The position numbers and the translations under genes are program-made. From positions 186,001 through 250,000 of the forward strand of contig NZ_CP076024.1 in the NCBI RefSeq assembly GCF_022788635.1: 64,000 nucleotides of DNA, read 5' to 3'. Under the pieces are notes generated by a model. That model saw only the letters and a list, made by a program, of their open reading frames with translations, had not been told where the DNA came from and ran no database searches. Source of the DNA: Methylobacter sp. S3L5C (GTDB lineage Bacteria; Pseudomonadota; Gammaproteobacteria; Methylococcales; Methylomonadaceae). Numbering within the stretch: position 1 is the stretch's first letter; the number at the start of each line of letters is the position of its first letter. This document shows, one piece after another, positions 1 through 64,000 of the stretch.

Positions 1-408
1 AAGGCTCTCATATTCAGACATGGATATGGTTTGCAGATGCCCTATCATGCTTTTACGAATGCGAAAAATAATGTCTTTGGAAATACAGGAAAAGTGTCGA
101 GCCTGAATGATGTTAAAAATACTGGCTATAATTCTTAGTATTAAACTGACAATTAAAATAACCGAAATATAAAGAATGGGAAGCTGCCATTCGGAAGGGA
201 ATAATCGATTGATAAAGCCGATTGCCACGCCTGGTTTATTCAATAATACTTCATCAACCAACAACGGCATCAGTAACGGTACGGGAACACTGGCAATAGT
301 TGCCAAGATAGCGATGAAATGAGAGTAAATCAGGGCTTTTTTATGTTCCAACGCAATTTGATAGATAGAGCTCCACGTGTAAGCGTGTTTAGTCTGTTTT
401 GATTGCAC
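1..408 (-). CDS. ABC exporter, N-terminal transmembrane part (partial)
   Basis: The frame is open from a GTG at 408 leftward to the window edge, so only about 136 N-terminal residues are visible. They begin VQSKQTKHAYTW and contain hydrophobic helices, with the motif VPLLMPLLVDEVLLNK near residue 45. This is typical of the first helices of type I ABC exporters, in which membrane and ATPase domains are fused, such as MsbA-like or secretion ATPases. The ATPase domain lies outside the window, so substrate and subfamily cannot be told. A TAA stop sits four codons upstream of the GTG, so the start must be within that short stretch; no strong ribosome binding site is visible. Confidence 0.7.
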   Translation of the reverse strand, partial: MQSKQTKHAYTWSSIYQIALEHKKALIYSHFIAILATIASVPVPLLMPLLVDEVLLNKPGVAIGFINRLFPSEWQLPILYISVILIVSLILRIIASIFNIIQARHFSCISKDIIFRIRKSMIGHLQTISMSEYESL

Positions 409-682
409 GACAATAGATTAGATAGTTTTTTTATAAGCGGATGATTGTAGTATCTCACTATTATCATCCTCAATTTAAGGATTAATGCGACAACGTCATT
501 ATAATCAGTATGACTCAAATTCCGGGATCTGAAGGTATTTCTAAATTTGTTAACTAACACAACTATTTCAACGGCTTTTTTTATTATGACATATCTTATA
601 AATCAATGTGATATAAAAGCGCATCTTGACTGTACGCATATGAATTCAGGCCTCTGCCCGCTCTACTGAAAAGCCCGAAACC

Positions 683-1555
683 TTACCTGCTGTCAATTTG
701 CCTAAGCGCACTGGGATGACGAATTAAAACTGAAAATTGTTTTCTGTTTTTACTCAGCCAACCACGGACTTCAACAGTTTTACCAACATACTCATTAACA
801 TCAGGAAATAAAGACAGCCATTGCCGTTCTATCCGTGCTTCAAACTGGCTGGAAAAAACCAGGTAAACAGACTTTGAGGTATTACGAATGCTGACAACCT
901 TTCCTGCCAGTCGCGTCCAGCCATGATGTACTGACTCGGTAAGACTGCCAACCGGTATTGCGGCATACTCCGGTCGCTGCCAAATACCCGATTTAGCCTG
1001 CTCCGCTGCATTCCCGGCGGCAACCAACTCATTAACATAACGCAAATTAGGCGGGTAAATACTAACTGTTGCAAGGCCTGCTTTAACCAAAGACAAGTTA
1101 ATATGCTCTTTTTTTTCGGTAAACAAATACGCTAAAATTCTTCCGTATTTATCGGTTTTCTCAATATCAAATTCCAGTCGAACTTTAGTATTTTTAAGCT
1201 TACCAAGCAACCAAGCCTTGGCTTCTTCTCCACCTGCCTCAGCCGGTTTATCCCTATGTTGAATTTCCGGCGTATTGATTCCCAAAAAACGAATTTTTTT
1301 CCCATTCTCCAACTCAATGGTATCGCCATCATAAACTGTTTTAACACTGTAAAATCCATAACCTGACTTTATATTAACAATTTTTGCATCAGGATTAAAT
1401 CGATCAGAAAAATGCTCACTGCCTTTTGCATCCTGCCATTGATAGATTTTTGAGTCTGCACAAACAGGCAGGCATAGTATTAAGATCAACAAGCCCAGTA
1501 TCAACTTACCTGTATAACCACTAAATTGATCGCTAAAAGAGGGGTTGTTTTGCAT
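683..1555 (-). CDS. secreted thermonuclease-family protein with DUF4124-like N-terminus
   Basis: The 290-residue product starts MQNNPSFSDQF and has a clear signal peptide (GKLILGLLILILCLPVCA, cleavage near residue 33). A short DUF4124-like segment (KIYQWQDAKGSEHFSDR) follows, then a staphylococcal-nuclease (TNase) fold: VYDGDTIELENGKKIRFLGI, NTPE, and DKYGRILAYLF, which carry the usual Asp, Arg and Glu positions of Ca2+-dependent SNase enzymes. The C-terminal ~90 residues look like an OB-type extension (VHHGWTRLAGKVV). The frame also opens at a TTG 75 bases upstream, but ATG 1555 has AAGG nine bases upstream and leaves a proper signal peptide, so it was chosen. Probable role: periplasmic or extracellular nucleic acid degradation. 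Confidence 0.8.
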   Translation of the reverse strand: MQNNPSFSDQFSGYTGKLILGLLILILCLPVCADSKIYQWQDAKGSEHFSDRFNPDAKIVNIKSGYGFYSVKTVYDGDTIELENGKKIRFLGINTPEIQHRDKPAEAGGEEAKAWLLGKLKNTKVRLEFDIEKTDKYGRILAYLFTEKKEHINLSLVKAGLATVSIYPPNLRYVNELVAAGNAAEQAKSGIWQRPEYAAIPVGSLTESVHHGWTRLAGKVVSIRNTSKSVYLVFSSQFEARIERQWLSLFPDVNEYVGKTVEVRGWLSKNRKQFSVLIRHPSALRQIDSR

Positions 1556-1842
1556 TTTATTAAGCCTTAATCTGCCGAAAATAAAACAGAACAAAACCGG
1601 TAAGATTATCCGCAATGGTAAATATTTCAAAGCATAAAATTACCCAAACAGCGTGCAAACGATAAGAAAAGTCTCATCTCTTTTTCTATCATTCGTTACA
1701 TCTATTCGAGATTGTTGTATTATTTTAATAGCAACCACTTGAGTATTATCATTTATCTTAATGCGGATTGCGCCAAAACCTGATGGTAGATATTACTATC
1801 ATGACTTGTAACCTTACACCTGATTTCTCTAAAAAAACTATT

Positions 1843-2157
1843 ATGAGCCAATTAAATCTGCTGCTTCGTTTACTAATAAGTCTTATGTTAGTCTTTTCTA
1901 TTGCTGGTTGTGCCGGAGGTAAAACCTATGAAAGTACGGGTGAATATTTGGACGACTCGGCCATTACTACCAAAGTAAAAACTTCAATATTAGGTGATTC
2001 CAAACTTAAAGTTTTTCAAATTAGTGTTAAAACTTTTAAAGGCGTTGTGCAGCTTAGTGGCTTCGTTAACTCCAATGAAGTCGCTACCAGAGCCACTGAG
2101 ATCACGAGAACGGTTAAAGGAGTCAAAATGGTTAATAACAGTCTCATTGTAAAATAA
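1843..2157 (+). CDS. BON-domain lipoprotein (OsmY/Dps-like periplasmic)
   Basis: The 104-residue product has a lipoprotein signal (LLISLMLVFSIAGC, lipobox AGC) followed by one BON domain: DDSAITTKVKTSILGDSKLK, then VKTFKGVVQLSGFVNS and an end VKGVKMVNNSLIVK. BON domains are thought to bind phospholipid or envelope surfaces and are common in osmotically induced periplasmic proteins. The frame extends upstream to a TTG at 1768 and an in-frame ATG at 1801; ATG 1843 was chosen because it places the lipobox at the usual distance. It is divergent from the thermonuclease gene, with a shared ~290-base promoter region between them. Confidence 0.8.
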   Translation: MSQLNLLLRLLISLMLVFSIAGCAGGKTYESTGEYLDDSAITTKVKTSILGDSKLKVFQISVKTFKGVVQLSGFVNSNEVATRATEITRTVKGVKMVNNSLIVK

Positions 2158-2371
2158 ATAAATTTATTAGTTATTCCAATAAACTTGTTATTAAAATTAC
2201 CGACATCCTAAAGCTAATAACGCACCGATTTATTAAAAGGTACGTTAGCTGATTTCAAATCAGGCTTTGGTAATACTTTTGACTGTTATCATGATATCCC
2301 TGCGCATGAATGGATTATGCGCAGCAAGGTACTAAATAACTGCGATTTTTTATTGATAATCCTATCAATGA

Positions 2372-4111
2372 TTAATAAACATCCCTGACGTAACGCTTAT
2401 CTTTTTTCAGTTGATTAACGTAATCGATAGCTTGCTGTTCTGAAAATTTGCCATGCATGGCGATAATATCATGCAGTGCCTGATCGACGTCTTTTGCCAT
2501 TCGGTAAGCATCACCACAAACAAAGAAATAACCGCCCTGCTCCAACCACAAAAACAACTCGGCACCTTGTTCACGCATCCTGTCTTGTACATAAATTTTG
2601 GCATCCTGGTCTCTGGAGAACGCTAAGTCCAAACGTGTCAGCAAACCGCTTTCCTGAAAATTTTCCAGTTCTTCACGATAAATATAATCAGTTGCTGCGT
2701 TACGATCGCCAAAAAACAACCAGTTGTTACCGGGAGCATTGCGATACTGGCGTTCCTGCAAAAAGGCACGAAAAGGTGCGATACCAGTACCGGGACCGAC
2801 CATAATCATGGGCAGATTATTATCTTCAGGCACCCTGAACACCTTGTTGGGTGTAAAGAAACAACGTACGCTGGTTTCAGCATTAACCAGATCAGCCAAA
2901 AATGTTGAACAAACACCTTTATGTGATCGACCATGGCTATCATAACGGACACTGGCAACCGTTAAATGCACAGCATCCGGATACTGCTTGCCGCTGGAAG
3001 AAATCGAATAGGCTCGATGTTGCAAAGGTTTTAATAGCGCTATAAATTCAGCCGCCGTAAATTCACAAAGCGGAAATTGCAACAATAAATCCAGCGTATC
3101 GCGTCCCCATAAATAATCGGCCAGCTGTTCTTTATTGCCCGTTTCAATAATCCCGTTAAGTTCCTGGTCGCCAGAACGGATGGCAATCTCTTCAATGAGT
3201 TCTTTACTCGGTGCCTTGATCTCAAAATGTTCACGTAATGCCAGCTGTAGGGACATTAATTCACCATTGACCGGCTCGTATTCATCGCCTTTACAACCAA
3301 TAGCATTAATGATAGCGACAACCAGCTCAGGACAGTTGGTTGGCACAACGGACAAGGCATCGCCCGCTTCGTAGGTTAAGCCTGAACCGGCTATTGAAAT
3401 TTCATAATGACGCGTTTCTTTGGACGATGATGCGTCCGTTAATAAGCGATTAACCAACAGTTTGGCCGGGAATGGATTTTTTCGATGGTATTCAGGCTTG
3501 TCGATAACCCGAGGATCAGTTTCGACAATTGTCGTAACAGCGCCTCCGGCCATGTGTGGAATAACAGCAGTCATCCAACGCTCAGCCGGCTCTTCAAAAT
3601 CGACATCACAATCTGCGCGATCATAAACGCGTGTTGCACCCAGTTCAGCCAACTTGACATCCCAGTCTATACCGGCTTGGCAGAATAAATCATAACTGGT
3701 GTCACCCAAGGCCAACACTGAAAACTGCATGCCTTCCAGTCTTGGCATCGTCGCCGCACAAACGCTATCCCATAGCATTTGGGCATTATCCGGCATTTCG
3801 CCTTCACCATAGGTACTGGTAATAACCAGTAAATAATCTATCGCAGACAGCGCATCCGCTTCAATTTCATCCATGCTTTTTACCAAAGGCTTCAAGCCGT
3901 AAGTTTTGGCAACGGCCGCAGCATCATTGGCAACGGCTTCGGCGGTACCCGTTTGGCTACCATACAGTATGGTAATAAGTCGACTATCTGCTTGACTGAC
4001 TGAGCCAGCACTTTGAATCAGATGTGAGTGCATACCGGCAAAAAAACCGCCTAGCCATGCGCGTTGATTTTCGTTATAGGGTGCATCAAGTGGGAGTTGA
4101 GGTGATTTCAT
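2372..4111 (-). CDS. diflavin reductase, sulfite reductase flavoprotein (CysJ)-like
   Basis: The 579-residue product has three parts in order: a flavodoxin domain (ILYGSQTGTAEAVAND, TSTYGEGEMPDNAQ, LALGDTSYDLFCQAG), an FAD-binding/connecting domain (RAYSISSSGKQYPDAVHLTV, then GVCSTFL), and an NADPH-binding ferredoxin-reductase domain (MIMVGPGTGIAPFRAFLQER, FVCGDAYRMAKDVD). It ends YVRDVY, the aromatic tail usual for CysJ and P450 reductases. It would move electrons NADPH to FAD to FMN to a partner. No CysI hemoprotein lies beside it. Instead it follows a GltB-like gene by 64 bases on the same strand, so the two may be co-transcribed. Calling it cysJ is uncertain because the partner is not shown. 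Confidence 0.85.
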   Translation of the reverse strand: MKSPQLPLDAPYNENQRAWLGGFFAGMHSHLIQSAGSVSQADSRLITILYGSQTGTAEAVANDAAAVAKTYGLKPLVKSMDEIEADALSAIDYLLVITSTYGEGEMPDNAQMLWDSVCAATMPRLEGMQFSVLALGDTSYDLFCQAGIDWDVKLAELGATRVYDRADCDVDFEEPAERWMTAVIPHMAGGAVTTIVETDPRVIDKPEYHRKNPFPAKLLVNRLLTDASSSKETRHYEISIAGSGLTYEAGDALSVVPTNCPELVVAIINAIGCKGDEYEPVNGELMSLQLALREHFEIKAPSKELIEEIAIRSGDQELNGIIETGNKEQLADYLWGRDTLDLLLQFPLCEFTAAEFIALLKPLQHRAYSISSSGKQYPDAVHLTVASVRYDSHGRSHKGVCSTFLADLVNAETSVRCFFTPNKVFRVPEDNNLPMIMVGPGTGIAPFRAFLQERQYRNAPGNNWLFFGDRNAATDYIYREELENFQESGLLTRLDLAFSRDQDAKIYVQDRMREQGAELFLWLEQGGYFFVCGDAYRMAKDVDQALHDIIAMHGKFSEQQAIDYVNQLKKDKRYVRDVY

Positions 4112-4175
4112 TTAAGTTACTAACAATTCAATTATTATTAAAGGGTACCTTGCAAAATGTCCGGCTCAACAAATA

Positions 4176-7100
4176 TCAAGCGATTTCTTCGCTCAACATG
4201 CCCTGAACAATACCCAATCCAACAAGTCCGGCCAAATATTCTTCTATACACGGAATATCTGCTAATGCCTGCTTATTAATTTTGTCCTGCTCAATAATCC
4301 AGGCAGTAGATCCTATGGAATAAATACTTTGCACCGAACGATTAATTAACGCGGTTTTATAATCATTAAGGCGTTTAATAGCCAACAGACTGGCAAGCTG
4401 TCCGTCACTATAATTACTGTAGGCTTCGCGAGTGCTTTTAACCAACATTTCCTGTAATTTACGTGGACGGTCAATAATCAGTTTACGCGCAGCTTGCTCT
4501 ATTTTACTTTGTGAACGAAGTATCTCAGGCAAATGTTTAAGCATCTCCCGGGCACATTGTTGTGCTTTTTCAAGCACGGCAAAACTATTAACCAATTTAA
4601 ACGTTAAGGCGTTATCGGCACTGCCATAGTCAGGTATTGCACCACCAAATAGTGGTTGATTTGCCTGATAAGCAGTCTTGACCTGATCAATTTGCTGTTG
4701 CGCCAATGCTTGCGCCAACTCTTCAATCATTTCTTTACGATCCATTGATTGTTGCAAAAACCGGCTTGTTTGTGTTTTATAAAGCCATAAAGGCATGGCG
4801 AATTTAAAATGCTTGCGTTCAGCTTCCCAATTTTTGAGTAAATCTTTCGCCTTACTGGATTTTGCGTAATCTGCATGCTCTACAAGCATGGCCAGAATAA
4901 ACTGCTCATGCGCACGCGCGGTATCGTTGTCTTCGATCAGGCTATGCAAGGAAACAGAAGATTTGTCACACAGGTTTTCCAATAAATTTTCTGGGTCATA
5001 TTGGTAAGCATTACCACCCGACATGCCGTTACAGAAACCTTTACCAAAACCGCCAATATTCAAGACTGCGCCGTTGGTCATATATTCGCAGGCAAAATCG
5101 CCGACTCCTTCTACGACGGCCATTGCGCCAGAGTTTCTAACTGCAAAACGGTCTCCAGCCTCGCCATTGATAAAGGCTTTACCTCCGGTAGCACCAAATA
5201 AGGCAAAGTTACCAATCAACACATTGTTACCGGGTGTTTTAATACCGCCGCCGGGTGATTCAATCACCAATGTCCCGCCACAAGCAGACTTACCGACGCC
5301 ATCATTACAGGTACCCAGATGCTCCATACGCATACCGTCATTTAAAAAAGCGGCATAACTTTGCCCGGCCGAGCCATGGGTACGAATAACAACACTATCC
5401 GGTGCCAAATAACGACGCCCCTGTTCGTGGGTATAAATAACCTTGGAACTCGCAATTTGCTGATCAGTCAATTCGTAGGCAAGCATCCTTTCAATATCAA
5501 TCGCCGCCTGTCCACCCACTGTTTTATTGCAGTTATTTAGTTTAAAAGCATCGCCCTCGATGATAACTTGTGACTGTTTACCATTTATAAGTGCAGTCTT
5601 TACCTGTTCAATGATTTTATTATCAACACTAAAACTGGCTTCCAGATAAACGGGATTTGGCACCATAACAACATCTACCTTGGCCAGCATCCGGGTCAAA
5701 TCAAGTTGACCTACCATTGAGGGATGATTAATCAGATGCAGTAAATCGGTATTACCCCGTATTTCCTGTAAGCTTTTGTAACCTAAAACGGCCAATATTT
5801 CCCTGACTTCGTGTGCCAGATTCATAAAATATTGCGCCAATACCCGCGAGTCACCTTTAAACTCTTCATGTTCGGTCGTTAAACCTGCCGGACACTTAAT
5901 ATTGCAATTTTTCGCCATTACGCAACGCAACATCATCAGCACCGTCGTGCCAAACTCAAACGAATCGGCACCCAGAATTGCTGATTTAACGACATCGAGA
6001 CCGCTTTGATGAGCGCCACTGCCACGCAATATTACTTTATCGCGCAATCCGTTGACGGCCAAGGCCTGATGGACTTCTGCAATACCAATTTCAGGTGATC
6101 GTCCGCTGTTTTTTAGACTGGTAACAGCCGCAGCTCCCGTACCACCGGTATTACCGGCAACGTTGATAACATCCGCACCGGCTTTGGCAACACCGACGGC
6201 AATGGTACCAATACCCTCGGATGAAACCAGCTTGACACCGACTTTAACGCGCGCAGCTTTAGCATCATGGATTAACTGCCCCAAATCTTCGATTGAGTAA
6301 GTATCATGGTGTGGCGGTGGACTAACCAATTCGACTCGAGGAGTACCACCACGTAAGGCGGCAATTTCTACTGAGACTTTAGTCGCAGGTAATTGACCGC
6401 CTTCGCCGGGTTTTGCACCCTGAGCTATCTTAATTTCAATTTCTCTAATATTGGGATCAGCCAAATAACCAGCCCAAACACCAAAGCGTCCTGATGCAAA
6501 TTGCTTAATATTACAGGAACGTAGTGTGTTAAAACGACTGGAATGTTCACCACCTTCGCCAGAGTTACTTAACGCTCCCACGATATTAATACCTTCGGCA
6601 ACGGCTTCATGTGCTTCGGCTATTAAAGCACCATGGCTCATCGCACCTGACGCAAGCATGGCAGTGATTTCATGCGCTGGTTGTACTTCATTTAAGGCAA
6701 TCGGGTCACGGGCAGTTTTTATTGCACTTAAATAATTTGCCAACCTGCTATCAGCATCAAAAACACTTACAACCAGAGTAGCATCGACCACAGCAAAGCT
6801 AAATTTAGTATCAGCAAATCGATTTTTAAAATGCTCCGCCAATTGCTGCAAACGCTGACTGGAAGAACTCTCGGTTAAACAAACTATATATTCATCATCA
6901 TTGATTTTATTTACGCTTAAGCCACGAATCAAATAATTAATATTACCGTGTAGATTTTGTTTACACAGAATGCGATCAAAATCTGGCGTCGTTATAGCTG
7001 AAGTAACATCGGCAGGAAAATCCATAATATCGCGTAATGACGCCGGCCTGGAATCACGTTCAACGTACAGATTTTTAGCAAAACTACGATAAGCGGGCGT

Positions 7101-9659
7101 AATACCAAAACTATCGATTTGTTCAGGTGTGCGTTTTTCATAACCTGAATCAATATAAGCGGTATCACTTGCTACCGGTGATTTATCTTGGGGAATATAT
7201 AAAATCGCCTCATCGGTCATATTAATATATTCTCTGACTGCCGTATTGCCATAAGAATGACCTGCACCATCCTGGCGCTCTTTAAACAAACCTAAAAATG
7301 GAATGTCTTTTTCTTCCCGGACAGCCAGCGCTTTTTGATGCCATTCGCTGGCACTGGCAGCAATATCAGCATAACGCACACCACCAACTGAAGCATGAAT
7401 ATTAGGAAAATAAGGACTTAATCTGGGCTCGTCAGTATCCAAATAATTAGATTCAAAGAATTCACCACCGATATAACTTTCCACCGTACACAAACCAAAT
7501 TTACCCATGGTCTTCATGAGTGATTTCTCTGCGGCTTTTTGATATTTATCAAAAGTTTTTTGTTGTTCCGCTACAGGGTAATGACTGATAACACGGTTGT
7601 ATACACTGATAGGGCAGATGGCTGAGGCGCCAAAACCTAAAATGGTGGCAATATCATGGGGACTGGCGGCTTGTCCGGTTTCAGCAATTAATGATGAATT
7701 AAAGCGTAAACCTTCTTTAACCAAATGCTGATTAGCTGCTGCTATCATTAACAAGGCAGGAATAGCGGCAAGCTCCTGACTGATATTGATATCGCTTAAA
7801 ATAATAATACCGGTATTATTTCTGGCTGCCTGCTCAACCTGCTCACAAACAACCAATAAAGCTGCTTCCAGAGCATCTTCATTGCTTTTGGCATCAGTAA
7901 AGTCAGGCCTATATAACATATCCAGCGTGATAGTGCTGACTGTGACTTGCCGGCGAATTTGTTCCAGATGTGTCCGCTGCAAAATGGGCGTATCAATAAC
8001 CAGTTGTTTGCTTGGTTCATCTGAAAAAGTAGGTTTTGCACCTAGCGCCACGCGCAAGGTCATACCGTCACTTTCCCGAATTGAATCCAGCGGTGGGTTG
8101 GTTACTTGAGCAAAGCGCTGGCTAAAATAACGTGACATCCCACCTTCAGCACTGGATAAGGCATTGGGTGCCAAACCGTAACCCATAGCCGATACTTTTT
8201 CTGCACCGGTTGCCAGCATAGGATCAAGCAGAAACCTAAAGCTTTCCTGATTAAGGGAATACGCAGTATGTTGCTGATCTATGTTAAAAGTATGCTCGTT
8301 ATTGAGTTCTGATAATTCAACGAGTGGCAGTTCAGTTAGATGGATGCAACTCAGCACCAATAAAGCCTGATAATCCTGCTCACCAGCCAATCGATCCATA
8401 ACTTCATGGTTGTTATAAGCTTTGCCTGTACTATGATCAAAATACAGCATACCGCCCGCTTCAATACGGCCGCGCTTCAAAACCTCTTTAGGTGGGAAAT
8501 CTATTTGACCTGCTTCTGACATTACCGCCAAATAGTCTTCGGTTTCTACTGAACGCAAAGGCCGTAAGCCCAGACGATCCAGGCGAGCGCCAACACGAAT
8601 ACCATCATTGAAAATTAATGCGGCAGGGCCGTCATTTTTTTCTTCATACAAACTGAAATATTCCAGCATCGCACGAACAGACGGCGATAAAGTGGTATCA
8701 TTTTCCCATGCAGGCGGCATCATTGCCAAAACAGCGGTGACTATATCCATATCATCTTCGTTGATACGACGGGTCAGTGTTTGATCCAGACGTCCGGAAT
8801 CTGATTGGCCACAAGGAAAAATAAGATGTTTGTTATTTTGCCTGGCAATAGCGCTTTCACTTAGCCTGTTTTTCTTGTCAGTATTTAACTCACCATTGTG
8901 CGCCATATAACGAAATGGCTGCGCCATCATGGTTGCTGGTGCTGTATTGGTAGAAAACCGGGTATGAAAAAACAGGGTACAGATTTCGTGATCAGTATCG
9001 TACAGATCTTTAAAATAAGGGATTACTTCAAACGAATTTAAGCGACCTTTATAAACCTGAGTACGGGAACTCATCGATAACGGGTAAAAACCTGCTAACT
9101 CGTCAAGGGTAAATCCTTCAACTTCAATGCATAACAAGGCAGCCTGAATATGCTTTTCAAAGTCTTTATGTGACGCATTTTTCAAACTGTCGGGACGACC
9201 GAACACACACTGCTTTATTGGCAATTGGGCTTTTACCGCTGCAGCATTAATAACGTTAAGATCTACGGGGATAGTACGCCACAAGATAATCGGCAGGTTA
9301 AAATCTTTAAAGTGACGTTCAATTAATTCATTTGCCGCAGAATCATAATGATCATGATCTTCAGGAAAAAAGAAATTGGCAACGCCAAATTGCCCTAGTT
9401 CGAGACTGTCAATTCCAGTTATTTTACGAAAGAACTTGAGGGATAAATCTATATTAACGCCTGCACCATCGCCGATACCTTCTGCACTCATGCCACCACG
9501 ATGGGGAATAGTACACAAGGCTTCATGGGATTTAGCGAGTAAATCGTGGGTTTGCTTACTCTTTTTGTGAGTAATAAACCCCACACCGCAACTATCCTGC
9601 GATAAATCAGCGTTGTAAAGCATAGCGTTTTTATTACCTAATCGGGAATTTTTATTCAT
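4176..9659 (-). CDS. glutamate synthase large-subunit (GltB)-like, extended
   Basis: The 1827-residue protein has the GltB layout: class II glutamine amidotransferase with presumed nucleophile Cys24 (SQDSCGVGF, GDGAGVNID), a central domain, an FMN-binding synthase barrel (AMSHGALIAEAHEAVAEGIN, KPGEGGQLPATKVS, GNTGGTGAAAVTSLKNSG), and a GltB beta-helix (about residues 1420-1560). Family enzymes make two glutamates from glutamine and 2-oxoglutarate. Two things are odd. The iron-sulfur cysteines (C1246, C1252, C1256) are spaced CX5CX3C, not the usual CX5CX4C, and about 270 residues extend past the beta-helix. Usual bacterial GltB is near 1500 residues. No gltD is adjacent; a diflavin reductase follows. 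ATG 9659 places Cys24 after a short propeptide, as in the family. Confidence 0.85.
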   Translation of the reverse strand: MNKNSRLGNKNAMLYNADLSQDSCGVGFITHKKSKQTHDLLAKSHEALCTIPHRGGMSAEGIGDGAGVNIDLSLKFFRKITGIDSLELGQFGVANFFFPEDHDHYDSAANELIERHFKDFNLPIILWRTIPVDLNVINAAAVKAQLPIKQCVFGRPDSLKNASHKDFEKHIQAALLCIEVEGFTLDELAGFYPLSMSSRTQVYKGRLNSFEVIPYFKDLYDTDHEICTLFFHTRFSTNTAPATMMAQPFRYMAHNGELNTDKKNRLSESAIARQNNKHLIFPCGQSDSGRLDQTLTRRINEDDMDIVTAVLAMMPPAWENDTTLSPSVRAMLEYFSLYEEKNDGPAALIFNDGIRVGARLDRLGLRPLRSVETEDYLAVMSEAGQIDFPPKEVLKRGRIEAGGMLYFDHSTGKAYNNHEVMDRLAGEQDYQALLVLSCIHLTELPLVELSELNNEHTFNIDQQHTAYSLNQESFRFLLDPMLATGAEKVSAMGYGLAPNALSSAEGGMSRYFSQRFAQVTNPPLDSIRESDGMTLRVALGAKPTFSDEPSKQLVIDTPILQRTHLEQIRRQVTVSTITLDMLYRPDFTDAKSNEDALEAALLVVCEQVEQAARNNTGIIILSDINISQELAAIPALLMIAAANQHLVKEGLRFNSSLIAETGQAASPHDIATILGFGASAICPISVYNRVISHYPVAEQQKTFDKYQKAAEKSLMKTMGKFGLCTVESYIGGEFFESNYLDTDEPRLSPYFPNIHASVGGVRYADIAASASEWHQKALAVREEKDIPFLGLFKERQDGAGHSYGNTAVREYINMTDEAILYIPQDKSPVASDTAYIDSGYEKRTPEQIDSFGITPAYRSFAKNLYVERDSRPASLRDIMDFPADVTSAITTPDFDRILCKQNLHGNINYLIRGLSVNKINDDEYIVCLTESSSSQRLQQLAEHFKNRFADTKFSFAVVDATLVVSVFDADSRLANYLSAIKTARDPIALNEVQPAHEITAMLASGAMSHGALIAEAHEAVAEGINIVGALSNSGEGGEHSSRFNTLRSCNIKQFASGRFGVWAGYLADPNIREIEIKIAQGAKPGEGGQLPATKVSVEIAALRGGTPRVELVSPPPHHDTYSIEDLGQLIHDAKAARVKVGVKLVSSEGIGTIAVGVAKAGADVINVAGNTGGTGAAAVTSLKNSGRSPEIGIAEVHQALAVNGLRDKVILRGSGAHQSGLDVVKSAILGADSFEFGTTVLMMLRCVMAKNCNIKCPAGLTTEHEEFKGDSRVLAQYFMNLAHEVREILAVLGYKSLQEIRGNTDLLHLINHPSMVGQLDLTRMLAKVDVVMVPNPVYLEASFSVDNKIIEQVKTALINGKQSQVIIEGDAFKLNNCNKTVGGQAAIDIERMLAYELTDQQIASSKVIYTHEQGRRYLAPDSVVIRTHGSAGQSYAAFLNDGMRMEHLGTCNDGVGKSACGGTLVIESPGGGIKTPGNNVLIGNFALFGATGGKAFINGEAGDRFAVRNSGAMAVVEGVGDFACEYMTNGAVLNIGGFGKGFCNGMSGGNAYQYDPENLLENLCDKSSVSLHSLIEDNDTARAHEQFILAMLVEHADYAKSSKAKDLLKNWEAERKHFKFAMPLWLYKTQTSRFLQQSMDRKEMIEELAQALAQQQIDQVKTAYQANQPLFGGAIPDYGSADNALTFKLVNSFAVLEKAQQCAREMLKHLPEILRSQSKIEQAARKLIIDRPRKLQEMLVKSTREAYSNYSDGQLASLLAIKRLNDYKTALINRSVQSIYSIGSTAWIIEQDKINKQALADIPCIEEYLAGLVGLGIVQGMLSEEIA

Positions 9660-10155
9660 TATCCAGCCCGTACTCTCATCATATCGTTATGTGCAGCGTT
9701 TAGTGTCGGTTTATATCAATGGCCATCATAATTATATGTACCAGATTAACGCATTAAATCACTGTGAAATTATTTAAAAATCACTTAATAAACCGTGAAA
9801 TGTTAGCATAATCAGGCTCCTTTGTCATTCAAGCCCGAGTAATTTGCCATATTTATCTATTAACTCAGCTTATAAATAAAAAGCCGGCAACTTGTTTTAC
9901 CAGTGTACAAAAGAAAAGAAAGCTATTTTTAATTATTTTAACTGATTGTTATACCTGCTATCATCCAGAATAAGATTATGCAGAATGTCAAATTAAATTG
10001 GGTCTACAAAAGAAGCTGGCAATTCGCTTATAAGCTCGTTTGCTCATCGGTAAAGTTGGCGCCTTACCAGTTGATGGCGCATTAACATTCCAAAAGCATT
10101 ACTCACCAGATGCTTAATTTACTGACTCAAAAAATCCACAGAAAAATAAATATAA
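9660..10155. other. intergenic, no gene seen
   Basis: About 500 AT-rich bases lie between the GltB-like gene and the putative left attachment site. No reading frame with family features, no RNA gene and no clear terminator was recognised here. The promoter of the GltB-like gene should lie at its left edge. Confidence 0.5.
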
Positions 10156-10254
10156 GCAATAAAAAACCCGCCAAGCCAGATAACTTGCGGGTTTGTGTAA
10201 TGCTTTGCACTTCACTGAATGCCTAACTGGTGCCGATGGCCTGTCTTGAATTGC
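10156..10254 (-). other. candidate attL: decayed tRNA-Leu 3' end plus terminator
   Basis: This stretch repeats, in the same order and orientation, sequence found at the 3' end of the intact tRNA-Leu at 34985. A 22-base block (10156-10177), a 17-base block (acttgcgggtttgtgta) and tggtgccgatggcc (10228-10241, the CCA end and acceptor strand) are all identical. Beyond them TTGAA of the T-loop is kept but the rest has decayed. This is the arrangement left when an element enters a tRNA 3' end: the intact gene stays on the integrase side and a fragment marks the far side. Spacing between the blocks differs by several bases, so it is not a perfect duplication. Confidence 0.55.
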
Positions 10255-10301
10255 CACTACAAGCCGCGATAACAAAGGAGGCAAAAAACAAATATTAAAA
10301 C

Positions 10302-10321
10302 CTACTGTAAAAGCTACTGTA
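10302..10321. repeat. paired ctactgta motif near left end (integrase arm-like)
   Basis: Two copies of (g)ctactgta lie head to tail with a short A-rich spacer. The reverse complement, tacagtagcttttacagtag, closely matches the motif pairs at 25759 and in the 34811 cluster. Similar repeats at both ends of an integrating element are often arm-type sites for its integrase; that role here is inferred from position only. Confidence 0.4.
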
Positions 10322-13300
10322 TAAAACATTTGTGGCTATGCTTTTTGCTTTAAAAAGTCATCATTCCAGTTAATTAGTCATTCAAAGGCCCGACCTTTGA
10401 AGATTCGTTATTTTGCCTTATTCCAGTCATTTCCACAAACGCTCGTTACTCTTTATATATAGTGCGTTGATGTTTCCATTAAATAGCTTATTCATTCTGC
10501 ATAGGAAAAACTAACCCCGTCTAATGATAATCGCTTATCTAATCTGGATACCGACTAACCAAGACCGTTAAGCGCCTTGGCTTATTGATCGTGGTGAATG
10601 CTTCTCTGATCTGGGTACCAACTGACCAAGACCGTTAAACGCCTTGGCTTATTGGTCATGGTGAATGCTTCTCTAGTATCGGTGCCCAGTGAAGAACCGG
10701 TTCCTTGCTCTGGATATCGACTGGCCAAGACTGTTAAGCATCCTGATTTATCGGTCATGGTGAATGCTTCTTTGGTATCGGTGCCAAGTGAAGAACCGGC
10801 TCCTTGCTCTGGATATCGACTAACCAAGATCGTTAAGCGCCTTGGCTTATTGATCGTGGTGAATGCTTCCATGACATTACCGCCAAATAAAGATATTGCT
10901 TCAGTGAATAGCCGGGCCTGATCTGGATACCAACTGACCAAGACCGTTAAACGCCTTGGCTTATTGGTCATGGTGAATGCTTCTCTGGTATCGGTGCCCA
11001 GTGAAGAACCGGTTCCTTACTCTGGATATCGACTGACCAAGACCGCTAAACGCCTTGGCTTATTGATCGTGTTGAATGCTTCTCTGATCTGGGTACCAGC
11101 TCTGGCCAAGATCGTTAAACGCCTTGGCTTATTGATCATGGTGAATGCTTCTCTGATCTGGGTACCAGCTCTGGCCAAGACTGTTAAGCGCGCCGGCTTA
11201 TTGATCGTGGTGAACGCTTCTCTGATCTGGATACCGACTAACCAAGATCGTTAAGCGCCTTGGCTTATTGGTCATGGTGAATGCTTCTTTGGTATCGGTG
11301 CCAAGTGAAGAAACGGCTCCTTGCTCTGGATATCGACTAACCAAGATCGTTAAGCGCCTTGGCTTATTGATCGTGGTGAATGCTTCCAAGGTATTACCGC
11401 CAAATAAAGATATTGCTTCAGTGAATAGCCGGGCCTGATCCGGATACAGACTAACCAAGACCGTTAAGCGCCTTGGCTTATTGATCGTGGTGAATGCTTC
11501 TCTGATCTGGGTACCAGCTCTGGCCAAGACTGTTAAGCGCGCCGGCTTATTGATCGTGGTGAACGCTTCTCTGATCTGGATACCGACTAACCAAGATCGT
11601 TAAGCGCCTTGGCTTATTGGTCATGGTGAATGCTTCTTTGGTATCGGTGCCAAGTGAAGAAACGGCTCCTTGCTCTGGATATCGACTAACCAAGATCGTT
11701 AAGCGCCTTGGCTTATTGATCGTGGTGAATGCTTCCAAGGTATTACCGCCAAATAAAGATATTGCTTCAGTGAATAGCCGGGCCTGATCCGGATACAGAC
11801 TAACCAAGACCGCTAAACGCCTTGGCTTATTGATCGTGGTGAATGCTTCTCTGATCTGGGTACCAGCTCTGGCCAAGACTGTTAAGCGCGCCGGCTTATT
11901 GATTGTGGTAAATGCTTCCCTGGTATCGGTGCCCAGTGAAGAACCGGTTCCTTACTCTGGATATTGACTAACCAAGACCGCTAAACGCCTTGGCTTATTG
12001 ATCATGGTGAATGCTTCTCTGATCTGGGTACCAGCTCTGGCCAAGACTGTTAAGCGCGCCGGCTTATTGATCGTGGTGAATGCTTCCAAGGTATTACCGC
12101 CAAATAAAGATATTGCTTCAGTGAATAGCCGGGCCTGATCTGGATACCAACTGACCAAGATCGTTAAGCACCCCGGCTTATTGATCGTGGTGAATGCTTC
12201 CCTGGTATCGGTACCAGCTCTGGCCAAGATCGTTAAGCGCCATGGCTTATTGATCGTGGTGAATGCTTCTAAGGAATTACCGCCAAATAAAGATATTGCT
12301 TCAGTGAATAGCCGGGCCTGATCCGGATACAGACTAACCAAGACCGTTAAGCGCCTTGGCTTATTGGTCATGGTGAATGCTTCTCTAGTATCGGTGCCCA
12401 GTGAAGAACCGGTTCCTTACTCTGGATATTGACTGACTAAGACCGCTAAACGCCTTGGCTTATTGATCGTGTTGAATGCTTCTTTGGTATCGGTGCCAAG
12501 TGAAGAAACGGCTCCTTGCTCTGGATATCGACTAACCAAGATCGTTAAGCGCCTTGGCTTATTGATCGTGGTGAACGCTTCTCTGATCTGGATATCGACT
12601 GGCCAAGACTGTTAAGCATCCTGATTTATCGGTCATGGTAAATGCTTCTTTGGTATCGGTGCCAAGTGAAGAAACGGCTCCTTGCTCTGGATACAGACTA
12701 ACCAAGACCGTTAAGCGCCTTGGCTTATTGGTCATGGTGAATGCTTCTCTGGTATCGGTGCCCAGTGAAGAACCGGTTCCTTACTCTGGATATCGACTGA
12801 CCAAGACCGCTAAACGCCTTGGCTTATTGATCATGGTGAATGCTTCTTTGGTATCGGTGCCAAGTGAAGAAACGGCTCCTTGCTCTGGATATCGACTAAC
12901 CAAGATCGTTAAGCGCCTTGGCTTATTGATCGTGGTGAATGCTTCTCTGATCTGGGTACCAGCTCTGGCCAAGATCGTTAAACGCCTTGGCTTATTGATC
13001 GTGGTGAATGCTTCCCTGGTATCGGTGCCCAGTGAAGAACCGGTTCCTTACTCTGGATATTGACTGACCAAGACCGCTAAACGCCTTGGCTTATTGATCG
13101 TGGTGAATGCTTCTAAGGAATTACCGCCAAATAAAGATATTGCTTCAGTGAATAGCCGGGGCTGATCCGGATATCGACTGGCCAAGACTGTTAAGCGCCT
13201 TGGCTTATTGATCGTGGTAAATGCTTCTCTGATATCGGTACCAAGTGAAGAACCGGTTCCTTACTCTGGATATTGACTGACCAAGACCGCTAAACGCCTT

Positions 13301-16146
13301 GGCTTATTGATCATGGTGAATGCTTCTCTGATCTGGATACCGACTAACCAAGATCGTTAAGCGCCTTGGCTTATTGATCGTGGTAAATGCTTCTCTGATC
13401 TGGGTACCAGCTCTGGCCAAGATCGTTAAGCGCCATGGCTTATTGATCGTGGCGAATGCTTCCAAGGTATTACCGCCAAATAAAGATATTGCTTCAGTGA
13501 ATAGCCGGGCCTGATCCGGATACAGACTAACCAAGACCGTTAAGCGCCTTGGCTTATTGATCATGGTGAATGCTTCTCTGATCTGGGTACCAGCTCTGGC
13601 CAAGACTGTTAAGCGCGCCGGCTTATTGATCGTGGTAAATGCTTCCCTGGTATCGGTGCCCAGTGAAGAACCGGTTCCTTACTCTGGATATTGACTGACC
13701 AAGACCGCTAAACGCCTTGGCTTATTGATCATGGTGAACGCTTATCTGATCTGGGTGCCAGCTCTGGCCAAGATCGTTAAGCGCCATGGCTTATTGATCG
13801 TGGTGAATGCTTCTAAGGAATTACCGCCAAATAAAGATATTGCTTCAGTGAATAGCCGGGGCTGATCCGGATATCGTCTGGCCAAGACTGTTAAACACCT
13901 TGGCTTATCGGTCATGGTAAATGCTTCTCTGATATCGGTACCAAGTGAAGAACCGGTTCCTTACTCTGGATATTGACTGACCAAGACCGCTAAACGCCTT
14001 GGCTTATTGATCATGGTGAATGCTTCTCTGATCTGGGTACCAGCTCTGGCCAAGACCGTTAAGCGCCTTGGCTTATTGGTCATGGTGAATGCTTCTCTAG
14101 TATCGGTGCCCAGTGAAGAACCGGTTCCTTACTCTGGATATTGACTGACTAAGACCGCTAAACGCCTTGGCTTATTGATCGTGTTGAATGCTTCTTTGGT
14201 ATCGGTGCCAAGTGAAGAAACGGCTCCTTGCTCTGGATATCGACTAACCAAGATCGTTAAGCGCCTTGGCTTATTGATCGTGGTGAATGCTTCCAAGGTA
14301 TTACCGCCAAATAAAGATATTGCTTCAGTGAATAGCCGGGCCTGATCCGGATACAGACTAACCAAGACCGTTAAGCGCCTTGGCTTATTGATCATGGTGA
14401 ATGCTTCTCTGATCTGGGTACCAGCTCTGGCCAAGACTGTTAAGCGCGCCGGCTTATTGATCGTGGTGAATGCTTCCCTGGTATCGGTGCCCAGTGAAGA
14501 ACCGGTTCCTTACTCTGGATATTGACTGACCAAGACCGCTAAACGCCTTGGCTTATTGATCGTGGTGAATGCTTCTAAGGAATTACCGCCAAATAAAGAT
14601 ATTGCTTCAGTGAATAGCCGGGGCTGATCCGGATATCGACTGGCCAAGACTGTTAAGCGCCTTGGCTTATTGATCGTGGTGAATGCTTCTCTGATATCGG
14701 TACCAAGTGAAGAACCGGTTCCTTACTCTGGATATTGACTGACCAAGACCGCTAAACGCCTTGGCTTATTGATCATGGTGAATGCTTCTCTGATCTGGAT
14801 ACCGACTAACCAAGATCGTTAAGCGCCTTGGCTTATTGATCGTGGTAAATGCTTCTCTGATCTGGGTACCAGCTCTGGCCAAGATCGTTAAGCGCCATGG
14901 CTTATTGATCGTGGCGAATGCTTCCAAGGTATTACCGCCAAATAAAGATATTGCTTCAGTGAATAGCCGGGCCTGATCCGGATACAGACTAACCAAGACC
15001 GTTAAGCGCCTTGGCTTATTGATCATGGTGAATGCTTCTCTGATCTGGGTACCAGCTCTGGCCAAGACTGTTAAGCGCGCCGGCTTATTGATCGTGGTAA
15101 ATGCTTCCCTGGTATCGGTGCCCAGTGAAGAACCGGTTCCTTACTCTGGATATTGACTGACCAAGACCGCTAAACGCCTTGGCTTATTGATCATGGTGAA
15201 CGCTTATCTGATCTGGGTGCCAGCTCTGGCCAAGATCGTTAAGCGCCATGGCTTATCGGTCATGGTAAATGCTTCTCTGATATCGGTACCAAGTGAAGAA
15301 CCGGTTCCTTACTCTGGATATTGACTGACCAAGACCGCTAAACGCCTTGGCTTATTGATCATGGTGAATGCTTCTCTGATCTGGGTACCAGCTCTGGCCA
15401 AGACCGTTAAGCGCCTTGGCTTATTGGTCATGGTGAATGCTTCTCTAGTATCGGTGCCCAGTGAAGAACCGGTTCCTTACTCTGGATATTGACTGACTAA
15501 GACCGCTAAACGCCTTGGCTTATTGATCGTGTTGAATGCTTCTTTGGTATCGGTGCCAAGTGAAGAAACGGCTCCTTGCTCTGGATATCGACTAACCAAG
15601 ATCGTTAAGCGCCTTGGCTTATTGATCGTGGTGAATGCTTCCAAGGTATTACCGCCAAATAAAGATATTGCTTCAGTGAATAGCCGGGCCTGATCCGGAT
15701 ACAGACTAACCAAGACCGTTAAGCGCCTTGGCTTATTGGTCATGGTGAATGCTTCTCTGGTATCGGTGCCCAGTGAAGAACCGGTTCCTTACTCTGGATA
15801 TTGACTGACCAAGACCGCTAAACGCCTTGGCTTATTGATCATGGTGAATGCTTCTCTGATCTGGGTACCAGCTCTGGCCAAGATCGTTAAGCGCCATGGC
15901 TTATTGATCGTGGCGAATGCTTCTAAGGAATTACCGCCAAATAAAGATATTGCTTCAGTGAATAGCCGGGCCTGATCCGGATACAGACTAACCAAGACCG
16001 TTAAGCGCCTTGGCTTATTGATCGTGGTGAATGCTTCTCTGATCTGGGTACCAGCTCTGGCCAAGACTGTTAAGCGCGCCGGCTTATTGATCGTGGTAAA
16101 TGCTTCCCTGGTATCGGTGCCCAGTGAAGAACCGGTTCCTTACTCC

Positions 16147-18825
16147 GGATCCAGACTAACCAAGACCGTTAAGCGCCTTGGCTTATTGATCGTGGTGAAT
16201 GCTTCTCTGATCTGGGTACCAACTGACCAAGACCGTTAAACACCTTGGCTTATTGATCATGGTGAATGCTTCTCTGATCTGGGTACCAGCTCTGGCCAAG
16301 ACTGTTAAGCGCGCCGGCTTATTGATCGTGGTAAATGCTTCCCTGGTATCGGTGCCCAGTGAAGAACCGGTTCCTTACTCTGGATATTGACTGACCAAGA
16401 CCGCTAAACGCCTTGGCTTATTGATCATGGTGAACGCTTATCTGATCTGGGTGCCAGCTCTGGCCAAGATCGTTAAGCGCCATGGCTTATTGATCGTGGT
16501 GAATGCTTCTAAGGAATTACCGCCAAATAAAGATATTGCTTCAGTGAATAGCCGGGGCTGATCCGGATATCGACTGGCCAAGACTGTTAAGCGCCTTGGC
16601 TTATTGATCGTGGTGAATGCTTCTCTGATATCGGTACCAAGTGAAGAACCGGTTCCTTACTCTGGATATTGACTGACCAAGACCGCTAAACGCCTTGGCT
16701 TATTGATCATGGTGAATGCTTCTCTGATCTGGATACCGACTAACCAAGATCGTTAAGCGCCTTGGCTTATTGATCGTGGTAAATGCTTCTCTGATCTGGG
16801 TACCAGCTCTGGCCAAGATCGTTAAGCGCCATGGCTTATTGATCGTGGCGAATGCTTCCAAGGTATTACCGCCAAATAAAGATATTGCTTCAGTGAATAG
16901 CCGGGCCTGATCCGGATACAGACTAACCAAGACCGTTAAGCGCCTTGGCTTATTGATCATGGTGAATGCTTCTCTGATCTGGGTACCAGCTCTGGCCAAG
17001 ACTGTTAAGCGCGCCGGCTTATTGATCGTGGTGAATGCTTCCCTGGTATCGGTGCCCAGTGAAGAACCGGTTCCTTACTCTGGATATTGACTGACCAAGA
17101 CCGCTAAACGCCTTGGCTTATTGATCGTGGTGAATGCTTCTAAGGAATTACCGCCAAATAAAGATATTGCTTCAGTGAATAGCCGGGGCTGATCCGGATA
17201 TCGACTGGCCAAGACTGTTAAGCGCCTTGGCTTATTGATCGTGGTGAATGCTTCTCTGATATCGGTACCAAGTGAAGAACCGGTTCCTTACTCTGGATAT
17301 TGACTGACCAAGACCGCTAAACGCCTTGGCTTATTGATCATGGTGAATGCTTCTCTGATCTGGATACCGACTAACCAAGATCGTTAAGCGCCTTGGCTTA
17401 TTGATCGTGGTAAATGCTTCTCTGATCTGGGTACCAGCTCTGGCCAAGATCGTTAAGCGCCATGGCTTATTGATCGTGGCGAATGCTTCCAAGGTATTAC
17501 CGCCAAATAAAGATATTGCTTCAGTGAATAGCCGGGCCTGATCCGGATACAGACTAACCAAGACCGTTAAGCGCCTTGGCTTATTGATCATGGTGAATGC
17601 TTCTCTGATCTGGGTACCAGCTCTGGCCAAGACTGTTAAGCGCGCCGGCTTATTGATCGTGGTAAATGCTTCCCTGGTATCGGTGCCCAGTGAAGAACCG
17701 GTTCCTTACTCTGGATATTGACTGACCAAGACCGCTAAACGCCTTGGCTTATTGATCATGGTGAACGCTTATCTGATCTGGGTGCCAGCTCTGGCCAAGA
17801 TCGTTAAGCGCCATGGCTTATTGATCGTGGTGAATGCTTCTAAGGAATTACCGCCAAATAAAGATATTGCTTCAGTGAATAGCCGGGGCTGATCCGGATA
17901 TCGTCTGGCCAAGACTGTTAAACACCTTGGCTTATCGGTCATGGTAAATGCTTCTCTGATATCGGTACCAAGTGAAGAACCGGTTCCTTACTCTGGATAT
18001 TGACTGACCAAGACCGCTAAACGCCTTGGCTTATTGATCATGGTGAATGCTTCTCTGATCTGGGTACCAGCTCTGGCCAAGACCGTTAAGCGCCTTGGCT
18101 TATTGGTCATGGTGAATGCTTCTCTAGTATCGGTGCCCAGTGAAGAACCGGTTCCTTACTCTGGATATTGACTGACTAAGACCGCTAAACGCCTTGGCTT
18201 ATTGATCGTGTTGAATGCTTCTTTGGTATCGGTGCCAAGTGAAGAAACGGCTCCTTGCTCTGGATATCGACTAACCAAGATCGTTAAGCGCCTTGGCTTA
18301 TTGATCGTGGTGAATGCTTCCAAGGTATTACCGCCAAATAAAGATATTGCTTCAGTGAATAGCCGGGCCTGATCCGGATACAGACTAACCAAGACCGTTA
18401 AGCGCCTTGGCTTATTGGTCATGGTGAATGCTTCTCTGGTATCGGTGCCCAGTGAAGAACCGGTTCCTTACTCTGGATATTGACTGACCAAGACCGCTAA
18501 ACGCCTTGGCTTATTGATCATGGTGAATGCTTCTCTGATCTGGGTACCAGCTCTGGCCAAGATCGTTAAGCGCCATGGCTTATTGATCGTGGCGAATGCT
18601 TCTAAGGAATTACCGCCAAATAAAGATATTGCTTCAGTGAATAGCCGGGCCTGATCCGGATACAGACTAACCAAGACCGTTAAGCGCCTTGGCTTATTGA
18701 TCGTGGTGAATGCTTCTCTGATCTGGGTACCAGCTCTGGCCAAGACTGTTAAGCGCGCCGGCTTATTGATCGTGGTAAATGCTTCCCTGGTATCGGTGCC
18801 CAGTGAAGAACCGGTTCCTTACTCC
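16147..18825. repeat. higher-order unit 1 of the array (2,679 bp)
   Basis: A private variant ggatcc inside one M spacer occurs at 16147 and again at 18826, 2,679 bases on. Neighbouring modules recur at exactly the same shift (15477/18156, 15789/18468, 16700/19379), and compared stretches looked identical base for base. This marks a block of roughly 30 modules duplicated as a unit. Confidence 0.9.
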
Positions 18826-21608
18826 GGATCCAGACTAACCAAGACCGTTAAGCGCCTTGGCTTATTGATCGTGGTGAATGCTTCTCTGATCTGGGTACCA
18901 ACTGACCAAGACCGTTAAACACCTTGGCTTATTGATCATGGTGAATGCTTCTCTGATCTGGGTACCAGCTCTGGCCAAGACTGTTAAGCGCGCCGGCTTA
19001 TTGATCGTGGTAAATGCTTCCCTGGTATCGGTGCCCAGTGAAGAACCGGTTCCTTACTCTGGATATTGACTGACCAAGACCGCTAAACGCCTTGGCTTAT
19101 TGATCATGGTGAACGCTTATCTGATCTGGGTGCCAGCTCTGGCCAAGATCGTTAAGCGCCATGGCTTATTGATCGTGGTGAATGCTTCTAAGGAATTACC
19201 GCCAAATAAAGATATTGCTTCAGTGAATAGCCGGGGCTGATCCGGATATCGACTGGCCAAGACTGTTAAGCGCCTTGGCTTATTGATCGTGGTGAATGCT
19301 TCTCTGATATCGGTACCAAGTGAAGAACCGGTTCCTTACTCTGGATATTGACTGACCAAGACCGCTAAACGCCTTGGCTTATTGATCATGGTGAATGCTT
19401 CTCTGATCTGGATACCGACTAACCAAGATCGTTAAGCGCCTTGGCTTATTGATCGTGGTAAATGCTTCTCTGATCTGGGTACCAGCTCTGGCCAAGATCG
19501 TTAAGCGCCATGGCTTATTGATCGTGGCGAATGCTTCCAAGGTATTACCGCCAAATAAAGATATTGCTTCAGTGAATAGCCGGGCCTGATCCGGATACAG
19601 ACTAACCAAGACCGTTAAGCGCCTTGGCTTATTGATCATGGTGAATGCTTCTCTGATCTGGGTACCAGCTCTGGCCAAGACTGTTAAGCGCGCCGGCTTA
19701 TTGATCGTGGTGAACGCTTCTCTGATCTGGATACCGACTAACCAAGATCGTTAAGCGCCTTGGCTTATTGGTCATGGTGAATGCTTCTTTGGTATCGGTG
19801 CCAAGTGAAGAAACGGCTCCTTGCTCTGGATATCGACTAACCAAGATCGTTAAGCGCCTTGGCTTATTGATCGTGGTGAATGCTTCTCTGATCTGGGTAC
19901 CAGCTCTGGCCAAGATCGTTAAACGCCTTGGCTTATTGATCGTGGTGAATGCTTCCCTGGTATCGGTGCCCAGTGAAGAACCGGTTCCTTACTCTGGATA
20001 TTGACTGACCAAGACCGCTAAACGCCTTGGCTTATTGATCGTGGTGAATGCTTCTAAGGAATTACCGCCAAATAAAGATATTGCTTCAGTGAATAGCCGG
20101 GGCTGATCCGGATATCGACTGGCCAAGACTGTTAAGCGCCTTGGCTTATTGATCGTGGTGAATGCTTCTCTGATATCGGTACCAAGTGAAGAACCGGTTC
20201 CTTACTCTGGATATTGACTGACCAAGACCGCTAAACGCCTTGGCTTATTGATCATGGTGAATGCTTCTCTGATCTGGATACCGACTAACCAAGATCGTTA
20301 AGCGCCTTGGCTTATTGATCGTGGTAAATGCTTCTCTGATCTGGGTACCAGCTCTGGCCAAGATCGTTAAGCGCCATGGCTTATTGATCGTGGCGAATGC
20401 TTCCAAGGTATTACCGCCAAATAAAGATATTGCTTCAGTGAATAGCCGGGCCTGATCCGGATACAGACTAACCAAGACCGTTAAGCGCCTTGGCTTATTG
20501 ATCATGGTGAATGCTTCTCTGATCTGGGTACCAGCTCTGGCCAAGACTGTTAAGCGCGCCGGCTTATTGATCGTGGTAAATGCTTCCCTGGTATCGGTGC
20601 CCAGTGAAGAACCGGTTCCTTACTCTGGATATTGACTGACCAAGACCGCTAAACGCCTTGGCTTATTGATCATGGTGAACGCTTATCTGATCTGGGTGCC
20701 AGCTCTGGCCAAGATCGTTAAGCGCCATGGCTTATTGATCGTGGTGAATGCTTCTAAGGAATTACCGCCAAATAAAGATATTGCTTCAGTGAATAGCCGG
20801 GGCTGATCCGGATATCGTCTGGCCAAGACTGTTAAACGCCTTGGCTTATTGATCATGGTGAATGCTTCTCTGATCTGGGTACCAGCTCTGGCCAAGACTG
20901 TTAAGCGCGCCGGCTTATTGATCGTGGTGAACGCTTCTCTGATCTGGATACCGACTAACCAAGATCGTTAAGCGCCTTGGCTTATTGGTCATGGTGAATG
21001 CTTCTTTGGTATCGGTGCCAAGTGAAGAAACGGCTCCTTGCTCTGGATATCGACTAACCAAGATCGTTAAGCGCCTTGGCTTATTGATCGTGGTGAATGC
21101 TTCCAAGGTATTACCGCCAAATAAAGATATTGCTTCAGTGAATAGCCGGGCCTGATCCGGATACAGACTAACCAAGACCGTTAAGCGCCTTGGCTTATTG
21201 GTCATGGTGAATGCTTCTCTGGTATCGGTGCCCAGTGAAGAACCGGTTCCTTACTCTGGATATTGACTGACCAAGACCGCTAAACGCCTTGGCTTATTGA
21301 TCATGGTGAATGCTTCTCTGATCTGGGTACCAGCTCTGGCCAAGATCGTTAAGCGCCATGGCTTATTGATCGTGGCGAATGCTTCTAAGGAATTACCGCC
21401 AAATAAAGATATTGCTTCAGTGAATAGCCGGGCCTGATCCGGATACAGACTAACCAAGACCGTTAAGCGCCTTGGCTTATTGATCGTGGTGAATGCTTCT
21501 CTGATCTGGGTACCAGCTCTGGCCAAGACTGTTAAGCGCGCCGGCTTATTGATCGTGGTAAATGCTTCCCTGGTATCGGTGCCCAGTGAAGAACCGGTTC
21601 CTTACTCC
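18826..21608. repeat. higher-order unit 2 of the array (2,783 bp)
   Basis: The same ggatcc variant recurs at 21609. Module shifts of 2,783 bases are seen at 18468/21251, 18697/21480 and 19379/22162. It differs from unit 1 by gain and loss of a few modules around 19.7-21.2 kb, while the shared modules look identical. Confidence 0.9.
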
Positions 21609-23656
21609 GGATCCAGACTAACCAAGACCGTTAAGCGCCTTGGCTTATTGATCGTGGTGAATGCTTCTCTGATCTGGGTACCAACTGACCAAGACCGTTA
21701 AACACCTTGGCTTATTGATCATGGTGAATGCTTCTCTGATCTGGGTACCAGCTCTGGCCAAGACTGTTAAGCGCGCCGGCTTATTGATCGTGGTAAATGC
21801 TTCCCTGGTATCGGTGCCCAGTGAAGAACCGGTTCCTTACTCTGGATATTGACTGACCAAGACCGCTAAACGCCTTGGCTTATTGATCATGGTGAACGCT
21901 TATCTGATCTGGGTGCCAGCTCTGGCCAAGATCGTTAAGCGCCATGGCTTATTGATCGTGGTGAATGCTTCTAAGGAATTACCGCCAAATAAAGATATTG
22001 CTTCAGTGAATAGCCGGGGCTGATCCGGATATCGACTGGCCAAGACTGTTAAGCGCCTTGGCTTATTGATCGTGGTGAATGCTTCTCTGATATCGGTACC
22101 AAGTGAAGAACCGGTTCCTTACTCTGGATATTGACTGACCAAGACCGCTAAACGCCTTGGCTTATTGATCATGGTGAATGCTTCTCTGATCTGGATACCG
22201 ACTAACCAAGATCGTTAAGCGCCTTGGCTTATTGATCGTGGTAAATGCTTCTCTGATCTGGGTACCAGCTCTGGCCAAGATCGTTAAGCGCCATGGCTTA
22301 TTGATCGTGGCGAATGCTTCCAAGGTATTACCGCCAAATAAAGATATTGCTTCAGTGAATAGCCGGGCCTGATCCGGATACAGACTAACCAAGACCGTTA
22401 AGCGCCTTGGCTTATTGATCATGGTGAATGCTTCTCTGATCTGGGTACCAGCTCTGGCCAAGACTGTTAAGCGCGCCGGCTTATTGATCGTGGTAAATGC
22501 TTCCCTGGTATCGGTGCCCAGTGAAGAACCGGTTCCTTACTCTGGATATTGACTGACCAAGACCGCTAAACGCCTTGGCTTATTGATCATGGTGAACGCT
22601 TATCTGATCTGGGTGCCAGCTCTGGCCAAGATCGTTAAGCGCCATGGCTTATTGATCGTGGTGAATGCTTCTAAGGAATTACCGCCAAATAAAGATATTG
22701 CTTCAGTGAATAGCCGGGGCTGATCCGGATATCGTCTGGCCAAGACTGTTAAACACCTTGGCTTATCGGTCATGGTAAATGCTTCTCTGATATCGGTACC
22801 AAGTGAAGAACCGGTTCCTTACTCTGGATATTGACTGACCAAGACCGCTAAACGCCTTGGCTTATTGATCATGGTGAATGCTTCTCTGATCTGGGTACCA
22901 GCTCTGGCCAAGACCGTTAAGCGCCTTGGCTTATTGGTCATGGTGAATGCTTCTCTAGTATCGGTGCCCAGTGAAGAACCGGTTCCTTACTCTGGATATT
23001 GACTGACTAAGACCGCTAAACGCCTTGGCTTATTGATCGTGTTGAATGCTTCTTTGGTATCGGTGCCAAGTGAAGAAACGGCTCCTTGCTCTGGATATCG
23101 ACTAACCAAGATCGTTAAGCGCCTTGGCTTATTGATCGTGGTGAATGCTTCCAAGGTATTACCGCCAAATAAAGATATTGCTTCAGTGAATAGCCGGGCC
23201 TGATCCGGATACAGACTAACCAAGACCGTTAAGCGCCTTGGCTTATTGGTCATGGTGAATGCTTCTCTGGTATCGGTGCCCAGTGAAGAACCGGTTCCTT
23301 ACTCTGGATATTGACTGACCAAGACCGCTAAACGCCTTGGCTTATTGATCATGGTGAATGCTTCTCTGATCTGGGTACCAGCTCTGGCCAAGATCGTTAA
23401 GCGCCATGGCTTATTGATCGTGGCGAATGCTTCTAAGGAATTACCGCCAAATAAAGATATTGCTTCAGTGAATAGCCGGGCCTGATCCGGATACAGACTA
23501 ACCAAGACCGTTAAGCGCCTTGGCTTATTGATCGTGGTGAATGCTTCTCTGATCTGGGTACCAGCTCTGGCCAAGACTGTTAAGCGCGCCGGCTTATTGA
23601 TCGTGGTAAATGCTTCCCTGGTATCGGTGCCCAGTGAAGAACCGGTTCCTTACTCC
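21609..23656. repeat. higher-order unit 3 of the array (2,048 bp)
   Basis: The ggatcc variant recurs at 23657. Shifts of 2,048 bases hold at 21251/23299, 21480/23528 and 22162/24210. Compared with unit 1 a ~630-base group of modules is missing, consistent with unequal exchange between neighbouring units. Confidence 0.9.
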
Positions 23657-25758
23657 GGATCCAGACTAACCAAGACCGTTAAGCGCCTTGGCTTATTGAT
23701 CGTGGTGAATGCTTCTCTGATCTGGGTACCAACTGACCAAGACCGTTAAACACCTTGGCTTATTGATCATGGTGAATGCTTCTCTGATCTGGGTACCAGC
23801 TCTGGCCAAGACTGTTAAGCGCGCCGGCTTATTGATCGTGGTAAATGCTTCCCTGGTATCGGTGCCCAGTGAAGAACCGGTTCCTTACTCTGGATATTGA
23901 CTGACCAAGACCGCTAAACGCCTTGGCTTATTGATCATGGTGAACGCTTATCTGATCTGGGTGCCAGCTCTGGCCAAGATCGTTAAGCGCCATGGCTTAT
24001 TGATCGTGGTGAATGCTTCTAAGGAATTACCGCCAAATAAAGATATTGCTTCAGTGAATAGCCGGGGCTGATCCGGATATCGACTGGCCAAGACTGTTAA
24101 GCGCCTTGGCTTATTGATCGTGGTGAATGCTTCTCTGATATCGGTACCAAGTGAAGAACCGGTTCCTTACTCTGGATATTGACTGACCAAGACCGCTAAA
24201 CGCCTTGGCTTATTGATCATGGTGAATGCTTCTCTGATCTGGATACCGACTAACCAAGATCGTTAAGCGCCTTGGCTTATTGATCGTGGTAAATGCTTCT
24301 CTGATCTGGGTACCAGCTCTGGCCAAGATCGTTAAGCGCCATGGCTTATTGATCGTGGCGAATGCTTCCAAGGTATTACCGCCAAATAAAGATATTGCTT
24401 CAGTGAATAGCCGGGCCTGATCCGGATACAGACTAACCAAGACCGTTAAGCGCCTTGGCTTATTGATCATGGTGAATGCTTCTCTGATCTGGGTACCAGC
24501 TCTGGCCAAGACTGTTAAGCGCGCCGGCTTATTGATCGTGGTAAATGCTTCCCTGGTATCGGTGCCCAGTGAAGAACCGGTTCCTTACTCTGGATATTGA
24601 CTGACCAAGACCGCTAAACGCCTTGGCTTATTGATCATGGTGAACGCTTATCTGATCTGGGTGCCAGCTCTGGCCAAGATCGTTAAGCGCCATGGCTTAT
24701 TGATCGTGGTGAATGCTTCTAAGGAATTACCGCCAAATAAAGATATTGCTTCAGTGAATAGCCGGGGCTGATCCGGATATCGACTGGCCAAGACTGTTAA
24801 ACACCTTGGCTTATCGGTCATGGTAAATGCTTCTCTGATCTGGGTACCAGCTCTGGCCAAGACTGTTAAGCGCGCCGGCTTATTGATCGTGGTGAACGCT
24901 TCTCTGATCTGGATACCGACTAACCAAGATCGTTAAGCGCCTTGGCTTATTGATCGTGTTGAATGCTTCTAAGGGATTACCGCCAAATAAAGATATTGCT
25001 TCAGTGAATAGCCGGGCCTGATCCGGATACAGACTAACCAAGACCGTTAAGCGCCTTGGCTTATTGATCGTGGTGAATGCTTCCAAGGTATTACCGCCAA
25101 ATAAAGATATTGCTTCAGTGAATAGCCGGGCCTGATCCGGATACAGACTAACCAAGACCGTTAAGCGCCTTGGCTTATTGATCATGGTGAATGCTTCTCT
25201 GATCTGGGTACCAGCTCTGGCCAAGACTGTTAAGCGCGCCGGCTTATTGATCGTGGTGAACGCTTCTCTGATCTGGATACCGACTAACCAAGATCGTTAA
25301 GCGCCTTGGCTTATTGGTCATGGTGAATGCTTCTTTGGTATCGGTGCCAAGTGAAGAACCGGTTCCTTACTCTGGATATTGACTGACCAAGACCGCTAAA
25401 CGCCTTGGCTTATTGATCATGGTGAACGCTTATCTGATCTGGGTACCAGCTCTGGCCAAGATCGTTAAGCGCCATGGCTTATTAATCGTGGTGAATGCTT
25501 CTAAGGAATTACCGCCAAATAAAGATATTGCTTCAGTGAATAGCCGGGCCTGATCTGGATACCAACTGACCAAGATCGTTAAGCACCCCGGCTTATTGAT
25601 CGTGGTAAATGCTTCCCTGGTATCGGTACCAAGTGAAGAGCCGGTTCCTTACTCTGGATACAGACTGGCCAAGATGCTTTAAAAAAAGCAATGACTGCCG
25701 GGATTAAATTACTATTTTTTTAAAATAAAACCGTACAAAGCAAAGACACGGCCATAAT

Positions 25759-25780
25759 TTACAGTAACTTTTACAGTAAC
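25759..25780. repeat. paired ttacagtaac motif (arm-like)
   Basis: Two copies of ttacagtaac separated by a few T residues. The same pair, with one base changed, occurs at 34811-34832 beside the integrase gene, and an inverted version at 10302. Its position just right of the array could mark an end of the replication module or an internal integrase site. Confidence 0.45.
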
Positions 25781-25924
25781 ATTTAATATTATTTATGCCA
25801 TTCCACTAAAATAAAGGCTTTCAGCTATTGTTCAATACCTGATACAGAAACCGAACTGATAAAAAGGCCGTTATTACACATTGCTGTATTTATTTGTTTG
25901 ACTTGTGCGCTGTTTTTAAGGCGT

Positions 25925-25956
25925 AAAAAATCCGGTAGGGCTTGAAGCTCTACCGG
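25925..25956 (-). terminator. intrinsic terminator, leftward
   Basis: On the minus strand the stem ccggtag / ctaccgg (25932-25956) is followed by a run of T (TTTTTTACG, 25925-25931). It closes leftward transcription of the element's operon ahead of the repeat array. Confidence 0.75.
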
Positions 25957-26071
25957 CTGTTTGCGCTGCCCTGTTGTTTCTGGTTCCGTCTAGTTCCGCC
26001 TAGTCCCTGCATTCAGACAATAAAAAATATTAGCAAGTCCCGATAATGACGGCGTACCGGAAAATTCACCT

Positions 26072-26094
26072 AAAAACCGCCTATAGGCTTTTTT
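26072..26094. terminator. palindromic terminator after the Mor-like gene
   Basis: The perfect palindrome gcctataggc (26079-26088) has A residues on its left and six T on its right, so it could end transcripts in both directions. It lies ~55 bases past the stop of the Mor-like gene. Confidence 0.6.
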
Positions 26095-26149
26095 GCTGCC
26101 TCCCTCTGGCGTGATGGCATGGCAAAAAAAGCGTTAAAAAGTCAATTAA

Positions 26150-26722
26150 TTAACGGCTAAATAACGAATTTTTAAGCGGGTTAGTGGTGGTTTTTTTTAT
26201 AATTCTGGCAATGCTGCAATCAGCCAAATAATATTTTTCAGCTACGGCTTGTTGAGTCATCCCGCTCGCATAGTCGAAACGAATATCTTTATTGCGCCGG
26301 TCAAGCCGGTTTATTGCTTGTTCGCTTGGGGTTCTTTTCGGCTTGCTGCGCTGTTTGAAAATTATGTGATTGATTTGCCGCTCGGTCAAATAATACTTGG
26401 TAGCGATAGCCGCTTGAGTCATCCCGTTAACCCAGTCTTTTAAGATTTCAGGATTGCGCGACTTAATCAGCATTAACTTACCGTTTGGGAATTGCACAAC
26501 TTCACCGCCAAATGTATGAAAGAGTATTTTTGCTGCTTTTTTGCCTATCAGGTTTTCCAGTACAGAATCATTAGACGCTTTTAAGGGAATAGCCAAGTGA
26601 CGGCCAGCATAATTGACAAACAAAGTCAGTGCCAAGTCATCGCCAATGTATTCAGCAATTTCTTGTATTCTAAGCGGCCAATTATCGCGGCCAATGCGCT
26701 GTAAAAGTTCAATGGTTAGCAT
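26150..26722 (-). CDS. Mor/C-like transcription activator with duplicated helix-turn-helix
   Basis: 190 residues. The N-terminal half (ELLQRIGRDNWPLRIQEIAE, YIGDDLALTLFVNYAGRHLA) matches the dimerisation region of the Mor family, the Mu-type middle-operon activators. The C-terminal half carries two similar helix-turn-helix segments: DWVNGMTQAAIATKYYLTER at about residue 92 and DYASGMTQQAVAEKYYLADC at about 149. Two tandem copies are unusual; Mor normally has one. It starts at ATG 26722 with GAGG seven bases upstream. It is the last gene of the leftward replication module and could activate late genes, either its own or those of a helper phage; that role is inferred. Basic tail (IIKKTTTNPLKNSLFSR). 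Confidence 0.65.
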   Translation of the reverse strand: MLTIELLQRIGRDNWPLRIQEIAEYIGDDLALTLFVNYAGRHLAIPLKASNDSVLENLIGKKAAKILFHTFGGEVVQFPNGKLMLIKSRNPEILKDWVNGMTQAAIATKYYLTERQINHIIFKQRSKPKRTPSEQAINRLDRRNKDIRFDYASGMTQQAVAEKYYLADCSIARIIKKTTTNPLKNSLFSR

Positions 26723-26903
26723 TTATACGCCTCTTGCTGGTAGGGATACATCATTATGAACCCTTACCGTAAAGCCTCCAATACACCGATGTTCATAACT
26801 GTTTGCTTGGATTTCAGGCAATAAAAAACCGCTCGGGTTGCCCTTTGCGGCTTGGTGGATCGGATAGGTTAGCGCGTCTTTTTAATGACGGCATACGGCA
26901 ACA

Positions 26904-27281
26904 TTAAAAATTAACCGGGTCGTTAAATTGCCCGGTGTTGCTACCAGAATTAACGGGTTGCTCCGGCGCTGATCTGCGCTTTTTTATATCGTAGGGGCTA
27001 AGTGAATTATTCGCGGTGATGTTTATGCCGCGCTTGGTTTCTCCGGTTGCCTTATCTATCCATTCAGACGGTTTAAGGCTGCCAACAACGGCCAGCGGGT
27101 CGCCTTTTTGTAGCTTGGCGATACGTTCGGCTATTTCAGCAAATGCCATGCCCGACACGATGGCGGGTTTTTCTTCGCCAACGTCTACGGATAAAAGAAA
27201 AGGCGTGTAGTAATTGCCGGTTTTACCTGTTTTCAGTTCGGGGGTTTTAATTAATTTACCGCTTATCAATGCATCCATCAT
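26904..27281 (-). CDS. single-stranded DNA-binding protein-like (OB fold)
   Basis: 125 residues with a single OB-fold pattern: MMDALISGKLIKTPELKTGK, then FLLSVDVGEEKPAIVSGMAF, then LQKGDPLAVVGSLKPSEWID, with NITANNSLSPYD before a low-complexity tail. This is close to short SSB proteins of phages and plasmids, which coat single strands at replication forks. The tail ends NDPVNF rather than the acidic DDDIPF tip of cellular SSB, so interaction with host repair proteins may differ. AGGA lies nine bases before ATG 27281. It sits between the Mor-like gene and the iteron array, consistent with an element-encoded replication accessory protein. Confidence 0.75.
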   Translation of the reverse strand: MMDALISGKLIKTPELKTGKTGNYYTPFLLSVDVGEEKPAIVSGMAFAEIAERIAKLQKGDPLAVVGSLKPSEWIDKATGETKRGINITANNSLSPYDIKKRRSAPEQPVNSGSNTGQFNDPVNF

Positions 27282-27320
27282 GGCGTTATTTCCTGTATTT
27301 GGTGTGGGGTTAGTTATCCA

Positions 27321-28084
27321 GAAAAACTTTGTAAGAAAAAGGTTGTGTTTGAAAGTTCAGAAGTTCAGGAATCGTCTATAAGCCTTGCCGTTACTGGGTT
27401 TAATGGCTGAACTTATCCTGAACTTGTGCTGAACTTATGCTGAACTTGTTGGCCATAAGTTCAGGATTGCATCAATAACCGTGTTTTTTTTGTCTGGTAG
27501 TGATGATACCGAAAAAACTTTGTAAGAAAAAGGTTGTGTTTGAAAGTTCAGAAGTTCAGGAATCGTCTATAAGCCTTGCCGTTACTGGGTTTAATGGCTG
27601 AACTTATCCTGAACTTGTGCTGAACTTATGCTGAACTTGTTGGCCATAAGTTCAGGATTGCATCAATAACCGTGTTTTTTTTGTCTGGTAGTGATGATAC
27701 CGAAAAAACTTTATAAGAAAAAGGTTGTGTTTGAAAGTTCAGAAGTTCAGGAATCGTCTATAAGCCTTGCCACTACTGGTTTTAATGGCTGAACTTATCC
27801 TGAACTTGTGCTGAACTTATGCTGAACTTGTGGCCCATAAGTTCAGGATTGCATCAATAACCGTGTTTTTTTTGTCTGGTAGTGATGATACCGAAAAAAC
27901 TTTGTAAGAAAAAGGTTGTGTTTGAAAGTTCAGAAGTTCAGGAATCGTCTATAAGCCTTGCCATTACTGGTTTTAATGGCTGAACTTATTCTGAACTTGT
28001 GCTGAACTTATGCTGAACTTGTGGCCAATAAGTTCAGGATTGCATCAATAACCGTGTTTTTTTTGTCTGGTAGTGATGACGCCG
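27321..28084. repeat. four tandem 191 bp repeats with gaactt iterons
   Basis: Exact period 191, measured at the c of aactt in positions 27327, 27518, 27709, 27900 and 28091. Each copy starts aactttgtaagaaaaaggtt and holds four spaced gaactt boxes (ctgaacttatcctgaacttg and gctgaacttatgctgaactt) plus a T-rich tract. Copies differ at only a few bases. No gene lies in it. Tandem iterons with an AT-rich tract beside primase genes are typical of a replication origin or of a partition or copy-control site. Confidence 0.9.
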
Positions 28085-28087
28085 AAA

Positions 28088-28231
28088 AAACTTTATAAGA
28101 AAAAGGTTGTAAATGGAGTTGCAGAGTTGCAGGAATCGCCCGAAAGCCACGGGTATCAACGGTTATAGGGCTGCAACTATCCTGCAACTTCCTGCAACTA
28201 TGCTGCAAATCCTCCCTTATAGTTGCAGGAT
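28088..28231 (+). repeat. iteron-rich inverted repeat, left copy
   Basis: 144 bases that recur in inverted orientation at 31521-31665 with about nine differences by eye. It carries spaced ctgcaact boxes (gctgcaactatcctgcaact, tcctgcaactatgctgcaa). Its start overlaps the fifth copy of the 191-base unit, and its box layout mirrors that unit with gcaact in place of gaactt, so the two repeat families share an ancestor. The two copies flank the primase/helicase operon. Confidence 0.9.
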
Positions 28232-28368
28232 TATTTTTTACCTCCTGCAACTCTGAGGCTATTCCTGCAACTATCCTGCAACTTCAAACATCATAGTTGC
28301 AGGAATTTACAGGCTTTAATCCCAGTAAATACGGGCGCTAAATATCATTCCTGCAACTCTGCAAGTTT
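28110..28368. other. candidate replication origin: gcaact iteron cluster
   Basis: At least ten copies of (c)tgcaact in both orientations lie in 260 bases directly downstream of the helicase stop, next to an AT-rich segment (28230-28242). In phage P4 the primase-helicase binds iterons in two sites, ori and crr. The presence of a second cluster at 31521 would match that two-site design. Function is inferred. Confidence 0.5.
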
Positions 28369-28370
28369 GT

Positions 28371-29819
28371 TTAGAACCTTTTTTCAGTAAAGTTTTTTTC
28401 TAAAAACATTGAGGCTTCTTGTTTTGATCGTTTAAAGCCTAAAGACTCCATTCTATTCACAAAATTATTTCGTCCTAATGGGTGTTTGTGTCCGGCATCT
28501 TGGCAATAAGTTTTATATTCTGTGTAAGCGTCAGCATACGGTTTAAAGTATATAGAACCGCGCATAGTCTCCATAAAGTCAACCTCATACATAGCCACGC
28601 TATCAGACTCTTTTATAAACTTATTTTTGAAGCTTTCGCACTCTGGCGATATAAATATATTGCGGCTTTTAATAACCCGCTCCGCGCCCTCAATAATCCA
28701 ATTCAATACGCCCGGCCTATCCAATAAAATCTTTCTGTGTAAATCCCGGTCTTGCTCATGATCTGGAATGGTTTTGTTAAACGGGATAACCAGCAAGCGC
28801 CGGTAAAATCCGTGGGTATGTTCAATATTGGCTGAATCCATCTTATTGACGTTAAATATCAGCTTGGCATAATCGGTCATCAAAAACGGCTCCCGATAAG
28901 GTAAACGCGCCTCAATAGGCTCACCACTTGCCAGTGTTTTAAACATGCCTGCATCAATCTTGGTTAGGCGTATATCCGTGCCATAATTCACAATCTTGTC
29001 TTTAATCATGGCACGGTGATAACCCTTGTCATCAGTTAGCGACTCAAGCGAATAATTACTAATATTCTCCGCACCAAGAACGCCGTTAAGCACTTCAAAA
29101 AACACTGACTTTCCATTGGCTCCGGTGCCAAACAGAAAAAACACTTTTTCCATCTTGAGACCCTTAATAAATAAATATCCCGCTACTTCCTGTAAAGTGC
29201 GCCGGGTATCCTTATCAGGTAACACGTAAGCCAGATAATCAAGAAATAGCTGATTGACGGCTTTGGGGTTATAGGTGAAATCTAATTGATGGGTTAGAAA
29301 GTCCCGATAATCGAAGCCTTTCATTTGTATGCCAGACTCACTCAATACCAGGGAACCATTTTTAAGATTAATAATCGACTGCTTGGAAAAATTGCGTTCC
29401 ACAAAAAAACCGTCTTGCTCCGCTTGCTGGAAAAGTTTTTCGACAAAGGCATAATCGCGGCATTCAATCTCGGTATAGCCCATTTTCATGGCGGCATCTT
29501 TAAGCAGTTTTTTAACCTCTGAATCTTCCAACGGAACCCAGAAAGCCCCGTTAAAAATATAAAAATATCCGGCATTATGGACAATATGCCAGTTATTCTT
29601 TTTAGCGGTTTTAATCAGGGTATCAACAATAGCTACCCTGATATATTTTTGTGCCGGTGGCTTGCCTTCGCTGTCACTTTTCCAGCCTAAGGACTCGCAA
29701 ACAACCTTTAAATCAACTTTTTCTATGTTTGATAATAGCGAGGCTATGGCCGATAATTTGAATTGTTGCGGGGTGCAAGGATTGTTGGCTGTGGCATTGA
29801 TGTTTATTATGTTACTCAT
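28371..29819 (-). CDS. P4/D5-type superfamily 3 helicase, primase C-terminal
   Basis: 482 residues. An N-terminal D5-N region (about 40-200) precedes an SF3 ATPase with Walker A LFGTGANGKS (about residue 235), Walker B-like IVNYGTDI, and sensor segment YAKLIFNVNKM. The C-terminal segment GFYRRLLVIPFNKTIPDHEQ is the usual end of P4-family phage/plasmid primase proteins. It should unwind the element's origin. P4 alpha fuses primase, helicase and origin binding; here the Toprim primase is a separate gene whose stop overlaps this ATG by four bases (ATGA), so the two are translationally coupled. Iteron sequences lie immediately downstream. Full length for the split type. Confidence 0.9.
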   Translation of the reverse strand: MSNIININATANNPCTPQQFKLSAIASLLSNIEKVDLKVVCESLGWKSDSEGKPPAQKYIRVAIVDTLIKTAKKNNWHIVHNAGYFYIFNGAFWVPLEDSEVKKLLKDAAMKMGYTEIECRDYAFVEKLFQQAEQDGFFVERNFSKQSIINLKNGSLVLSESGIQMKGFDYRDFLTHQLDFTYNPKAVNQLFLDYLAYVLPDKDTRRTLQEVAGYLFIKGLKMEKVFFLFGTGANGKSVFFEVLNGVLGAENISNYSLESLTDDKGYHRAMIKDKIVNYGTDIRLTKIDAGMFKTLASGEPIEARLPYREPFLMTDYAKLIFNVNKMDSANIEHTHGFYRRLLVIPFNKTIPDHEQDRDLHRKILLDRPGVLNWIIEGAERVIKSRNIFISPECESFKNKFIKESDSVAMYEVDFMETMRGSIYFKPYADAYTEYKTYCQDAGHKHPLGRNNFVNRMESLGFKRSKQEASMFLEKNFTEKRF

Positions 29820-30673
29820 AGCGCCGCCGCCATATTAATCATATCGTTAAAATCTTGCCCTACCTGATCGGGGATAATGAACCGGCAACCGATAAACAGC
29901 GCGGCGGCTTCGGCGGCTGCCTGTCCTACGCCACTGGCATCATTATCGCCACAAATTATAATGTCTTTGGTTTGGTGAGTATTGCGGGTTTGGCGTGCCA
30001 CGGCGTTAAGATTGTTAGCACTAAAGGCTATCACAGTAAAATATCCGGTGGATTCGTGCAAAGACGCGCCGGTTGCCCAGCCCTCACAAATCAGAATGGG
30101 GCTGTCATAATCAAGATCAGGAACCGCGCCAAGAAAACAGCATGAACCTTTGGCTGTGCCGTCTTTCATCATGCGCTTGCTCCCGTCAGCATTGATAAAC
30201 TGCAAGCTGACTAATAAGCCGTTTTTGTCATACAGTGGCACCACCAATGAATGAAAATTAACCCGCAATGAATGCGCTTTTACCTGTTTTTTATCAAGAT
30301 AGGGATGATTTATAACGGGCCTTGAACGGCTCCATATTCGGCCAGCTTTCTTAACTGCTTCATTATGGCGGTGCTCTTTGGCGACTTGTTTTATCAGGTT
30401 TTGACGGTGATATTCAATAGCCAAGTCCTGTTTTTCAGCAGGGCTTAACGGGGTAAAATCACCGGTCAGTTTCCAGCTTGCTTTTATACCTTGCTTGAAG
30501 TCCTCAAAATAACCGGCGGGGCGGCCATCCATATGCAGAACATACGCGCCGTTAAGTTTGCCGTCGATTTTGAAGCGGTGTAACTGTCCATCACAAATGA
30601 TTACGTCCGGGGCTTCTATCCCAGCGTCCAACATGGCGGTTTTGAATTGCTGTTCTGGATTTAATGAGTGCAT
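29816..30673 (-). CDS. Toprim-domain primase of the element
   Basis: 285 residues. The N-terminal part (HRFKIDGKLNGAYVLHMDGR, GYFEDFKQGI) matches the region that precedes Toprim in P4-like primases. The Toprim core shows ILICEGWATGASL (acidic Glu) near residue 200 and DIIICGDNDASG (Asp-x-Asp) near 245, the metal-binding residues of primase catalysis. There is no zinc-finger Cys cluster, which in other family members sits at the N-terminus. It would lay RNA primers for element replication. It overlaps the next gene upstream by 13 bases and the helicase downstream by four, so this is one operon. Confidence 0.85.
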   Translation of the reverse strand: MHSLNPEQQFKTAMLDAGIEAPDVIICDGQLHRFKIDGKLNGAYVLHMDGRPAGYFEDFKQGIKASWKLTGDFTPLSPAEKQDLAIEYHRQNLIKQVAKEHRHNEAVKKAGRIWSRSRPVINHPYLDKKQVKAHSLRVNFHSLVVPLYDKNGLLVSLQFINADGSKRMMKDGTAKGSCCFLGAVPDLDYDSPILICEGWATGASLHESTGYFTVIAFSANNLNAVARQTRNTHQTKDIIICGDNDASGVGQAAAEAAALFIGCRFIIPDQVGQDFNDMINMAAAL

Positions 30674-30885
30674 GAAGCCGCCTTTAATTGAGCTGTCTCA
30701 ATCGCTGGGATAGTAACGGTCAGCACGTCTTTTAGCCGGTCAGTAAAGTAACTCAACAAAAGCGCGGAATTATCACGACTTACGCAATGTAAATCTGTTG
30801 CGGGCTGCATTAAATCAGCAATAGCAGACAAGCACGCCTGAATGGTGTTTATTTCGTCTATCTGGTCAAGGGTTAAGTGGCTCAT
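30661..30885 (-). CDS. small hypothetical protein in primase operon
   Basis: 74 residues, not recognised. MSHLTLDQIDEINTIQACLS is helical and amphipathic; CVSRDNSALLLSYFTDRL follows. It overlaps the Toprim gene by 13 bases and its own start overlaps the preceding gene's stop, which supports real translation. Its size and position resemble small accessory proteins of phage replication operons, but no function can be assigned. Confidence 0.55.
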   Translation of the reverse strand: MSHLTLDQIDEINTIQACLSAIADLMQPATDLHCVSRDNSALLLSYFTDRLKDVLTVTIPAIETAQLKAASCTH

Positions 30886-31109
30886 AACTCACCGCCTGTA
30901 TGAATCTGCATGGCAATGGCGGCAAGGTTTGCGGCTTCCTCTGACAACCATCTAAACCGGCAAAGTACCGGCTCCTCATTTTTAGCGGCATCGCTGATAA
31001 TGCAACTCCACATAAGAGCGACCTCGGCAAAGGCTTTGGTTAAATCGTCAAGGTTTGGGGCTTGGGTGATTTGTTGCTCGGTTTGAGCGGGGTTGTTTTT
31101 AGCAGTCAT
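30882..31109 (-). CDS. small hypothetical protein in primase operon
   Basis: 75 residues, not recognised. A low-complexity start (MTAKNNPAQTEQQITQAPN) leads to a helical part (LDDLTKAFAEVALMWSCIIS, LSEEAANLAAIAMQIHTG). Four-base overlaps (ATGA type) join it to the genes on both sides, so it is probably translated by coupling. It and the following 74-residue gene have similar length and helical content and may be distant relatives. Confidence 0.55.
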   Translation of the reverse strand: MTAKNNPAQTEQQITQAPNLDDLTKAFAEVALMWSCIISDAAKNEEPVLCRFRWLSEEAANLAAIAMQIHTGGEL

Positions 31110-31408
31110 TGCGGTAGTCCTTTGTAGAGGGATAAGCCGCCGCCCATTGGGTCGAGTCGTTGGGCGGTGGGATGCATCAAGTTCGACCTACCGGCAAAGG
31201 AACCGGCCAGCCTTTTAAGGGGCTGCTCAATACACCCCACCATAACAAAATTGAATTGAGTTATTGATGGGCATAAAAAAACCACGTTTAATAGTGGCCT
31301 CTTATGGCCTTTGCGCGGGGGTCGAATCCCGTCTGTTACATGTGGTAACAGCGTGGAAATTTTAAGCGGGGGGTGGGTAGTTGTCAAGCAATCTGATAAA
31401 ATAGTCAT
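31106..31408 (-). CDS. Ash-like small ORF of phage-satellite type
   Basis: 100 codons with segments such as FNFVMVGCIEQPLKRLAGSF and LMHPTAQRLDP, reminiscent of short frames annotated as Ash/Icd-like in P4-type satellites. The family match is from memory and weak. The reading frame coincides with strongly structured sequence: a terminator hairpin at 31274 and a branched fold at 31166. The DNA may matter more as leader RNA than as protein. It is the first frame of the primase operon and overlaps the next by four bases. Confidence 0.4.
   Translation of the reverse strand: MTILSDCLTTTHPPLKISTLLPHVTDGIRPPRKGHKRPLLNVVFLCPSITQFNFVMVGCIEQPLKRLAGSFAGRSNLMHPTAQRLDPMGGGLSLYKGLPQ
31166..31241 (-). ncRNA. 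candidate branched structured RNA in operon leader
   Basis: On the minus strand an outer stem ggtggg/cccacc encloses two hairpins, cagcc/ggctg and ccgg/ccgg, giving a 76-base multibranch fold. It contains cgaacttg, also present in the structured segment at 33460. No covariation can be tested here, and the segment overlaps a small frame. An immunity- or attenuation-type RNA, as in phage P4, is a hypothesis. Confidence 0.35.
31274..31297 (-). terminator. intrinsic terminator hairpin inside operon leader
   Basis: The minus strand forms ccac...gtgg (31282-31297) followed by seven T. It lies ahead of the primase operon, inside the first small frame, so it would cut transcripts before the replication genes. 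In P4, immunity works by forcing termination at this kind of place. Confidence 0.55.
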
Positions 31409-31520
31409 GGTATTAAATTAAGCTGGTTATTAAATGAAGCTTTGAGGCTTGTCACTTCAAGGCTTTTTTATTGTCTTTTTTTTAACGCAAGGCTGCCGAA
31501 AACACCCAATTATTTATGTA

Positions 31521-31665
31521 TTCCTGCAACTATAAGGGAACATTTGCAGCATAGTTGCAGGAAGTTGCAGGATAGTTGCAGCCCTATGACCGTTGGTATC
31601 CGTGTCTTTCGGGCGATTCCTGCAACTCTGCAACTCCATTAACAACCTTTTTCTTACAAAGTTTT
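31521..31665 (-). repeat. iteron-rich inverted repeat, right copy
   Basis: Reverse complement of 28088-28231 with about nine differences. It holds five or more gttgcagg boxes. It sits upstream of the primase operon start while its partner sits downstream, about 3.3 kb apart, a spacing of the same order as the two iteron sites of phage P4. It may be an origin half, a copy-control site, or both. Confidence 0.85.
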
Positions 31666-31674
31666 CCTGCCCTA

Positions 31675-31863
31675 TCATTCTACTAACGAGTAGTACGCCA
31701 AACCGCCTTGCACTTGGTTGGTCACTATGGAAAATCCCCGTTTTCTCAACCGATGAATAATTGCCGACAAGCGCGTGATTCCCTGATCGAACATAGCCAC
31801 GCTGTTTACTGGTTCATGGCCCTTTAACGCCACTATCACAATGTTTATCTGTGTGGCTTTCAT
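31675..31863 (-). CDS. small winged-helix DNA-binding protein
   Basis: 62 residues. GITRLSAIIHRLRKRGFSIV is the recognition part of the winged-helix fold found in short phage and plasmid proteins that sort genes by an unknown DNA target, and GLAYYSL forms the wing strand. It overlaps the next gene upstream by four bases. It stands between the AlpA-type regulator cluster and the right iteron cluster, so it may bind there; this is inference. Confidence 0.6.
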   Translation of the reverse strand: MKATQINIVIVALKGHEPVNSVAMFDQGITRLSAIIHRLRKRGFSIVTNQVQGGLAYYSLVE

Positions 31864-32294
31864 AGGCTTGTACCTGCCAATTCCCGCTTGATAAACTGAA
31901 AATATAAACGCACCTGGTAAATACTTACACCAGGATATTTTTGCATAAGCTGTGAATGAATGGTTTTATATTCTGCTTTTGGGTTACGTTGCTTGAGGTG
32001 ATAGGCTAATTCATGCCACGGCTTTACTGCATAATCCTTTTGTCGCTTCAATGGCCTGTCATGCCCTCTATGGGCTTTATTTGAATTCCATTTATTCACT
32101 GTCGAGTCTGTCAATATATAAGCCCTGGGCTTTTCCCATGCACCTTTTAAGGCAGTCATCAGCGGCTTTGGTAATGTCCCGTTTGCAAACCTTAGATTAA
32201 GCATGTTTAGATAATTACACAATGAACCGGTACGCCCGGCTACACTGTCAAGTACGATTTCACGGGCTGCACCAATTGCTTTGTGGTTGCTCAT
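31860..32294 (-). CDS. hypothetical protein, 144 aa, of element regulatory operon
   Basis: Not recognised. The N-terminal third is hydrophobic-patterned and Arg-containing (GAAREIVLDSVAGRTGSLCN); the middle is very basic (NKWNSNKAHRGHDRPLKRQK); the end is helical (VSIYQVRLYFQFIKREL) and could be a DNA-binding helix. Four-base overlaps connect it to AlpA upstream and the winged-helix gene downstream, so the three form one unit. A DNA-binding role is plausible but unproven. Confidence 0.6.
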   Translation of the reverse strand: MSNHKAIGAAREIVLDSVAGRTGSLCNYLNMLNLRFANGTLPKPLMTALKGAWEKPRAYILTDSTVNKWNSNKAHRGHDRPLKRQKDYAVKPWHELAYHLKQRNPKAEYKTIHSQLMQKYPGVSIYQVRLYFQFIKRELAGTSL

Positions 32295-32539
32295 TGGGCC
32301 GCACCCAAGTTACTTATAAGCTGCCTTATATCCTCAACACGCCAAGCATTAGTTCTACCTCCTAACTTTACGGGTGCAGGATATTTACCAGACCTAATGC
32401 CTTCTAAAAAAGTAGTCCGGCTGATTGGTAAAAGTGGGGGCGTTGGTGGATTGGCTTTCTTGTTGCCTAAAATTTGCCATATTGTCATAAAGCCAATTTC
32501 AGGGATTTTTGAAGCTGTGGGGGTGTTTTGGTGTGTCAT
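32291..32539 (-). CDS. AlpA-family regulator / excisionase-like
   Basis: 82 residues ending in a helix-turn-helix of the AlpA/MerR-like class: LLPISRTTFLEGIRSGKYPA, then PVKLGGRTNAWRVEDIRQLI. Such proteins act as excisionases or activate integrase genes in P4-like islands. An N-terminal extension of about 35 residues precedes the domain. Two palindromes (TTGCTATAGCAA) lie 61-92 bases before the ATG and are good operator candidates. First gene of a three-gene unit with four-base overlaps. Confidence 0.8.
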   Translation of the reverse strand: MTHQNTPTASKIPEIGFMTIWQILGNKKANPPTPPLLPISRTTFLEGIRSGKYPAPVKLGGRTNAWRVEDIRQLISNLGAAQ

Positions 32540-32599
32540 GCTGTGCGCCTATATTCAACTAAGTTAGGGCGCATTATTAAGAAAACTCTTGCGGGTATG

Positions 32600-32631
32600 T
32601 TGCTATAGCAATTAGGTTTTTGCTATAGCAA
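32600..32631. promoter_or_regulatory. twin operator TTGCTATAGCAA, 20 bp apart
   Basis: The perfect 12-base palindrome TTGCTATAGCAA occurs at 32600-32611 and 32620-32631. The centre-to-centre distance of 20 bases is about two helical turns, so dimers bound to both would sit on the same face. It lies upstream of the AlpA-type gene and just past the end of the 257-residue gene. Confidence 0.7.
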
Positions 32632-32646
32632 CGATATAATTTGAAA

Positions 32647-33420
32647 TTAGCCTAAATTGGCCGCTTTTACTAAGTGTTCTTTAATAGCTCTTGATAGCGG
32701 CTCATTAAAACCTTTTTGAGCAAGTATTTTTTCAAGCTCTTGATCTAGCCCTTTATCATTCGGATGAATTCCCTGTTTTTCACATAACGCCAAAATTATT
32801 CTTAATAAGTTATTGCGCTCTTTGCCGCCTAATTTTTTCGCTTCGGCTTCGGGGTCTAATTTATCTTTATTGTCTGTTGGAGTCTCGCTTAACAGATCAA
32901 TGAATAGCTGCTCTGAATAACCTTTAAGGATAGCAAATTCTGCCGCCTCCTTAGGTGTTATCTTCCATGTCGAATCAATCCTTTTATATCGACCATAAAC
33001 ACAACCCTCCTCCCATTCTGGCAAGTGTTGAATTTTACTATAAGGCATTAAAATATCCGGCTCCCTTGGGTCAATCTCTCCATGTTCAATTGCCATTGAA
33101 AAAATTGCAGAAGCATCTGAAATATACTGGTTATATTCACCTAACCTATCAGAAATTAATAACGCCGCCTCAACTAATGTTATAAATTCATTATCTTTAA
33201 TCTTTTTTATTCGCTCTGAATTAAACCCGGCTACGTGTCGGCCGTATAGGTTGTGATGACTGTATATATTGTTATGGTTGCATCTTTGATAATCTGCATC
33301 TATCGGCTCATTGTCCTCTATAAGCTCATTTGATTCGGTGTCGGTATAACTACTATCTATCAAGTCTTTCTCAAACGACCACAAACAATAGCCATGCTTA
33401 TAAAAATTCTGATCTTGCAT
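32647..33420 (-). CDS. hypothetical protein, 257 aa, next to integrase
   Basis: Not assigned to a family. It begins MQDQNFYKHGYCLWSFEKDL, has an acidic N-terminal third, a middle with WKITPKEAAEFAILKGYSEQ, and a C-terminal helical region (KKLGGKERNNLLRIILALCE, KQGIHPNDKGLDQELEKILA) of a kind seen at the ends of many phage or island proteins of unknown function. The frame continues 61 codons upstream, but ATG 33420 has AAAGG seven bases before it, and the upstream codons run through a structured terminator-like segment, so the shorter start was chosen. Transcribed in the same direction as the integrase. Confidence 0.65.
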   Translation of the reverse strand: MQDQNFYKHGYCLWSFEKDLIDSSYTDTESNELIEDNEPIDADYQRCNHNNIYSHHNLYGRHVAGFNSERIKKIKDNEFITLVEAALLISDRLGEYNQYISDASAIFSMAIEHGEIDPREPDILMPYSKIQHLPEWEEGCVYGRYKRIDSTWKITPKEAAEFAILKGYSEQLFIDLLSETPTDNKDKLDPEAEAKKLGGKERNNLLRIILALCEKQGIHPNDKGLDQELEKILAQKGFNEPLSRAIKEHLVKAANLG

Positions 33421-33450
33421 AATTAACCTTTCAATAATTACCCTCTCAAA

Positions 33451-33514
33451 AAAAAGAAAGCCGCGCCAATGGGTGAAAGGTGTCCCAAGTTCGCCCCGTC
33501 GGGCTAGATGCGGC
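33451..33514 (-). ncRNA. candidate small structured RNA ending in a T-run
   Basis: The minus strand reads gccgc, hairpin gccc-gacg-gggc, then a tggg/ccca stem, closing gcggc, followed by TTTCTTTTTTTT. The outer stem encloses two inner hairpins in 55 bases and the T-run would terminate it. It lies between the integrase and the 257-residue gene. It shares cgaacttg with the structured element at 31166. Size is similar to the P4 CI RNA, but that comparison is structural only. Confidence 0.4.
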
Positions 33515-33538
33515 TTATTCGGTTTTACAGATACGCGA

Positions 33539-34795
33539 TTATTGCGCCTGTTTTCTAAATTGTATGATTTGCGCTCCACTTTTAAGCGCGTCCAGGCAAT
33601 CACTATAAGATTGCATCATGGTTCGCCGTTCTTCCAAGAACTCCGCGCGGTTATAGGCTGCTCTAACGGCATCTTTAGGCATGTGGCATAGTTGCCGCTC
33701 AATGGCATCGGCTGGCCACCCATGCTCATTAAGCAAGGTTGACGCTATGGTTCTGAATCCATGCGCGGTCATATCTTCACCTGTATATCCCAGCGTCATT
33801 AGTGCCGTTCTGATGGTATTGTCTGACATGGGGCGGCCATCGCCACGACTTGACGGGAATACATAGTTTCCCGTACCGGTTAGTGGCTTGATTTCTTCCA
33901 GTATGGCTACGGCTTGAGTGGAAAGGGGAACAATGTGATTAATTTTGGTTTTGGTGACAAAGTAACGCCATTCTTTAGCGTCTAAATCAATATCTTTCCA
34001 TTCCATTTGCCGTATTTCACCGGGTCGTTGAAAGAGCAAGGGCGTTATTTTAAAAGCACATTGCACCACAAAAGTCCCCTGATAACTGTAAATGTCCCTG
34101 ATTAGCTGCCCTATTGCTTTCGGGTCAATTAACGCCGCTCGGTGCTTTACTTTTTTGGCGGGTATTTTTTTTGCTACAGGTTGCGAGGGGTCATAATCAA
34201 TAATATCGTTAATAATGGCATGGGCAAAAACACACTTGATTTCTCCATACAGTCGGTGGGCAGTTTCTATTTTTTGCTGATCTATTAACGGCTTTAGTGT
34301 CGCTAAAATATGTGATGACTTTATTTGATTGATAGCGATATTGCCAAGCGTGGGGAACGCCAGACGTTCAAGCCTTGACTGTCTTTTTATATAAGTGATT
34401 TCAGCAATGTCGTTTTTTATTTCTGCCAGCCATTGGTTAGTTATTTCTGAAAAACTATTCAGCATGGGTAGCCCGGCATTTAACAGGCTTTCATTTTCCA
34501 GTGTGATTTTTAACGCGCTTTTAAAATCCTTTCTTACTGTGCTTGGGTCTATGCTGTTGCTAACCTGTACCCTTGCTTCTTCTGCCTTGCGCCGTGCATC
34601 TGAAAGGCCGGTAACAGGATATACGCCAAGCGATAAAGTTTTACGCTTGCCACCGATACTATAATCAAAACGCCACCATTTCGCGCCGTCCGGTTTAACC
34701 AGTAAATATAAGCCACTGCCGTCATTAAGCCTGACATCCTTAATACCAGACTTCGCACCTTTAATAACAGTGTCTTTAAGTAGTTGTTTAGCCAT
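33539..34795 (-). CDS. P4-type tyrosine integrase
   Basis: 418 residues, the usual size of the P4/DUF4102 integrase class. The N-terminal arm-binding domain (DVRLNDGSGLYLLVKPDGAK, then WWRFDYSIGGKRKTLSLGVY) is followed by a core-binding domain and the catalytic domain with RPGEIRQMEW (first Arg), HGFRTIAS (His-x-x-Arg), LCHMPKDAVRAAYNR (second His and the Tyr nucleophile). All five catalytic positions appear intact, so it should be active. It reads away from tRNA-Leu, 190 bases from the tRNA 3' end, which is the expected target. Repeated acagtaa motifs in the gap are likely its arm sites. Confidence 0.9.
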   Translation of the reverse strand: MAKQLLKDTVIKGAKSGIKDVRLNDGSGLYLLVKPDGAKWWRFDYSIGGKRKTLSLGVYPVTGLSDARRKAEEARVQVSNSIDPSTVRKDFKSALKITLENESLLNAGLPMLNSFSEITNQWLAEIKNDIAEITYIKRQSRLERLAFPTLGNIAINQIKSSHILATLKPLIDQQKIETAHRLYGEIKCVFAHAIINDIIDYDPSQPVAKKIPAKKVKHRAALIDPKAIGQLIRDIYSYQGTFVVQCAFKITPLLFQRPGEIRQMEWKDIDLDAKEWRYFVTKTKINHIVPLSTQAVAILEEIKPLTGTGNYVFPSSRGDGRPMSDNTIRTALMTLGYTGEDMTAHGFRTIASTLLNEHGWPADAIERQLCHMPKDAVRAAYNRAEFLEERRTMMQSYSDCLDALKSGAQIIQFRKQAQ

Positions 34796-34810
34796 AATTA
34801 ACGCCCCAAT

Positions 34811-34895
34811 TTACAGTAAGTTTTACAGTAACTTTTGTTACTGATTTTGGGTTACTGTAAATGTTACTGCATAAAAAGTCGAATATTACTGTATT
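34811..34895. repeat. cluster of acagtaa / ttactgta motifs, probable integrase arm sites
   Basis: At least five copies of ttacagta or its complement lie between the integrase start and the tRNA terminator: ttacagtaag and ttacagtaac (34811-34832), gttactga, gttactgtaaatgttactgc, and tattactgta. Matching pairs stand at 25759 and 10302. Their place in the attachment region and the shared sequence point to integrase or excisionase binding; the integrase promoter must also lie here. Confidence 0.55.
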
Positions 34896-34915
34896 TCGTT
34901 GTATTCTGTTGGGCA

Positions 34916-34951
34916 ATAAAAAACCCGCCAAGCCTTTCGACTTGCGGGTTT
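34916..34951 (-). terminator. terminator of tRNA-Leu
   Basis: On the minus strand aacccgcaag...cttggcgggtt forms a strong stem followed by a T-run. It lies 34 bases past the tRNA 3' end. The same hairpin, with a different loop, is present at the putative left attachment site (10161-10193), so it belongs to the duplicated target region. Confidence 0.85.
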
Positions 34952-34984
34952 GTGTACTTCGTTGGATATTAAAATATCCTTGTT

Positions 34985-35069
34985 TGGTGCCGATGGCCGG
35001 ATTTGAACCGGCAAGACTTGCGTCACCACCCCCTCAAGATGGCGTGTCTACCAATTTCACCACATCGGC
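34985..35069 (-). tRNA. tRNA-Leu (anticodon GAG)
   Basis: 85 bases with encoded CCA. Acceptor gccgatg/catcggc, D-arm with aaattggtagacac, anticodon stem ccatc/ggtgg around loop ttgaggg (anticodon GAG), a long variable arm as required for leucine tRNAs, and T-arm gccggttcaaatccggc. It decodes CUC and CUU. The 3' end serves as the integration site of the element. secG follows upstream on the same strand, the order found in many gammaproteobacteria. Confidence 0.95.
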
Positions 35070-35127
35070 ATAATCATTCAAAATAACTGTACTATTTTTC
35101 TACTACTTTTACGCGTAAAATTATTTT

Positions 35128-35571
35128 TTACTTAATGGTCTTTAGCTCTTCAGCCTTGGGCACAACTGTATTTTCCAGTTCTGCATCGGCAGGCTGCTCA
35201 GCTGACTTCACTTCGGGTACTGCAGGCATTTCTTCAGACTTGGCAGGAGCAATATTAGCGCCTTTTTCGCCGACTACTTCAGGAATACCCAAGGTGTCTT
35301 GCTGAACCTCTGGCGAGCTCATTAGATCAAAAGCCACACCTTTGTGCCCATTGATCATGGCAAGACCTAAACTGGTTATAAAAAACAAAGTTGCCAGAAT
35401 TGCTGTAGCTCGAGACAAAAATGATGCGGCACCCTGGGCCCCAAAAACAGAGCCTGCAGAGCCAGTGCCAAAAGCAGCACCCGCATCAGCTCCTTTACCT
35501 TGCTGCATTAATATTAAGCCAATAATACCTAAACCCAGCAACACATGAATAACGATAATTACCTGATACAT
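35128..35571 (-). CDS. secG: SecG, protein-export translocase subunit
   Basis: 147 residues. Two membrane helices (YQVIIVIHVLLGLGIIGLIL and AILATLFFITSLGLAMI) bracket the conserved QQGKGADAGAAFGTGSAGSV and GAQGAASFLSRATA. SecG assists SecYE in moving proteins across the inner membrane. The tail after residue ~75 is rich in Glu, Ala and Pro (AEQPADAELENTVVPKAEEL) and is longer than in E. coli SecG (110 residues), which is common outside the enterics. It follows tpiA by 16 bases and tRNA-Leu lies downstream, so tpiA-secG-tRNA may be one transcript. Confidence 0.93.
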   Translation of the reverse strand: MYQVIIVIHVLLGLGIIGLILMQQGKGADAGAAFGTGSAGSVFGAQGAASFLSRATAILATLFFITSLGLAMINGHKGVAFDLMSSPEVQQDTLGIPEVVGEKGANIAPAKSEEMPAVPEVKSAEQPADAELENTVVPKAEELKTIK

Positions 35572-35587
35572 GAAAGCCTGAACTGTT

Positions 35588-36334
35588 CTAAATGGAATGA
35601 AAAATCTTTAAAAAGGATTCCGCATCCAACGAAGCCCCACCTATTAAACCGCCATCTATGTCCGGCATGGCGAACAATCCTTTCGCATTATCCGGTTTGG
35701 CACTACCGCCATATAAAATTTGTATTTTATCGGCAATAGTTTGATCTTTAGCAGCAAGGTACTGGCGAATATAATGATGCACCTCTTGTGCCTGCTCATC
35801 ACTCGCTGTTTTTCCTGTGCCTATAGCCCAAACGGGTTCATAAGCAATGACTGCAGTATTAAAAGCAGCTATGCCAGCTACATTAATAACGGCATCAAGC
35901 TGCTCATTAATCACCGCAAAAGTTTGATCCTGCTCACGCTGCTCGAGAGTTTCACCTACGCACAAAACAGGGATAATGTTTTGCTCTTGCGCCTGGCAAA
36001 AACGCGCAGCCACTGATTCATTAGTATCGCCGTAATAACTACGTCTTTCCGAGTGTCCTACGAGGGCATACTGGCAATTAAATTCTTTTAACATGGCAGC
36101 TGAAATTTCCCCGGTGAAAGCACCTAAAGGCTTATCTGCAACATTTTGTGAACCTAACGCTAACGGGGAATCCTTAACCAACGCACTAATATTTGGCAGA
36201 TAAACATAAGGTACACAAATCGCAATATCTGCGATATCCGAACCTAACCCGGCAACAATGCCTTTTGCAAGCAACTCAGCACTTTCAAGAGTTCCATTCA
36301 TTTTCCAATTTCCGACAACCAGAGACCGACGCAT
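35588..36334 (-). CDS. tpiA: triosephosphate isomerase
   Basis: 248 residues. It interconverts dihydroxyacetone phosphate and glyceraldehyde 3-phosphate in glycolysis, gluconeogenesis and, in assimilation cycles, sugar phosphate recycling. Seen: RRSLVVGNWKMNG with catalytic Lys, YALVGHSERR with catalytic His, IAYEPVWAIGTGKTAS with catalytic Glu and the flexible loop, and ILYGGSAKPDN for phosphate binding. An earlier in-frame GTG (36349) and ATG (36340) exist, but GGGAG lies eight bases before ATG 36334, so that start is preferred and gives MRRSLVVGNWK. It follows glmM by 57 bases. Confidence 0.95.
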   Translation of the reverse strand: MRRSLVVGNWKMNGTLESAELLAKGIVAGLGSDIADIAICVPYVYLPNISALVKDSPLALGSQNVADKPLGAFTGEISAAMLKEFNCQYALVGHSERRSYYGDTNESVAARFCQAQEQNIIPVLCVGETLEQREQDQTFAVINEQLDAVINVAGIAAFNTAVIAYEPVWAIGTGKTASDEQAQEVHHYIRQYLAAKDQTIADKIQILYGGSAKPDNAKGLFAMPDIDGGLIGGASLDAESFLKIFHSI

Positions 36335-36391
36335 CAACATTACTCCCACATAGAACCAAACCGCTTATGATATAGGCTAATAGAGATCAAT

Positions 36392-37732
36392 TCAAGCTCC
36401 TATTACTTTCTTAACATCTTCAGCCAATTGTTGAGCATAATTTTTTACCGATTCGGCATGTTCGCCTTCTACCATAACGCGAATAAGCGGCTCTGTACCC
36501 GAAGCTCTTAGCAATACCCTACCTTTATCCCCCAGCTTTTTCTCAACCGCACGCACAGCCTTTTGTATGCCTTCATCGGCTTCTATATCAACTCTTTTAG
36601 GGGTTTTAATATTAATTAATATTTGCGGGTATTTTTGCATGCCAGATTTTAATTCATGCAAGCTATATCCAGTATCATGCATTTCAGCCATAATCTGTAG
36701 GGCAGCAATAATTCCATCCCCTGTTGTCGTTTTATCCAGGCAAATAATATGACCGGAATTTTCACCACCTAGAATACTTCCATGCTCACTCATCATTTCC
36801 AGCACGTAACGATCTCCTACTTTCGCTCTTAGCAGATTAATCCCCAACTGCTTAAGTCCATGCTCCATACCCAAATTAGTCATTAATGTACCAACGACAG
36901 GACCCGACATTAATCCTGCATCCAATCTGGCTTTGGCAATAATGTAGATTAGTTCGTCACCATCAACAATCTCACCTTTATGATCAACCATGACCAGACG
37001 ATCACCATCACCATCCAAAGCAATGCCGATATTCGCTTGATTAGCCAATACCGCAGCAACTAATTTATCCGGACTGGTTGCTCCACACTCATCGTTTATA
37101 TTAATACCATTAGGCTCAGCGCCGATTACAATAACTTCCGCACCAACTTCCCTAAAAACATGTGGCGCAATATGATAAGTTGCTCCATGAGCACAATCAA
37201 CAACAATTTTCATGCCGTTAAAATCAAAACGCGTCGGAATACTGGCTTTGCAAAACTCAATGTAACGGCCAGCCGCATCAACCAAACGCTTTGCTTTGCC
37301 GAGCTCTGAAGACTCTACCGTGGTCATCGGCGAATCAATATAATATTCAATTTTTTGTTCAATATCATCAGGCAGCTTGGTTCCCTGCACTGAAAAAAAC
37401 TTAACGCCATTGTCATAATAAGGATTATGCGAGGCACTGATGACTATACCTGCCTGTGCCCTTAAGGTACGAGCCAAATAAGCCACGCCAGGCGTCGGCA
37501 TAGGCCCCAACAAATGTGTATCTACACCGGCAGCTGTTAATCCTGCCTCCAAAGCTGATTCAAACATATAACCTGAAATACGGGTATCCTTACCTACCAA
37601 CACAAAGCCATGCCCTTCATTAGCAAACACTTTGCCTGCCGCCCAACCTAATTTTAATAAAAAATCTGCTGTTATAGGCGGCTCACCAACTTTCCCTCTA
37701 ATTCCATCTGTTCCAAAATATTTTCTTGCCAT
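36392..37732 (-). CDS. glmM: phosphoglucosamine mutase
   Basis: 446 residues, matching the family's usual 445. It converts glucosamine 6-phosphate to glucosamine 1-phosphate for peptidoglycan and lipopolysaccharide. Seen: [13 protein letters not shown] start, [16 protein letters not shown] with the phosphorylated Ser, the metal loop [13 protein letters not shown], the sugar-binding GGENSGHI and the phosphate-binding [15 protein letters not shown] near the end. An in-frame GTG lies five codons upstream; ATG 37732 was chosen because the family begins there. In E. coli folP stands between ftsH and glmM; here it is absent and a terminator lies between them, while tpiA follows. Confidence 0.95.
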
Positions 37733-37883
37733 AATCTTTATACTCACTACCTGAATAATCTATAAATTGCTGCTGCTACGCAAGATTATTATCGAATGCA
37801 ACACATGCACTCCGCGCGAAGTACATACAACCAAACTAAAAACTTACTTTTTAATCAAAACCCCATGCATTATAGTTGCACAT

Positions 37884-37918
37884 AAAAAAAGGAGGGGTAA
37901 TTTCTACCTCTCCTTTAT
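37884..37918 (-). terminator. terminator downstream of ftsH
   Basis: Minus strand: aaaggagaggtag, loop, taccccTCCTTT, then a T-run (TTTTTTTATG). It lies 26 bases past the ftsH stop and separates ftsH from glmM transcription. Confidence 0.85.
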
Positions 37919-37943
37919 AAAAGCCCTGTAGGTCGTGAAATAA

Positions 37944-39872
37944 TTAACCTTGCTCTGCGGCCTGACCTATGGATTTGTCAGTTTTCTTGTCGCCAGCATC
38001 ATTAACCTCGTCCGTCTTAACATCGCCACGTGGTGGCCTGTCATCCCAGCCTTGAGGATCTCTTACCGGCTTACGAGCCATTAAATCATCAATTTGATAT
38101 TTATCGATAGTCTCATATTTCATAAGTGCAGCAGCCATGGCATGCAATATATCAATATTCTCTTTCAAAAGCCGTTCTGCACGTTCGTAATTTCGGTCAA
38201 TAAACGAACGAATTTCTTCATCGATAGTATGTGAAGTCTCTTCAGCGACTGTTTTATGCTGCGTTACCGAACGCCCAAGAAACACTTCACCTTCTTCTTC
38301 ACTATATGACAATGGACCCAAACGTTGAGATAAACCCCATTTAGTCACCATGTTTCTTGCCAACTCAGTGGCTCGCTCAATATCATTGGAGGCACCGGTA
38401 CTAACTTGCTCCCAACCAAAAACCACTTCCTCAGCGATACGACCACCATATAAACTGGAAATCATACTATCCAGCTTTTGTTTGCTGGCACTATACTGGT
38501 CTCTTTCAGGCAAGAACATGGTAACGCCCAATGCACGCCCTCTAGGCATAATACTGACTTTATAAACCGGATCATGCTCAGGTACCAATTTGCCAACAAT
38601 GGCATGACCCGCTTCATGATAAGCCGTCATTGTCTTTTCTTTCTCGTCCATAACCATGGTATGCCGTTCAGGACCCATGATCAGCTTATCCTTGGCTTTT
38701 TCCAGATCCGACATACTGACAACACGTTTATTCATTCTGGCAGCAAACAAAGCGCCTTCATTGATCAAATTAGCCAGATCAGCCCCGGAAAATCCTGGTG
38801 TTCCTTGCGCTATATACTTGACCTTTACATCATCAGCAATTGGCACTTTCTTGATATGGACATTAAGAATCTGCTCGCGTCCTCTGACATCGGGCAAACC
38901 CACTGTAACTTGACGATCAAAACGGCCTGGACGCAACAAAGCTTTATCCAACACATCAGGACGATTTGTTGCCGCGATGACAATAATACCTTCATTACCC
39001 TCAAAACCATCCATTTCAACCAATAACTGGTTTAAGGTTTGTTCACGTTCGTCATTGCCACCACCTAAACCTGCTCCTCGCTGACGACCCACAGCATCAA
39101 TCTCGTCAATAAAGATGATGCAAGGCGCATGCTTTTTGGCTTGCTCAAACATGTCACGCACGCGGGAGGCACCAACACCAACAAACATTTCCACAAAATC
39201 AGAACCGGAAATAGTAAAAAACGGAACTTTAGCTTCACCGGCAATGGCTCTTGCCAACAAAGTTTTACCTGTTCCAGGCGGGCCAATCATCAGCGCGCCC
39301 CTGGGAATTTTACCGCCTAATTTCTGGTATTTGGCAGGATCTTTAAGGAAATCCACCATCTCAACGACTTCTTCTTTAGCTTCATCACAACCAGCAACGT
39401 CAGCAAAAGTCACTTTAATCTGATCTTCTTCCAGCATCCGGGCTTTACTTTTGCCAAAGCTCATTGCACCTCGACCACCGGCACCGCCGCCCTGCATTTG
39501 CCGCATAAAGAAAACCCACACAGCAATAAGCAATAACATAGGCCCAAAAGAGACCAATAACTGCATAAGCATGGAAGGTTGCTCAGGCGGAACCGCTTTA
39601 ACGTCAACACCATTTGCCAATAAGTCATCGACTAAATGCGCATCGGTCGGTGCGTAAACCCTAAACAGCTGACCACTCTGCAATTTGCCTTTAACAATAT
39701 GCTCATCAATTATCACCTGTTGTACCTGACCCGCTTTCACCGAATCGATGAATTGCGAATAGGATAACGATGAGTCAGCCCGCTCTCCCTGGGAGCCAAA
39801 ATTATTAAAGAGAGACATCAATACAACAGCGATGACCACCCACAGGATTATATTTTTTATCATATCATTCAC
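37944..39872 (-). CDS. ftsH: FtsH membrane-bound ATP-dependent zinc protease
   Basis: About 642 residues, normal for the family. Two membrane helices flank a periplasmic domain; the AAA domain has [17 protein letters not shown] (Walker A), [15 protein letters not shown] (Walker B) and the second region of homology ([20 protein letters not shown]). The protease has the zinc site HEAGH. FtsH degrades misfolded membrane proteins and regulators such as LpxC. The frame opens at GTG 39878; GTG 39872 has AGGG seven bases upstream and gives VNDMIKN, and ATG 39863 is a further option. The C-terminus is acidic and Lys/Asp-rich. Follows rlmE in the conserved order. Confidence 0.95.
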
Positions 39873-40018
39873 AAACACACCCTAGCCCCTAACGGCTCTC
39901 GGTTTAAAGCACTAAGTAATTATATCAGGAGTTAACTTCCCTGACTGTGGTTATTTATCTGGAGCTCATCAGACCATTGGTGATTTCCTTGTTTTACAGA
40001 TATAAGGGCTATTAAAGA

Positions 40019-40636
40019 TTATTTAAACCCTTTGGCCAAAATATAAACCTCGTTACTTCTTGGCCTTGAGGCTTTTGGCTTTCTAATAACAACTTTTGTA
40101 AAACAGCTCTGCACCTCATGATAAAATTCTTCAAAACCTTCACCGTGAAATAACTTAACCAAAAAGCTCCCATCTTTTATTAAAACAGTTTTTGCCGTTT
40201 CCAAAGCCAGCTCACCCAAATAAATAGCCCGAGGTTGATCCACGCCTTTATTGCCACTCATATTCGGTGCCATATCAGACATAACCAGATTAACCGGCAC
40301 ACCTTCCAGAGCAACATTAAGCTGATCCAATACCGCTTCTTCACGAAAATCACCGAGAATAAAATCTACACCATCAAGCGCATCCATCGGCAGAATATCC
40401 AGCGCAATCAATTTATTTTTCTTACCCATCAACTGCCTAGCAAACTGTGACCAGCCGCCGGGAGCTGCGCCCAAATCAATAATATTCATGCCGGGTTTAA
40501 TCAGTTGATCTTTATCCTGAATTTCTTTTAACTTAAAAACCGCTCGAGAACGATAACCTTGCGCTTGAGCCATCTTGACATATTCATCCTCAAAATGTTC
40601 CGCCATCCAACGACTACTACTTTTACTTCGACCCAT
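40019..40636 (-). CDS. rlmE: 23S rRNA 2'-O-ribose methyltransferase RlmE (FtsJ/RrmJ)
   Basis: 205 residues. It methylates the ribose of U2552 in the 23S rRNA A-loop using S-adenosylmethionine. Seen: [20 protein letters not shown] start, [12 protein letters not shown] with the first catalytic Lys, [14 protein letters not shown] (SAM site), [11 protein letters not shown] with the catalytic Asp, and [15 protein letters not shown] with the second Lys. ftsH follows about 146 bases downstream, as in most gammaproteobacteria. It is divergent from yhbY with only 48 bases between them. Confidence 0.95.
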
Positions 40637-40684
40637 AACGCTTTATAATTGGTGTTAATTAACTTTTTGATTTAGGAAAAATGA

Positions 40685-40951
40685 GTGAACTCTGCAGATA
40701 AGAAAAAATTTCGAGCTGAGGCTCATACTTTAAAACCCGTAGTTATGATAGGGCAATCAGGCCTTACAGCCGGAGTGCTGACTGAACTTGATCAAGCACT
40801 TAACATACACGAATTAATTAAGATAAAAATACGCGCAGAACGCGATCAACGCAAGCTGATCAGTGAAAAAATATGCTCTGATACCGGAGCCGAGCTAATT
40901 CAAACTATTGGTCAAATCGCGGTTATTTACCGATTAAATCCCGATAAGTAA
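40685..40951 (+). CDS. yhbY: YhbY, CRM-domain ribosome-assembly RNA-binding protein
   Basis: 88 residues making one CRM/YhbY domain: KKFRAEAHTLKPVVMIGQSG, LTAGVLTELDQALNIHELIK, IKIRAERDQRKLISEKIC. The family binds pre-50S particles. The start is a GTG at 40685 with AGGA seven bases before it; an ATG at 40681 is out of frame and stops after six codons. In the conserved arrangement this gene is divergent from rlmE, as here. A hairpin terminator follows. Confidence 0.92.
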   Translation: MNSADKKKFRAEAHTLKPVVMIGQSGLTAGVLTELDQALNIHELIKIKIRAERDQRKLISEKICSDTGAELIQTIGQIAVIYRLNPDK

Positions 40952-40958
40952 ATCCGGC

Positions 40959-41002
40959 ACAAGGTGAACGGAAATACAATACCGCTTTCACCTTGTATTT
41001 TT
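40959..41002. terminator. bidirectional terminator between yhbY and greA
   Basis: The stem acaaggtgaa / ttcaccttgt (40959-40996), with extra cgg/ccg pairs in the loop, is followed on the plus strand by ATTTTTCG. It lies between convergent yhbY and greA. Confidence 0.8.
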
Positions 41003-41010
41003 CGCCGCAA

Positions 41011-41487
41011 TTAAATATATTTAATTGAAATAATTTCATAATCAACATTACCAGCAGGCGCTTTAACCGTAACAACATCTTCTATTTCTTTGCCGATTAA
41101 CGCCCGTGCAATGGGCGACCCTACTGAAATACGGCCTTCCTTGATACTGGCTTCATCTTCACCGACAATCTGATATGTAACTCTTTTCTCGGATTCAACG
41201 TCTTCTATTTCTACCGTCGCTCCAAACACCACTTTGCCGTTGGCATCTACCTTGGTAATATCAATAATTTGCGCATTGGAAAGCTTGCCTTCAATTTCAG
41301 AAATACGCCCTTCTGCAAAACTTTGCTGCTCTTTGGCGGCATGATATTCAGCGTTTTCTTTTAAATCACCGTGTGCGCGAGCCGTGGCAATAGAGGCAAT
41401 AATACGCGGACGCACGACTGATTTTAATTCATCCAATTCTGCGCGTAATTTTTCTGCACCTTTGACAGTGAGAGGTACTTTAATCAT
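41011..41487 (-). CDS. greA: transcription elongation factor GreA
   Basis: 158 residues, the normal size. The coiled coil ([20 protein letters not shown] through AREARAHGD-type region, here [20 protein letters not shown]) carries the acidic tip DLKENAEY that reaches into the RNA polymerase channel to trigger cleavage of stalled transcripts. The C-terminal globular domain has [20 protein letters not shown]. Follows carB by 84 bases on the same strand; carAB-greA is a common gammaproteobacterial order. GGAG precedes the ATG at a slightly long spacing. Confidence 0.95.
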
Positions 41488-41571
41488 TTTTTTTAAACTC
41501 CATTAATATTTTTTAAGCTAAAGGCACAAAATCAACCACTAAAAAAAACGGTACTTTTTGCCCTTGCTGCT

Positions 41572-44500
41572 TCAAATCAAACTTTTATGCAAATCCTGTA
41601 GGCAATTGACATCACCTGCATCCAATTCACCCAGCGCGTAACAGGCAGCTCTCGCACCGGCCATCGTGGTGTAATAAGTTACCCGATGCTGCAAGGCTTC
41701 CCTACGCATGGTGAAGGAATCTGAAATCGCTTTTTTACCTTCTGTGGTATTAATAATCAACTGGATCTGATCATTCTTGATCATATCAACCGTGTTGGGT
41801 CGCCCTTCGTTAACCTTATAAACCACTTCACAAGGAATACCGGCTTCCTTAAGAAATCGTGCCGTACCGCCCGTTGCCACAATTTCGTATTTTTTGTCTA
41901 CCAGCATTCTGGCAATATCAGGTGCCTTGGCCTTATCGGCATCACGAATACTGATCAGCACCTTGCCGCTGTCATTCAAATTAACGCCCGCCGCTCGTTG
42001 CGACTTGGCAAAAGCTTCACCAAAGGTTTTCCCTACCCCCATCACTTCACCGGTTGATTTCATTTCAGGACCTAACAATGAATCAACACCCGGGAACTTA
42101 ACAAACGGAAACACCGCTTCCTTGACCGAGTAATAGTCAGGAATTCGTTCTTCGGTAATTCCTTGCTCTGTCAAGGTTTGCCCGACCATAACGCGAGCGG
42201 CAATTTTAGCCAGCGCATAGCCGGTCGCTTTAGAGACAAAAGGCGCCGTTCGTGATGCTCTCGGGTTAACTTCAAGGACATAAATATCTTCACCCTGAAT
42301 CGCAAACTGGGTATTCATCAACCCTCGCACACCCAGAGCCTCAGCCATTTTAGCAACTTGCTCACGCAGTTTGTCCTGAATTGCCGGAGCCAATTCATAA
42401 GGTGGTAATGAACAGGCAGAATCGCCTGAATGCACGCCGGCTTGTTCGATATGCTCCATCAAGCCGCCAATTAACACCCGTTCACCGTCATAAATGGCAT
42501 CGACATCCATTTCTACCGCGTCATCAAGAAACCGATCCAGCAATACGGGCGCATCGTTGGAAACACTCACCGCTTCTTTCATATAGCGCTGCAAGCCTTC
42601 TTCATTAAAAACGATTTCCATGCCACGACCGCCCAATACATAAGAAGGTCTGACTACCAGCGGATAACCCAGCTCTTTAGCAGCATTAACAGCTTGCTCA
42701 ACAGAACGGGCCGTGGCATTGGGCGGCTGCTTTAGTCCCAATCTTTCCAACAGTTTTTGAAACCGTTCCCTGTCCTCGGCCAAATCAATTGAATCCGGCG
42801 ATGTACCAATAATCGGGACTCCGGCAGCTTCCAAGGCTCGCGCAAGTTTCAACGGCGTCTGACCACCGTATTGAACAATCACGCCCTTTGGCTTTTCAAG
42901 ATGAACAATTTCAAGTACATCTTCCAAGGTTAATGACTCAAAATATAAACGATCCGAGGTATCAAAGTCGGTTGAAACCGTTTCAGGATTACAATTAATC
43001 ATGATGGTTTCATAACCATCCTCACGCAAAGCCAACGCCGCGTGCACACAGCAATAATCAAACTCAATACCCTGCCCGATCCGGTTAGGACCGCCACCAA
43101 GAATAATAATTTTTTCTTTATCAGAAACCCGTGCTTCACACTCTTCTTCGTAAGTGGAGTACAAATATGCCGTATCTGACGAAAATTCAGCCGCACAAGA
43201 ATCAATACGCTTATAAACAGGACGAATATTCTGCTTGTGGCGCACATTACGCACCTCAATTTCAGAAGCATCGAGCAGTTTCGCGATACGAATATCAGAA
43301 AAGCCCTTGCGCTTTAGCTTATAAAGCTCACCGTCTTTCAAGGTTGATAAGGTTTTGGTTGCCAGAGATTGCTCGGTAATAATTAAATCTTCAATTTGCG
43401 CCAAAAACCAGGGATCAATTTTGGAAGCATCATGAATCTCATCCAACGTCATACCGATACGAAAAGCATCAGCGACATATAACAAACGATCCGGCCCTGG
43501 ATGGCGCATTTCCCGCTGCATTCTTTCTCTGGCATCATCGGCGGTCAAATCGATTATCTCATCAAGACCGCTGATACCAATTTCCAGGCCACGCAAGGCT
43601 TTTTGTAATGATTCCTGAAAAGTACGGCCAATCGCCATGACTTCTCCGACTGACTTCATTTGTGTCGTCAAACGATCATCGGCCTGCGGAAATTTTTCAA
43701 AGGTAAACCGTGGCACTTTAGTTACCACGTAATCGATAGTCGGCTCAAATGATGCCGGAGTTGCACCACCGGTAATTTCATTCTTCAACTCATCCAACGT
43801 AAAACCAACCGCTAATTTGGCAGCTACTTTAGCAATCGGAAAGCCCGTTGCTTTGGAAGCCAGCGCTGACGAACGTGACACACGCGGATTCATCTCAATA
43901 ACAATCATTCGTCCATCAGCCGGATTAATCGCCACCTGAACATTGGAACCGCCGGTATCTACACCAATTTCACGCAACACCGCCAAAGAAACATTACGCA
44001 GAATTTGATATTCTTTATCGGTTAATGTTTGCGCGGGGGCTACGGTAATTGAATCGCCGGTATGCACGCCCATCGGGTCAAAATTCTCAATTGAGCAGAC
44101 GATGATGCAGTTATCTTTGGAATCACGCACCACTTCCATTTCATATTCTTTCCAACCCAATACCGATTCTTCAATCAATAATTCATTGGTGGGAGACAAA
44201 TACAAGCCGCGCTCACAAATTTCAAGAAATTCTTCTTTATTATAAGCAATACCGCCGCCGCTACCGCCCATAGTAAAAGACGGACGAATAACCGTCGGAT
44301 AACCGACTTCCTTTTGAGCCGCCAAGGCTTCTTCTATGCTATGCGCGGTTTTTGATTTTGCAACTTCATAACCAATACGCTTCATGGCATCGTTAAACAA
44401 CTGACGATCTTCGGCCATATTAATGGCTTCTTTGGTCGCGCCTATCATCTCAACGTTATATTTCGCCAGTACACCATTAGCATCAAGATCCAGCGCACAG

Positions 44501-44790
44501 TTCAACGCGGTTTGACCACCCATGGTTGGCAAAATGGCATCAGGGCGTTCTTTCGCTATAATTTTTTCGACCGTTTGCCAATCAATAGGCTCGATATAAG
44601 TTGCATCGGCCATATCAGGATCAGTCATGATAGTTGCAGGATTGGAATTTACCAAAATAACACGGTAACCTTCTTCTCTTAGCGCCTTACAGGCTTGCGT
44701 ACCTGAATAATCAAATTCACAGGCCTGACCAATAACAATTGGTCCGGCACCCAGTAGTAAAATCGATTTTATATCCGTTCTTTTTGGCAT
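41572..44790 (-). CDS. carB: carbamoyl-phosphate synthase large subunit
   Basis: 1072 residues, full length. It makes carbamoyl phosphate from bicarbonate, ammonia and two ATP for arginine and pyrimidine synthesis. Seen: two homologous ATP-grasp halves, the first starting [20 protein letters not shown] and the second [20 protein letters not shown], each with the ATP-grasp signature ([40 protein letters not shown]), and a C-terminal MGS-like allosteric domain ([20 protein letters not shown]) where UMP and ornithine act. It follows carA by 20 bases. Confidence 0.97.
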
Positions 44791-44810
44791 TTTATGATTT
44801 TCTAGTCTAA

Positions 44811-45944
44811 TTATTGTTTGCTTGCATGATTCATCATATCGATAAATCCATCAAATAAGGATTCCACATCATGCGGCCCGGGCCCGGCTTCAGGATGGCC
44901 CTGAAAACTCATGGCGGGACAATCTGTCCGTTTGACGCCCTGTAAACTACCATCAAATAAAGATCGATAAGTGGCTACCAAATTAACGGGCAAACTGGCT
45001 TCATTAACGGCAAAACCATGATTTTGACTACTAATCATCACGCGCCCCGTAGCCATTTGCTGAACAGGATGATTGGCGCCGTGATGACCAAACTTCATCT
45101 TTTCAGTTTTTGCACCACTCGCCAAAGCCAACAGTTGATGACCCAAACAAATACCAAATACCGGGATTTTATTTTCCAATATTGTTTTGATAGCCTCGAT
45201 GGCATAAACACAGGGTTCAGGATCACCAGGGCCATTCGATAAAAACACGCCATCGGGATTCATTGCCAATACCGTTGCAGCCGGAGTTGTTGCCGGAACA
45301 ACTGTCACACGACATCCGCGATTAACGAGCAACCTGAGAATGTTACGTTTAATGCCAAAATCATAGGCAACCACATGCCTGGTCAGATTCTCGCCTTGGG
45401 TATGGCCGTTTTGTAAATCCCAGATATTTTCAGTCCATTCATAAATTTCGGCCGTAGTGACTTCTTTGGCCAAATCCATGCCCTTTAAGCCGGGAAAGCT
45501 CTCAATAGCCGCTTTTGCCGTATCCACACAAACCGTCTCACCGGCCATAATACAGCCACGTTGCGCGCCCTTGTCACGTAACAAACGCGTCAGTTTTCGC
45601 GTGTCTATATCAGCAATAGCGACCACCTTGTTATCCAGTAAATACTGTTGCAGCGTTTTTTCGCAGCGCCAGTTACTGGCCAATAACGGTAAATCCCTAA
45701 TAACCAAACCACTGGCAAAAACGCCAATGGATTCATCGTCTTCACTATTTGTTCCGACATTACCGATATGGGGATAGGTTAATGTTACAATTTGCCGGGC
45801 ATAAGAAGGATCGCTGAGAATTTCCTGATACCCCGTCATTGCGGTATTAAAAACCACTTCGCCTACAGAACAGCCGTCTGCACCTATAGATACACCGTTA
45901 AATACGGTTCCATCCTCTAACACCAATATTGCCGACTTAGTCAA
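44811..45944 (-). CDS. carA: carbamoyl-phosphate synthase small (glutaminase) subunit
   Basis: 377 residues. It releases ammonia from glutamine and passes it to CarB. Seen: the N-terminal domain ([34 protein letters not shown]) and the class I amidotransferase with nucleophile Cys in [16 protein letters not shown] and partner His/Glu in [14 protein letters not shown]. The start is TTG at 45944, supported by GAGG eight bases upstream; the nearby GTG is out of frame. A hairpin in the leader (45967-45998) may attenuate transcription. argH is divergent. Confidence 0.95.
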
Positions 45945-45966
45945 ACACGTTACCTCAAATGTACAA

Positions 45967-45998
45967 AACGGGATGAACCTTTAAGGACTCATCCCGTT
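45967..45998 (-). promoter_or_regulatory. hairpin in carA leader, possible attenuator
   Basis: aacgggatga and its exact complement tcatcccgtt form a 10-base stem with a 12-base loop, 23 bases ahead of the carA start and followed on the minus strand by TTTTG. A weak U-run follows, so it could be a terminator-like attenuator or a start of the 5' untranslated region. The rest of 45999-46318 up to argH shows no gene; divergent promoters should lie there. Confidence 0.45.
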
Positions 45999-46318
45999 AT
46001 AAAAAATCAAACTACATCACTATACAAAATTATGGGGCTTTGGTCATTAACAATTTTTTAAATCGGCTGAGTTATGCCTGCTATTAAAATTGTTTCAGAG
46101 AGTCTTCAATACCTGCTCAGACCTTATTATAGCCGCTATATATCAGCCATAACCGACTCTCATTTACAAAAGTCCACTCGATATCTGAATCTTTCAGACT
46201 TTTTTAAAAACCCCTGATCTAGAGATGACATCCCGTTTATTTGGCCGCTTTTAGATTCATTCGCTCATGTTTTACCTGTATAATTTAGCTTCTTCAGTTA
46301 ATCCGCATAAAAATCATC

Positions 46319-47713
46319 ATGACCACAGTTAATTCCGAAAAACTTTCCAGCGCCCGCTTTGCTCAGGCAACTGATGCTTTTGTTGAAGTATTTACCGCTT
46401 CTGTTGACTTTGACAAACGCATGGCCGGGCAAGATATTCAGGGATCAATTGCCCATGCAACCATGCTGGCTCACTGTGGCATTCTGACTGACAACGAGCG
46501 TGACTTGATTATTAGCGGCCTGCATCAGATCAGTGACGAAATCATTAATGGTGAATTTGTCTGGTCGGTAAAACAGGAAGATGTACATATGAACATTGAA
46601 GCCAGACTGACTGACTTAATCGGCGTTGCCGGTAAAAAACTGCATACCGGTCGCTCTCGTAACGATCAAGTAGCCACTGATATTCGTCTTTATCTGCGCG
46701 CTGAAATTCAACACATTACCGCTCAGCTCACACGCCTGCAAACCGCTATTCTGGATTTGGCAGAACAACACACCGACACCATCATGCCGGGCTTTACGCA
46801 TTTACAGGTCGCCCAACCGATTACTTTTGGTCATCATTTAATGGCCTGGTTTGAAATGTTGGTGCGTGACCACGAAAGACTGCAAGATTGCTGTAAGCGC
46901 GTTAATATCTTGCCTTTGGGAGCTGCTGCCTTAGCAGGAACCAGTTACCCGATAGACCGCTTTATGACCGCTGACCTGCTTGGGTTTAGCCGACCCTCTG
47001 CCAATTCCCTGGATTCAGTCAGTGACCGTGATTTTGCCATTGAATTTGCCGCCGTAGGCAGCATCATCATGATGCATTTATCACGTTTTTCAGAAGAATT
47101 AATCTTGTGGTCCAGCGCGCAATTTGATTTTATCGATATGCCCGATGCCTTCTGCACCGGCTCGTCAATTATGCCGCAAAAGAAAAACCCCGATGTCCCA
47201 GAACTGGTACGTGGCAAATCAGGACGGGTAACGGGGCATTTAATGTCACTATTAATGCTGATGAAAAGCCAGCCTTTAGCGTATAACAAAGATAATCAGG
47301 AAGATAAAGAACCCCTGTTTGACACGGCAGATACGTTAATTAATTGTTTGCGGGCTTATGCCGACATGGTGCCGCATCTTGCCGCCAAAAAAGCCAATAT
47401 GTACAATTCTGCTAAACGCGGCTTTGCCACAGCAACCGATCTTGCCGATTATCTGGTTCGTAAAGGCATGGCTTTTCGTGATGCCCATGAAGTTGTCGGC
47501 TTGGCTGTGCGTGCCGGAATAGAAAGCGGTCGTGATTTATCGGAAATATCATTACCCGAATTACAACAATTTTCAGCGTTGATTACTGAAGATGTCTTTG
47601 GGTTTCTAACCCTGGAAGGCTCGGTTGCTGCGCGTAAACATATCGGTGGCACCGCCCCTGACACAGTCAGAACGGCTATTAAAACAGCACGTATGGCACT
47701 GTCAGCTTTATAA
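46319..47713 (+). CDS. argH: argininosuccinate lyase
   Basis: 464 residues, the usual size. It splits argininosuccinate into arginine and fumarate, the last step of arginine synthesis. Seen: the start [20 protein letters not shown], the substrate loop [16 protein letters not shown], the catalytic His in [16 protein letters not shown], and the family signature [12 protein letters not shown]. It lies divergent to carAB, whose product carbamoyl phosphate enters the same pathway. No ornithine transcarbamylase or argG is in the window. Confidence 0.97.
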
Positions 47714-47849
47714 CTTGTTTGCTTGGTTTTAATAGCGCCCTATAATCTCCGGCTTTTTCATAGTGCAATCTGTCAAAAGTATTAACAAATATTACCTAAA
47801 TAATTAGGTCATCAACTTTAGTTGATTGGGTTCTATCTCCCGAAATCGA

Positions 47850-47883
47850 GATACTTTTCTTTGCTTGGTCAAAGAAAAGTATC
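47850..47883. repeat. 34 bp palindrome gatacttttctttg...
   Basis: Perfect arms gatacttttctttg and caaagaaaagtatc around cttggt. It is a likely REP-type dispersed element or a terminator for argH, which ends 137 bases upstream. The surrounding gap 47714-48174 (about 460 bases) holds no convincing gene; a 73-codon frame across the palindrome lacks family features. Confidence 0.75.
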
Positions 47884-48174
47884 AACAAGAAAGCCCTACC
47901 CCCGATTACCTCTTAATCCTTCGCGTTTTTCTTTTAACAAGCGATTGACAAAAAAACTTTACCCCTTTGACATCGTAGTAAGTCCTTCCCATACCGCTGA
48001 CACGAACTTGTCCTGTTACAAATTTCGGTGCTCTACACAGTAAATGTGATGACAAGGAACCATTACGTAACATCAAGTATCAATCCATATAATTGCAAAA
48101 TAATGACAAAAAATAATCTTTAATGTATATTAAATATTAAAAATTCGTATACATTTCTGCAGATATAAAGGTTT

Positions 48175-48327
48175 ATGTTAATATTCAAAGATACACGAAA
48201 AGTTTTAAACCTGGTTGGCTCAACCGCTATTATATTAACTTGTATGCCGGCTTTTGCTGAAAAACCCAAAGTACCTCACAGCTACAGTGAAATCCAAAAG
48301 CAAACATCAAAAGTACTTAGTGCCTGA
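48175..48327 (+). pseudogene. 5' fragment of secreted subtilisin-like protease (signal peptide)
   Basis: 50 codons: MLIFKDTRKVLNLVGSTAII, LTCMPAFA and the mature start EKPKVPHSYSEIQKQTSKVL. This is a normal signal peptide with cleavage after AFA and the first ~20 residues of a propeptide, ending at a stop. The next piece of the same kind of protein, an inhibitor I9 propeptide and the protease body, begins at 50205 on the same strand. A transposase gene lies between, so one gene appears to have been interrupted. AAAGG precedes the ATG. Confidence 0.7.
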
Positions 48328-48328
48328 A

Positions 48329-50085
48329 CGAAAAAGCCACTTTTCAAAAAAACCAGCTCAACATCCGGAAATATTTTTTGGAAAAATCTTTCCGGAGTGG
48401 AACAAACGACTTATTTTCTGATTTACCATCAGTTTTTCAGAATTATTTCTAATAATCACAAATTATAAGCGCACCTTTCCTGTGGATAACCTGTTGGCTG
48501 TTCTCAAAAAAGCGTCAGGCAGCTAGTTTTTGTTGCTCGTTAACAAGCCTTAGCCGTTCCATGTCGCGTTTAATTGTGCCGAGCTTTTGAATGTTACGCG
48601 ATAACACGGCTAAGCCAACATAACGCTCGAAGGCTTCAATGCCATGATCAAGGCACTTATCCAGCCCATGTACTTCTAACGCATTAATAGCCGATTCTAC
48701 GGCGGAATGTTGCTTTTTTGCCTGTTTAAATTCCGCGGTGTATTCACGATTCTGGTCGGCTTTGGATAGCTTGCCTTTTTTGGGTAAAACGACTTGCTCA
48801 AGGAGGGCTTTCAGGTCGGTTTGATTGGCCGGACTGTGGAAACCTTTGTCAAAGCTACAGGCGTTAAAACTTGGGAATTTTACTTGAGTCGCTTTAACCA
48901 TCGGCACGGCGACTTTGTCGTCGGTAGTCTTTTGCATGACTTGACTGTGCAATATAAAGCCCTGATGGTCTTCCATGATACAGACCCGCAAGCCCAGTTC
49001 AACCGGGACTCCGGCTTTGCCTTTGCTGATCCATTCGGTGTGGGTCTGGAACAGGGAAAAGACTTTTTCATCATGGGGAATGGTTTCTCCTTGAATAGCG
49101 CGACGTCTAATCTGCTCGATTTGACGTTCGGCATGCAGGCTAAAAGTGCTCAGATCGGTAAGCAACACTTCTGGTATGTGAAAGTGATTTTTTAACGTCA
49201 ACATACTGGCTTTAGTGCGCTCAAGATAAAACCCTGCCAAATCAATATAGTCCTGGTAGGCCTGTTTGATCTCAAGTGCTTTGGCGGCCTTGATAGCGTC
49301 ATTTTTTGACGTGGAATGTTTGAGTTTTTGCAGCGTGCGATACCGCCTTTTAAATTTAGACAGGTTGTGCTTATGCAATCGCCATTCAGGCAAGGCATGT
49401 TGCAAGCTCCATTTGACGCACGTCCGAATCAGAATCCGGATCGCATCATGCAGTAAACTGATATCGGTTGGAAAATGCACGTTGGTTTTTAACACAAAAG
49501 AATCGCAACGGCCTCTGATCAGCGCATGAATATCCAGATCCAGTAATTGATAGCCGGCTCGAATAACTTCAGTACTAATACGCGCCATGATCGCTGGCGT
49601 AAACAGCTTGAGATTGTCTTTCAAGGTTTGCAGGCGATAGCGTTTGTCGGCATCAAAGCAACCAAGACCGAGCATTTCACGTAGGGTGTTATGCTGATTG
49701 GCCAACTCCAGAATGCGATCATAGTCTGTATTCAGTCCTACGCGTAGCGATCCTAACACCAAAATCGACCATTGATTCATACCGGGGCGGCCTTTGTCGA
49801 TGGCAACGATTTTTGTCACTTCGGCGTCAATTTTAGTAGGCACCACATCCTCCAGTATTTTAAAAACAGCATCCCTTAATGGCTGAGTCGTATAAATGTG
49901 TTGCAAGCCCAGCAAGATGATCGGAATGTCATCACGGGAGGAAACATCTATTTTGATATCAGCAATATCGCGTTGACCGATGCTCATTTGTGGAGAAAAT
50001 ACCTTTCTCATCGGGAGTTTTCCAACGAGAATTTGAAAGCTGAGGCGCTTATCCGGGAGGTAGCTTTTGCCAAGCCCTTTTCGAT
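48329..50085. mobile_element. insertion sequence, ISNCY/IS1202-like (ends approximate)
   Basis: Contains one transposase gene. Candidate imperfect terminal repeats are cgaaaaagccacttttcaaaa at the left (~48329) and the complement of ttttgccaagcccttttcg at the right (~50067-50085); the match is partial and no exact target duplication was found, so ends are uncertain. It separates the two parts of the protease gene. Confidence 0.5.
48515..50011 (-). CDS. ISNCY-family (IS1202-like) transposase
   Basis: 498 residues, full length for the group and free of stops. It opens MRKVFSPQMSIGQRDIADIK, the typical start of ISNCY transposases, with IVAIDKGRPGMNQWSILVLG and LGCFDADKRYRLQTLKDNLK soon after. 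The DDE-type catalytic region includes HAERQIEQIRRRAIQGETIP, a PVELGLRVCIMEDHQGFILH strand (acidic), and ACSFDKGFHSPANQTDLKAL (Asp). The gene looks intact, so the copy may still move. Transcribed opposite to the interrupted protease gene. Confidence 0.88.
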   Translation of the reverse strand: MRKVFSPQMSIGQRDIADIKIDVSSRDDIPIILLGLQHIYTTQPLRDAVFKILEDVVPTKIDAEVTKIVAIDKGRPGMNQWSILVLGSLRVGLNTDYDRILELANQHNTLREMLGLGCFDADKRYRLQTLKDNLKLFTPAIMARISTEVIRAGYQLLDLDIHALIRGRCDSFVLKTNVHFPTDISLLHDAIRILIRTCVKWSLQHALPEWRLHKHNLSKFKRRYRTLQKLKHSTSKNDAIKAAKALEIKQAYQDYIDLAGFYLERTKASMLTLKNHFHIPEVLLTDLSTFSLHAERQIEQIRRRAIQGETIPHDEKVFSLFQTHTEWISKGKAGVPVELGLRVCIMEDHQGFILHSQVMQKTTDDKVAVPMVKATQVKFPSFNACSFDKGFHSPANQTDLKALLEQVVLPKKGKLSKADQNREYTAEFKQAKKQHSAVESAINALEVHGLDKCLDHGIEAFERYVGLAVLSRNIQKLGTIKRDMERLRLVNEQQKLAA

Positions 50086-50204
50086 GAAAATAATAATCAT
50101 AATTATCAGCAAGTTACTTAAATTCAGCATTTTATACGCCAATAGGCTGTTATTTGATTTTCAATAGCCTATTTTATCGCAACTTATTGTTTTGTATTAA
50201 ATAA

Positions 50205-52109
50205 TTTATTACCGTTCAAACACTACTTAAAACCGAGGAACATATCCCCGATCAGTATATAGTCGTTTTTAGAAATAATGCTGTCGGTAAAAAATCAATT
50301 TATTCTACCGGTAACCTTGCTGCTGATGTGGATGACTTGGCAGATACTCTGACTTACAGACACGGTGGTTCACGCGGTAAAACATGGAGTCGTGCCCTTA
50401 AAGGCATGGCAGTTCATATGTCTGCCCGACAAGCAGCAAAGCTTGCCAATGATCCCGATGTTGCTCTGGTTGAGCAAGACGGTGTTGTTCACGCTGATAC
50501 AACTCAAACAACCGCAACATGGGGCCTGGATCGCATTGATCAAACAAACCTACCCCTGAGCACTGATTATAGCTACGCTAACTCGGGTACTGGCGTTACT
50601 GCTTTTGTTATCGATACCGGCATTAGAATTACCCACCAGGAATTCGGTAGCCGCGCAACTTGGGGAACCAATACGACAGACACTACTAATACGGACTGCA
50701 ATGGGCATGGCACACATGTTTCTGGAACCATAGGTGGCACAACTTACGGCGTTGCCAAAAACGTGAAGTTGGTAGCCGTTAAAGTACTTGACTGCACAGG
50801 CTCTGGATCCTGGTCGGGCGTGATAGCGGGTATCGACTGGGTAACCAGCCATAAAACTTCAAATTCTGTAGCCAATATGAGCTTGGGAGGCAGTTACTCA
50901 GCCGCCATCAACACGGCAGTATCCAACTCTATTGCCGCAGGTATTGTTTATGCTGTTGCTGCCGGCAACGATAGCACGACTACTGTTAATGCTGATGCAT
51001 GTCTTGCATCACCGGCCTCTACACCTAACGCAATCACAGTAGGGGCTACTGACACAACCGATGCTCGTTCCTATTTTTCAGACATAGGAACCTGTCTTGA
51101 TATTTTTGCTCCCGGCAGAAACATAAGCTCTGCCTGGAATACTAATGATACCGCAACCAACACCATCAGTGGCACATCAATGGCCACGCCGCATGTTACC
51201 GGGGCTGCTGCACTTTATCTGTCTTCTTATCCAGGAGCAACACCCGCCCAAGTTACAACAGCACTAACACAAAACGCCAGCGTCAATAAAGTGACCAATG
51301 CCGGAACGGGATCGCCTAATAAGTTACTTTACACCACTATAACGCCTCCTGATTTAATGCCTCCAACGGTAATACTGGATACCCCGACTACAAACTCAAC
51401 TTTGATGGGCATCACTACTCTTTCAGCAACTGCCAATGACAACATTGGAGTTACCAAAGTTGAGTTTTATGCCAACACCTCGCTGCTGGGCACCTTCACA
51501 ACAGCCCCTTATAACTTAAACTGGAATTCTCAGTTATTAGCCAATGGCACTTATAATTTAACCGCGAAAGCTAGTGATGCCGGCGGCAATGCTACTTTTT
51601 CAATACCTGCCTCTGTTACCGTAGCAAATACTGTTACAGCTTGCACTACCATTAGCCAACAGATTATTGATGGGGACTTCGAGTCAGGATCGACATCCTG
51701 GGTACAAACCAATGTAATTTGGAATTTAGGAGCCGCTAAAGCTTACGGCGGCTCTTGGCTGGCTTGGCTAGGTGGATATGGAGTCACTAGCGTCGACAAC
51801 CTGTATCAAAGCGTTACCATCCCTGCTAATGCTTGCTCAGCAAACTTCAGCTTCAGGATAAAAATTACCACGACCGAAACAACCAAAACAGCAACTAACG
51901 ACACTATATCAGTCAATGTGACTAATAGTTCAGGCGTTGTATTAAGAAAGCTTGCAACCTACTCCAACTTGAACAAGTCCACTGGCTACGTGCTGAAAAA
52001 CTTTAACTTATTAGCATACAAAGGCCAGACTATCAGGCTACAATTGCGTTCAATTGAAAATTCTTCTCGTGCAACAAATTTTTTTATTGATAATGTTTCT
52101 TTGAATTAA
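50205..52109 (+). pseudogene. subtilisin-like (S8) secreted protease body, start removed by IS
   Basis: Open from just after a stop at 50202. It begins within an I9 propeptide (EEHIPDQYIVVFRNN), then the S8 domain with VTAFVIDTGI (Asp), DCNGHGTHVSGTIGG (His) and NTISGTSMATPHVTGAAALY (Ser), all intact. An Ig-like module follows (PPTVILDTPTTNSTLMGITT, VEFYANTSLLGTF), then a ~155-residue C-terminal beta-sandwich (IIDGDFESGSTSW to FFIDNVSLN). The only nearby start is GTG 50328, which would drop the signal peptide and half the propeptide, so a secreted enzyme cannot be made. Everything else is intact, so the break is recent. Confidence 0.75.
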
Positions 52110-52115
52110 AAAAGT

Positions 52116-52134
52116 CCACATGTTAAACATGTGG
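52116..52134 (+). terminator. hairpin after protease gene
   Basis: ccacatgtt-aaacatgtgg forms a 9-base stem eight bases past the protease stop, followed by a second small stem gcgc/gcgc. There is no T-run, so termination is likely but not certain. Confidence 0.45.
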
Positions 52135-52247
52135 CGCAATATTTTCGCGCCTATGTTTAACTACAGACTTTCAGAAATTAAATTGCCAATTTACGTTGCT
52201 GTAAACTCATACAGATAATAATGACTCTTACATTACCTTGAGAACTC

Positions 52248-52748
52248 ATGATGAAGCTCTATTGGATCCCTGCTTTACTAGCGGCAATAATATGCGCAAC
52301 AAACACTGTATTGGCTCAAGGAAACCAAATCCCTCAGTCAGAAACTTTTACTGTTCTGGCACAAGGAAGTGACAGTCATATTGAGCAGCAACATTTCCAA
52401 ATTTTACGAGACAACACCGACTTACAAAAACTCTGGGATTCACACTTGGAAGGTGTTTCACCTAAACCTTCTGCACCCGATGTTAATTTTTCCAATGAAA
52501 CTATTATCGCCGCTTTTGCCGGCACTAAAAATACCGGTGGATATGTATTAAATATTACAGGAATTAACGTATATCCGGATCGAGTCCAAATAGATTTATC
52601 ATTGATAAAACCTGGTGATAATTGCATGGTTTCGACAGTGCTTACACAACCCTTTGTATTGGTTAAAACCGCGCAATTGACCGACAAACCCGTTAATTTT
52701 AATCTTCAGTTAAAAGCCAAAAATTGCGAGACCGGAAATATACAATAA
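52248..52748 (+). CDS. PrcB-like secreted protein
   Basis: 166 residues with a signal peptide (MMKLYWIPALLAAIICATNT, then VLAQ). The body matches the PrcB C-terminal domain: FSNETIIAAFAGTKNTGGYV, then a strand pair, then KPGDNCMVSTVLTQPFVLVK. PrcB proteins in spirochetes form a complex with the subtilisin-like protease PrcA. Its place 138 bases after a subtilisin-type protease gene suggests a partner or inhibitor, but the protease here appears disrupted, so this protein may now be orphaned. Upstream of it is a ~52-base sequence that has a decayed copy at 55499. Confidence 0.75.
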   Translation: MMKLYWIPALLAAIICATNTVLAQGNQIPQSETFTVLAQGSDSHIEQQHFQILRDNTDLQKLWDSHLEGVSPKPSAPDVNFSNETIIAAFAGTKNTGGYVLNITGINVYPDRVQIDLSLIKPGDNCMVSTVLTQPFVLVKTAQLTDKPVNFNLQLKAKNCETGNIQ

Positions 52749-52826
52749 GCCAAAATATTTACTGCTGATGTTGGCGATTTTTTTTAACCTTGAAAAATTT
52801 GGTTAAAGCCCGCGTATAAAGTTGTT

Positions 52827-53531
52827 CTAAGTATTGCTTGGCATTCCTTTCAGTAACCACGAAATAAAGTTTTCACGGTTACGCGAGCAGATAATAACCT
52901 TGCCTTTACCTGAAAACTTTAACACCATGCCTTCACCACTGGTAACACTGTTGACCAGCGACCCCAAAAAACCACCCGATTGTTGCGTAGCGACGGAAAT
53001 CTCATGATGTAACGCACTATCCCAAGCGACCACATGGGCATTATCAATAATAATATCTTTACCAGGCTCCACATCCAGAACAAAACTGGAGCCAAAACCC
53101 GATACTGCCAACTTGCCAACTCCCGATGCTTCACAAATAAAAAAACCACCAGTTTGACCAAACATGGCTGTACCCAGACTTTGTGTGCGGACATTCAAAG
53201 TAACGCCACTTTCAGCCGCAACAAAGGCACCATCAGTGATGCTGTAACTGGTTGCGCCAATTTCTAAAACCTGAATGGCACCCGGCAATGTTGGTGACAA
53301 CAAACAATCACCATCACCTCGAACAGCTTCAATATGTTGCTGAAAAAACGATTCCCCATTGGCAAAGCGACGCATCAAGGCACTACCCAAACCGCCCGTC
53401 ATTTTTCCCTTTAGCTCCAAAGCGCTTTCCATCATCACCATGGCATTAGATTCACAATAAATCTTTTCGCCACGTAATAAACTGACATGCAAAAAGGGAT
53501 CAATTTCGCCCGTTACTGTAAATTGCGCCAC
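52827..53531 (-). CDS. AIM24 / TIGR00266-family protein
   Basis: 234 residues of repeated beta strands typical of the TIGR00266 (AIM24) family: PFLHVSLLRGEKIYCESNAM, then ALELKGKMTGGLGSALMRRF, GESFFQQHIEAVRGDGDCLL and DIIIDNAHVVAWDSALHHEI. The GGLGSAL and SGFLGSLVNSVTSGEG-like glycine stretches are characteristic. The cellular role of the bacterial proteins is unknown; the yeast relative supports mitochondrial organisation. No signal peptide. It stands alone between convergent and tandem neighbours. Confidence 0.85.
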   Translation of the reverse strand: MAQFTVTGEIDPFLHVSLLRGEKIYCESNAMVMMESALELKGKMTGGLGSALMRRFANGESFFQQHIEAVRGDGDCLLSPTLPGAIQVLEIGATSYSITDGAFVAAESGVTLNVRTQSLGTAMFGQTGGFFICEASGVGKLAVSGFGSSFVLDVEPGKDIIIDNAHVVAWDSALHHEISVATQQSGGFLGSLVNSVTSGEGMVLKFSGKGKVIICSRNRENFISWLLKGMPSNT

Positions 53532-53647
53532 ACATTCTCTCCATTAAAAATCAACCAGCCAAAGGGCAAATCGTCGATTTACCTTATTATTTAAAGCCAT
53601 GATACAACGAAATAGACCTCCGACCTGAACCAGGCTAATTTTATTGA

Positions 53648-53693
53648 CCACGAAGACACAAAGTTTTTCTTCGTGCCCTTCGTATCTTCGTGG
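53648..53693. repeat. dispersed palindrome ccacgaagaca...cttcgtgg
   Basis: ccacgaaga at the left and tcttcgtgg at the right frame a 46-base palindrome. Related sequences occur at 59331, 62355 and 62476. All lie between genes, as expected of REP-like or MITE-like elements that may also stop transcription. Confidence 0.8.
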
Positions 53694-53729
53694 CGGCATT
53701 CTTTTAAGATTTATCTGTTATTACGGTTT

Positions 53730-55403
53730 TCAAGACCCCGATAATTGTTCACGAACTTCCATGACCTGATTGACGACGGCATCAATGGCTTTCAGGTCAG
53801 TCCACGGACTCATGATAAAAGACTTTAAAGCGGCGACTGCCGGGCCATTCGGGTAATTTGCATACCGATAAGCCAATGTCCAGGAAAGTAATACACCCTC
53901 GCCTTGCATGACGCGCTCACAAATCAAATCAAATATTTGGCGATTATACTGATTATGTTCCATTAACTGGCTACGATAATCAGGATCATTAAGCTCGCAA
54001 TGCAAGGCTTTTTCAGCATCCACACCAGGGGGGTAAACCCGAAACAGGGTTACCGGTCCATAGTTGTAGTCGTTTAGCACCTGAATACAGTCATGTCGCT
54101 CCAAACGCTCGCGCAGCATTTCCGCCATTTCTATATTATGCCCAATAAGTACACGATAACCTTGCTTACCCAATAGCGTCATACTGGCCAATGCTGCAAG
54201 CGCTCCGGCACCGGAACGGGAGCATTCCAGCGTATAGATGCCGGGATGATAATGTCCGCCCTGATAAAGATACGGCATTTGTTCCGGCTCACGACTAAGT
54301 AAAGCCAGTGAACTACGATCTTTTATCAAAATTACACTTGAAATATAAGGCGCATAACCGGTCTTGTGTAAATCAATGCCAATGCTGTCAGCCATCTGCA
54401 AGCTGTCAATACGTTCCAACGAATCGGTTAATGATCGTAAGGTTCGGGCATGAAAACCCAAAGGATTATCTTCAAAATTGTAATCCCGAAATACCGACCA
54501 TGCCCAACCAATCACAGCATCCGCATGCACATGTGGAATGTAATCCAGACCATATTCATCGACCAGATTGTCACGCAAATGCACAATGGCCGCCAAATCA
54601 TCGATACCAAACGCATCAGTCGTACCGAGCGTGGCAATAATTACGGCGACTTTTTCCCCACGACTTAACGCCGCACGCAGAGCATCCTCCAATGCCGACA
54701 ACGACATCTCGTTATTTGAGGTCGACGCAACGGCTATCAGGTTTTTTGTTCCCAAACCTAACCATCCTGCAACATTTAATCGTGAATAATGGGATACATC
54801 AGAGGAGAAAATTTTAAAATCTTCGCGAATACCTTCCTGCATACCCCGCCCTCCCAATATTTTTTCGATACCTAATTTACAGCCATAAAGAATGGTACCG
54901 GTACCACCGAAAGTGAACAAACCACCTGCTTGTTGAGGGTCATAACCGACCAAATTGGAAAGCATCGCAATAGACTCAATTTCCGCTTCAGAAAATCGTC
55001 CGGCATATTCATCAGTAATAATGTTGGGATTATAAATCGCCGCCGCAACAAATGCGGTAATACTCGGAATGGTTGGTGGTGGTATAACATTAAGTTGAGC
55101 GTTGGGATGAGACCAGATTGTCATGCCCTGACAATAATCGGCCAATAACCCGATCATGTCCTCAATAGAACTGATGGCCTCAGGGAATACCGCCTGCTGA
55201 CTGGCCTCGTAATGACTATTTTTGATACCGTTACCCAGCAGTGGCTTGGCCGATTTAAGGCTGTCAACCTGATCCAGAAAACGTGAAATAGAATGGACAA
55301 AATAACCATCCATAATAGGATCAGATACGGGAGATGGAAAGTAAGTCTTTAGATGCTCAAGCACATCAGCATAATGATGCCATTGTTTTCTCTCAATTGC
55401 CAT
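53730..55403 (-). CDS. PLP-dependent amino-acid decarboxylase (group II)
   Basis: 557 residues of the glutamate/aromatic-amino-acid decarboxylase superfamily. PLP-binding Lys sits in DSIGIDLHKTGYAPYISS; the cofactor site also shows GGLFTFGGTGTILYGCKLGI, SDVSHYSRLNVAGWLGLGTK and HVHADAVIGWAWS, the Asp that contacts the pyridine ring. Substrate cannot be read from the sequence: tyrosine, aspartate or glutamate are all possible. A very strong ribosome binding site, GGAGG, precedes ATG 55403. It stands alone with no transporter beside it, so an acid-resistance antiporter arrangement is not supported. Confidence 0.85.
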   Translation of the reverse strand: MAIERKQWHHYADVLEHLKTYFPSPVSDPIMDGYFVHSISRFLDQVDSLKSAKPLLGNGIKNSHYEASQQAVFPEAISSIEDMIGLLADYCQGMTIWSHPNAQLNVIPPPTIPSITAFVAAAIYNPNIITDEYAGRFSEAEIESIAMLSNLVGYDPQQAGGLFTFGGTGTILYGCKLGIEKILGGRGMQEGIREDFKIFSSDVSHYSRLNVAGWLGLGTKNLIAVASTSNNEMSLSALEDALRAALSRGEKVAVIIATLGTTDAFGIDDLAAIVHLRDNLVDEYGLDYIPHVHADAVIGWAWSVFRDYNFEDNPLGFHARTLRSLTDSLERIDSLQMADSIGIDLHKTGYAPYISSVILIKDRSSLALLSREPEQMPYLYQGGHYHPGIYTLECSRSGAGALAALASMTLLGKQGYRVLIGHNIEMAEMLRERLERHDCIQVLNDYNYGPVTLFRVYPPGVDAEKALHCELNDPDYRSQLMEHNQYNRQIFDLICERVMQGEGVLLSWTLAYRYANYPNGPAVAALKSFIMSPWTDLKAIDAVVNQVMEVREQLSGS

Positions 55404-56170
55404 CGTAACCTCCTATTTATTTATTAACCTGGCTAGCCTCTATTGAGAGTTTACCTGACGAATTTGGTTTGAAACAACCTTCTTGTTTCAATATTGTCTT
55501 TCAGAAATTAAACTTCCATTCCCGTCGTTATAAGCTCATACAGATAACATCCATTGAAGGGTTGGTATCTGTTGGCATCGAAATTATTTATCTGAAAATC
55601 TATAGTAACGGCTTACACTCAAGCTCATCAGAGAGTATGGTGTTTTTTATCCGGGTATTTCTGTTGCAAAAACATCCTGTTAGGGATCAAAAAGAACGCT
55701 CCTTGTCTATCACCGCTAAAAATATGCTTGGCTGTTTGCGAAACATAACTGGCTATGGATCATCATTTTATGTTTTAAAACCGAACAACAAGACATTGCG
55801 ATTTGTTAATTCAAAGCTAAGCTTCGCTTGAACTTTTTGAGTTAAAACGGGGTTGTAATTTGTTGGGGTTCGTAAACCCAACCACGCTGTATCGGAACGA
55901 ATGTAAGTTGGGCTAAACAACTTACAGCCCAACATTTCAAAGCTTGTTGGACTTGATATATAGATTGCTCTGAAAATCAAATAATCCTGATTTGAATGTT
56001 GGGCTTCCTGTCGTCAGCCGAACCTACGGCCTGCCCGAGAATAGCAACCGTAGCGAGGGAAAGCAATTTTGGTCATTTGAGGCAAATAGTTGTTCTATTT
56101 AACGAAAATGAGCAGGAAATCTGGCAAAAATAGCTTTTCCGCAGTAGATTTTCTATTCTCGGACAACCTC
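55404..56170. other. intergenic with decayed repeats
   Basis: About 770 bases without a convincing gene. It holds the PLP gene's promoter, the decayed copy of the prcB upstream sequence (55499-55551), a 120-codon frame with no family features, and a REP-like palindrome gttgggctaaacaacttac... at 55903-55933, with gttgggc again at 55998. The left end of the IS630 copy follows. Confidence 0.6.
55499..55551 (+). repeat. decayed copy of sequence upstream of the prcB-like gene
   Basis: Begins cttTCAGAAATTAAA and ends ctcatacagataa, as does 52169-52220; about three quarters of positions agree by eye, with conserved ends. It is either a remnant of a duplicated gene start or a small mobile repeat. 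No PrcB-like coding follows it. Confidence 0.6.
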
Positions 56171-56174
56171 CTAG

Positions 56175-57389
56175 TACTCAGTCAATCTGATAATGTCGGA
56201 TAAAGTTTCTTCAGTTTTATCCGTGCATCCTCCGTGGTAAACCGCCATTTCATAGGCCGAGCAATAGTATTTCTTTTTTCTTGCCACGCTAAAATTTCTG
56301 TTTTTAACATTTCTTGATCTGGAATGCGGCGATCCATACATTGCCGTGACAGGATGCTTAATTCTATCTCGGCCATATTTAACCAACTGCCATGCTTGGG
56401 CGTGTAGTGTATTTCTAGTTTTTCAAGAATTCTTCTCGCCTCTTTTGGCTCAAATGCCTTATATAAAGAGGCACCAGTATGGGTATTCAGATTATCCATA
56501 ACCAGGGTAATACGTTTAGCCTGCGGGTAATGGACATCAACCAGGTTACGAATTTGATGCGCCCAATCAATGGCCGTTCTTTGATCGGTTACCTCAACAA
56601 ACCGTTTGCCCTGCAAGGGTTCAAAAAACATAAAAATATTGCTCACTCCATTACGCTCATATTCCGTGTCGTACCGAGCGACCGTGCCAGGCTTTGCCGG
56701 TATTGGTGTTCGCGTGTCTTTAATCTGTTGCTTGCTGCTTTCATCCATGCAAATCAGTGGTTGCGCTTCATCATAAGGTCGCTTGTAAACCTCAAGCGTA
56801 TCTTCCATAGCACAAACAAACTCAGCATTTTTTTTAGCCGGAATACACCACTCTTTATTTTGCCAGGGTTTTAATTCGTTTTTTTTAAGGTTTGCCGGAT
56901 AGTTTCATGCGATACACTTTCAATATAACCCAGCTCAACCATCTGCTGTCCAAGTAAACGTAATGTCCAGCGACTACGCCCTTCAGGTGCATCGCCACAA
57001 CTTAACGCGATCAAACGGGCTTCATTCTCTCCATCAATAGTACGACTTCTAACCCGAATTGACTTTGCCCGGTTTAAAGCCGATTCCAAGCCTTCTTGAA
57101 CCAGTCGCTCCCGGACTCGTTCAACGGTACGTCTTGAAATACCAAAAGCTTCACTTATTGGCCGGTCCAGCCATTTTTCTCCTAACTCGCTAACATCCGC
57201 TTTCAGCAGTATTTCAGCGTGTAACCTTTTATGAGCGGCCACTTTTCCGGTATGAATCAAACTTCCCAAATAAGCGCGTTCATCTTCCGTTAGTCGTACT
57301 ATGTATTTCTTTTTCAATGGTGTTTATTAATGGCAATGTAAAGACATTATATGGGGGCTATCATTCGACATATCAACGCTGACTGAGTA
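56175..57389. mobile_element. IS630-family insertion sequence
   Basis: Terminal inverted repeats tactcagtca (56175) and tgactgagta (57380-57389) are followed inward by imperfect arms (tctgataatgtcgg / tatgtcgaatg). Both ends are bordered by ctag, the preferred IS630 target with TA duplication. About 1.2 kb, one transposase in two overlapping frames. It sits 370 bases beyond the end of the truncated avd remnant. Confidence 0.9.
56182..57317 (-). CDS. IS630 transposase, two frames joined by -1 frameshift
   Basis: The first frame (57317 to 56871, 148 codons) holds the helix-turn-helix part: DRPISEAFGISRRTVERVRE, then GRSRWTLRLLGQQMVELGYI. At its end an A8 run (ttaaaaaaaacg, near 56885) lets the ribosome slip back one base into the second frame, which reads KNELKPWQNKEWCIPAKK and then the DDE domain: PLICMDESSKQQIKDTRTPI (Asp), RITLVMDNLNTHTGASLYKA (Asp), and HGSWLNMAEIELSILSRQCM (Glu). 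Programmed -1 slippage on an A-run is usual for this family, so the gene is probably functional. The stop lies eight bases from the IS end. Confidence 0.85.
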
Positions 57390-57430
57390 CTAGCTTACGA
57401 GTTGCCTTGGTTTAAGTTGATAGCCAAGAA

Positions 57431-57512
57431 TAGGATGGGTAGAGCAATGTGAAACCCATCGCATAAGGAATCAATTATGATGGGTTTCGGCTATCGCCTC
57501 TACCCATCCTAC
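57431..57512. repeat. 82 bp dispersed-type palindrome taggatgggtagag...
   Basis: Left arm taggatgggtagagc with gaaacccatc, right arm gatgggttt then ctctacccatccta. The outer arms are exact for 14 bases. It is a folded intergenic element of a kind that recurs in related genomes. The remainder of 57394-57759 contains nothing gene-like. Confidence 0.75.
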
Positions 57513-57759
57513 AGGCTAACTAATTGAGATAAAAACGTAAAGTACCAACCATTTTTTCAAAAAATACCGAAAGCGGTTATAGGACAAGTTTCCCGTATTT
57601 TGAATTCTTTCACAGTCTCTACCGCTAATACGCCCTACTTTTAATCCGTCTTACGGCCTTGCTTTATTGGCATTATAGAAACTTCTATACTCCGTGTGGT
57701 CGAAATTGCAAAAAAATAGAAATACATTAACCCATTGTAAAATATGGTGTTAAATGTTT

Positions 57760-57933
57760 TTAAAAATCAGCAGTAGTAACCACACGTAGTATAACCAGTT
57801 GCACGGCACCCCGTTTGATATCCTGCCCCAAGGTGTACTTATACTCTTTGGAGAAATCTTTGGTTATTTCAGAAATTTTCAGAATCAGTTTATAGGTATC
57901 CCGGTAAACCGGCGAGTCGTAGTAAAATGCCAT
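57760..57933 (-). pseudogene. avd: avd remnant (DGR accessory, four-helix bundle), truncated
   Basis: 57 codons: MAFYYDSPVYRDTYKLILKI, then SEITKDFSKEYKYTLGQDIK, RGAVQLV, then unrelated residues to a stop. The first 47 residues match the start of Avd, the four-helix-bundle accessory protein of diversity-generating retroelements, which is normally near 120 residues; the last ten do not. The match was made from memory of family sequence. It follows the variable-protein gene by 49 bases, the normal avd position. After it, where template repeat and reverse transcriptase should come, there is neither. Confidence 0.7.
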
Positions 57934-57982
57934 CACTCAAAAAATCGCCTGCCTGAAGCGGGAACAGGAAAGGGTTAAATAG

Positions 57983-58114
57983 TTAAAAAGCTCGAATCGC
58001 ACGCACTGGGAGCTTGCCGAATTTAGAGCCGCTCCACTGAAAGCCGCCTGGGGTACCAATGGTAAAAAACTGGCGCCACGCACTGTTGTACTCGAACTCA
58101 GTAGAACTCCAGTA
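57983..58114 (-). other. candidate variable repeat (VR) at 3' end of DGR target
   Basis: Codes residues 211-253: YWSSTEFEYNSAWRQFFTIG, then TPGGFQWSGSKFGKLPVRAI. DGR variable regions of this lectin-like type keep YWSSTE, AW and VRA-RAF fixed while surface positions derive from AAC codons in the template. Here the fixed positions hold and the others are mixed (Phe, Tyr, Ser, Arg, Thr, Gly, Ile). No template copy was found in the window. Confidence 0.6.
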
Positions 58115-58744
58115 GCCCATATCAGAAAAACCACCCACAACTTGGTTCATTTTGGCCGCATATAATAAATTTAATTCCTTCATTGACGGCAAATACCAGT
58201 CGCCATAGCAGGTTTCAATGAATGATCCAAAATAATCACAAGGTGTAACACCATCGTCTTGTACCCTATAATCAGCAGCCACTTTGGCCGCAAAATTACC
58301 GGGTTTACTATCTCCGATTTGAGTCGCCACTATGATTGCTGTATTCATTACGCCAGCACCTATGCCGTCACCGGTAGCACCCGTTACTCTATCAATTCCG
58401 TTACACCATTGTATGCCAGCACTTTGATCCCTTTTGGCTGCAATTAAACCATGTTGGCCGTCATCATCTACCCAAAACACAATCCCGCCTTGATAGGTTT
58501 CGCCAATAACATGGAATGAACAGCTGGTGCCGTCGGCACCTTTTGGTCCTGCTGGACCAGTTGCTCCGACAGGACCTGCTGGACCTTGTGGGCCTATTTG
58601 TCCCTTGTCATCTTTATCGCCCTTATCGCCTCTGCCTCCTCTGTCACCTTGATTAGTTTGAGTAGCTTGAGCGGTGCCTATAGATAACGGCACTAGCATC
58701 AATGCTATTGCGATCACCAAGGGTTTTAACATTTGGTTTTTCAT
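57983..58744 (-). CDS. collagen-like secreted protein with DUF1566/C-lectin fold, DGR target type
   Basis: 253 residues. Signal peptide (LVIAIALMLVPLSIGTAQA, cleavage near 26), then an acidic/basic Gly-rich stretch and five to seven collagen-like Gly-X-Y triplets (GPQGPAGPVGATGPAGPKG, residues 51-69), then a lectin-like domain (GGIVFWVDDDGQHGLIAA, DWYLPSMKELNLLY, YWSSTE, VRAIRAF). The collagen stalk could present a variable head at the cell surface. Start ATG 58744 has GAGG nine bases before it; the frame runs 13 codons further upstream. A truncated avd follows. It looks like the target of a diversity-generating retroelement whose enzyme is missing here. Confidence 0.75.
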   Translation of the reverse strand: MKNQMLKPLVIAIALMLVPLSIGTAQATQTNQGDRGGRGDKGDKDDKGQIGPQGPAGPVGATGPAGPKGADGTSCSFHVIGETYQGGIVFWVDDDGQHGLIAAKRDQSAGIQWCNGIDRVTGATGDGIGAGVMNTAIIVATQIGDSKPGNFAAKVAADYRVQDDGVTPCDYFGSFIETCYGDWYLPSMKELNLLYAAKMNQVVGGFSDMGYWSSTEFEYNSAWRQFFTIGTPGGFQWSGSKFGKLPVRAIRAF

Positions 58745-58997
58745 AAAATGCATCCTCATCAGTTTTACAAAGATGCAATTCAAGCATTAACTTACTGCGC
58801 ACAGAACCCAGATTTACTAAAGCATGTAAATTTCCGCAAGCATTGCATAAGTCTCTCAGTCAGCTAATTTATAGTGGAGTTAACCAGATTCGTAACTATG
58901 AAAGATAAAAACAAGTCAGAATTTATTAACAGAAAATTAAGCGAACTGTGAGTTGTGTGAAAAAAGATCCCATATGCCATCGTTAGAAAAAACGGCT

Positions 58998-59049
58998 TAG
59001 GTATCATTAAGAACTGGGCTAGGTATCATTAAGAACTGGGCTAGGTAAG
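58998..59049. repeat. 22 bp tandem duplication
   Basis: taggtatcattaagaactgg plus gc occurs twice in tandem (58998, 59020) followed by a partial third. It lies in the 670-base gap 58745-59415, which otherwise holds only a possible hairpin around 59223-59303 (tttacccat / atgggtaaa) and a dispersed repeat near 59331. No gene is seen there. Confidence 0.8.
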
Positions 59050-59330
59050 AAGTATGATGCTTAAAATAAAAAATACAATCCGTATAAATACCTATAATAA
59101 CTAGCTAGCAAATTAAGCGGCTTTAATATTGAGCATCGTTCCTACGGTATCCGAAAATTTAGCTACAAAGAGGTCATCACTCCAAAAAAACTGTAGTATA
59201 AAATAATTCGCCACGAACATTTACCCATCTACCAGATGCTTCTAATCTGAAGGTGTATTAGAATAATTTCTACCTACAGACCATGAAGGTCTGCTATGGG
59301 TAAATGACCTGCACAAAGCCACACTTTCTT

Positions 59331-59359
59331 TCTTCGTGTTCTTCGTGTCTTCGTGGTGA
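59331..59359. repeat. dispersed repeat tcttcgtgttcttcgtgtct...
   Basis: Half of the ccacgaagacacgaag palindrome family (compare 53648 and 62355). It lies 57 bases past the comEC stop codon, so it could end that transcript. Confidence 0.7.
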
Positions 59360-59415
59360 AAGCATTTAAGCTTTTGCAGATTTACCTGGTGATGCTGCAA
59401 GCAAATCTTTGCCGC

Positions 59416-61680
59416 TTATTTAAAATTCCAATATTTACTGTCTGTATCACGCTGTGACTGCACCAGCCAGAAACCCTCTGCTACGCTAATCGTAAGCGCA
59501 CCACTGTCAGCGCTGTTGAACCATTTTGCTTTTATTCGCTGATAATGCGCCAAAACATCCTGATGCGGATGGCCAAACTGATTGCGATAGCCTGATGAAA
59601 TTAACACATAGTCTGGTTGAACAGCCTGAAGAAACGACAGTGTCGATGACGTTTTACTACCGTGATGAGGGGCAATTAATATGTCGGCCTTTAACTTATT
59701 GCCATAAGTCTCAACCAGCCAAGATTCCGCTGCAGCCTCTATATCACTGGTCAGCAACACAGCCCCCTGTTTAGACTGAATTTTTAATACACAGGAGTTA
59801 TCATTTTCCGAAACAAACGGATGCTGTGGCGATAGTAAAGTGAACCTGACACTATCCCATTCCCAGGATTGCCCGGTAGCACAAACAACTGGAGAATAAT
59901 CGCTTAACTGTTCGGGAGCACTGGTTAATACCTGCTCTGTGGGCATCCCAGCTAATAAAGATACCGCTCCACCAATATGGTCATTGTCACCGTGGCTAAT
60001 AATAAGTTTGTTAATTTTGCTTACCCCTTGCTGCCTTAAGAAAGGCAATAACGTATTCTTGCCAATATCGCTTTCCTCTGAAAATTTGGAACCGGCATCA
60101 TAAACCAACCAATGATTGGTCGTTTGTACGACTATAGACAAGGCTTGCCCGACATCCAGTAGAGTCATGTTAATAGCGCCTGATTCAGGTTTTTTTGATG
60201 CGGTAAAAACCAAAGGTAAAAACATGACCAGACTTAACCACCGCGCTGGAATACCGCGAGGCGCAAGCAATAATAAAACCCCGGGGATGGCAAGTACCAA
60301 AGCCCATAATGGGGGTTGGGCGTGATTTATGATTGCTAACGGCAACTCTGCCAAATGAACTAACAGCCACCATAAGCCTTGCAAGATAATATCAACAACC
60401 ATAAACAGCTTGCCGGCCAATAACTGCGAAGCAAACATAATAATGACCCCCAGTAATGACAAAGGCACTACCAACAGACTGATAACGGGTACAGCAATAA
60501 AATTGGCTAATGGCGAGCAAAGTGAAACCTGTTGAAAAAAGAACAGTAACAATGGCGATAATCCCACCGAGGTTGCCCAATTGATTTTTATCATTTCAAG
60601 AAGATAACCCGGATTGCCCAAGCGCCCGGCAACGGTATAAACAATCAAGCTGACAGCAAGAAAGGATAGCCAGAAGCCAACGGATAAAACTGCCAAAGGA
60701 TCAAATATCAATACGGCAAACAAGGCAACAGCCAGGGTATTAAAGGGCCGGGTATTACGCTGAAGAAAAATGGCCAGCATAACAATGGCAAGCATGATTA
60801 CCGAGCGTTGGGTTGGCACCGAAAACCCCGCCAACCCGGCGTAAAAGACAGCCATAACCATCGCGGCAACGGTAGCAACTCTTTGCGGTGACCACCCCAG
60901 CAGCCCTGTTCTGGCCCACAGGTTAAGTACCAAAAAATAAACCAAACCGGCGATCAGCCCAACATGCGAACCGGAAATAACAACCAGATGCGTCGTTCCG
61001 GTTTTACGAAAAACGTCCCATTGATTTTGCGTAATACTACTGCCATCGCCAATAGTTAATGCCTTAATTAAAGCAAGACTTGGACTGTCAGGTAAAGTAA
61101 GCGACAGACGGTCAATAATGCTTTGCCGCCACACAGCAATACTGCTCCAAGCTGACTTCCGCCCCAGTAAAACCGGTATTTGACTGGTAGGGCGCACATA
61201 GCCGACAGCACTAACACCTTGGGTAAATAACCAGCGTTCATAATCAAATCCACCCGGATTTAAACTACCATGAGGCTGCTTTAATTTAACAGTAAAAGAC
61301 CAATGCTCACCGGCTTTAATGGTTTGATCAGGAAAATACCAACTTAATCTTATTTTGGAGGGTAACTTTTGTGCTGAGTGGGTCACGACAAAATCAAAAC
61401 GCGTACTTCTTTCATCCTGCTCAGGTAAATCAACAATAAAACCGTTAACGGGAATATCAATGCCCTCAAGAGATTCAGGCAACCGGTCGGCTAACCGACT
61501 CATTGCAAACACTATTGCCCACAATAAGCCGATAACAAAAAACAGCCACCGCCAATACCTCAACCATGCCATAATGCCGGCAGAAGCAGCGACGACTATT
61601 AGCCACTGAATTCCCGGCAATGCCGAAAACTGCTGAACGACTAAAAGTCCGGCTAGAAATGACAGGGCAGAAACAATCAT
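59416..61680 (-). CDS. comEC: ComEC/Rec2 DNA-uptake channel protein
   Basis: 754 residues. Ten or so membrane helices begin at the N-terminus; a DUF4131-type OB region lies near 50-170; the competence (ComEC) domain has KALTIGDGSSITQNQWDVFR, TGTTHLVVISGSHVGLIAGL and GFSVPTQRSVIMLAIVMLAI; the C-terminal metallo-beta-lactamase-like domain has DVGQALSIVV, ISHGDNDHIGGAVSL and APHHGSKTSST. It carries single-stranded DNA across the inner membrane in transformation. It is complete, so natural competence is possible, though no pilus gene is in the window. AAGGAG precedes the ATG. Divergent from the DUF2062 gene. Confidence 0.93.
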   Translation of the reverse strand: MIVSALSFLAGLLVVQQFSALPGIQWLIVVAASAGIMAWLRYWRWLFFVIGLLWAIVFAMSRLADRLPESLEGIDIPVNGFIVDLPEQDERSTRFDFVVTHSAQKLPSKIRLSWYFPDQTIKAGEHWSFTVKLKQPHGSLNPGGFDYERWLFTQGVSAVGYVRPTSQIPVLLGRKSAWSSIAVWRQSIIDRLSLTLPDSPSLALIKALTIGDGSSITQNQWDVFRKTGTTHLVVISGSHVGLIAGLVYFLVLNLWARTGLLGWSPQRVATVAAMVMAVFYAGLAGFSVPTQRSVIMLAIVMLAIFLQRNTRPFNTLAVALFAVLIFDPLAVLSVGFWLSFLAVSLIVYTVAGRLGNPGYLLEMIKINWATSVGLSPLLLFFFQQVSLCSPLANFIAVPVISLLVVPLSLLGVIIMFASQLLAGKLFMVVDIILQGLWWLLVHLAELPLAIINHAQPPLWALVLAIPGVLLLLAPRGIPARWLSLVMFLPLVFTASKKPESGAINMTLLDVGQALSIVVQTTNHWLVYDAGSKFSEESDIGKNTLLPFLRQQGVSKINKLIISHGDNDHIGGAVSLLAGMPTEQVLTSAPEQLSDYSPVVCATGQSWEWDSVRFTLLSPQHPFVSENDNSCVLKIQSKQGAVLLTSDIEAAAESWLVETYGNKLKADILIAPHHGSKTSSTLSFLQAVQPDYVLISSGYRNQFGHPHQDVLAHYQRIKAKWFNSADSGALTISVAEGFWLVQSQRDTDSKYWNFK

Positions 61681-61755
61681 TTAGCTCCTTGGCATTTTTT
61701 AGGCTGACAAAAATCTGATAAACTGTTTTATAAACAACTTTAACTTTAAAATACG

Positions 61756-62316
61756 ATGGCCAAAAAACTGTTACAAAAACTATTAAATAAGTTTGTCCCT
61801 GACCATAACGTAATTAAACAGCACAAAAATCTGCAGTTTCTGGGCGATAAACTGCACGATCCCAATCTCTGGCATTTAAATAGAAGCTCAGTCGCTATGG
61901 CTTTTGCCGTAGGTCTTTTTTGTGCCTGGATTCCAACCCCCGGTCAAATGGCAATTGCGGCGGTAGGCGCATTTTATTTAAGGGGGAATTTACCGATTGC
62001 TATCGCGCTGGTTTGGATAACCAACCCTGTCACCATGCCGCCATTATTTTACTTTGCTTATCTGGTTGGACTTTCGGTGCTAAATCTCCCCGCCACCTCT
62101 TTTTCACTGGATGCCGTATTATCGGGTGACATATTGTTTCCGTTTCTGACTGGTTGCCTGCTTATAGGTTTAGTGTGCGCTACTACAGGCTATTTCGGCA
62201 TTAACTATTTCTGGCATTATCATGTCGCCAAAAAATGGGCCGACAGGAAACAAACACGCAAGAATCCTTCTTCAAAAAAGAATCCGTTCAAAGCCGTTAG
62301 TTACGATAAACAGTAA
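61756..62316 (+). CDS. DUF2062 membrane protein
   Basis: 186 residues. The DUF2062 domain spans about 40-160: SVAMAFAVGLFCAWIPTPGQ, then NLPIAIALVWITNPVTMPPL, then a pair of helices with GCLLIGLVCATTGYFGINYF. Three to four membrane segments; tail very basic (RKQTRKNPSSKKNPFK). Function is unknown; the family is common in gammaproteobacteria beside comEC and lol genes, as here. Divergent from comEC with a 75-base gap. Confidence 0.85.
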   Translation: MAKKLLQKLLNKFVPDHNVIKQHKNLQFLGDKLHDPNLWHLNRSSVAMAFAVGLFCAWIPTPGQMAIAAVGAFYLRGNLPIAIALVWITNPVTMPPLFYFAYLVGLSVLNLPATSFSLDAVLSGDILFPFLTGCLLIGLVCATTGYFGINYFWHYHVAKKWADRKQTRKNPSSKKNPFKAVSYDKQ

Positions 62317-62352
62317 CTTCTGGATAAATTCGCAAAGATATCTTAAAAATTT

Positions 62353-62498
62353 CTCACCACGAAGACACGAAGAAAAAAATTTAAAGCCTGCCCGACTTGG
62401 CTGTTTTCGACTCCGCTCAGCGAAAGATTTAACCTTAAACTGCCCAATTTAGGTAACCCAAAAAAGACCAATTATTTTCTTCGTGTTTTCGTGGTGAA
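62353..62498. repeat. 146 bp inverted-repeat element, MITE-like
   Basis: ctcaccacgaagacacgaag (62353-62372) and cttcgtgttttcgtggtgaa (from 62478) face each other around ~105 bases, forming a small element with terminal inverted repeats and no gene. It sits between the convergent DUF2062 and lolD stops and matches the repeat at 53648. Confidence 0.75.
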
Positions 62499-62503
62499 TA
62501 AAA

Positions 62504-63184
62504 TTAACCAACAATCAAGCCATCTTCCATGTGCAAAACCTTGCCCATACGTGACGCCAGGTCATGATCATGAGTCACTACCAAAAAGCTGACATTCAGT
62601 TCCTGATTTAACTCCAGCATTAACTGATAAACCTGATCGGCAGTTTTACTGTCAAGATTGCCGGTAGGTTCATCGGCCAATATCAAACTTGGTTTGTTAA
62701 TTAATGCCCTTGCCACGGCTGCACGCTGCCTTTCGCCACCGGATAACTCACCCGGTTTATGTTCAATACGATGACCTAAACCTACCCGCTCCAATAATTC
62801 ACTGGCACGAATACGTGCTTGCTTTACCGTCTCTCCGCCAATCAATAAAGGCATCGCCACATTTTCCAGAACCGTAAACTCGCCTAATAAATGATGCGAC
62901 TGATAAATAAATCCTAAGGATTTATTCCTTAATTTAGCCAGCTTTCCGGCACTAACTTGATTAATGTTAACCCCATCCAAAACGACCTCGCCACCACTGG
63001 CTTTTTCCAGACCGCCCAAAAGGTGCAACAAGGTACTTTTACCTGAACCTGACGCGCCCATAATGGCAACACGCTCACCAACGCCAATATTTAAATTAAC
63101 GCCTCTCAGAACCTCAACATCCAAACCACCTTGGTCATAGCGCTTGGTTAGTTGGTGACAATGTAAAATGCTGGTTTTATTCAT
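62504..63184 (-). CDS. lolD: LolD, lipoprotein-releasing ABC ATPase
   Basis: 226 residues. Walker A GASGSGKSTLLHLLGG, signature LSGGERQRAAVARALINKPS, Walker B LILADEPTGNLDSKTA. With LolC/E it frees lipoproteins from the inner membrane for outer-membrane sorting. It overlaps the upstream permease gene by eight bases (63177-63184), as lolC-lolD usually do. The whole protein is present. Confidence 0.95.
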   Translation of the reverse strand: MNKTSILHCHQLTKRYDQGGLDVEVLRGVNLNIGVGERVAIMGASGSGKSTLLHLLGGLEKASGGEVVLDGVNINQVSAGKLAKLRNKSLGFIYQSHHLLGEFTVLENVAMPLLIGGETVKQARIRASELLERVGLGHRIEHKPGELSGGERQRAAVARALINKPSLILADEPTGNLDSKTADQVYQLMLELNQELNVSFLVVTHDHDLASRMGKVLHMEDGLIVG

Positions 63185-64000
63185 ATCTAAGAACTTCCGC
63201 TGGATTTATTCGGGATGCCTGCCAGGCAGGATAAATCGTCGCCAATAAGGACAGAAAAAAGGCCATGCCGGCAATCGCATAAACATCCGACCATACCAAC
63301 TTGGAAGGCAATTCACTAATGTAATAAACATCAGCAGCCATAAATTGAACATGAAATAATTTTTCAATGGCCGGTACGATGGTTTCAACATTTAACGCCA
63401 GCAATACTCCACCTAGTGTTCCCAGTGCCGTACCCACTACTCCGATAATCGAGCCTAACACCATAAAGATACCCATCACTGAACCCGAGGTCAGCCCTTG
63501 GGTTTTTAGAATAGCGATATCACCGCGTTTATCAGTGACTACCATTACCAGCGTAGAAACAATATTAAACGCAGCTACCGCGACTATCAATAACAGGATA
63601 ATAAACATCACCCGTTTTTCTGTCTGAATGGCCTTAAAGAAATTGTTATGCGCCAGCGTCCAATCACTGACCTGATATTCGTCATAAAGAGCCGTTGCCA
63701 ATGAGCGCGTAATTTGCGGCGCATTAAACAAATCATCCAGCTTAATACGCAGGCCTGAAACTGAACCTTCCAAACGAAATAACTTGGACGCATCCTCAAT
63801 ATTAATCAGTGCCATGTTACGATCATACTCATACATTCCGACCTGAAAAACACCCACCACAGTAAAGCGCCGCATTCTTGGCACAATACCTGCCGGTGTA
63901 GAATTAATTTGTGGACTGATTACAGTGATTTTATCCCCCGTCATCACCCCTAAATACTTGGCCAGTTCAACACCCAAAACAATACCGTATTGACCGGCAA
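63177..64000 (-). CDS. LolC/LolE-type permease, C-terminal part (partial)
   Basis: About 274 residues; the gene continues past the right edge, so roughly the N-terminal third is missing. Visible: periplasmic MacB-like segment (YGIVLGVELAKYLGVMTGDK, ITVISPQINSTPAGIVPRMR), then FtsX-type helices (VMFIILLLIVAVAAFNIVST, DKRGDIAILKTQGLTSGSVM) and the end YPAWQASRINPAEVLRYE. It pairs with LolD by overlap. Whether it is LolC, LolE or the fused LolF cannot be told from this part. Confidence 0.88.
   Translation of the reverse strand, partial: AGQYGIVLGVELAKYLGVMTGDKITVISPQINSTPAGIVPRMRRFTVVGVFQVGMYEYDRNMALINIEDASKLFRLEGSVSGLRIKLDDLFNAPQITRSLATALYDEYQVSDWTLAHNNFFKAIQTEKRVMFIILLLIVAVAAFNIVSTLVMVVTDKRGDIAILKTQGLTSGSVMGIFMVLGSIIGVVGTALGTLGGVLLALNVETIVPAIEKLFHVQFMAADVYYISELPSKLVWSDVYAIAGMAFFLSLLATIYPAWQASRINPAEVLRYE

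Follow-up and report, generated by a model that had tools for sequence, protein, structure and literature searches.

A 15-kb satellite array with higher-order repeats as cargo of a P4-like integrative element in a Methylobacter chromosome

Eukaryotic higher-order arrays, such as alpha satellite, are built of multi-monomer blocks and have a homogeneous centre and divergent edges; bacterial genomes are thought to be streamlined. The array described here also has its monomers in multi-monomer blocks, with a homogeneous centre and divergent edges, but it is bacterial, measures 15 kb, has no centromere, and varies in block length and offset. The element that carries it shares with P4-like phage satellites an integrase at a tRNA gene, a P4-type primase/helicase, a C4 antisense RNA, an int-alpA RNA, iterons, and a length of about 9.6 kb without the array. 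It differs from them in its 15.1 kb of satellite cargo, in a Mor-family regulator, and in that no Sid, Psu or Delta family, the P4 names for capsid sizing and late-gene hijacking, was found among the ten open reading frames (ORFs) scanned.

Subirana and Messeguer (PMC8161180) described non-coding tandem repeats of bacteria with units of 52 and 20-21 nt. These are likewise non-coding, of fixed unit length with varying sequence, species-specific and of unknown function, but they form many short arrays genome-wide, the longest named there having 37 repeats and more than 2 kb, whereas the present locus is one 15-kb array with four unit lengths and higher-order blocks in a mobile element. Assignment to these Bacillus-type satellites, which occur as several families per genome, was rejected, the units here being 67, 69, 99 and 114 bp long and found at one locus. 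The repeats of Borg archaeal elements, as described (PMC9879509), are also fast-evolving, belong to a genetic element and are rare in the host, but they are perfect, about 20 nt long, spread over the element and 43-65% genic, whereas the Methylobacter array is confined to a single locus and is apparently non-coding.

Architecture of the array

The window, which is the whole 64,000-nucleotide stretch of DNA analysed, belongs to the genome of a relative of methane-eating bacteria, assembled as one 4.8-Mb contig. Its plus strand contains, as assembled, an array of 15,137 bp.

10538..25674, plus strand: satellite array with 170 copies of a 46-bp core; units of 67, 69, 99 and 114 bp
13220..24782, plus strand: homogenised centre, the range containing every exact repeat of at least 500 bp

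Scoring of the core consensus along 10401-25800 gave 170 copies, with starts from 10559 to 25570. A preliminary description, made from the sequence, had proposed a core of about 44 bp alternating with spacers; the alternation was upheld, while the length is 46 bp. The unit lengths it listed were exact, as the start-to-start distances were 67 (20 times), 69 (55 times), 99 (56 times) and 114 bp (38 times), with no further length, and the spacers measure 21, 23, 53 and 68 bp. The 169 complete units represent 50 distinct sequence types (51 with the last core, which is spacerless), and across all of them there was not a single one-base indel. Differences at 18 of the 22 variable core positions were transitions only. 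TRF reported the array under many periods. GATC sites were dense, at 20.7 per kb (314 in all) compared with 2.7 per kb elsewhere in the window. A CRISPR array, with identical repeats and unique spacers, was ruled out, as had been argued at the outset, since 15 of the 26 spacer sequences are found more than once, and as often as 44 times.

Exact repeats of at least 500 bp account for 74% of the array, and those of at least 1,000 bp for 62%. They occur at many offsets, and the longest, of 2,598 bp, is found at 17114 and 21945; chance is not at issue, because an exact repeat of 2.6 kb is involved. The proportion of units duplicated exactly at another place in the array was 48% at 10538-12600, 82% at 12600-14600 and 91-100% from 14600 to 25000, and fell to 33% beyond 25000. 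The near-identical multi-kilobase blocks in the centre and the diverged edges noted earlier were both confirmed by these values. With its near-identical multi-unit blocks, homogenised centre and diverged edges, the array is a higher-order satellite bearing the marks of unequal exchange.

Exact repeats of 1.5-2.6 kb, which are present here, are typical sites of misassembly, and the assembler could partly have created the block structure or the length. This is most improbable, as the genome is in one contig, and the 50 unit types with differing neighbours and the blocks at many offsets are features that a simple false duplication does not give.

The host element and its genes

The array does not stand free in the chromosome: it belongs, as cargo, to a P4-like integrative element with recognisable ends, iterons and genes, and a relative has the corresponding site unoccupied.

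10228..34998: P4-like integrative element of about 24.8 kb, inserted at the 3' end of tRNA-Leu(GAG)
10156..10241: distal attachment site, a copy of the tRNA-Leu 3' end plus downstream terminator-like sequence
26150..26722, minus strand: Mor / phage late transcriptional activator family protein, 190 aa (Pfam PF08765, 8.4e-17; PHROG 836, 2.6e-25)
26904..27281, minus strand: single-strand DNA-binding protein (Pfam PF00436, 6.8e-9)
27322..28232: probable origin, with 11-bp iterons GCTGAACTTAT in four 191-bp repeats, followed by a variant whose iteron is CTGCAACTATC
28371..29819, minus strand: P4-type helicase, DUF5906 / D5 (Pfam, 9.5e-15; PHROG 864, DNA primase, 5.6e-67)
29816..30673, minus strand: Toprim primase (Pfam PF13362, 1.5e-12)
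31160..31247, minus strand: C4 antisense RNA (Rfam RF01695, 56.2 bits)
31544..31581: second iteron cluster TTGCAGGATAG
33442..33514, minus strand: int-alpA RNA (Rfam RF02996, 42.2 bits)
33539..34795, minus strand: tyrosine integrase (Pfam Arm-DNA-bind_3, 3.3e-22; Phage_integrase, 6.6e-22)
34985..35069, minus strand: tRNA-Leu(GAG), integration target (ARAGORN)

The element ends in a 14-bp repeat, TGGTGCCGATGGCC (10228-10241 = 34985-34998), beside which lie identities of 22 and 17 bp (within 10156-10199 = 34913-34956). Its insertion is shown, because a close relative (G034) has the empty site, with the order gltB - tRNA-Leu - secG. The array makes up 61% of the element, about 9.6 kb remaining without it, and has the replication module to one side and the distal attachment site to the other. 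Its nearest gene is that of the Mor-family protein, PHROG 836 being annotated as late transcriptional activator. Downstream of their helicase genes, several relatives carry short-period repeats made up of different words.

P4-like features included the tyrosine integrase adjoining a tRNA gene with a duplicated attachment site, a primase/helicase replication module (Toprim and D5 helicase ORFs) with 11-bp iterons, and C4 antisense RNA immunity (RF01695, 56.2 bits against 45). The Pfam and PHROG scan covered ten of the 12 element ORFs taken as genes (all but the small 30661-30885 and 30882-31109), and among these ten no family of capsid-size or helper-hijacking genes (sid, psu, delta) was seen, a Mor-family late activator being found instead. 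Because these families were not found, the element is filed, from its sequence, as P4-like in the integration and replication modules only.

Two of the roles initially considered for the array fared poorly. That of an origin is unlikely, because the iterons of the element lie outside the array, at 27322-28232 and 31544-31581, the latter cluster being a possible counterpart of the P4 crr site. A partition role is without support, as no par family occurs among the ten ORFs scanned.

Distribution and comparable elements

Within the order, the host's own genome was the only one of 311 to match array DNA, and there the array is confined to one locus. Stretches of it found no match in the other 100 of 101 relatives, nor in the phage, plasmid or E. 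coli collections as searched, and the exact core patterns were absent from viral contigs; such collections may omit records of the same or very near genomes. A blastn comparison (E 1e-3) over 139 other loci gave matches only in two that overlap the array itself. Among the literature matches listed (titles and abstract openings, mostly of non-subscription papers) there was no P4-like element with such an array.

A second P4-like element (L158) is present on the same chromosome, with 20-bp direct repeats 13.1 kb apart. It carries an array of 12 complete 39/40-bp units and one partial unit, plus a 276-bp duplication, at the same end as the 15-kb array, away from the integrase. The core of this smaller array was not found in viral contigs, and the sequences of the two arrays are not recognisably related. 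In a third element (L077), and in relatives L037 and L029, the distal end includes stretches of 1-2 kb with few or small ORFs, and has short low-copy repeats or shared words. At 18 other integrase loci of the family, for which 19.9 kb was fetched, no tandem repeat of more than 200 bp was judged non-coding, a single row, in L145, being taken for protein-coding on inspection only, so array amplification is not a general habit of such elements.

One-mismatch 11-mers of the array matched the distal regions of other elements no more than did first-order Markov controls. Local alignment of some 700 array bases (from 11106) with L158:5301-8660 and with L069:3534-5300 gave a score of 30 in each case, against maxima of 27 and 28, respectively, among 40 mononucleotide shuffles, and a 14-mer is common to the array and L158. 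These signs of homology between the array and the L158 and L069 stretches count as weak.

Possible roles and origin of the array

The claim that reading frames break often held for the 20 units of 67 bp, which shift the frame, and for stops, which also break it, but not for the other lengths, as 69, 99 and 114 are multiples of three. The conclusion that there is no intact repeat-protein gene was nonetheless sound: an open frame with a synonymous excess was not found, stops occur in all six frames (the longest open run being 158 codons), and those 20 units shift the frame. A Pfam search of four array ORFs gave nothing above the cut-off, and one array ORF compared with phages had no protein homologue. 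The array might be the relic of a repeat-protein gene whose frame was broken by the 67-bp units, which would suit the three unit lengths divisible by three. One plus-strand frame lacks TAA and TAG in the 69-, 99- and 114-bp units, all 75 stops being TGA, and would be open for up to 663 codons if TGA were read as an amino acid; however, an estimated three or so TAA/TAG are expected in 94 codons, so one frame of six without any is unremarkable. Synonymous changes numbered 33 of 79 in that frame (about 26 expected) and 31 of 79 in one minus-strand frame (about 25 expected), but this excess is the best of six frames, uncorrected, with shared core changes counted once per unit type. With 20 of 169 units shifting the frame, stops in 75 of the 149 in-frame units, and no Pfam match above cut-off, such a relic is very unlikely.

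Consensus folds of the units exist, with energies close to those of shuffles (mean z from -1.2 for 99-bp units to +0.6 for 69-bp units, both on the plus strand, from up to 8 sequences per unit type). Rfam gave no match within the array, and no promoter- or terminator-like sites are listed inside it. Type III toxin-antitoxin loci pair repeats of structured RNA with a neighbouring gene for an endoribonuclease toxin; this identity was rejected for the array, with no clear structure and no toxin family among the ten ORFs scanned by Pfam and PHROG. A source of repeated non-coding RNA, another role suggested early on, could arise by read-through from the rep-ssb-Mor genes, the product serving as sponge or antisense. 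The upstream genes do point into the array, no minus-strand terminator-like site is listed between the Mor gene and the array, and satellites of Bacillus coagulans are reported as transcribed (PMC8161180, PMC8625621). Against this stand the near-shuffle folding energies, the negative Rfam and site listings and, unlike type III arrays, the lack of a toxin family in the ten ORFs, and we consider this role highly improbable.

The core holds an imperfect 15-bp dyad, CCAnGAYCnnTAAGC-6-GCTTAnnGATCnTGG, with pairing at 12 of the 15 arm positions in a 145-bp stretch that was tested, a value reached by 4 of 300 mononucleotide shuffles. It was discarded as a conserved RNA stem, there being no covariation at the twelve pairs. 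As putative protein-binding sites, the 170 cores could titrate an element, helper-phage or host protein, or organise DNA, and the pairing of the arms, the spacing without one-base indels and the neighbouring gene for a Mor-family DNA-binding protein are consistent with this. We nevertheless hold it to be unlikely. Covariation is absent, and the variation at arm positions 7, 8 and 14 is similar to that of the loop. No operator was found elsewhere, because matches to the degenerate dyad without mismatch in the genome (159 forward and 81 reverse) equal those in the array alone, a result that also weakens the suggested decoy for a host DNA-binding protein. With 10.5 bp per turn of the DNA helix, spacings of 67, 69, 99 and 114 bp do not share a helical phase. 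A GATC-methylation (Dam) role was also rejected despite the 314 GATC sites: a search for the Dam-type methylase family only (PF02086) detected none in the genome but was positive in 4 of 14 control genomes, E. coli included.

Alternatively, length itself may be selected and the sequence free, the array bringing a 9.6-kb element to 24.8 kb so that a monomer or dimer fills an unmodified helper capsid. Without the array the element would be as large as small P4-like satellites, close to relatives L038 (7.1 kb) and L037 (about 9.4 kb) and to L077 (7.7 kb); no Sid, Psu or Delta family was seen in the ten ORFs; and Mu-like head genes near a Mor relative on the same chromosome mark a possible helper. 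In PMC10803314, P4 averages 10 kb and satellites filling normal capsids as concatemers are described. Yet concatemers already solve the size problem without an array, headful packaging requires no exact length, no helper is known, and the array length is not known to be constant, which makes this alternative rather unlikely.

The explanation we favour, and which is probable by a modest measure, is that the array is apparently non-coding satellite DNA, the main cargo of a P4-like phage satellite, without a needed sequence-specific task; among the roles first proposed, a selfish or neutral satellite remains the best on the sequence evidence. The array would have started with the duplication of a short unit in the element's distal end; insertions or deletions would have produced the spacer variants, and unequal recombination, possibly during replication of the element as many copies, would have amplified and homogenised blocks of 0.5-2.6 kb. 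Persistence of the array may reflect a low cost of extra length to the element, or else the length itself may be tolerated or of use in packaging. Consistent with this are the boundaries and gene set of the element and the empty site in the close relative; the restriction to one locus in 1 of 311 genomes; the edge-to-centre homogenisation and block repeats at many offsets, as unequal exchange gives; the absence of a convincing coding, folding or Rfam signal; the recurrence of a smaller array at the same end of L158; and the distal ends of L077, L037 and L029, with few or small ORFs and with short low-copy repeats or shared words. On the other side, four fixed lengths over 169 units without a one-base indel could mean that spacing is under selection, the transitions-only core positions and the imperfect dyad could fit a constrained sequence, and the 18 other integrase loci had no tandem repeat above 200 bp that was judged non-coding.

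A broader proposal, possible but doubtful, is that P4-like satellites here grow and keep element-specific distal arrays as a module that sets packaged length or sequesters a helper or rival protein, with sequence rapidly replaced by unequal exchange. If true, this would be a bacterial equivalent of the rapidly evolving satellite DNA involved in genetic conflict.

A 15-kb higher-order satellite that makes up 61% of a mobile element indicates that the dynamics of eukaryotic satellites, with amplification, a homogenised centre and decayed edges, can run in a bacterium. Such arrays may be more frequent than has been seen, if short-read assemblies lose them, as is likely. The tractable size of this array and its clear element make it a simple system in which a by-product of recombination could be distinguished from DNA kept for its length or for binding.

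Composition and organisation of the array

The satellite array (10538-25674) was built on a 46-bp core, of which a core scan recovered 170 copies within 10559-25615, each followed by a spacer of 21, 23, 53, or 68 bp only, apart from the final copy, which had no spacer in the scan. The resulting units were exactly 67 (20 copies), 69 (55), 99 (56), or 114 bp (38) in length, the four values given in the preliminary description, which was also right in proposing a recurring core, but not in its length of about 44 bp. The two longer spacers, of 53 and 68 bp, look by their sequence like variants of a single one that differ by 15 bp. The 169 complete units comprised 50 distinct sequences, and summed over the four unit types there were 88 variable columns, with 73 transition and 26 transversion pairs. 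Within the core, 18 of the 22 variable positions showed transitions only. The G+C content was about 48% in tabulated windows within the array, compared to 38-47% in the remaining ones.

Exact repeats of at least 500, 1,000, and 2,000 bp covered 74%, 62%, and 34% of the array, and the longest (2,598, 1,787, and 1,784 bp) lay at offsets of 4,831, 2,679, and 7,510 bp, respectively. In the centre (14600-25000), 91-100% of units had an exact copy elsewhere, as against 48% in the left 2 kb and 33% in the right 0.7 kb, which bears out the earlier picture of near-identical, multi-kilobase central blocks and diverging edges. The blocks recurred at many differing offsets, pointing to repeated unequal exchange or conversion rather than a single duplication.

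The host element and its insertion site

The array sits within a P4-like integrative element, which carries an int-alpA RNA, a C4 antisense RNA, genes for a primase, a helicase, SSB, and a Mor / late-activator family protein, and two iteron regions, with the array last.

Features of the element and its insertion site
10156-10199: contains 22- and 17-bp identities with sequence downstream of the tRNA
10228-10241: att copy, repeating the final 14 bp of tRNA-Leu(GAG)
27322-28232: first iteron region; within 27322-28360 there are four 191-bp repeats with GCTGAACTTAT iterons and an adjoining divergent copy with CTGCAACTATC iterons
31544-31581: second iteron region, near 31.5 kb, where the word CTGCAACTATC occurs again
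33539-34795, minus strand: integrase, beside tRNA-Leu(GAG)
34985-35069: tRNA-Leu(GAG)

Without the array the element would be about 9.6 kb, comparable to relatives of 7.1-9.4 kb; the repeat words 3' of the helicase gene vary between relatives. In a close relative (G034), gltB, tRNA-Leu(GAG), and secG are consecutive and the element is absent; its gltB start was 98% similar, the closest among 22 other genomes of the genus with a match. Not all members of the genus share this gene order, since no tRNA-Leu was seen beside gltB in the stretches examined of four other relatives.

Possible functions of the array

Stop codons were present in all six frames, and the longest open run was 158 codons, partly in keeping with the earlier remark that the frames break often. 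In the plus-strand frame that is most open in the 69-, 99-, and 114-bp units, all 75 stops were TGA and 33 of 79 changes were synonymous (about 26 expected), while one minus-strand frame gave 31 of 79 (about 25 expected). This excess was not accepted as a coding signal: it is the highest among six frames, no correction was applied, and core changes shared between unit types were counted in each of them.

RNA folding gave mean z-scores of -1.2 to +0.6. As regards protein binding, the core contains an imperfect dyad of 15 bp with a six-base loop (12 of 15 paired), equalled by 4 of 300 shuffles, and no covariation was found in it. A role as origin, one of those first suggested, is unlikely because the iterons of the element lie outside the array, at 27322-28232 and 31544-31581. 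The array has 314 GATC sites, and a profile search found no PF02086 gene in the genome, which argues against a methylation role for them. A scan of 9600-29000 returned 11 promoter-like and eight terminator-like sites, fewer than in shuffles; none was inside the array, where the DNA is repetitive, so that only a few hundred unique bases were tested.

Rarity, related elements, and proposed origin

The array sequence was found in one of 101 genomes and one of 311 genomes of the order, in each case only its own, and had no match in phage, plasmid, or E. coli records. Exact core patterns had no match in viral contigs, and a degenerate dyad pattern gave 159 forward and 81 reverse matches genome-wide, the identical numbers being obtained in the array alone. 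When compared by blastn to 139 other loci, the array matched only two, both overlapping the array itself.

The bacterial satellites described in one study (PMC8161180) are mostly short, of 52 or 20-21 nt, and scattered across the genome; the largest that it names has 37 repeats over more than 2 kb. The present array, by contrast, is a single 15-kb locus that combines four unit lengths with higher-order blocks. Borg repeats (PMC9879509) are perfect copies distributed along the element, unlike this one block within a P4-like element. Against both, such an array is new as far as these sources extend, and no comparable one was found among the open-access papers listed by the literature searches, in agreement with the preliminary description.

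Helicase relatives occurred in 21 of 237 family genomes, own included (E 1e-30), and in 14 named loci. Among 20 integrase loci compared by TRF (one, L157, just 3.4 kb long), rows above 200 bp appeared in two. In L145 this was a 273-bp repeat at the locus edge that, by inspection, reads as protein-coding. The other, L158, is a second P4-like element of the same chromosome, with an integrase and primase resembling those described here; direct repeats of 20 bp stand at positions 5666 and 18758. Its distal end, away from the integrase and corresponding to the end that holds the main array, carries 12 complete 39/40-bp units and a partial 13th (L158:6976-7486), and a 276-bp direct duplication with copies 880 bp apart. 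The 39/40-bp repeat is probably non-coding because its unit length varies by one base, although it is overlapped by ORFs in different frames, 96, 125, and 132 aa long. Outside the element, L158:1291-1661 holds three 125-bp tandem copies, near an ORF that is presumably sugar-nucleotide dehydrogenase-like.

A third element of this chromosome, L077, has weak helicase and integrase matches; its ends are marked by repeats of 46 bp at tRNA-Asn (6203 and 13910). Near its distal end are short words that it shares with L037 and L029, elements of relatives whose distal ends aligned with a score of 41 (at most 30 in ten shuffles); the distal stretches of all three have small ORFs only. Many short, low-copy repeat words, in part shared among these elements, occur at L077:7200-7400, L037:12840-14200, and L029:3310-4924, for example CATTGTGGACGCATGA at 43-bp spacing, and may represent a mosaic of iteron-like sites. 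As the L158 array and these words show, a distal end prone to repeats is found again in some of these elements. The array described here had no clear sequence relation to these other distal ends, apart from weak alignment scores to the contrary.

Mor relatives are encoded at two further places in the chromosome, near 3.63 (L166) and 3.44 Mb (L167), with Mu-like head and portal genes beside the one at L166, the only one scanned; these places may encode helpers. Since satellites packaged as concatemers in unmodified capsids are known (PMC10803314), a length role for the array is possible, but not needed. The best-supported explanation is that the array is a product of unequal recombination without sequence-specific function, an absence that we infer: such recombination would have amplified and homogenised a short unit that lay distally in a phage satellite.
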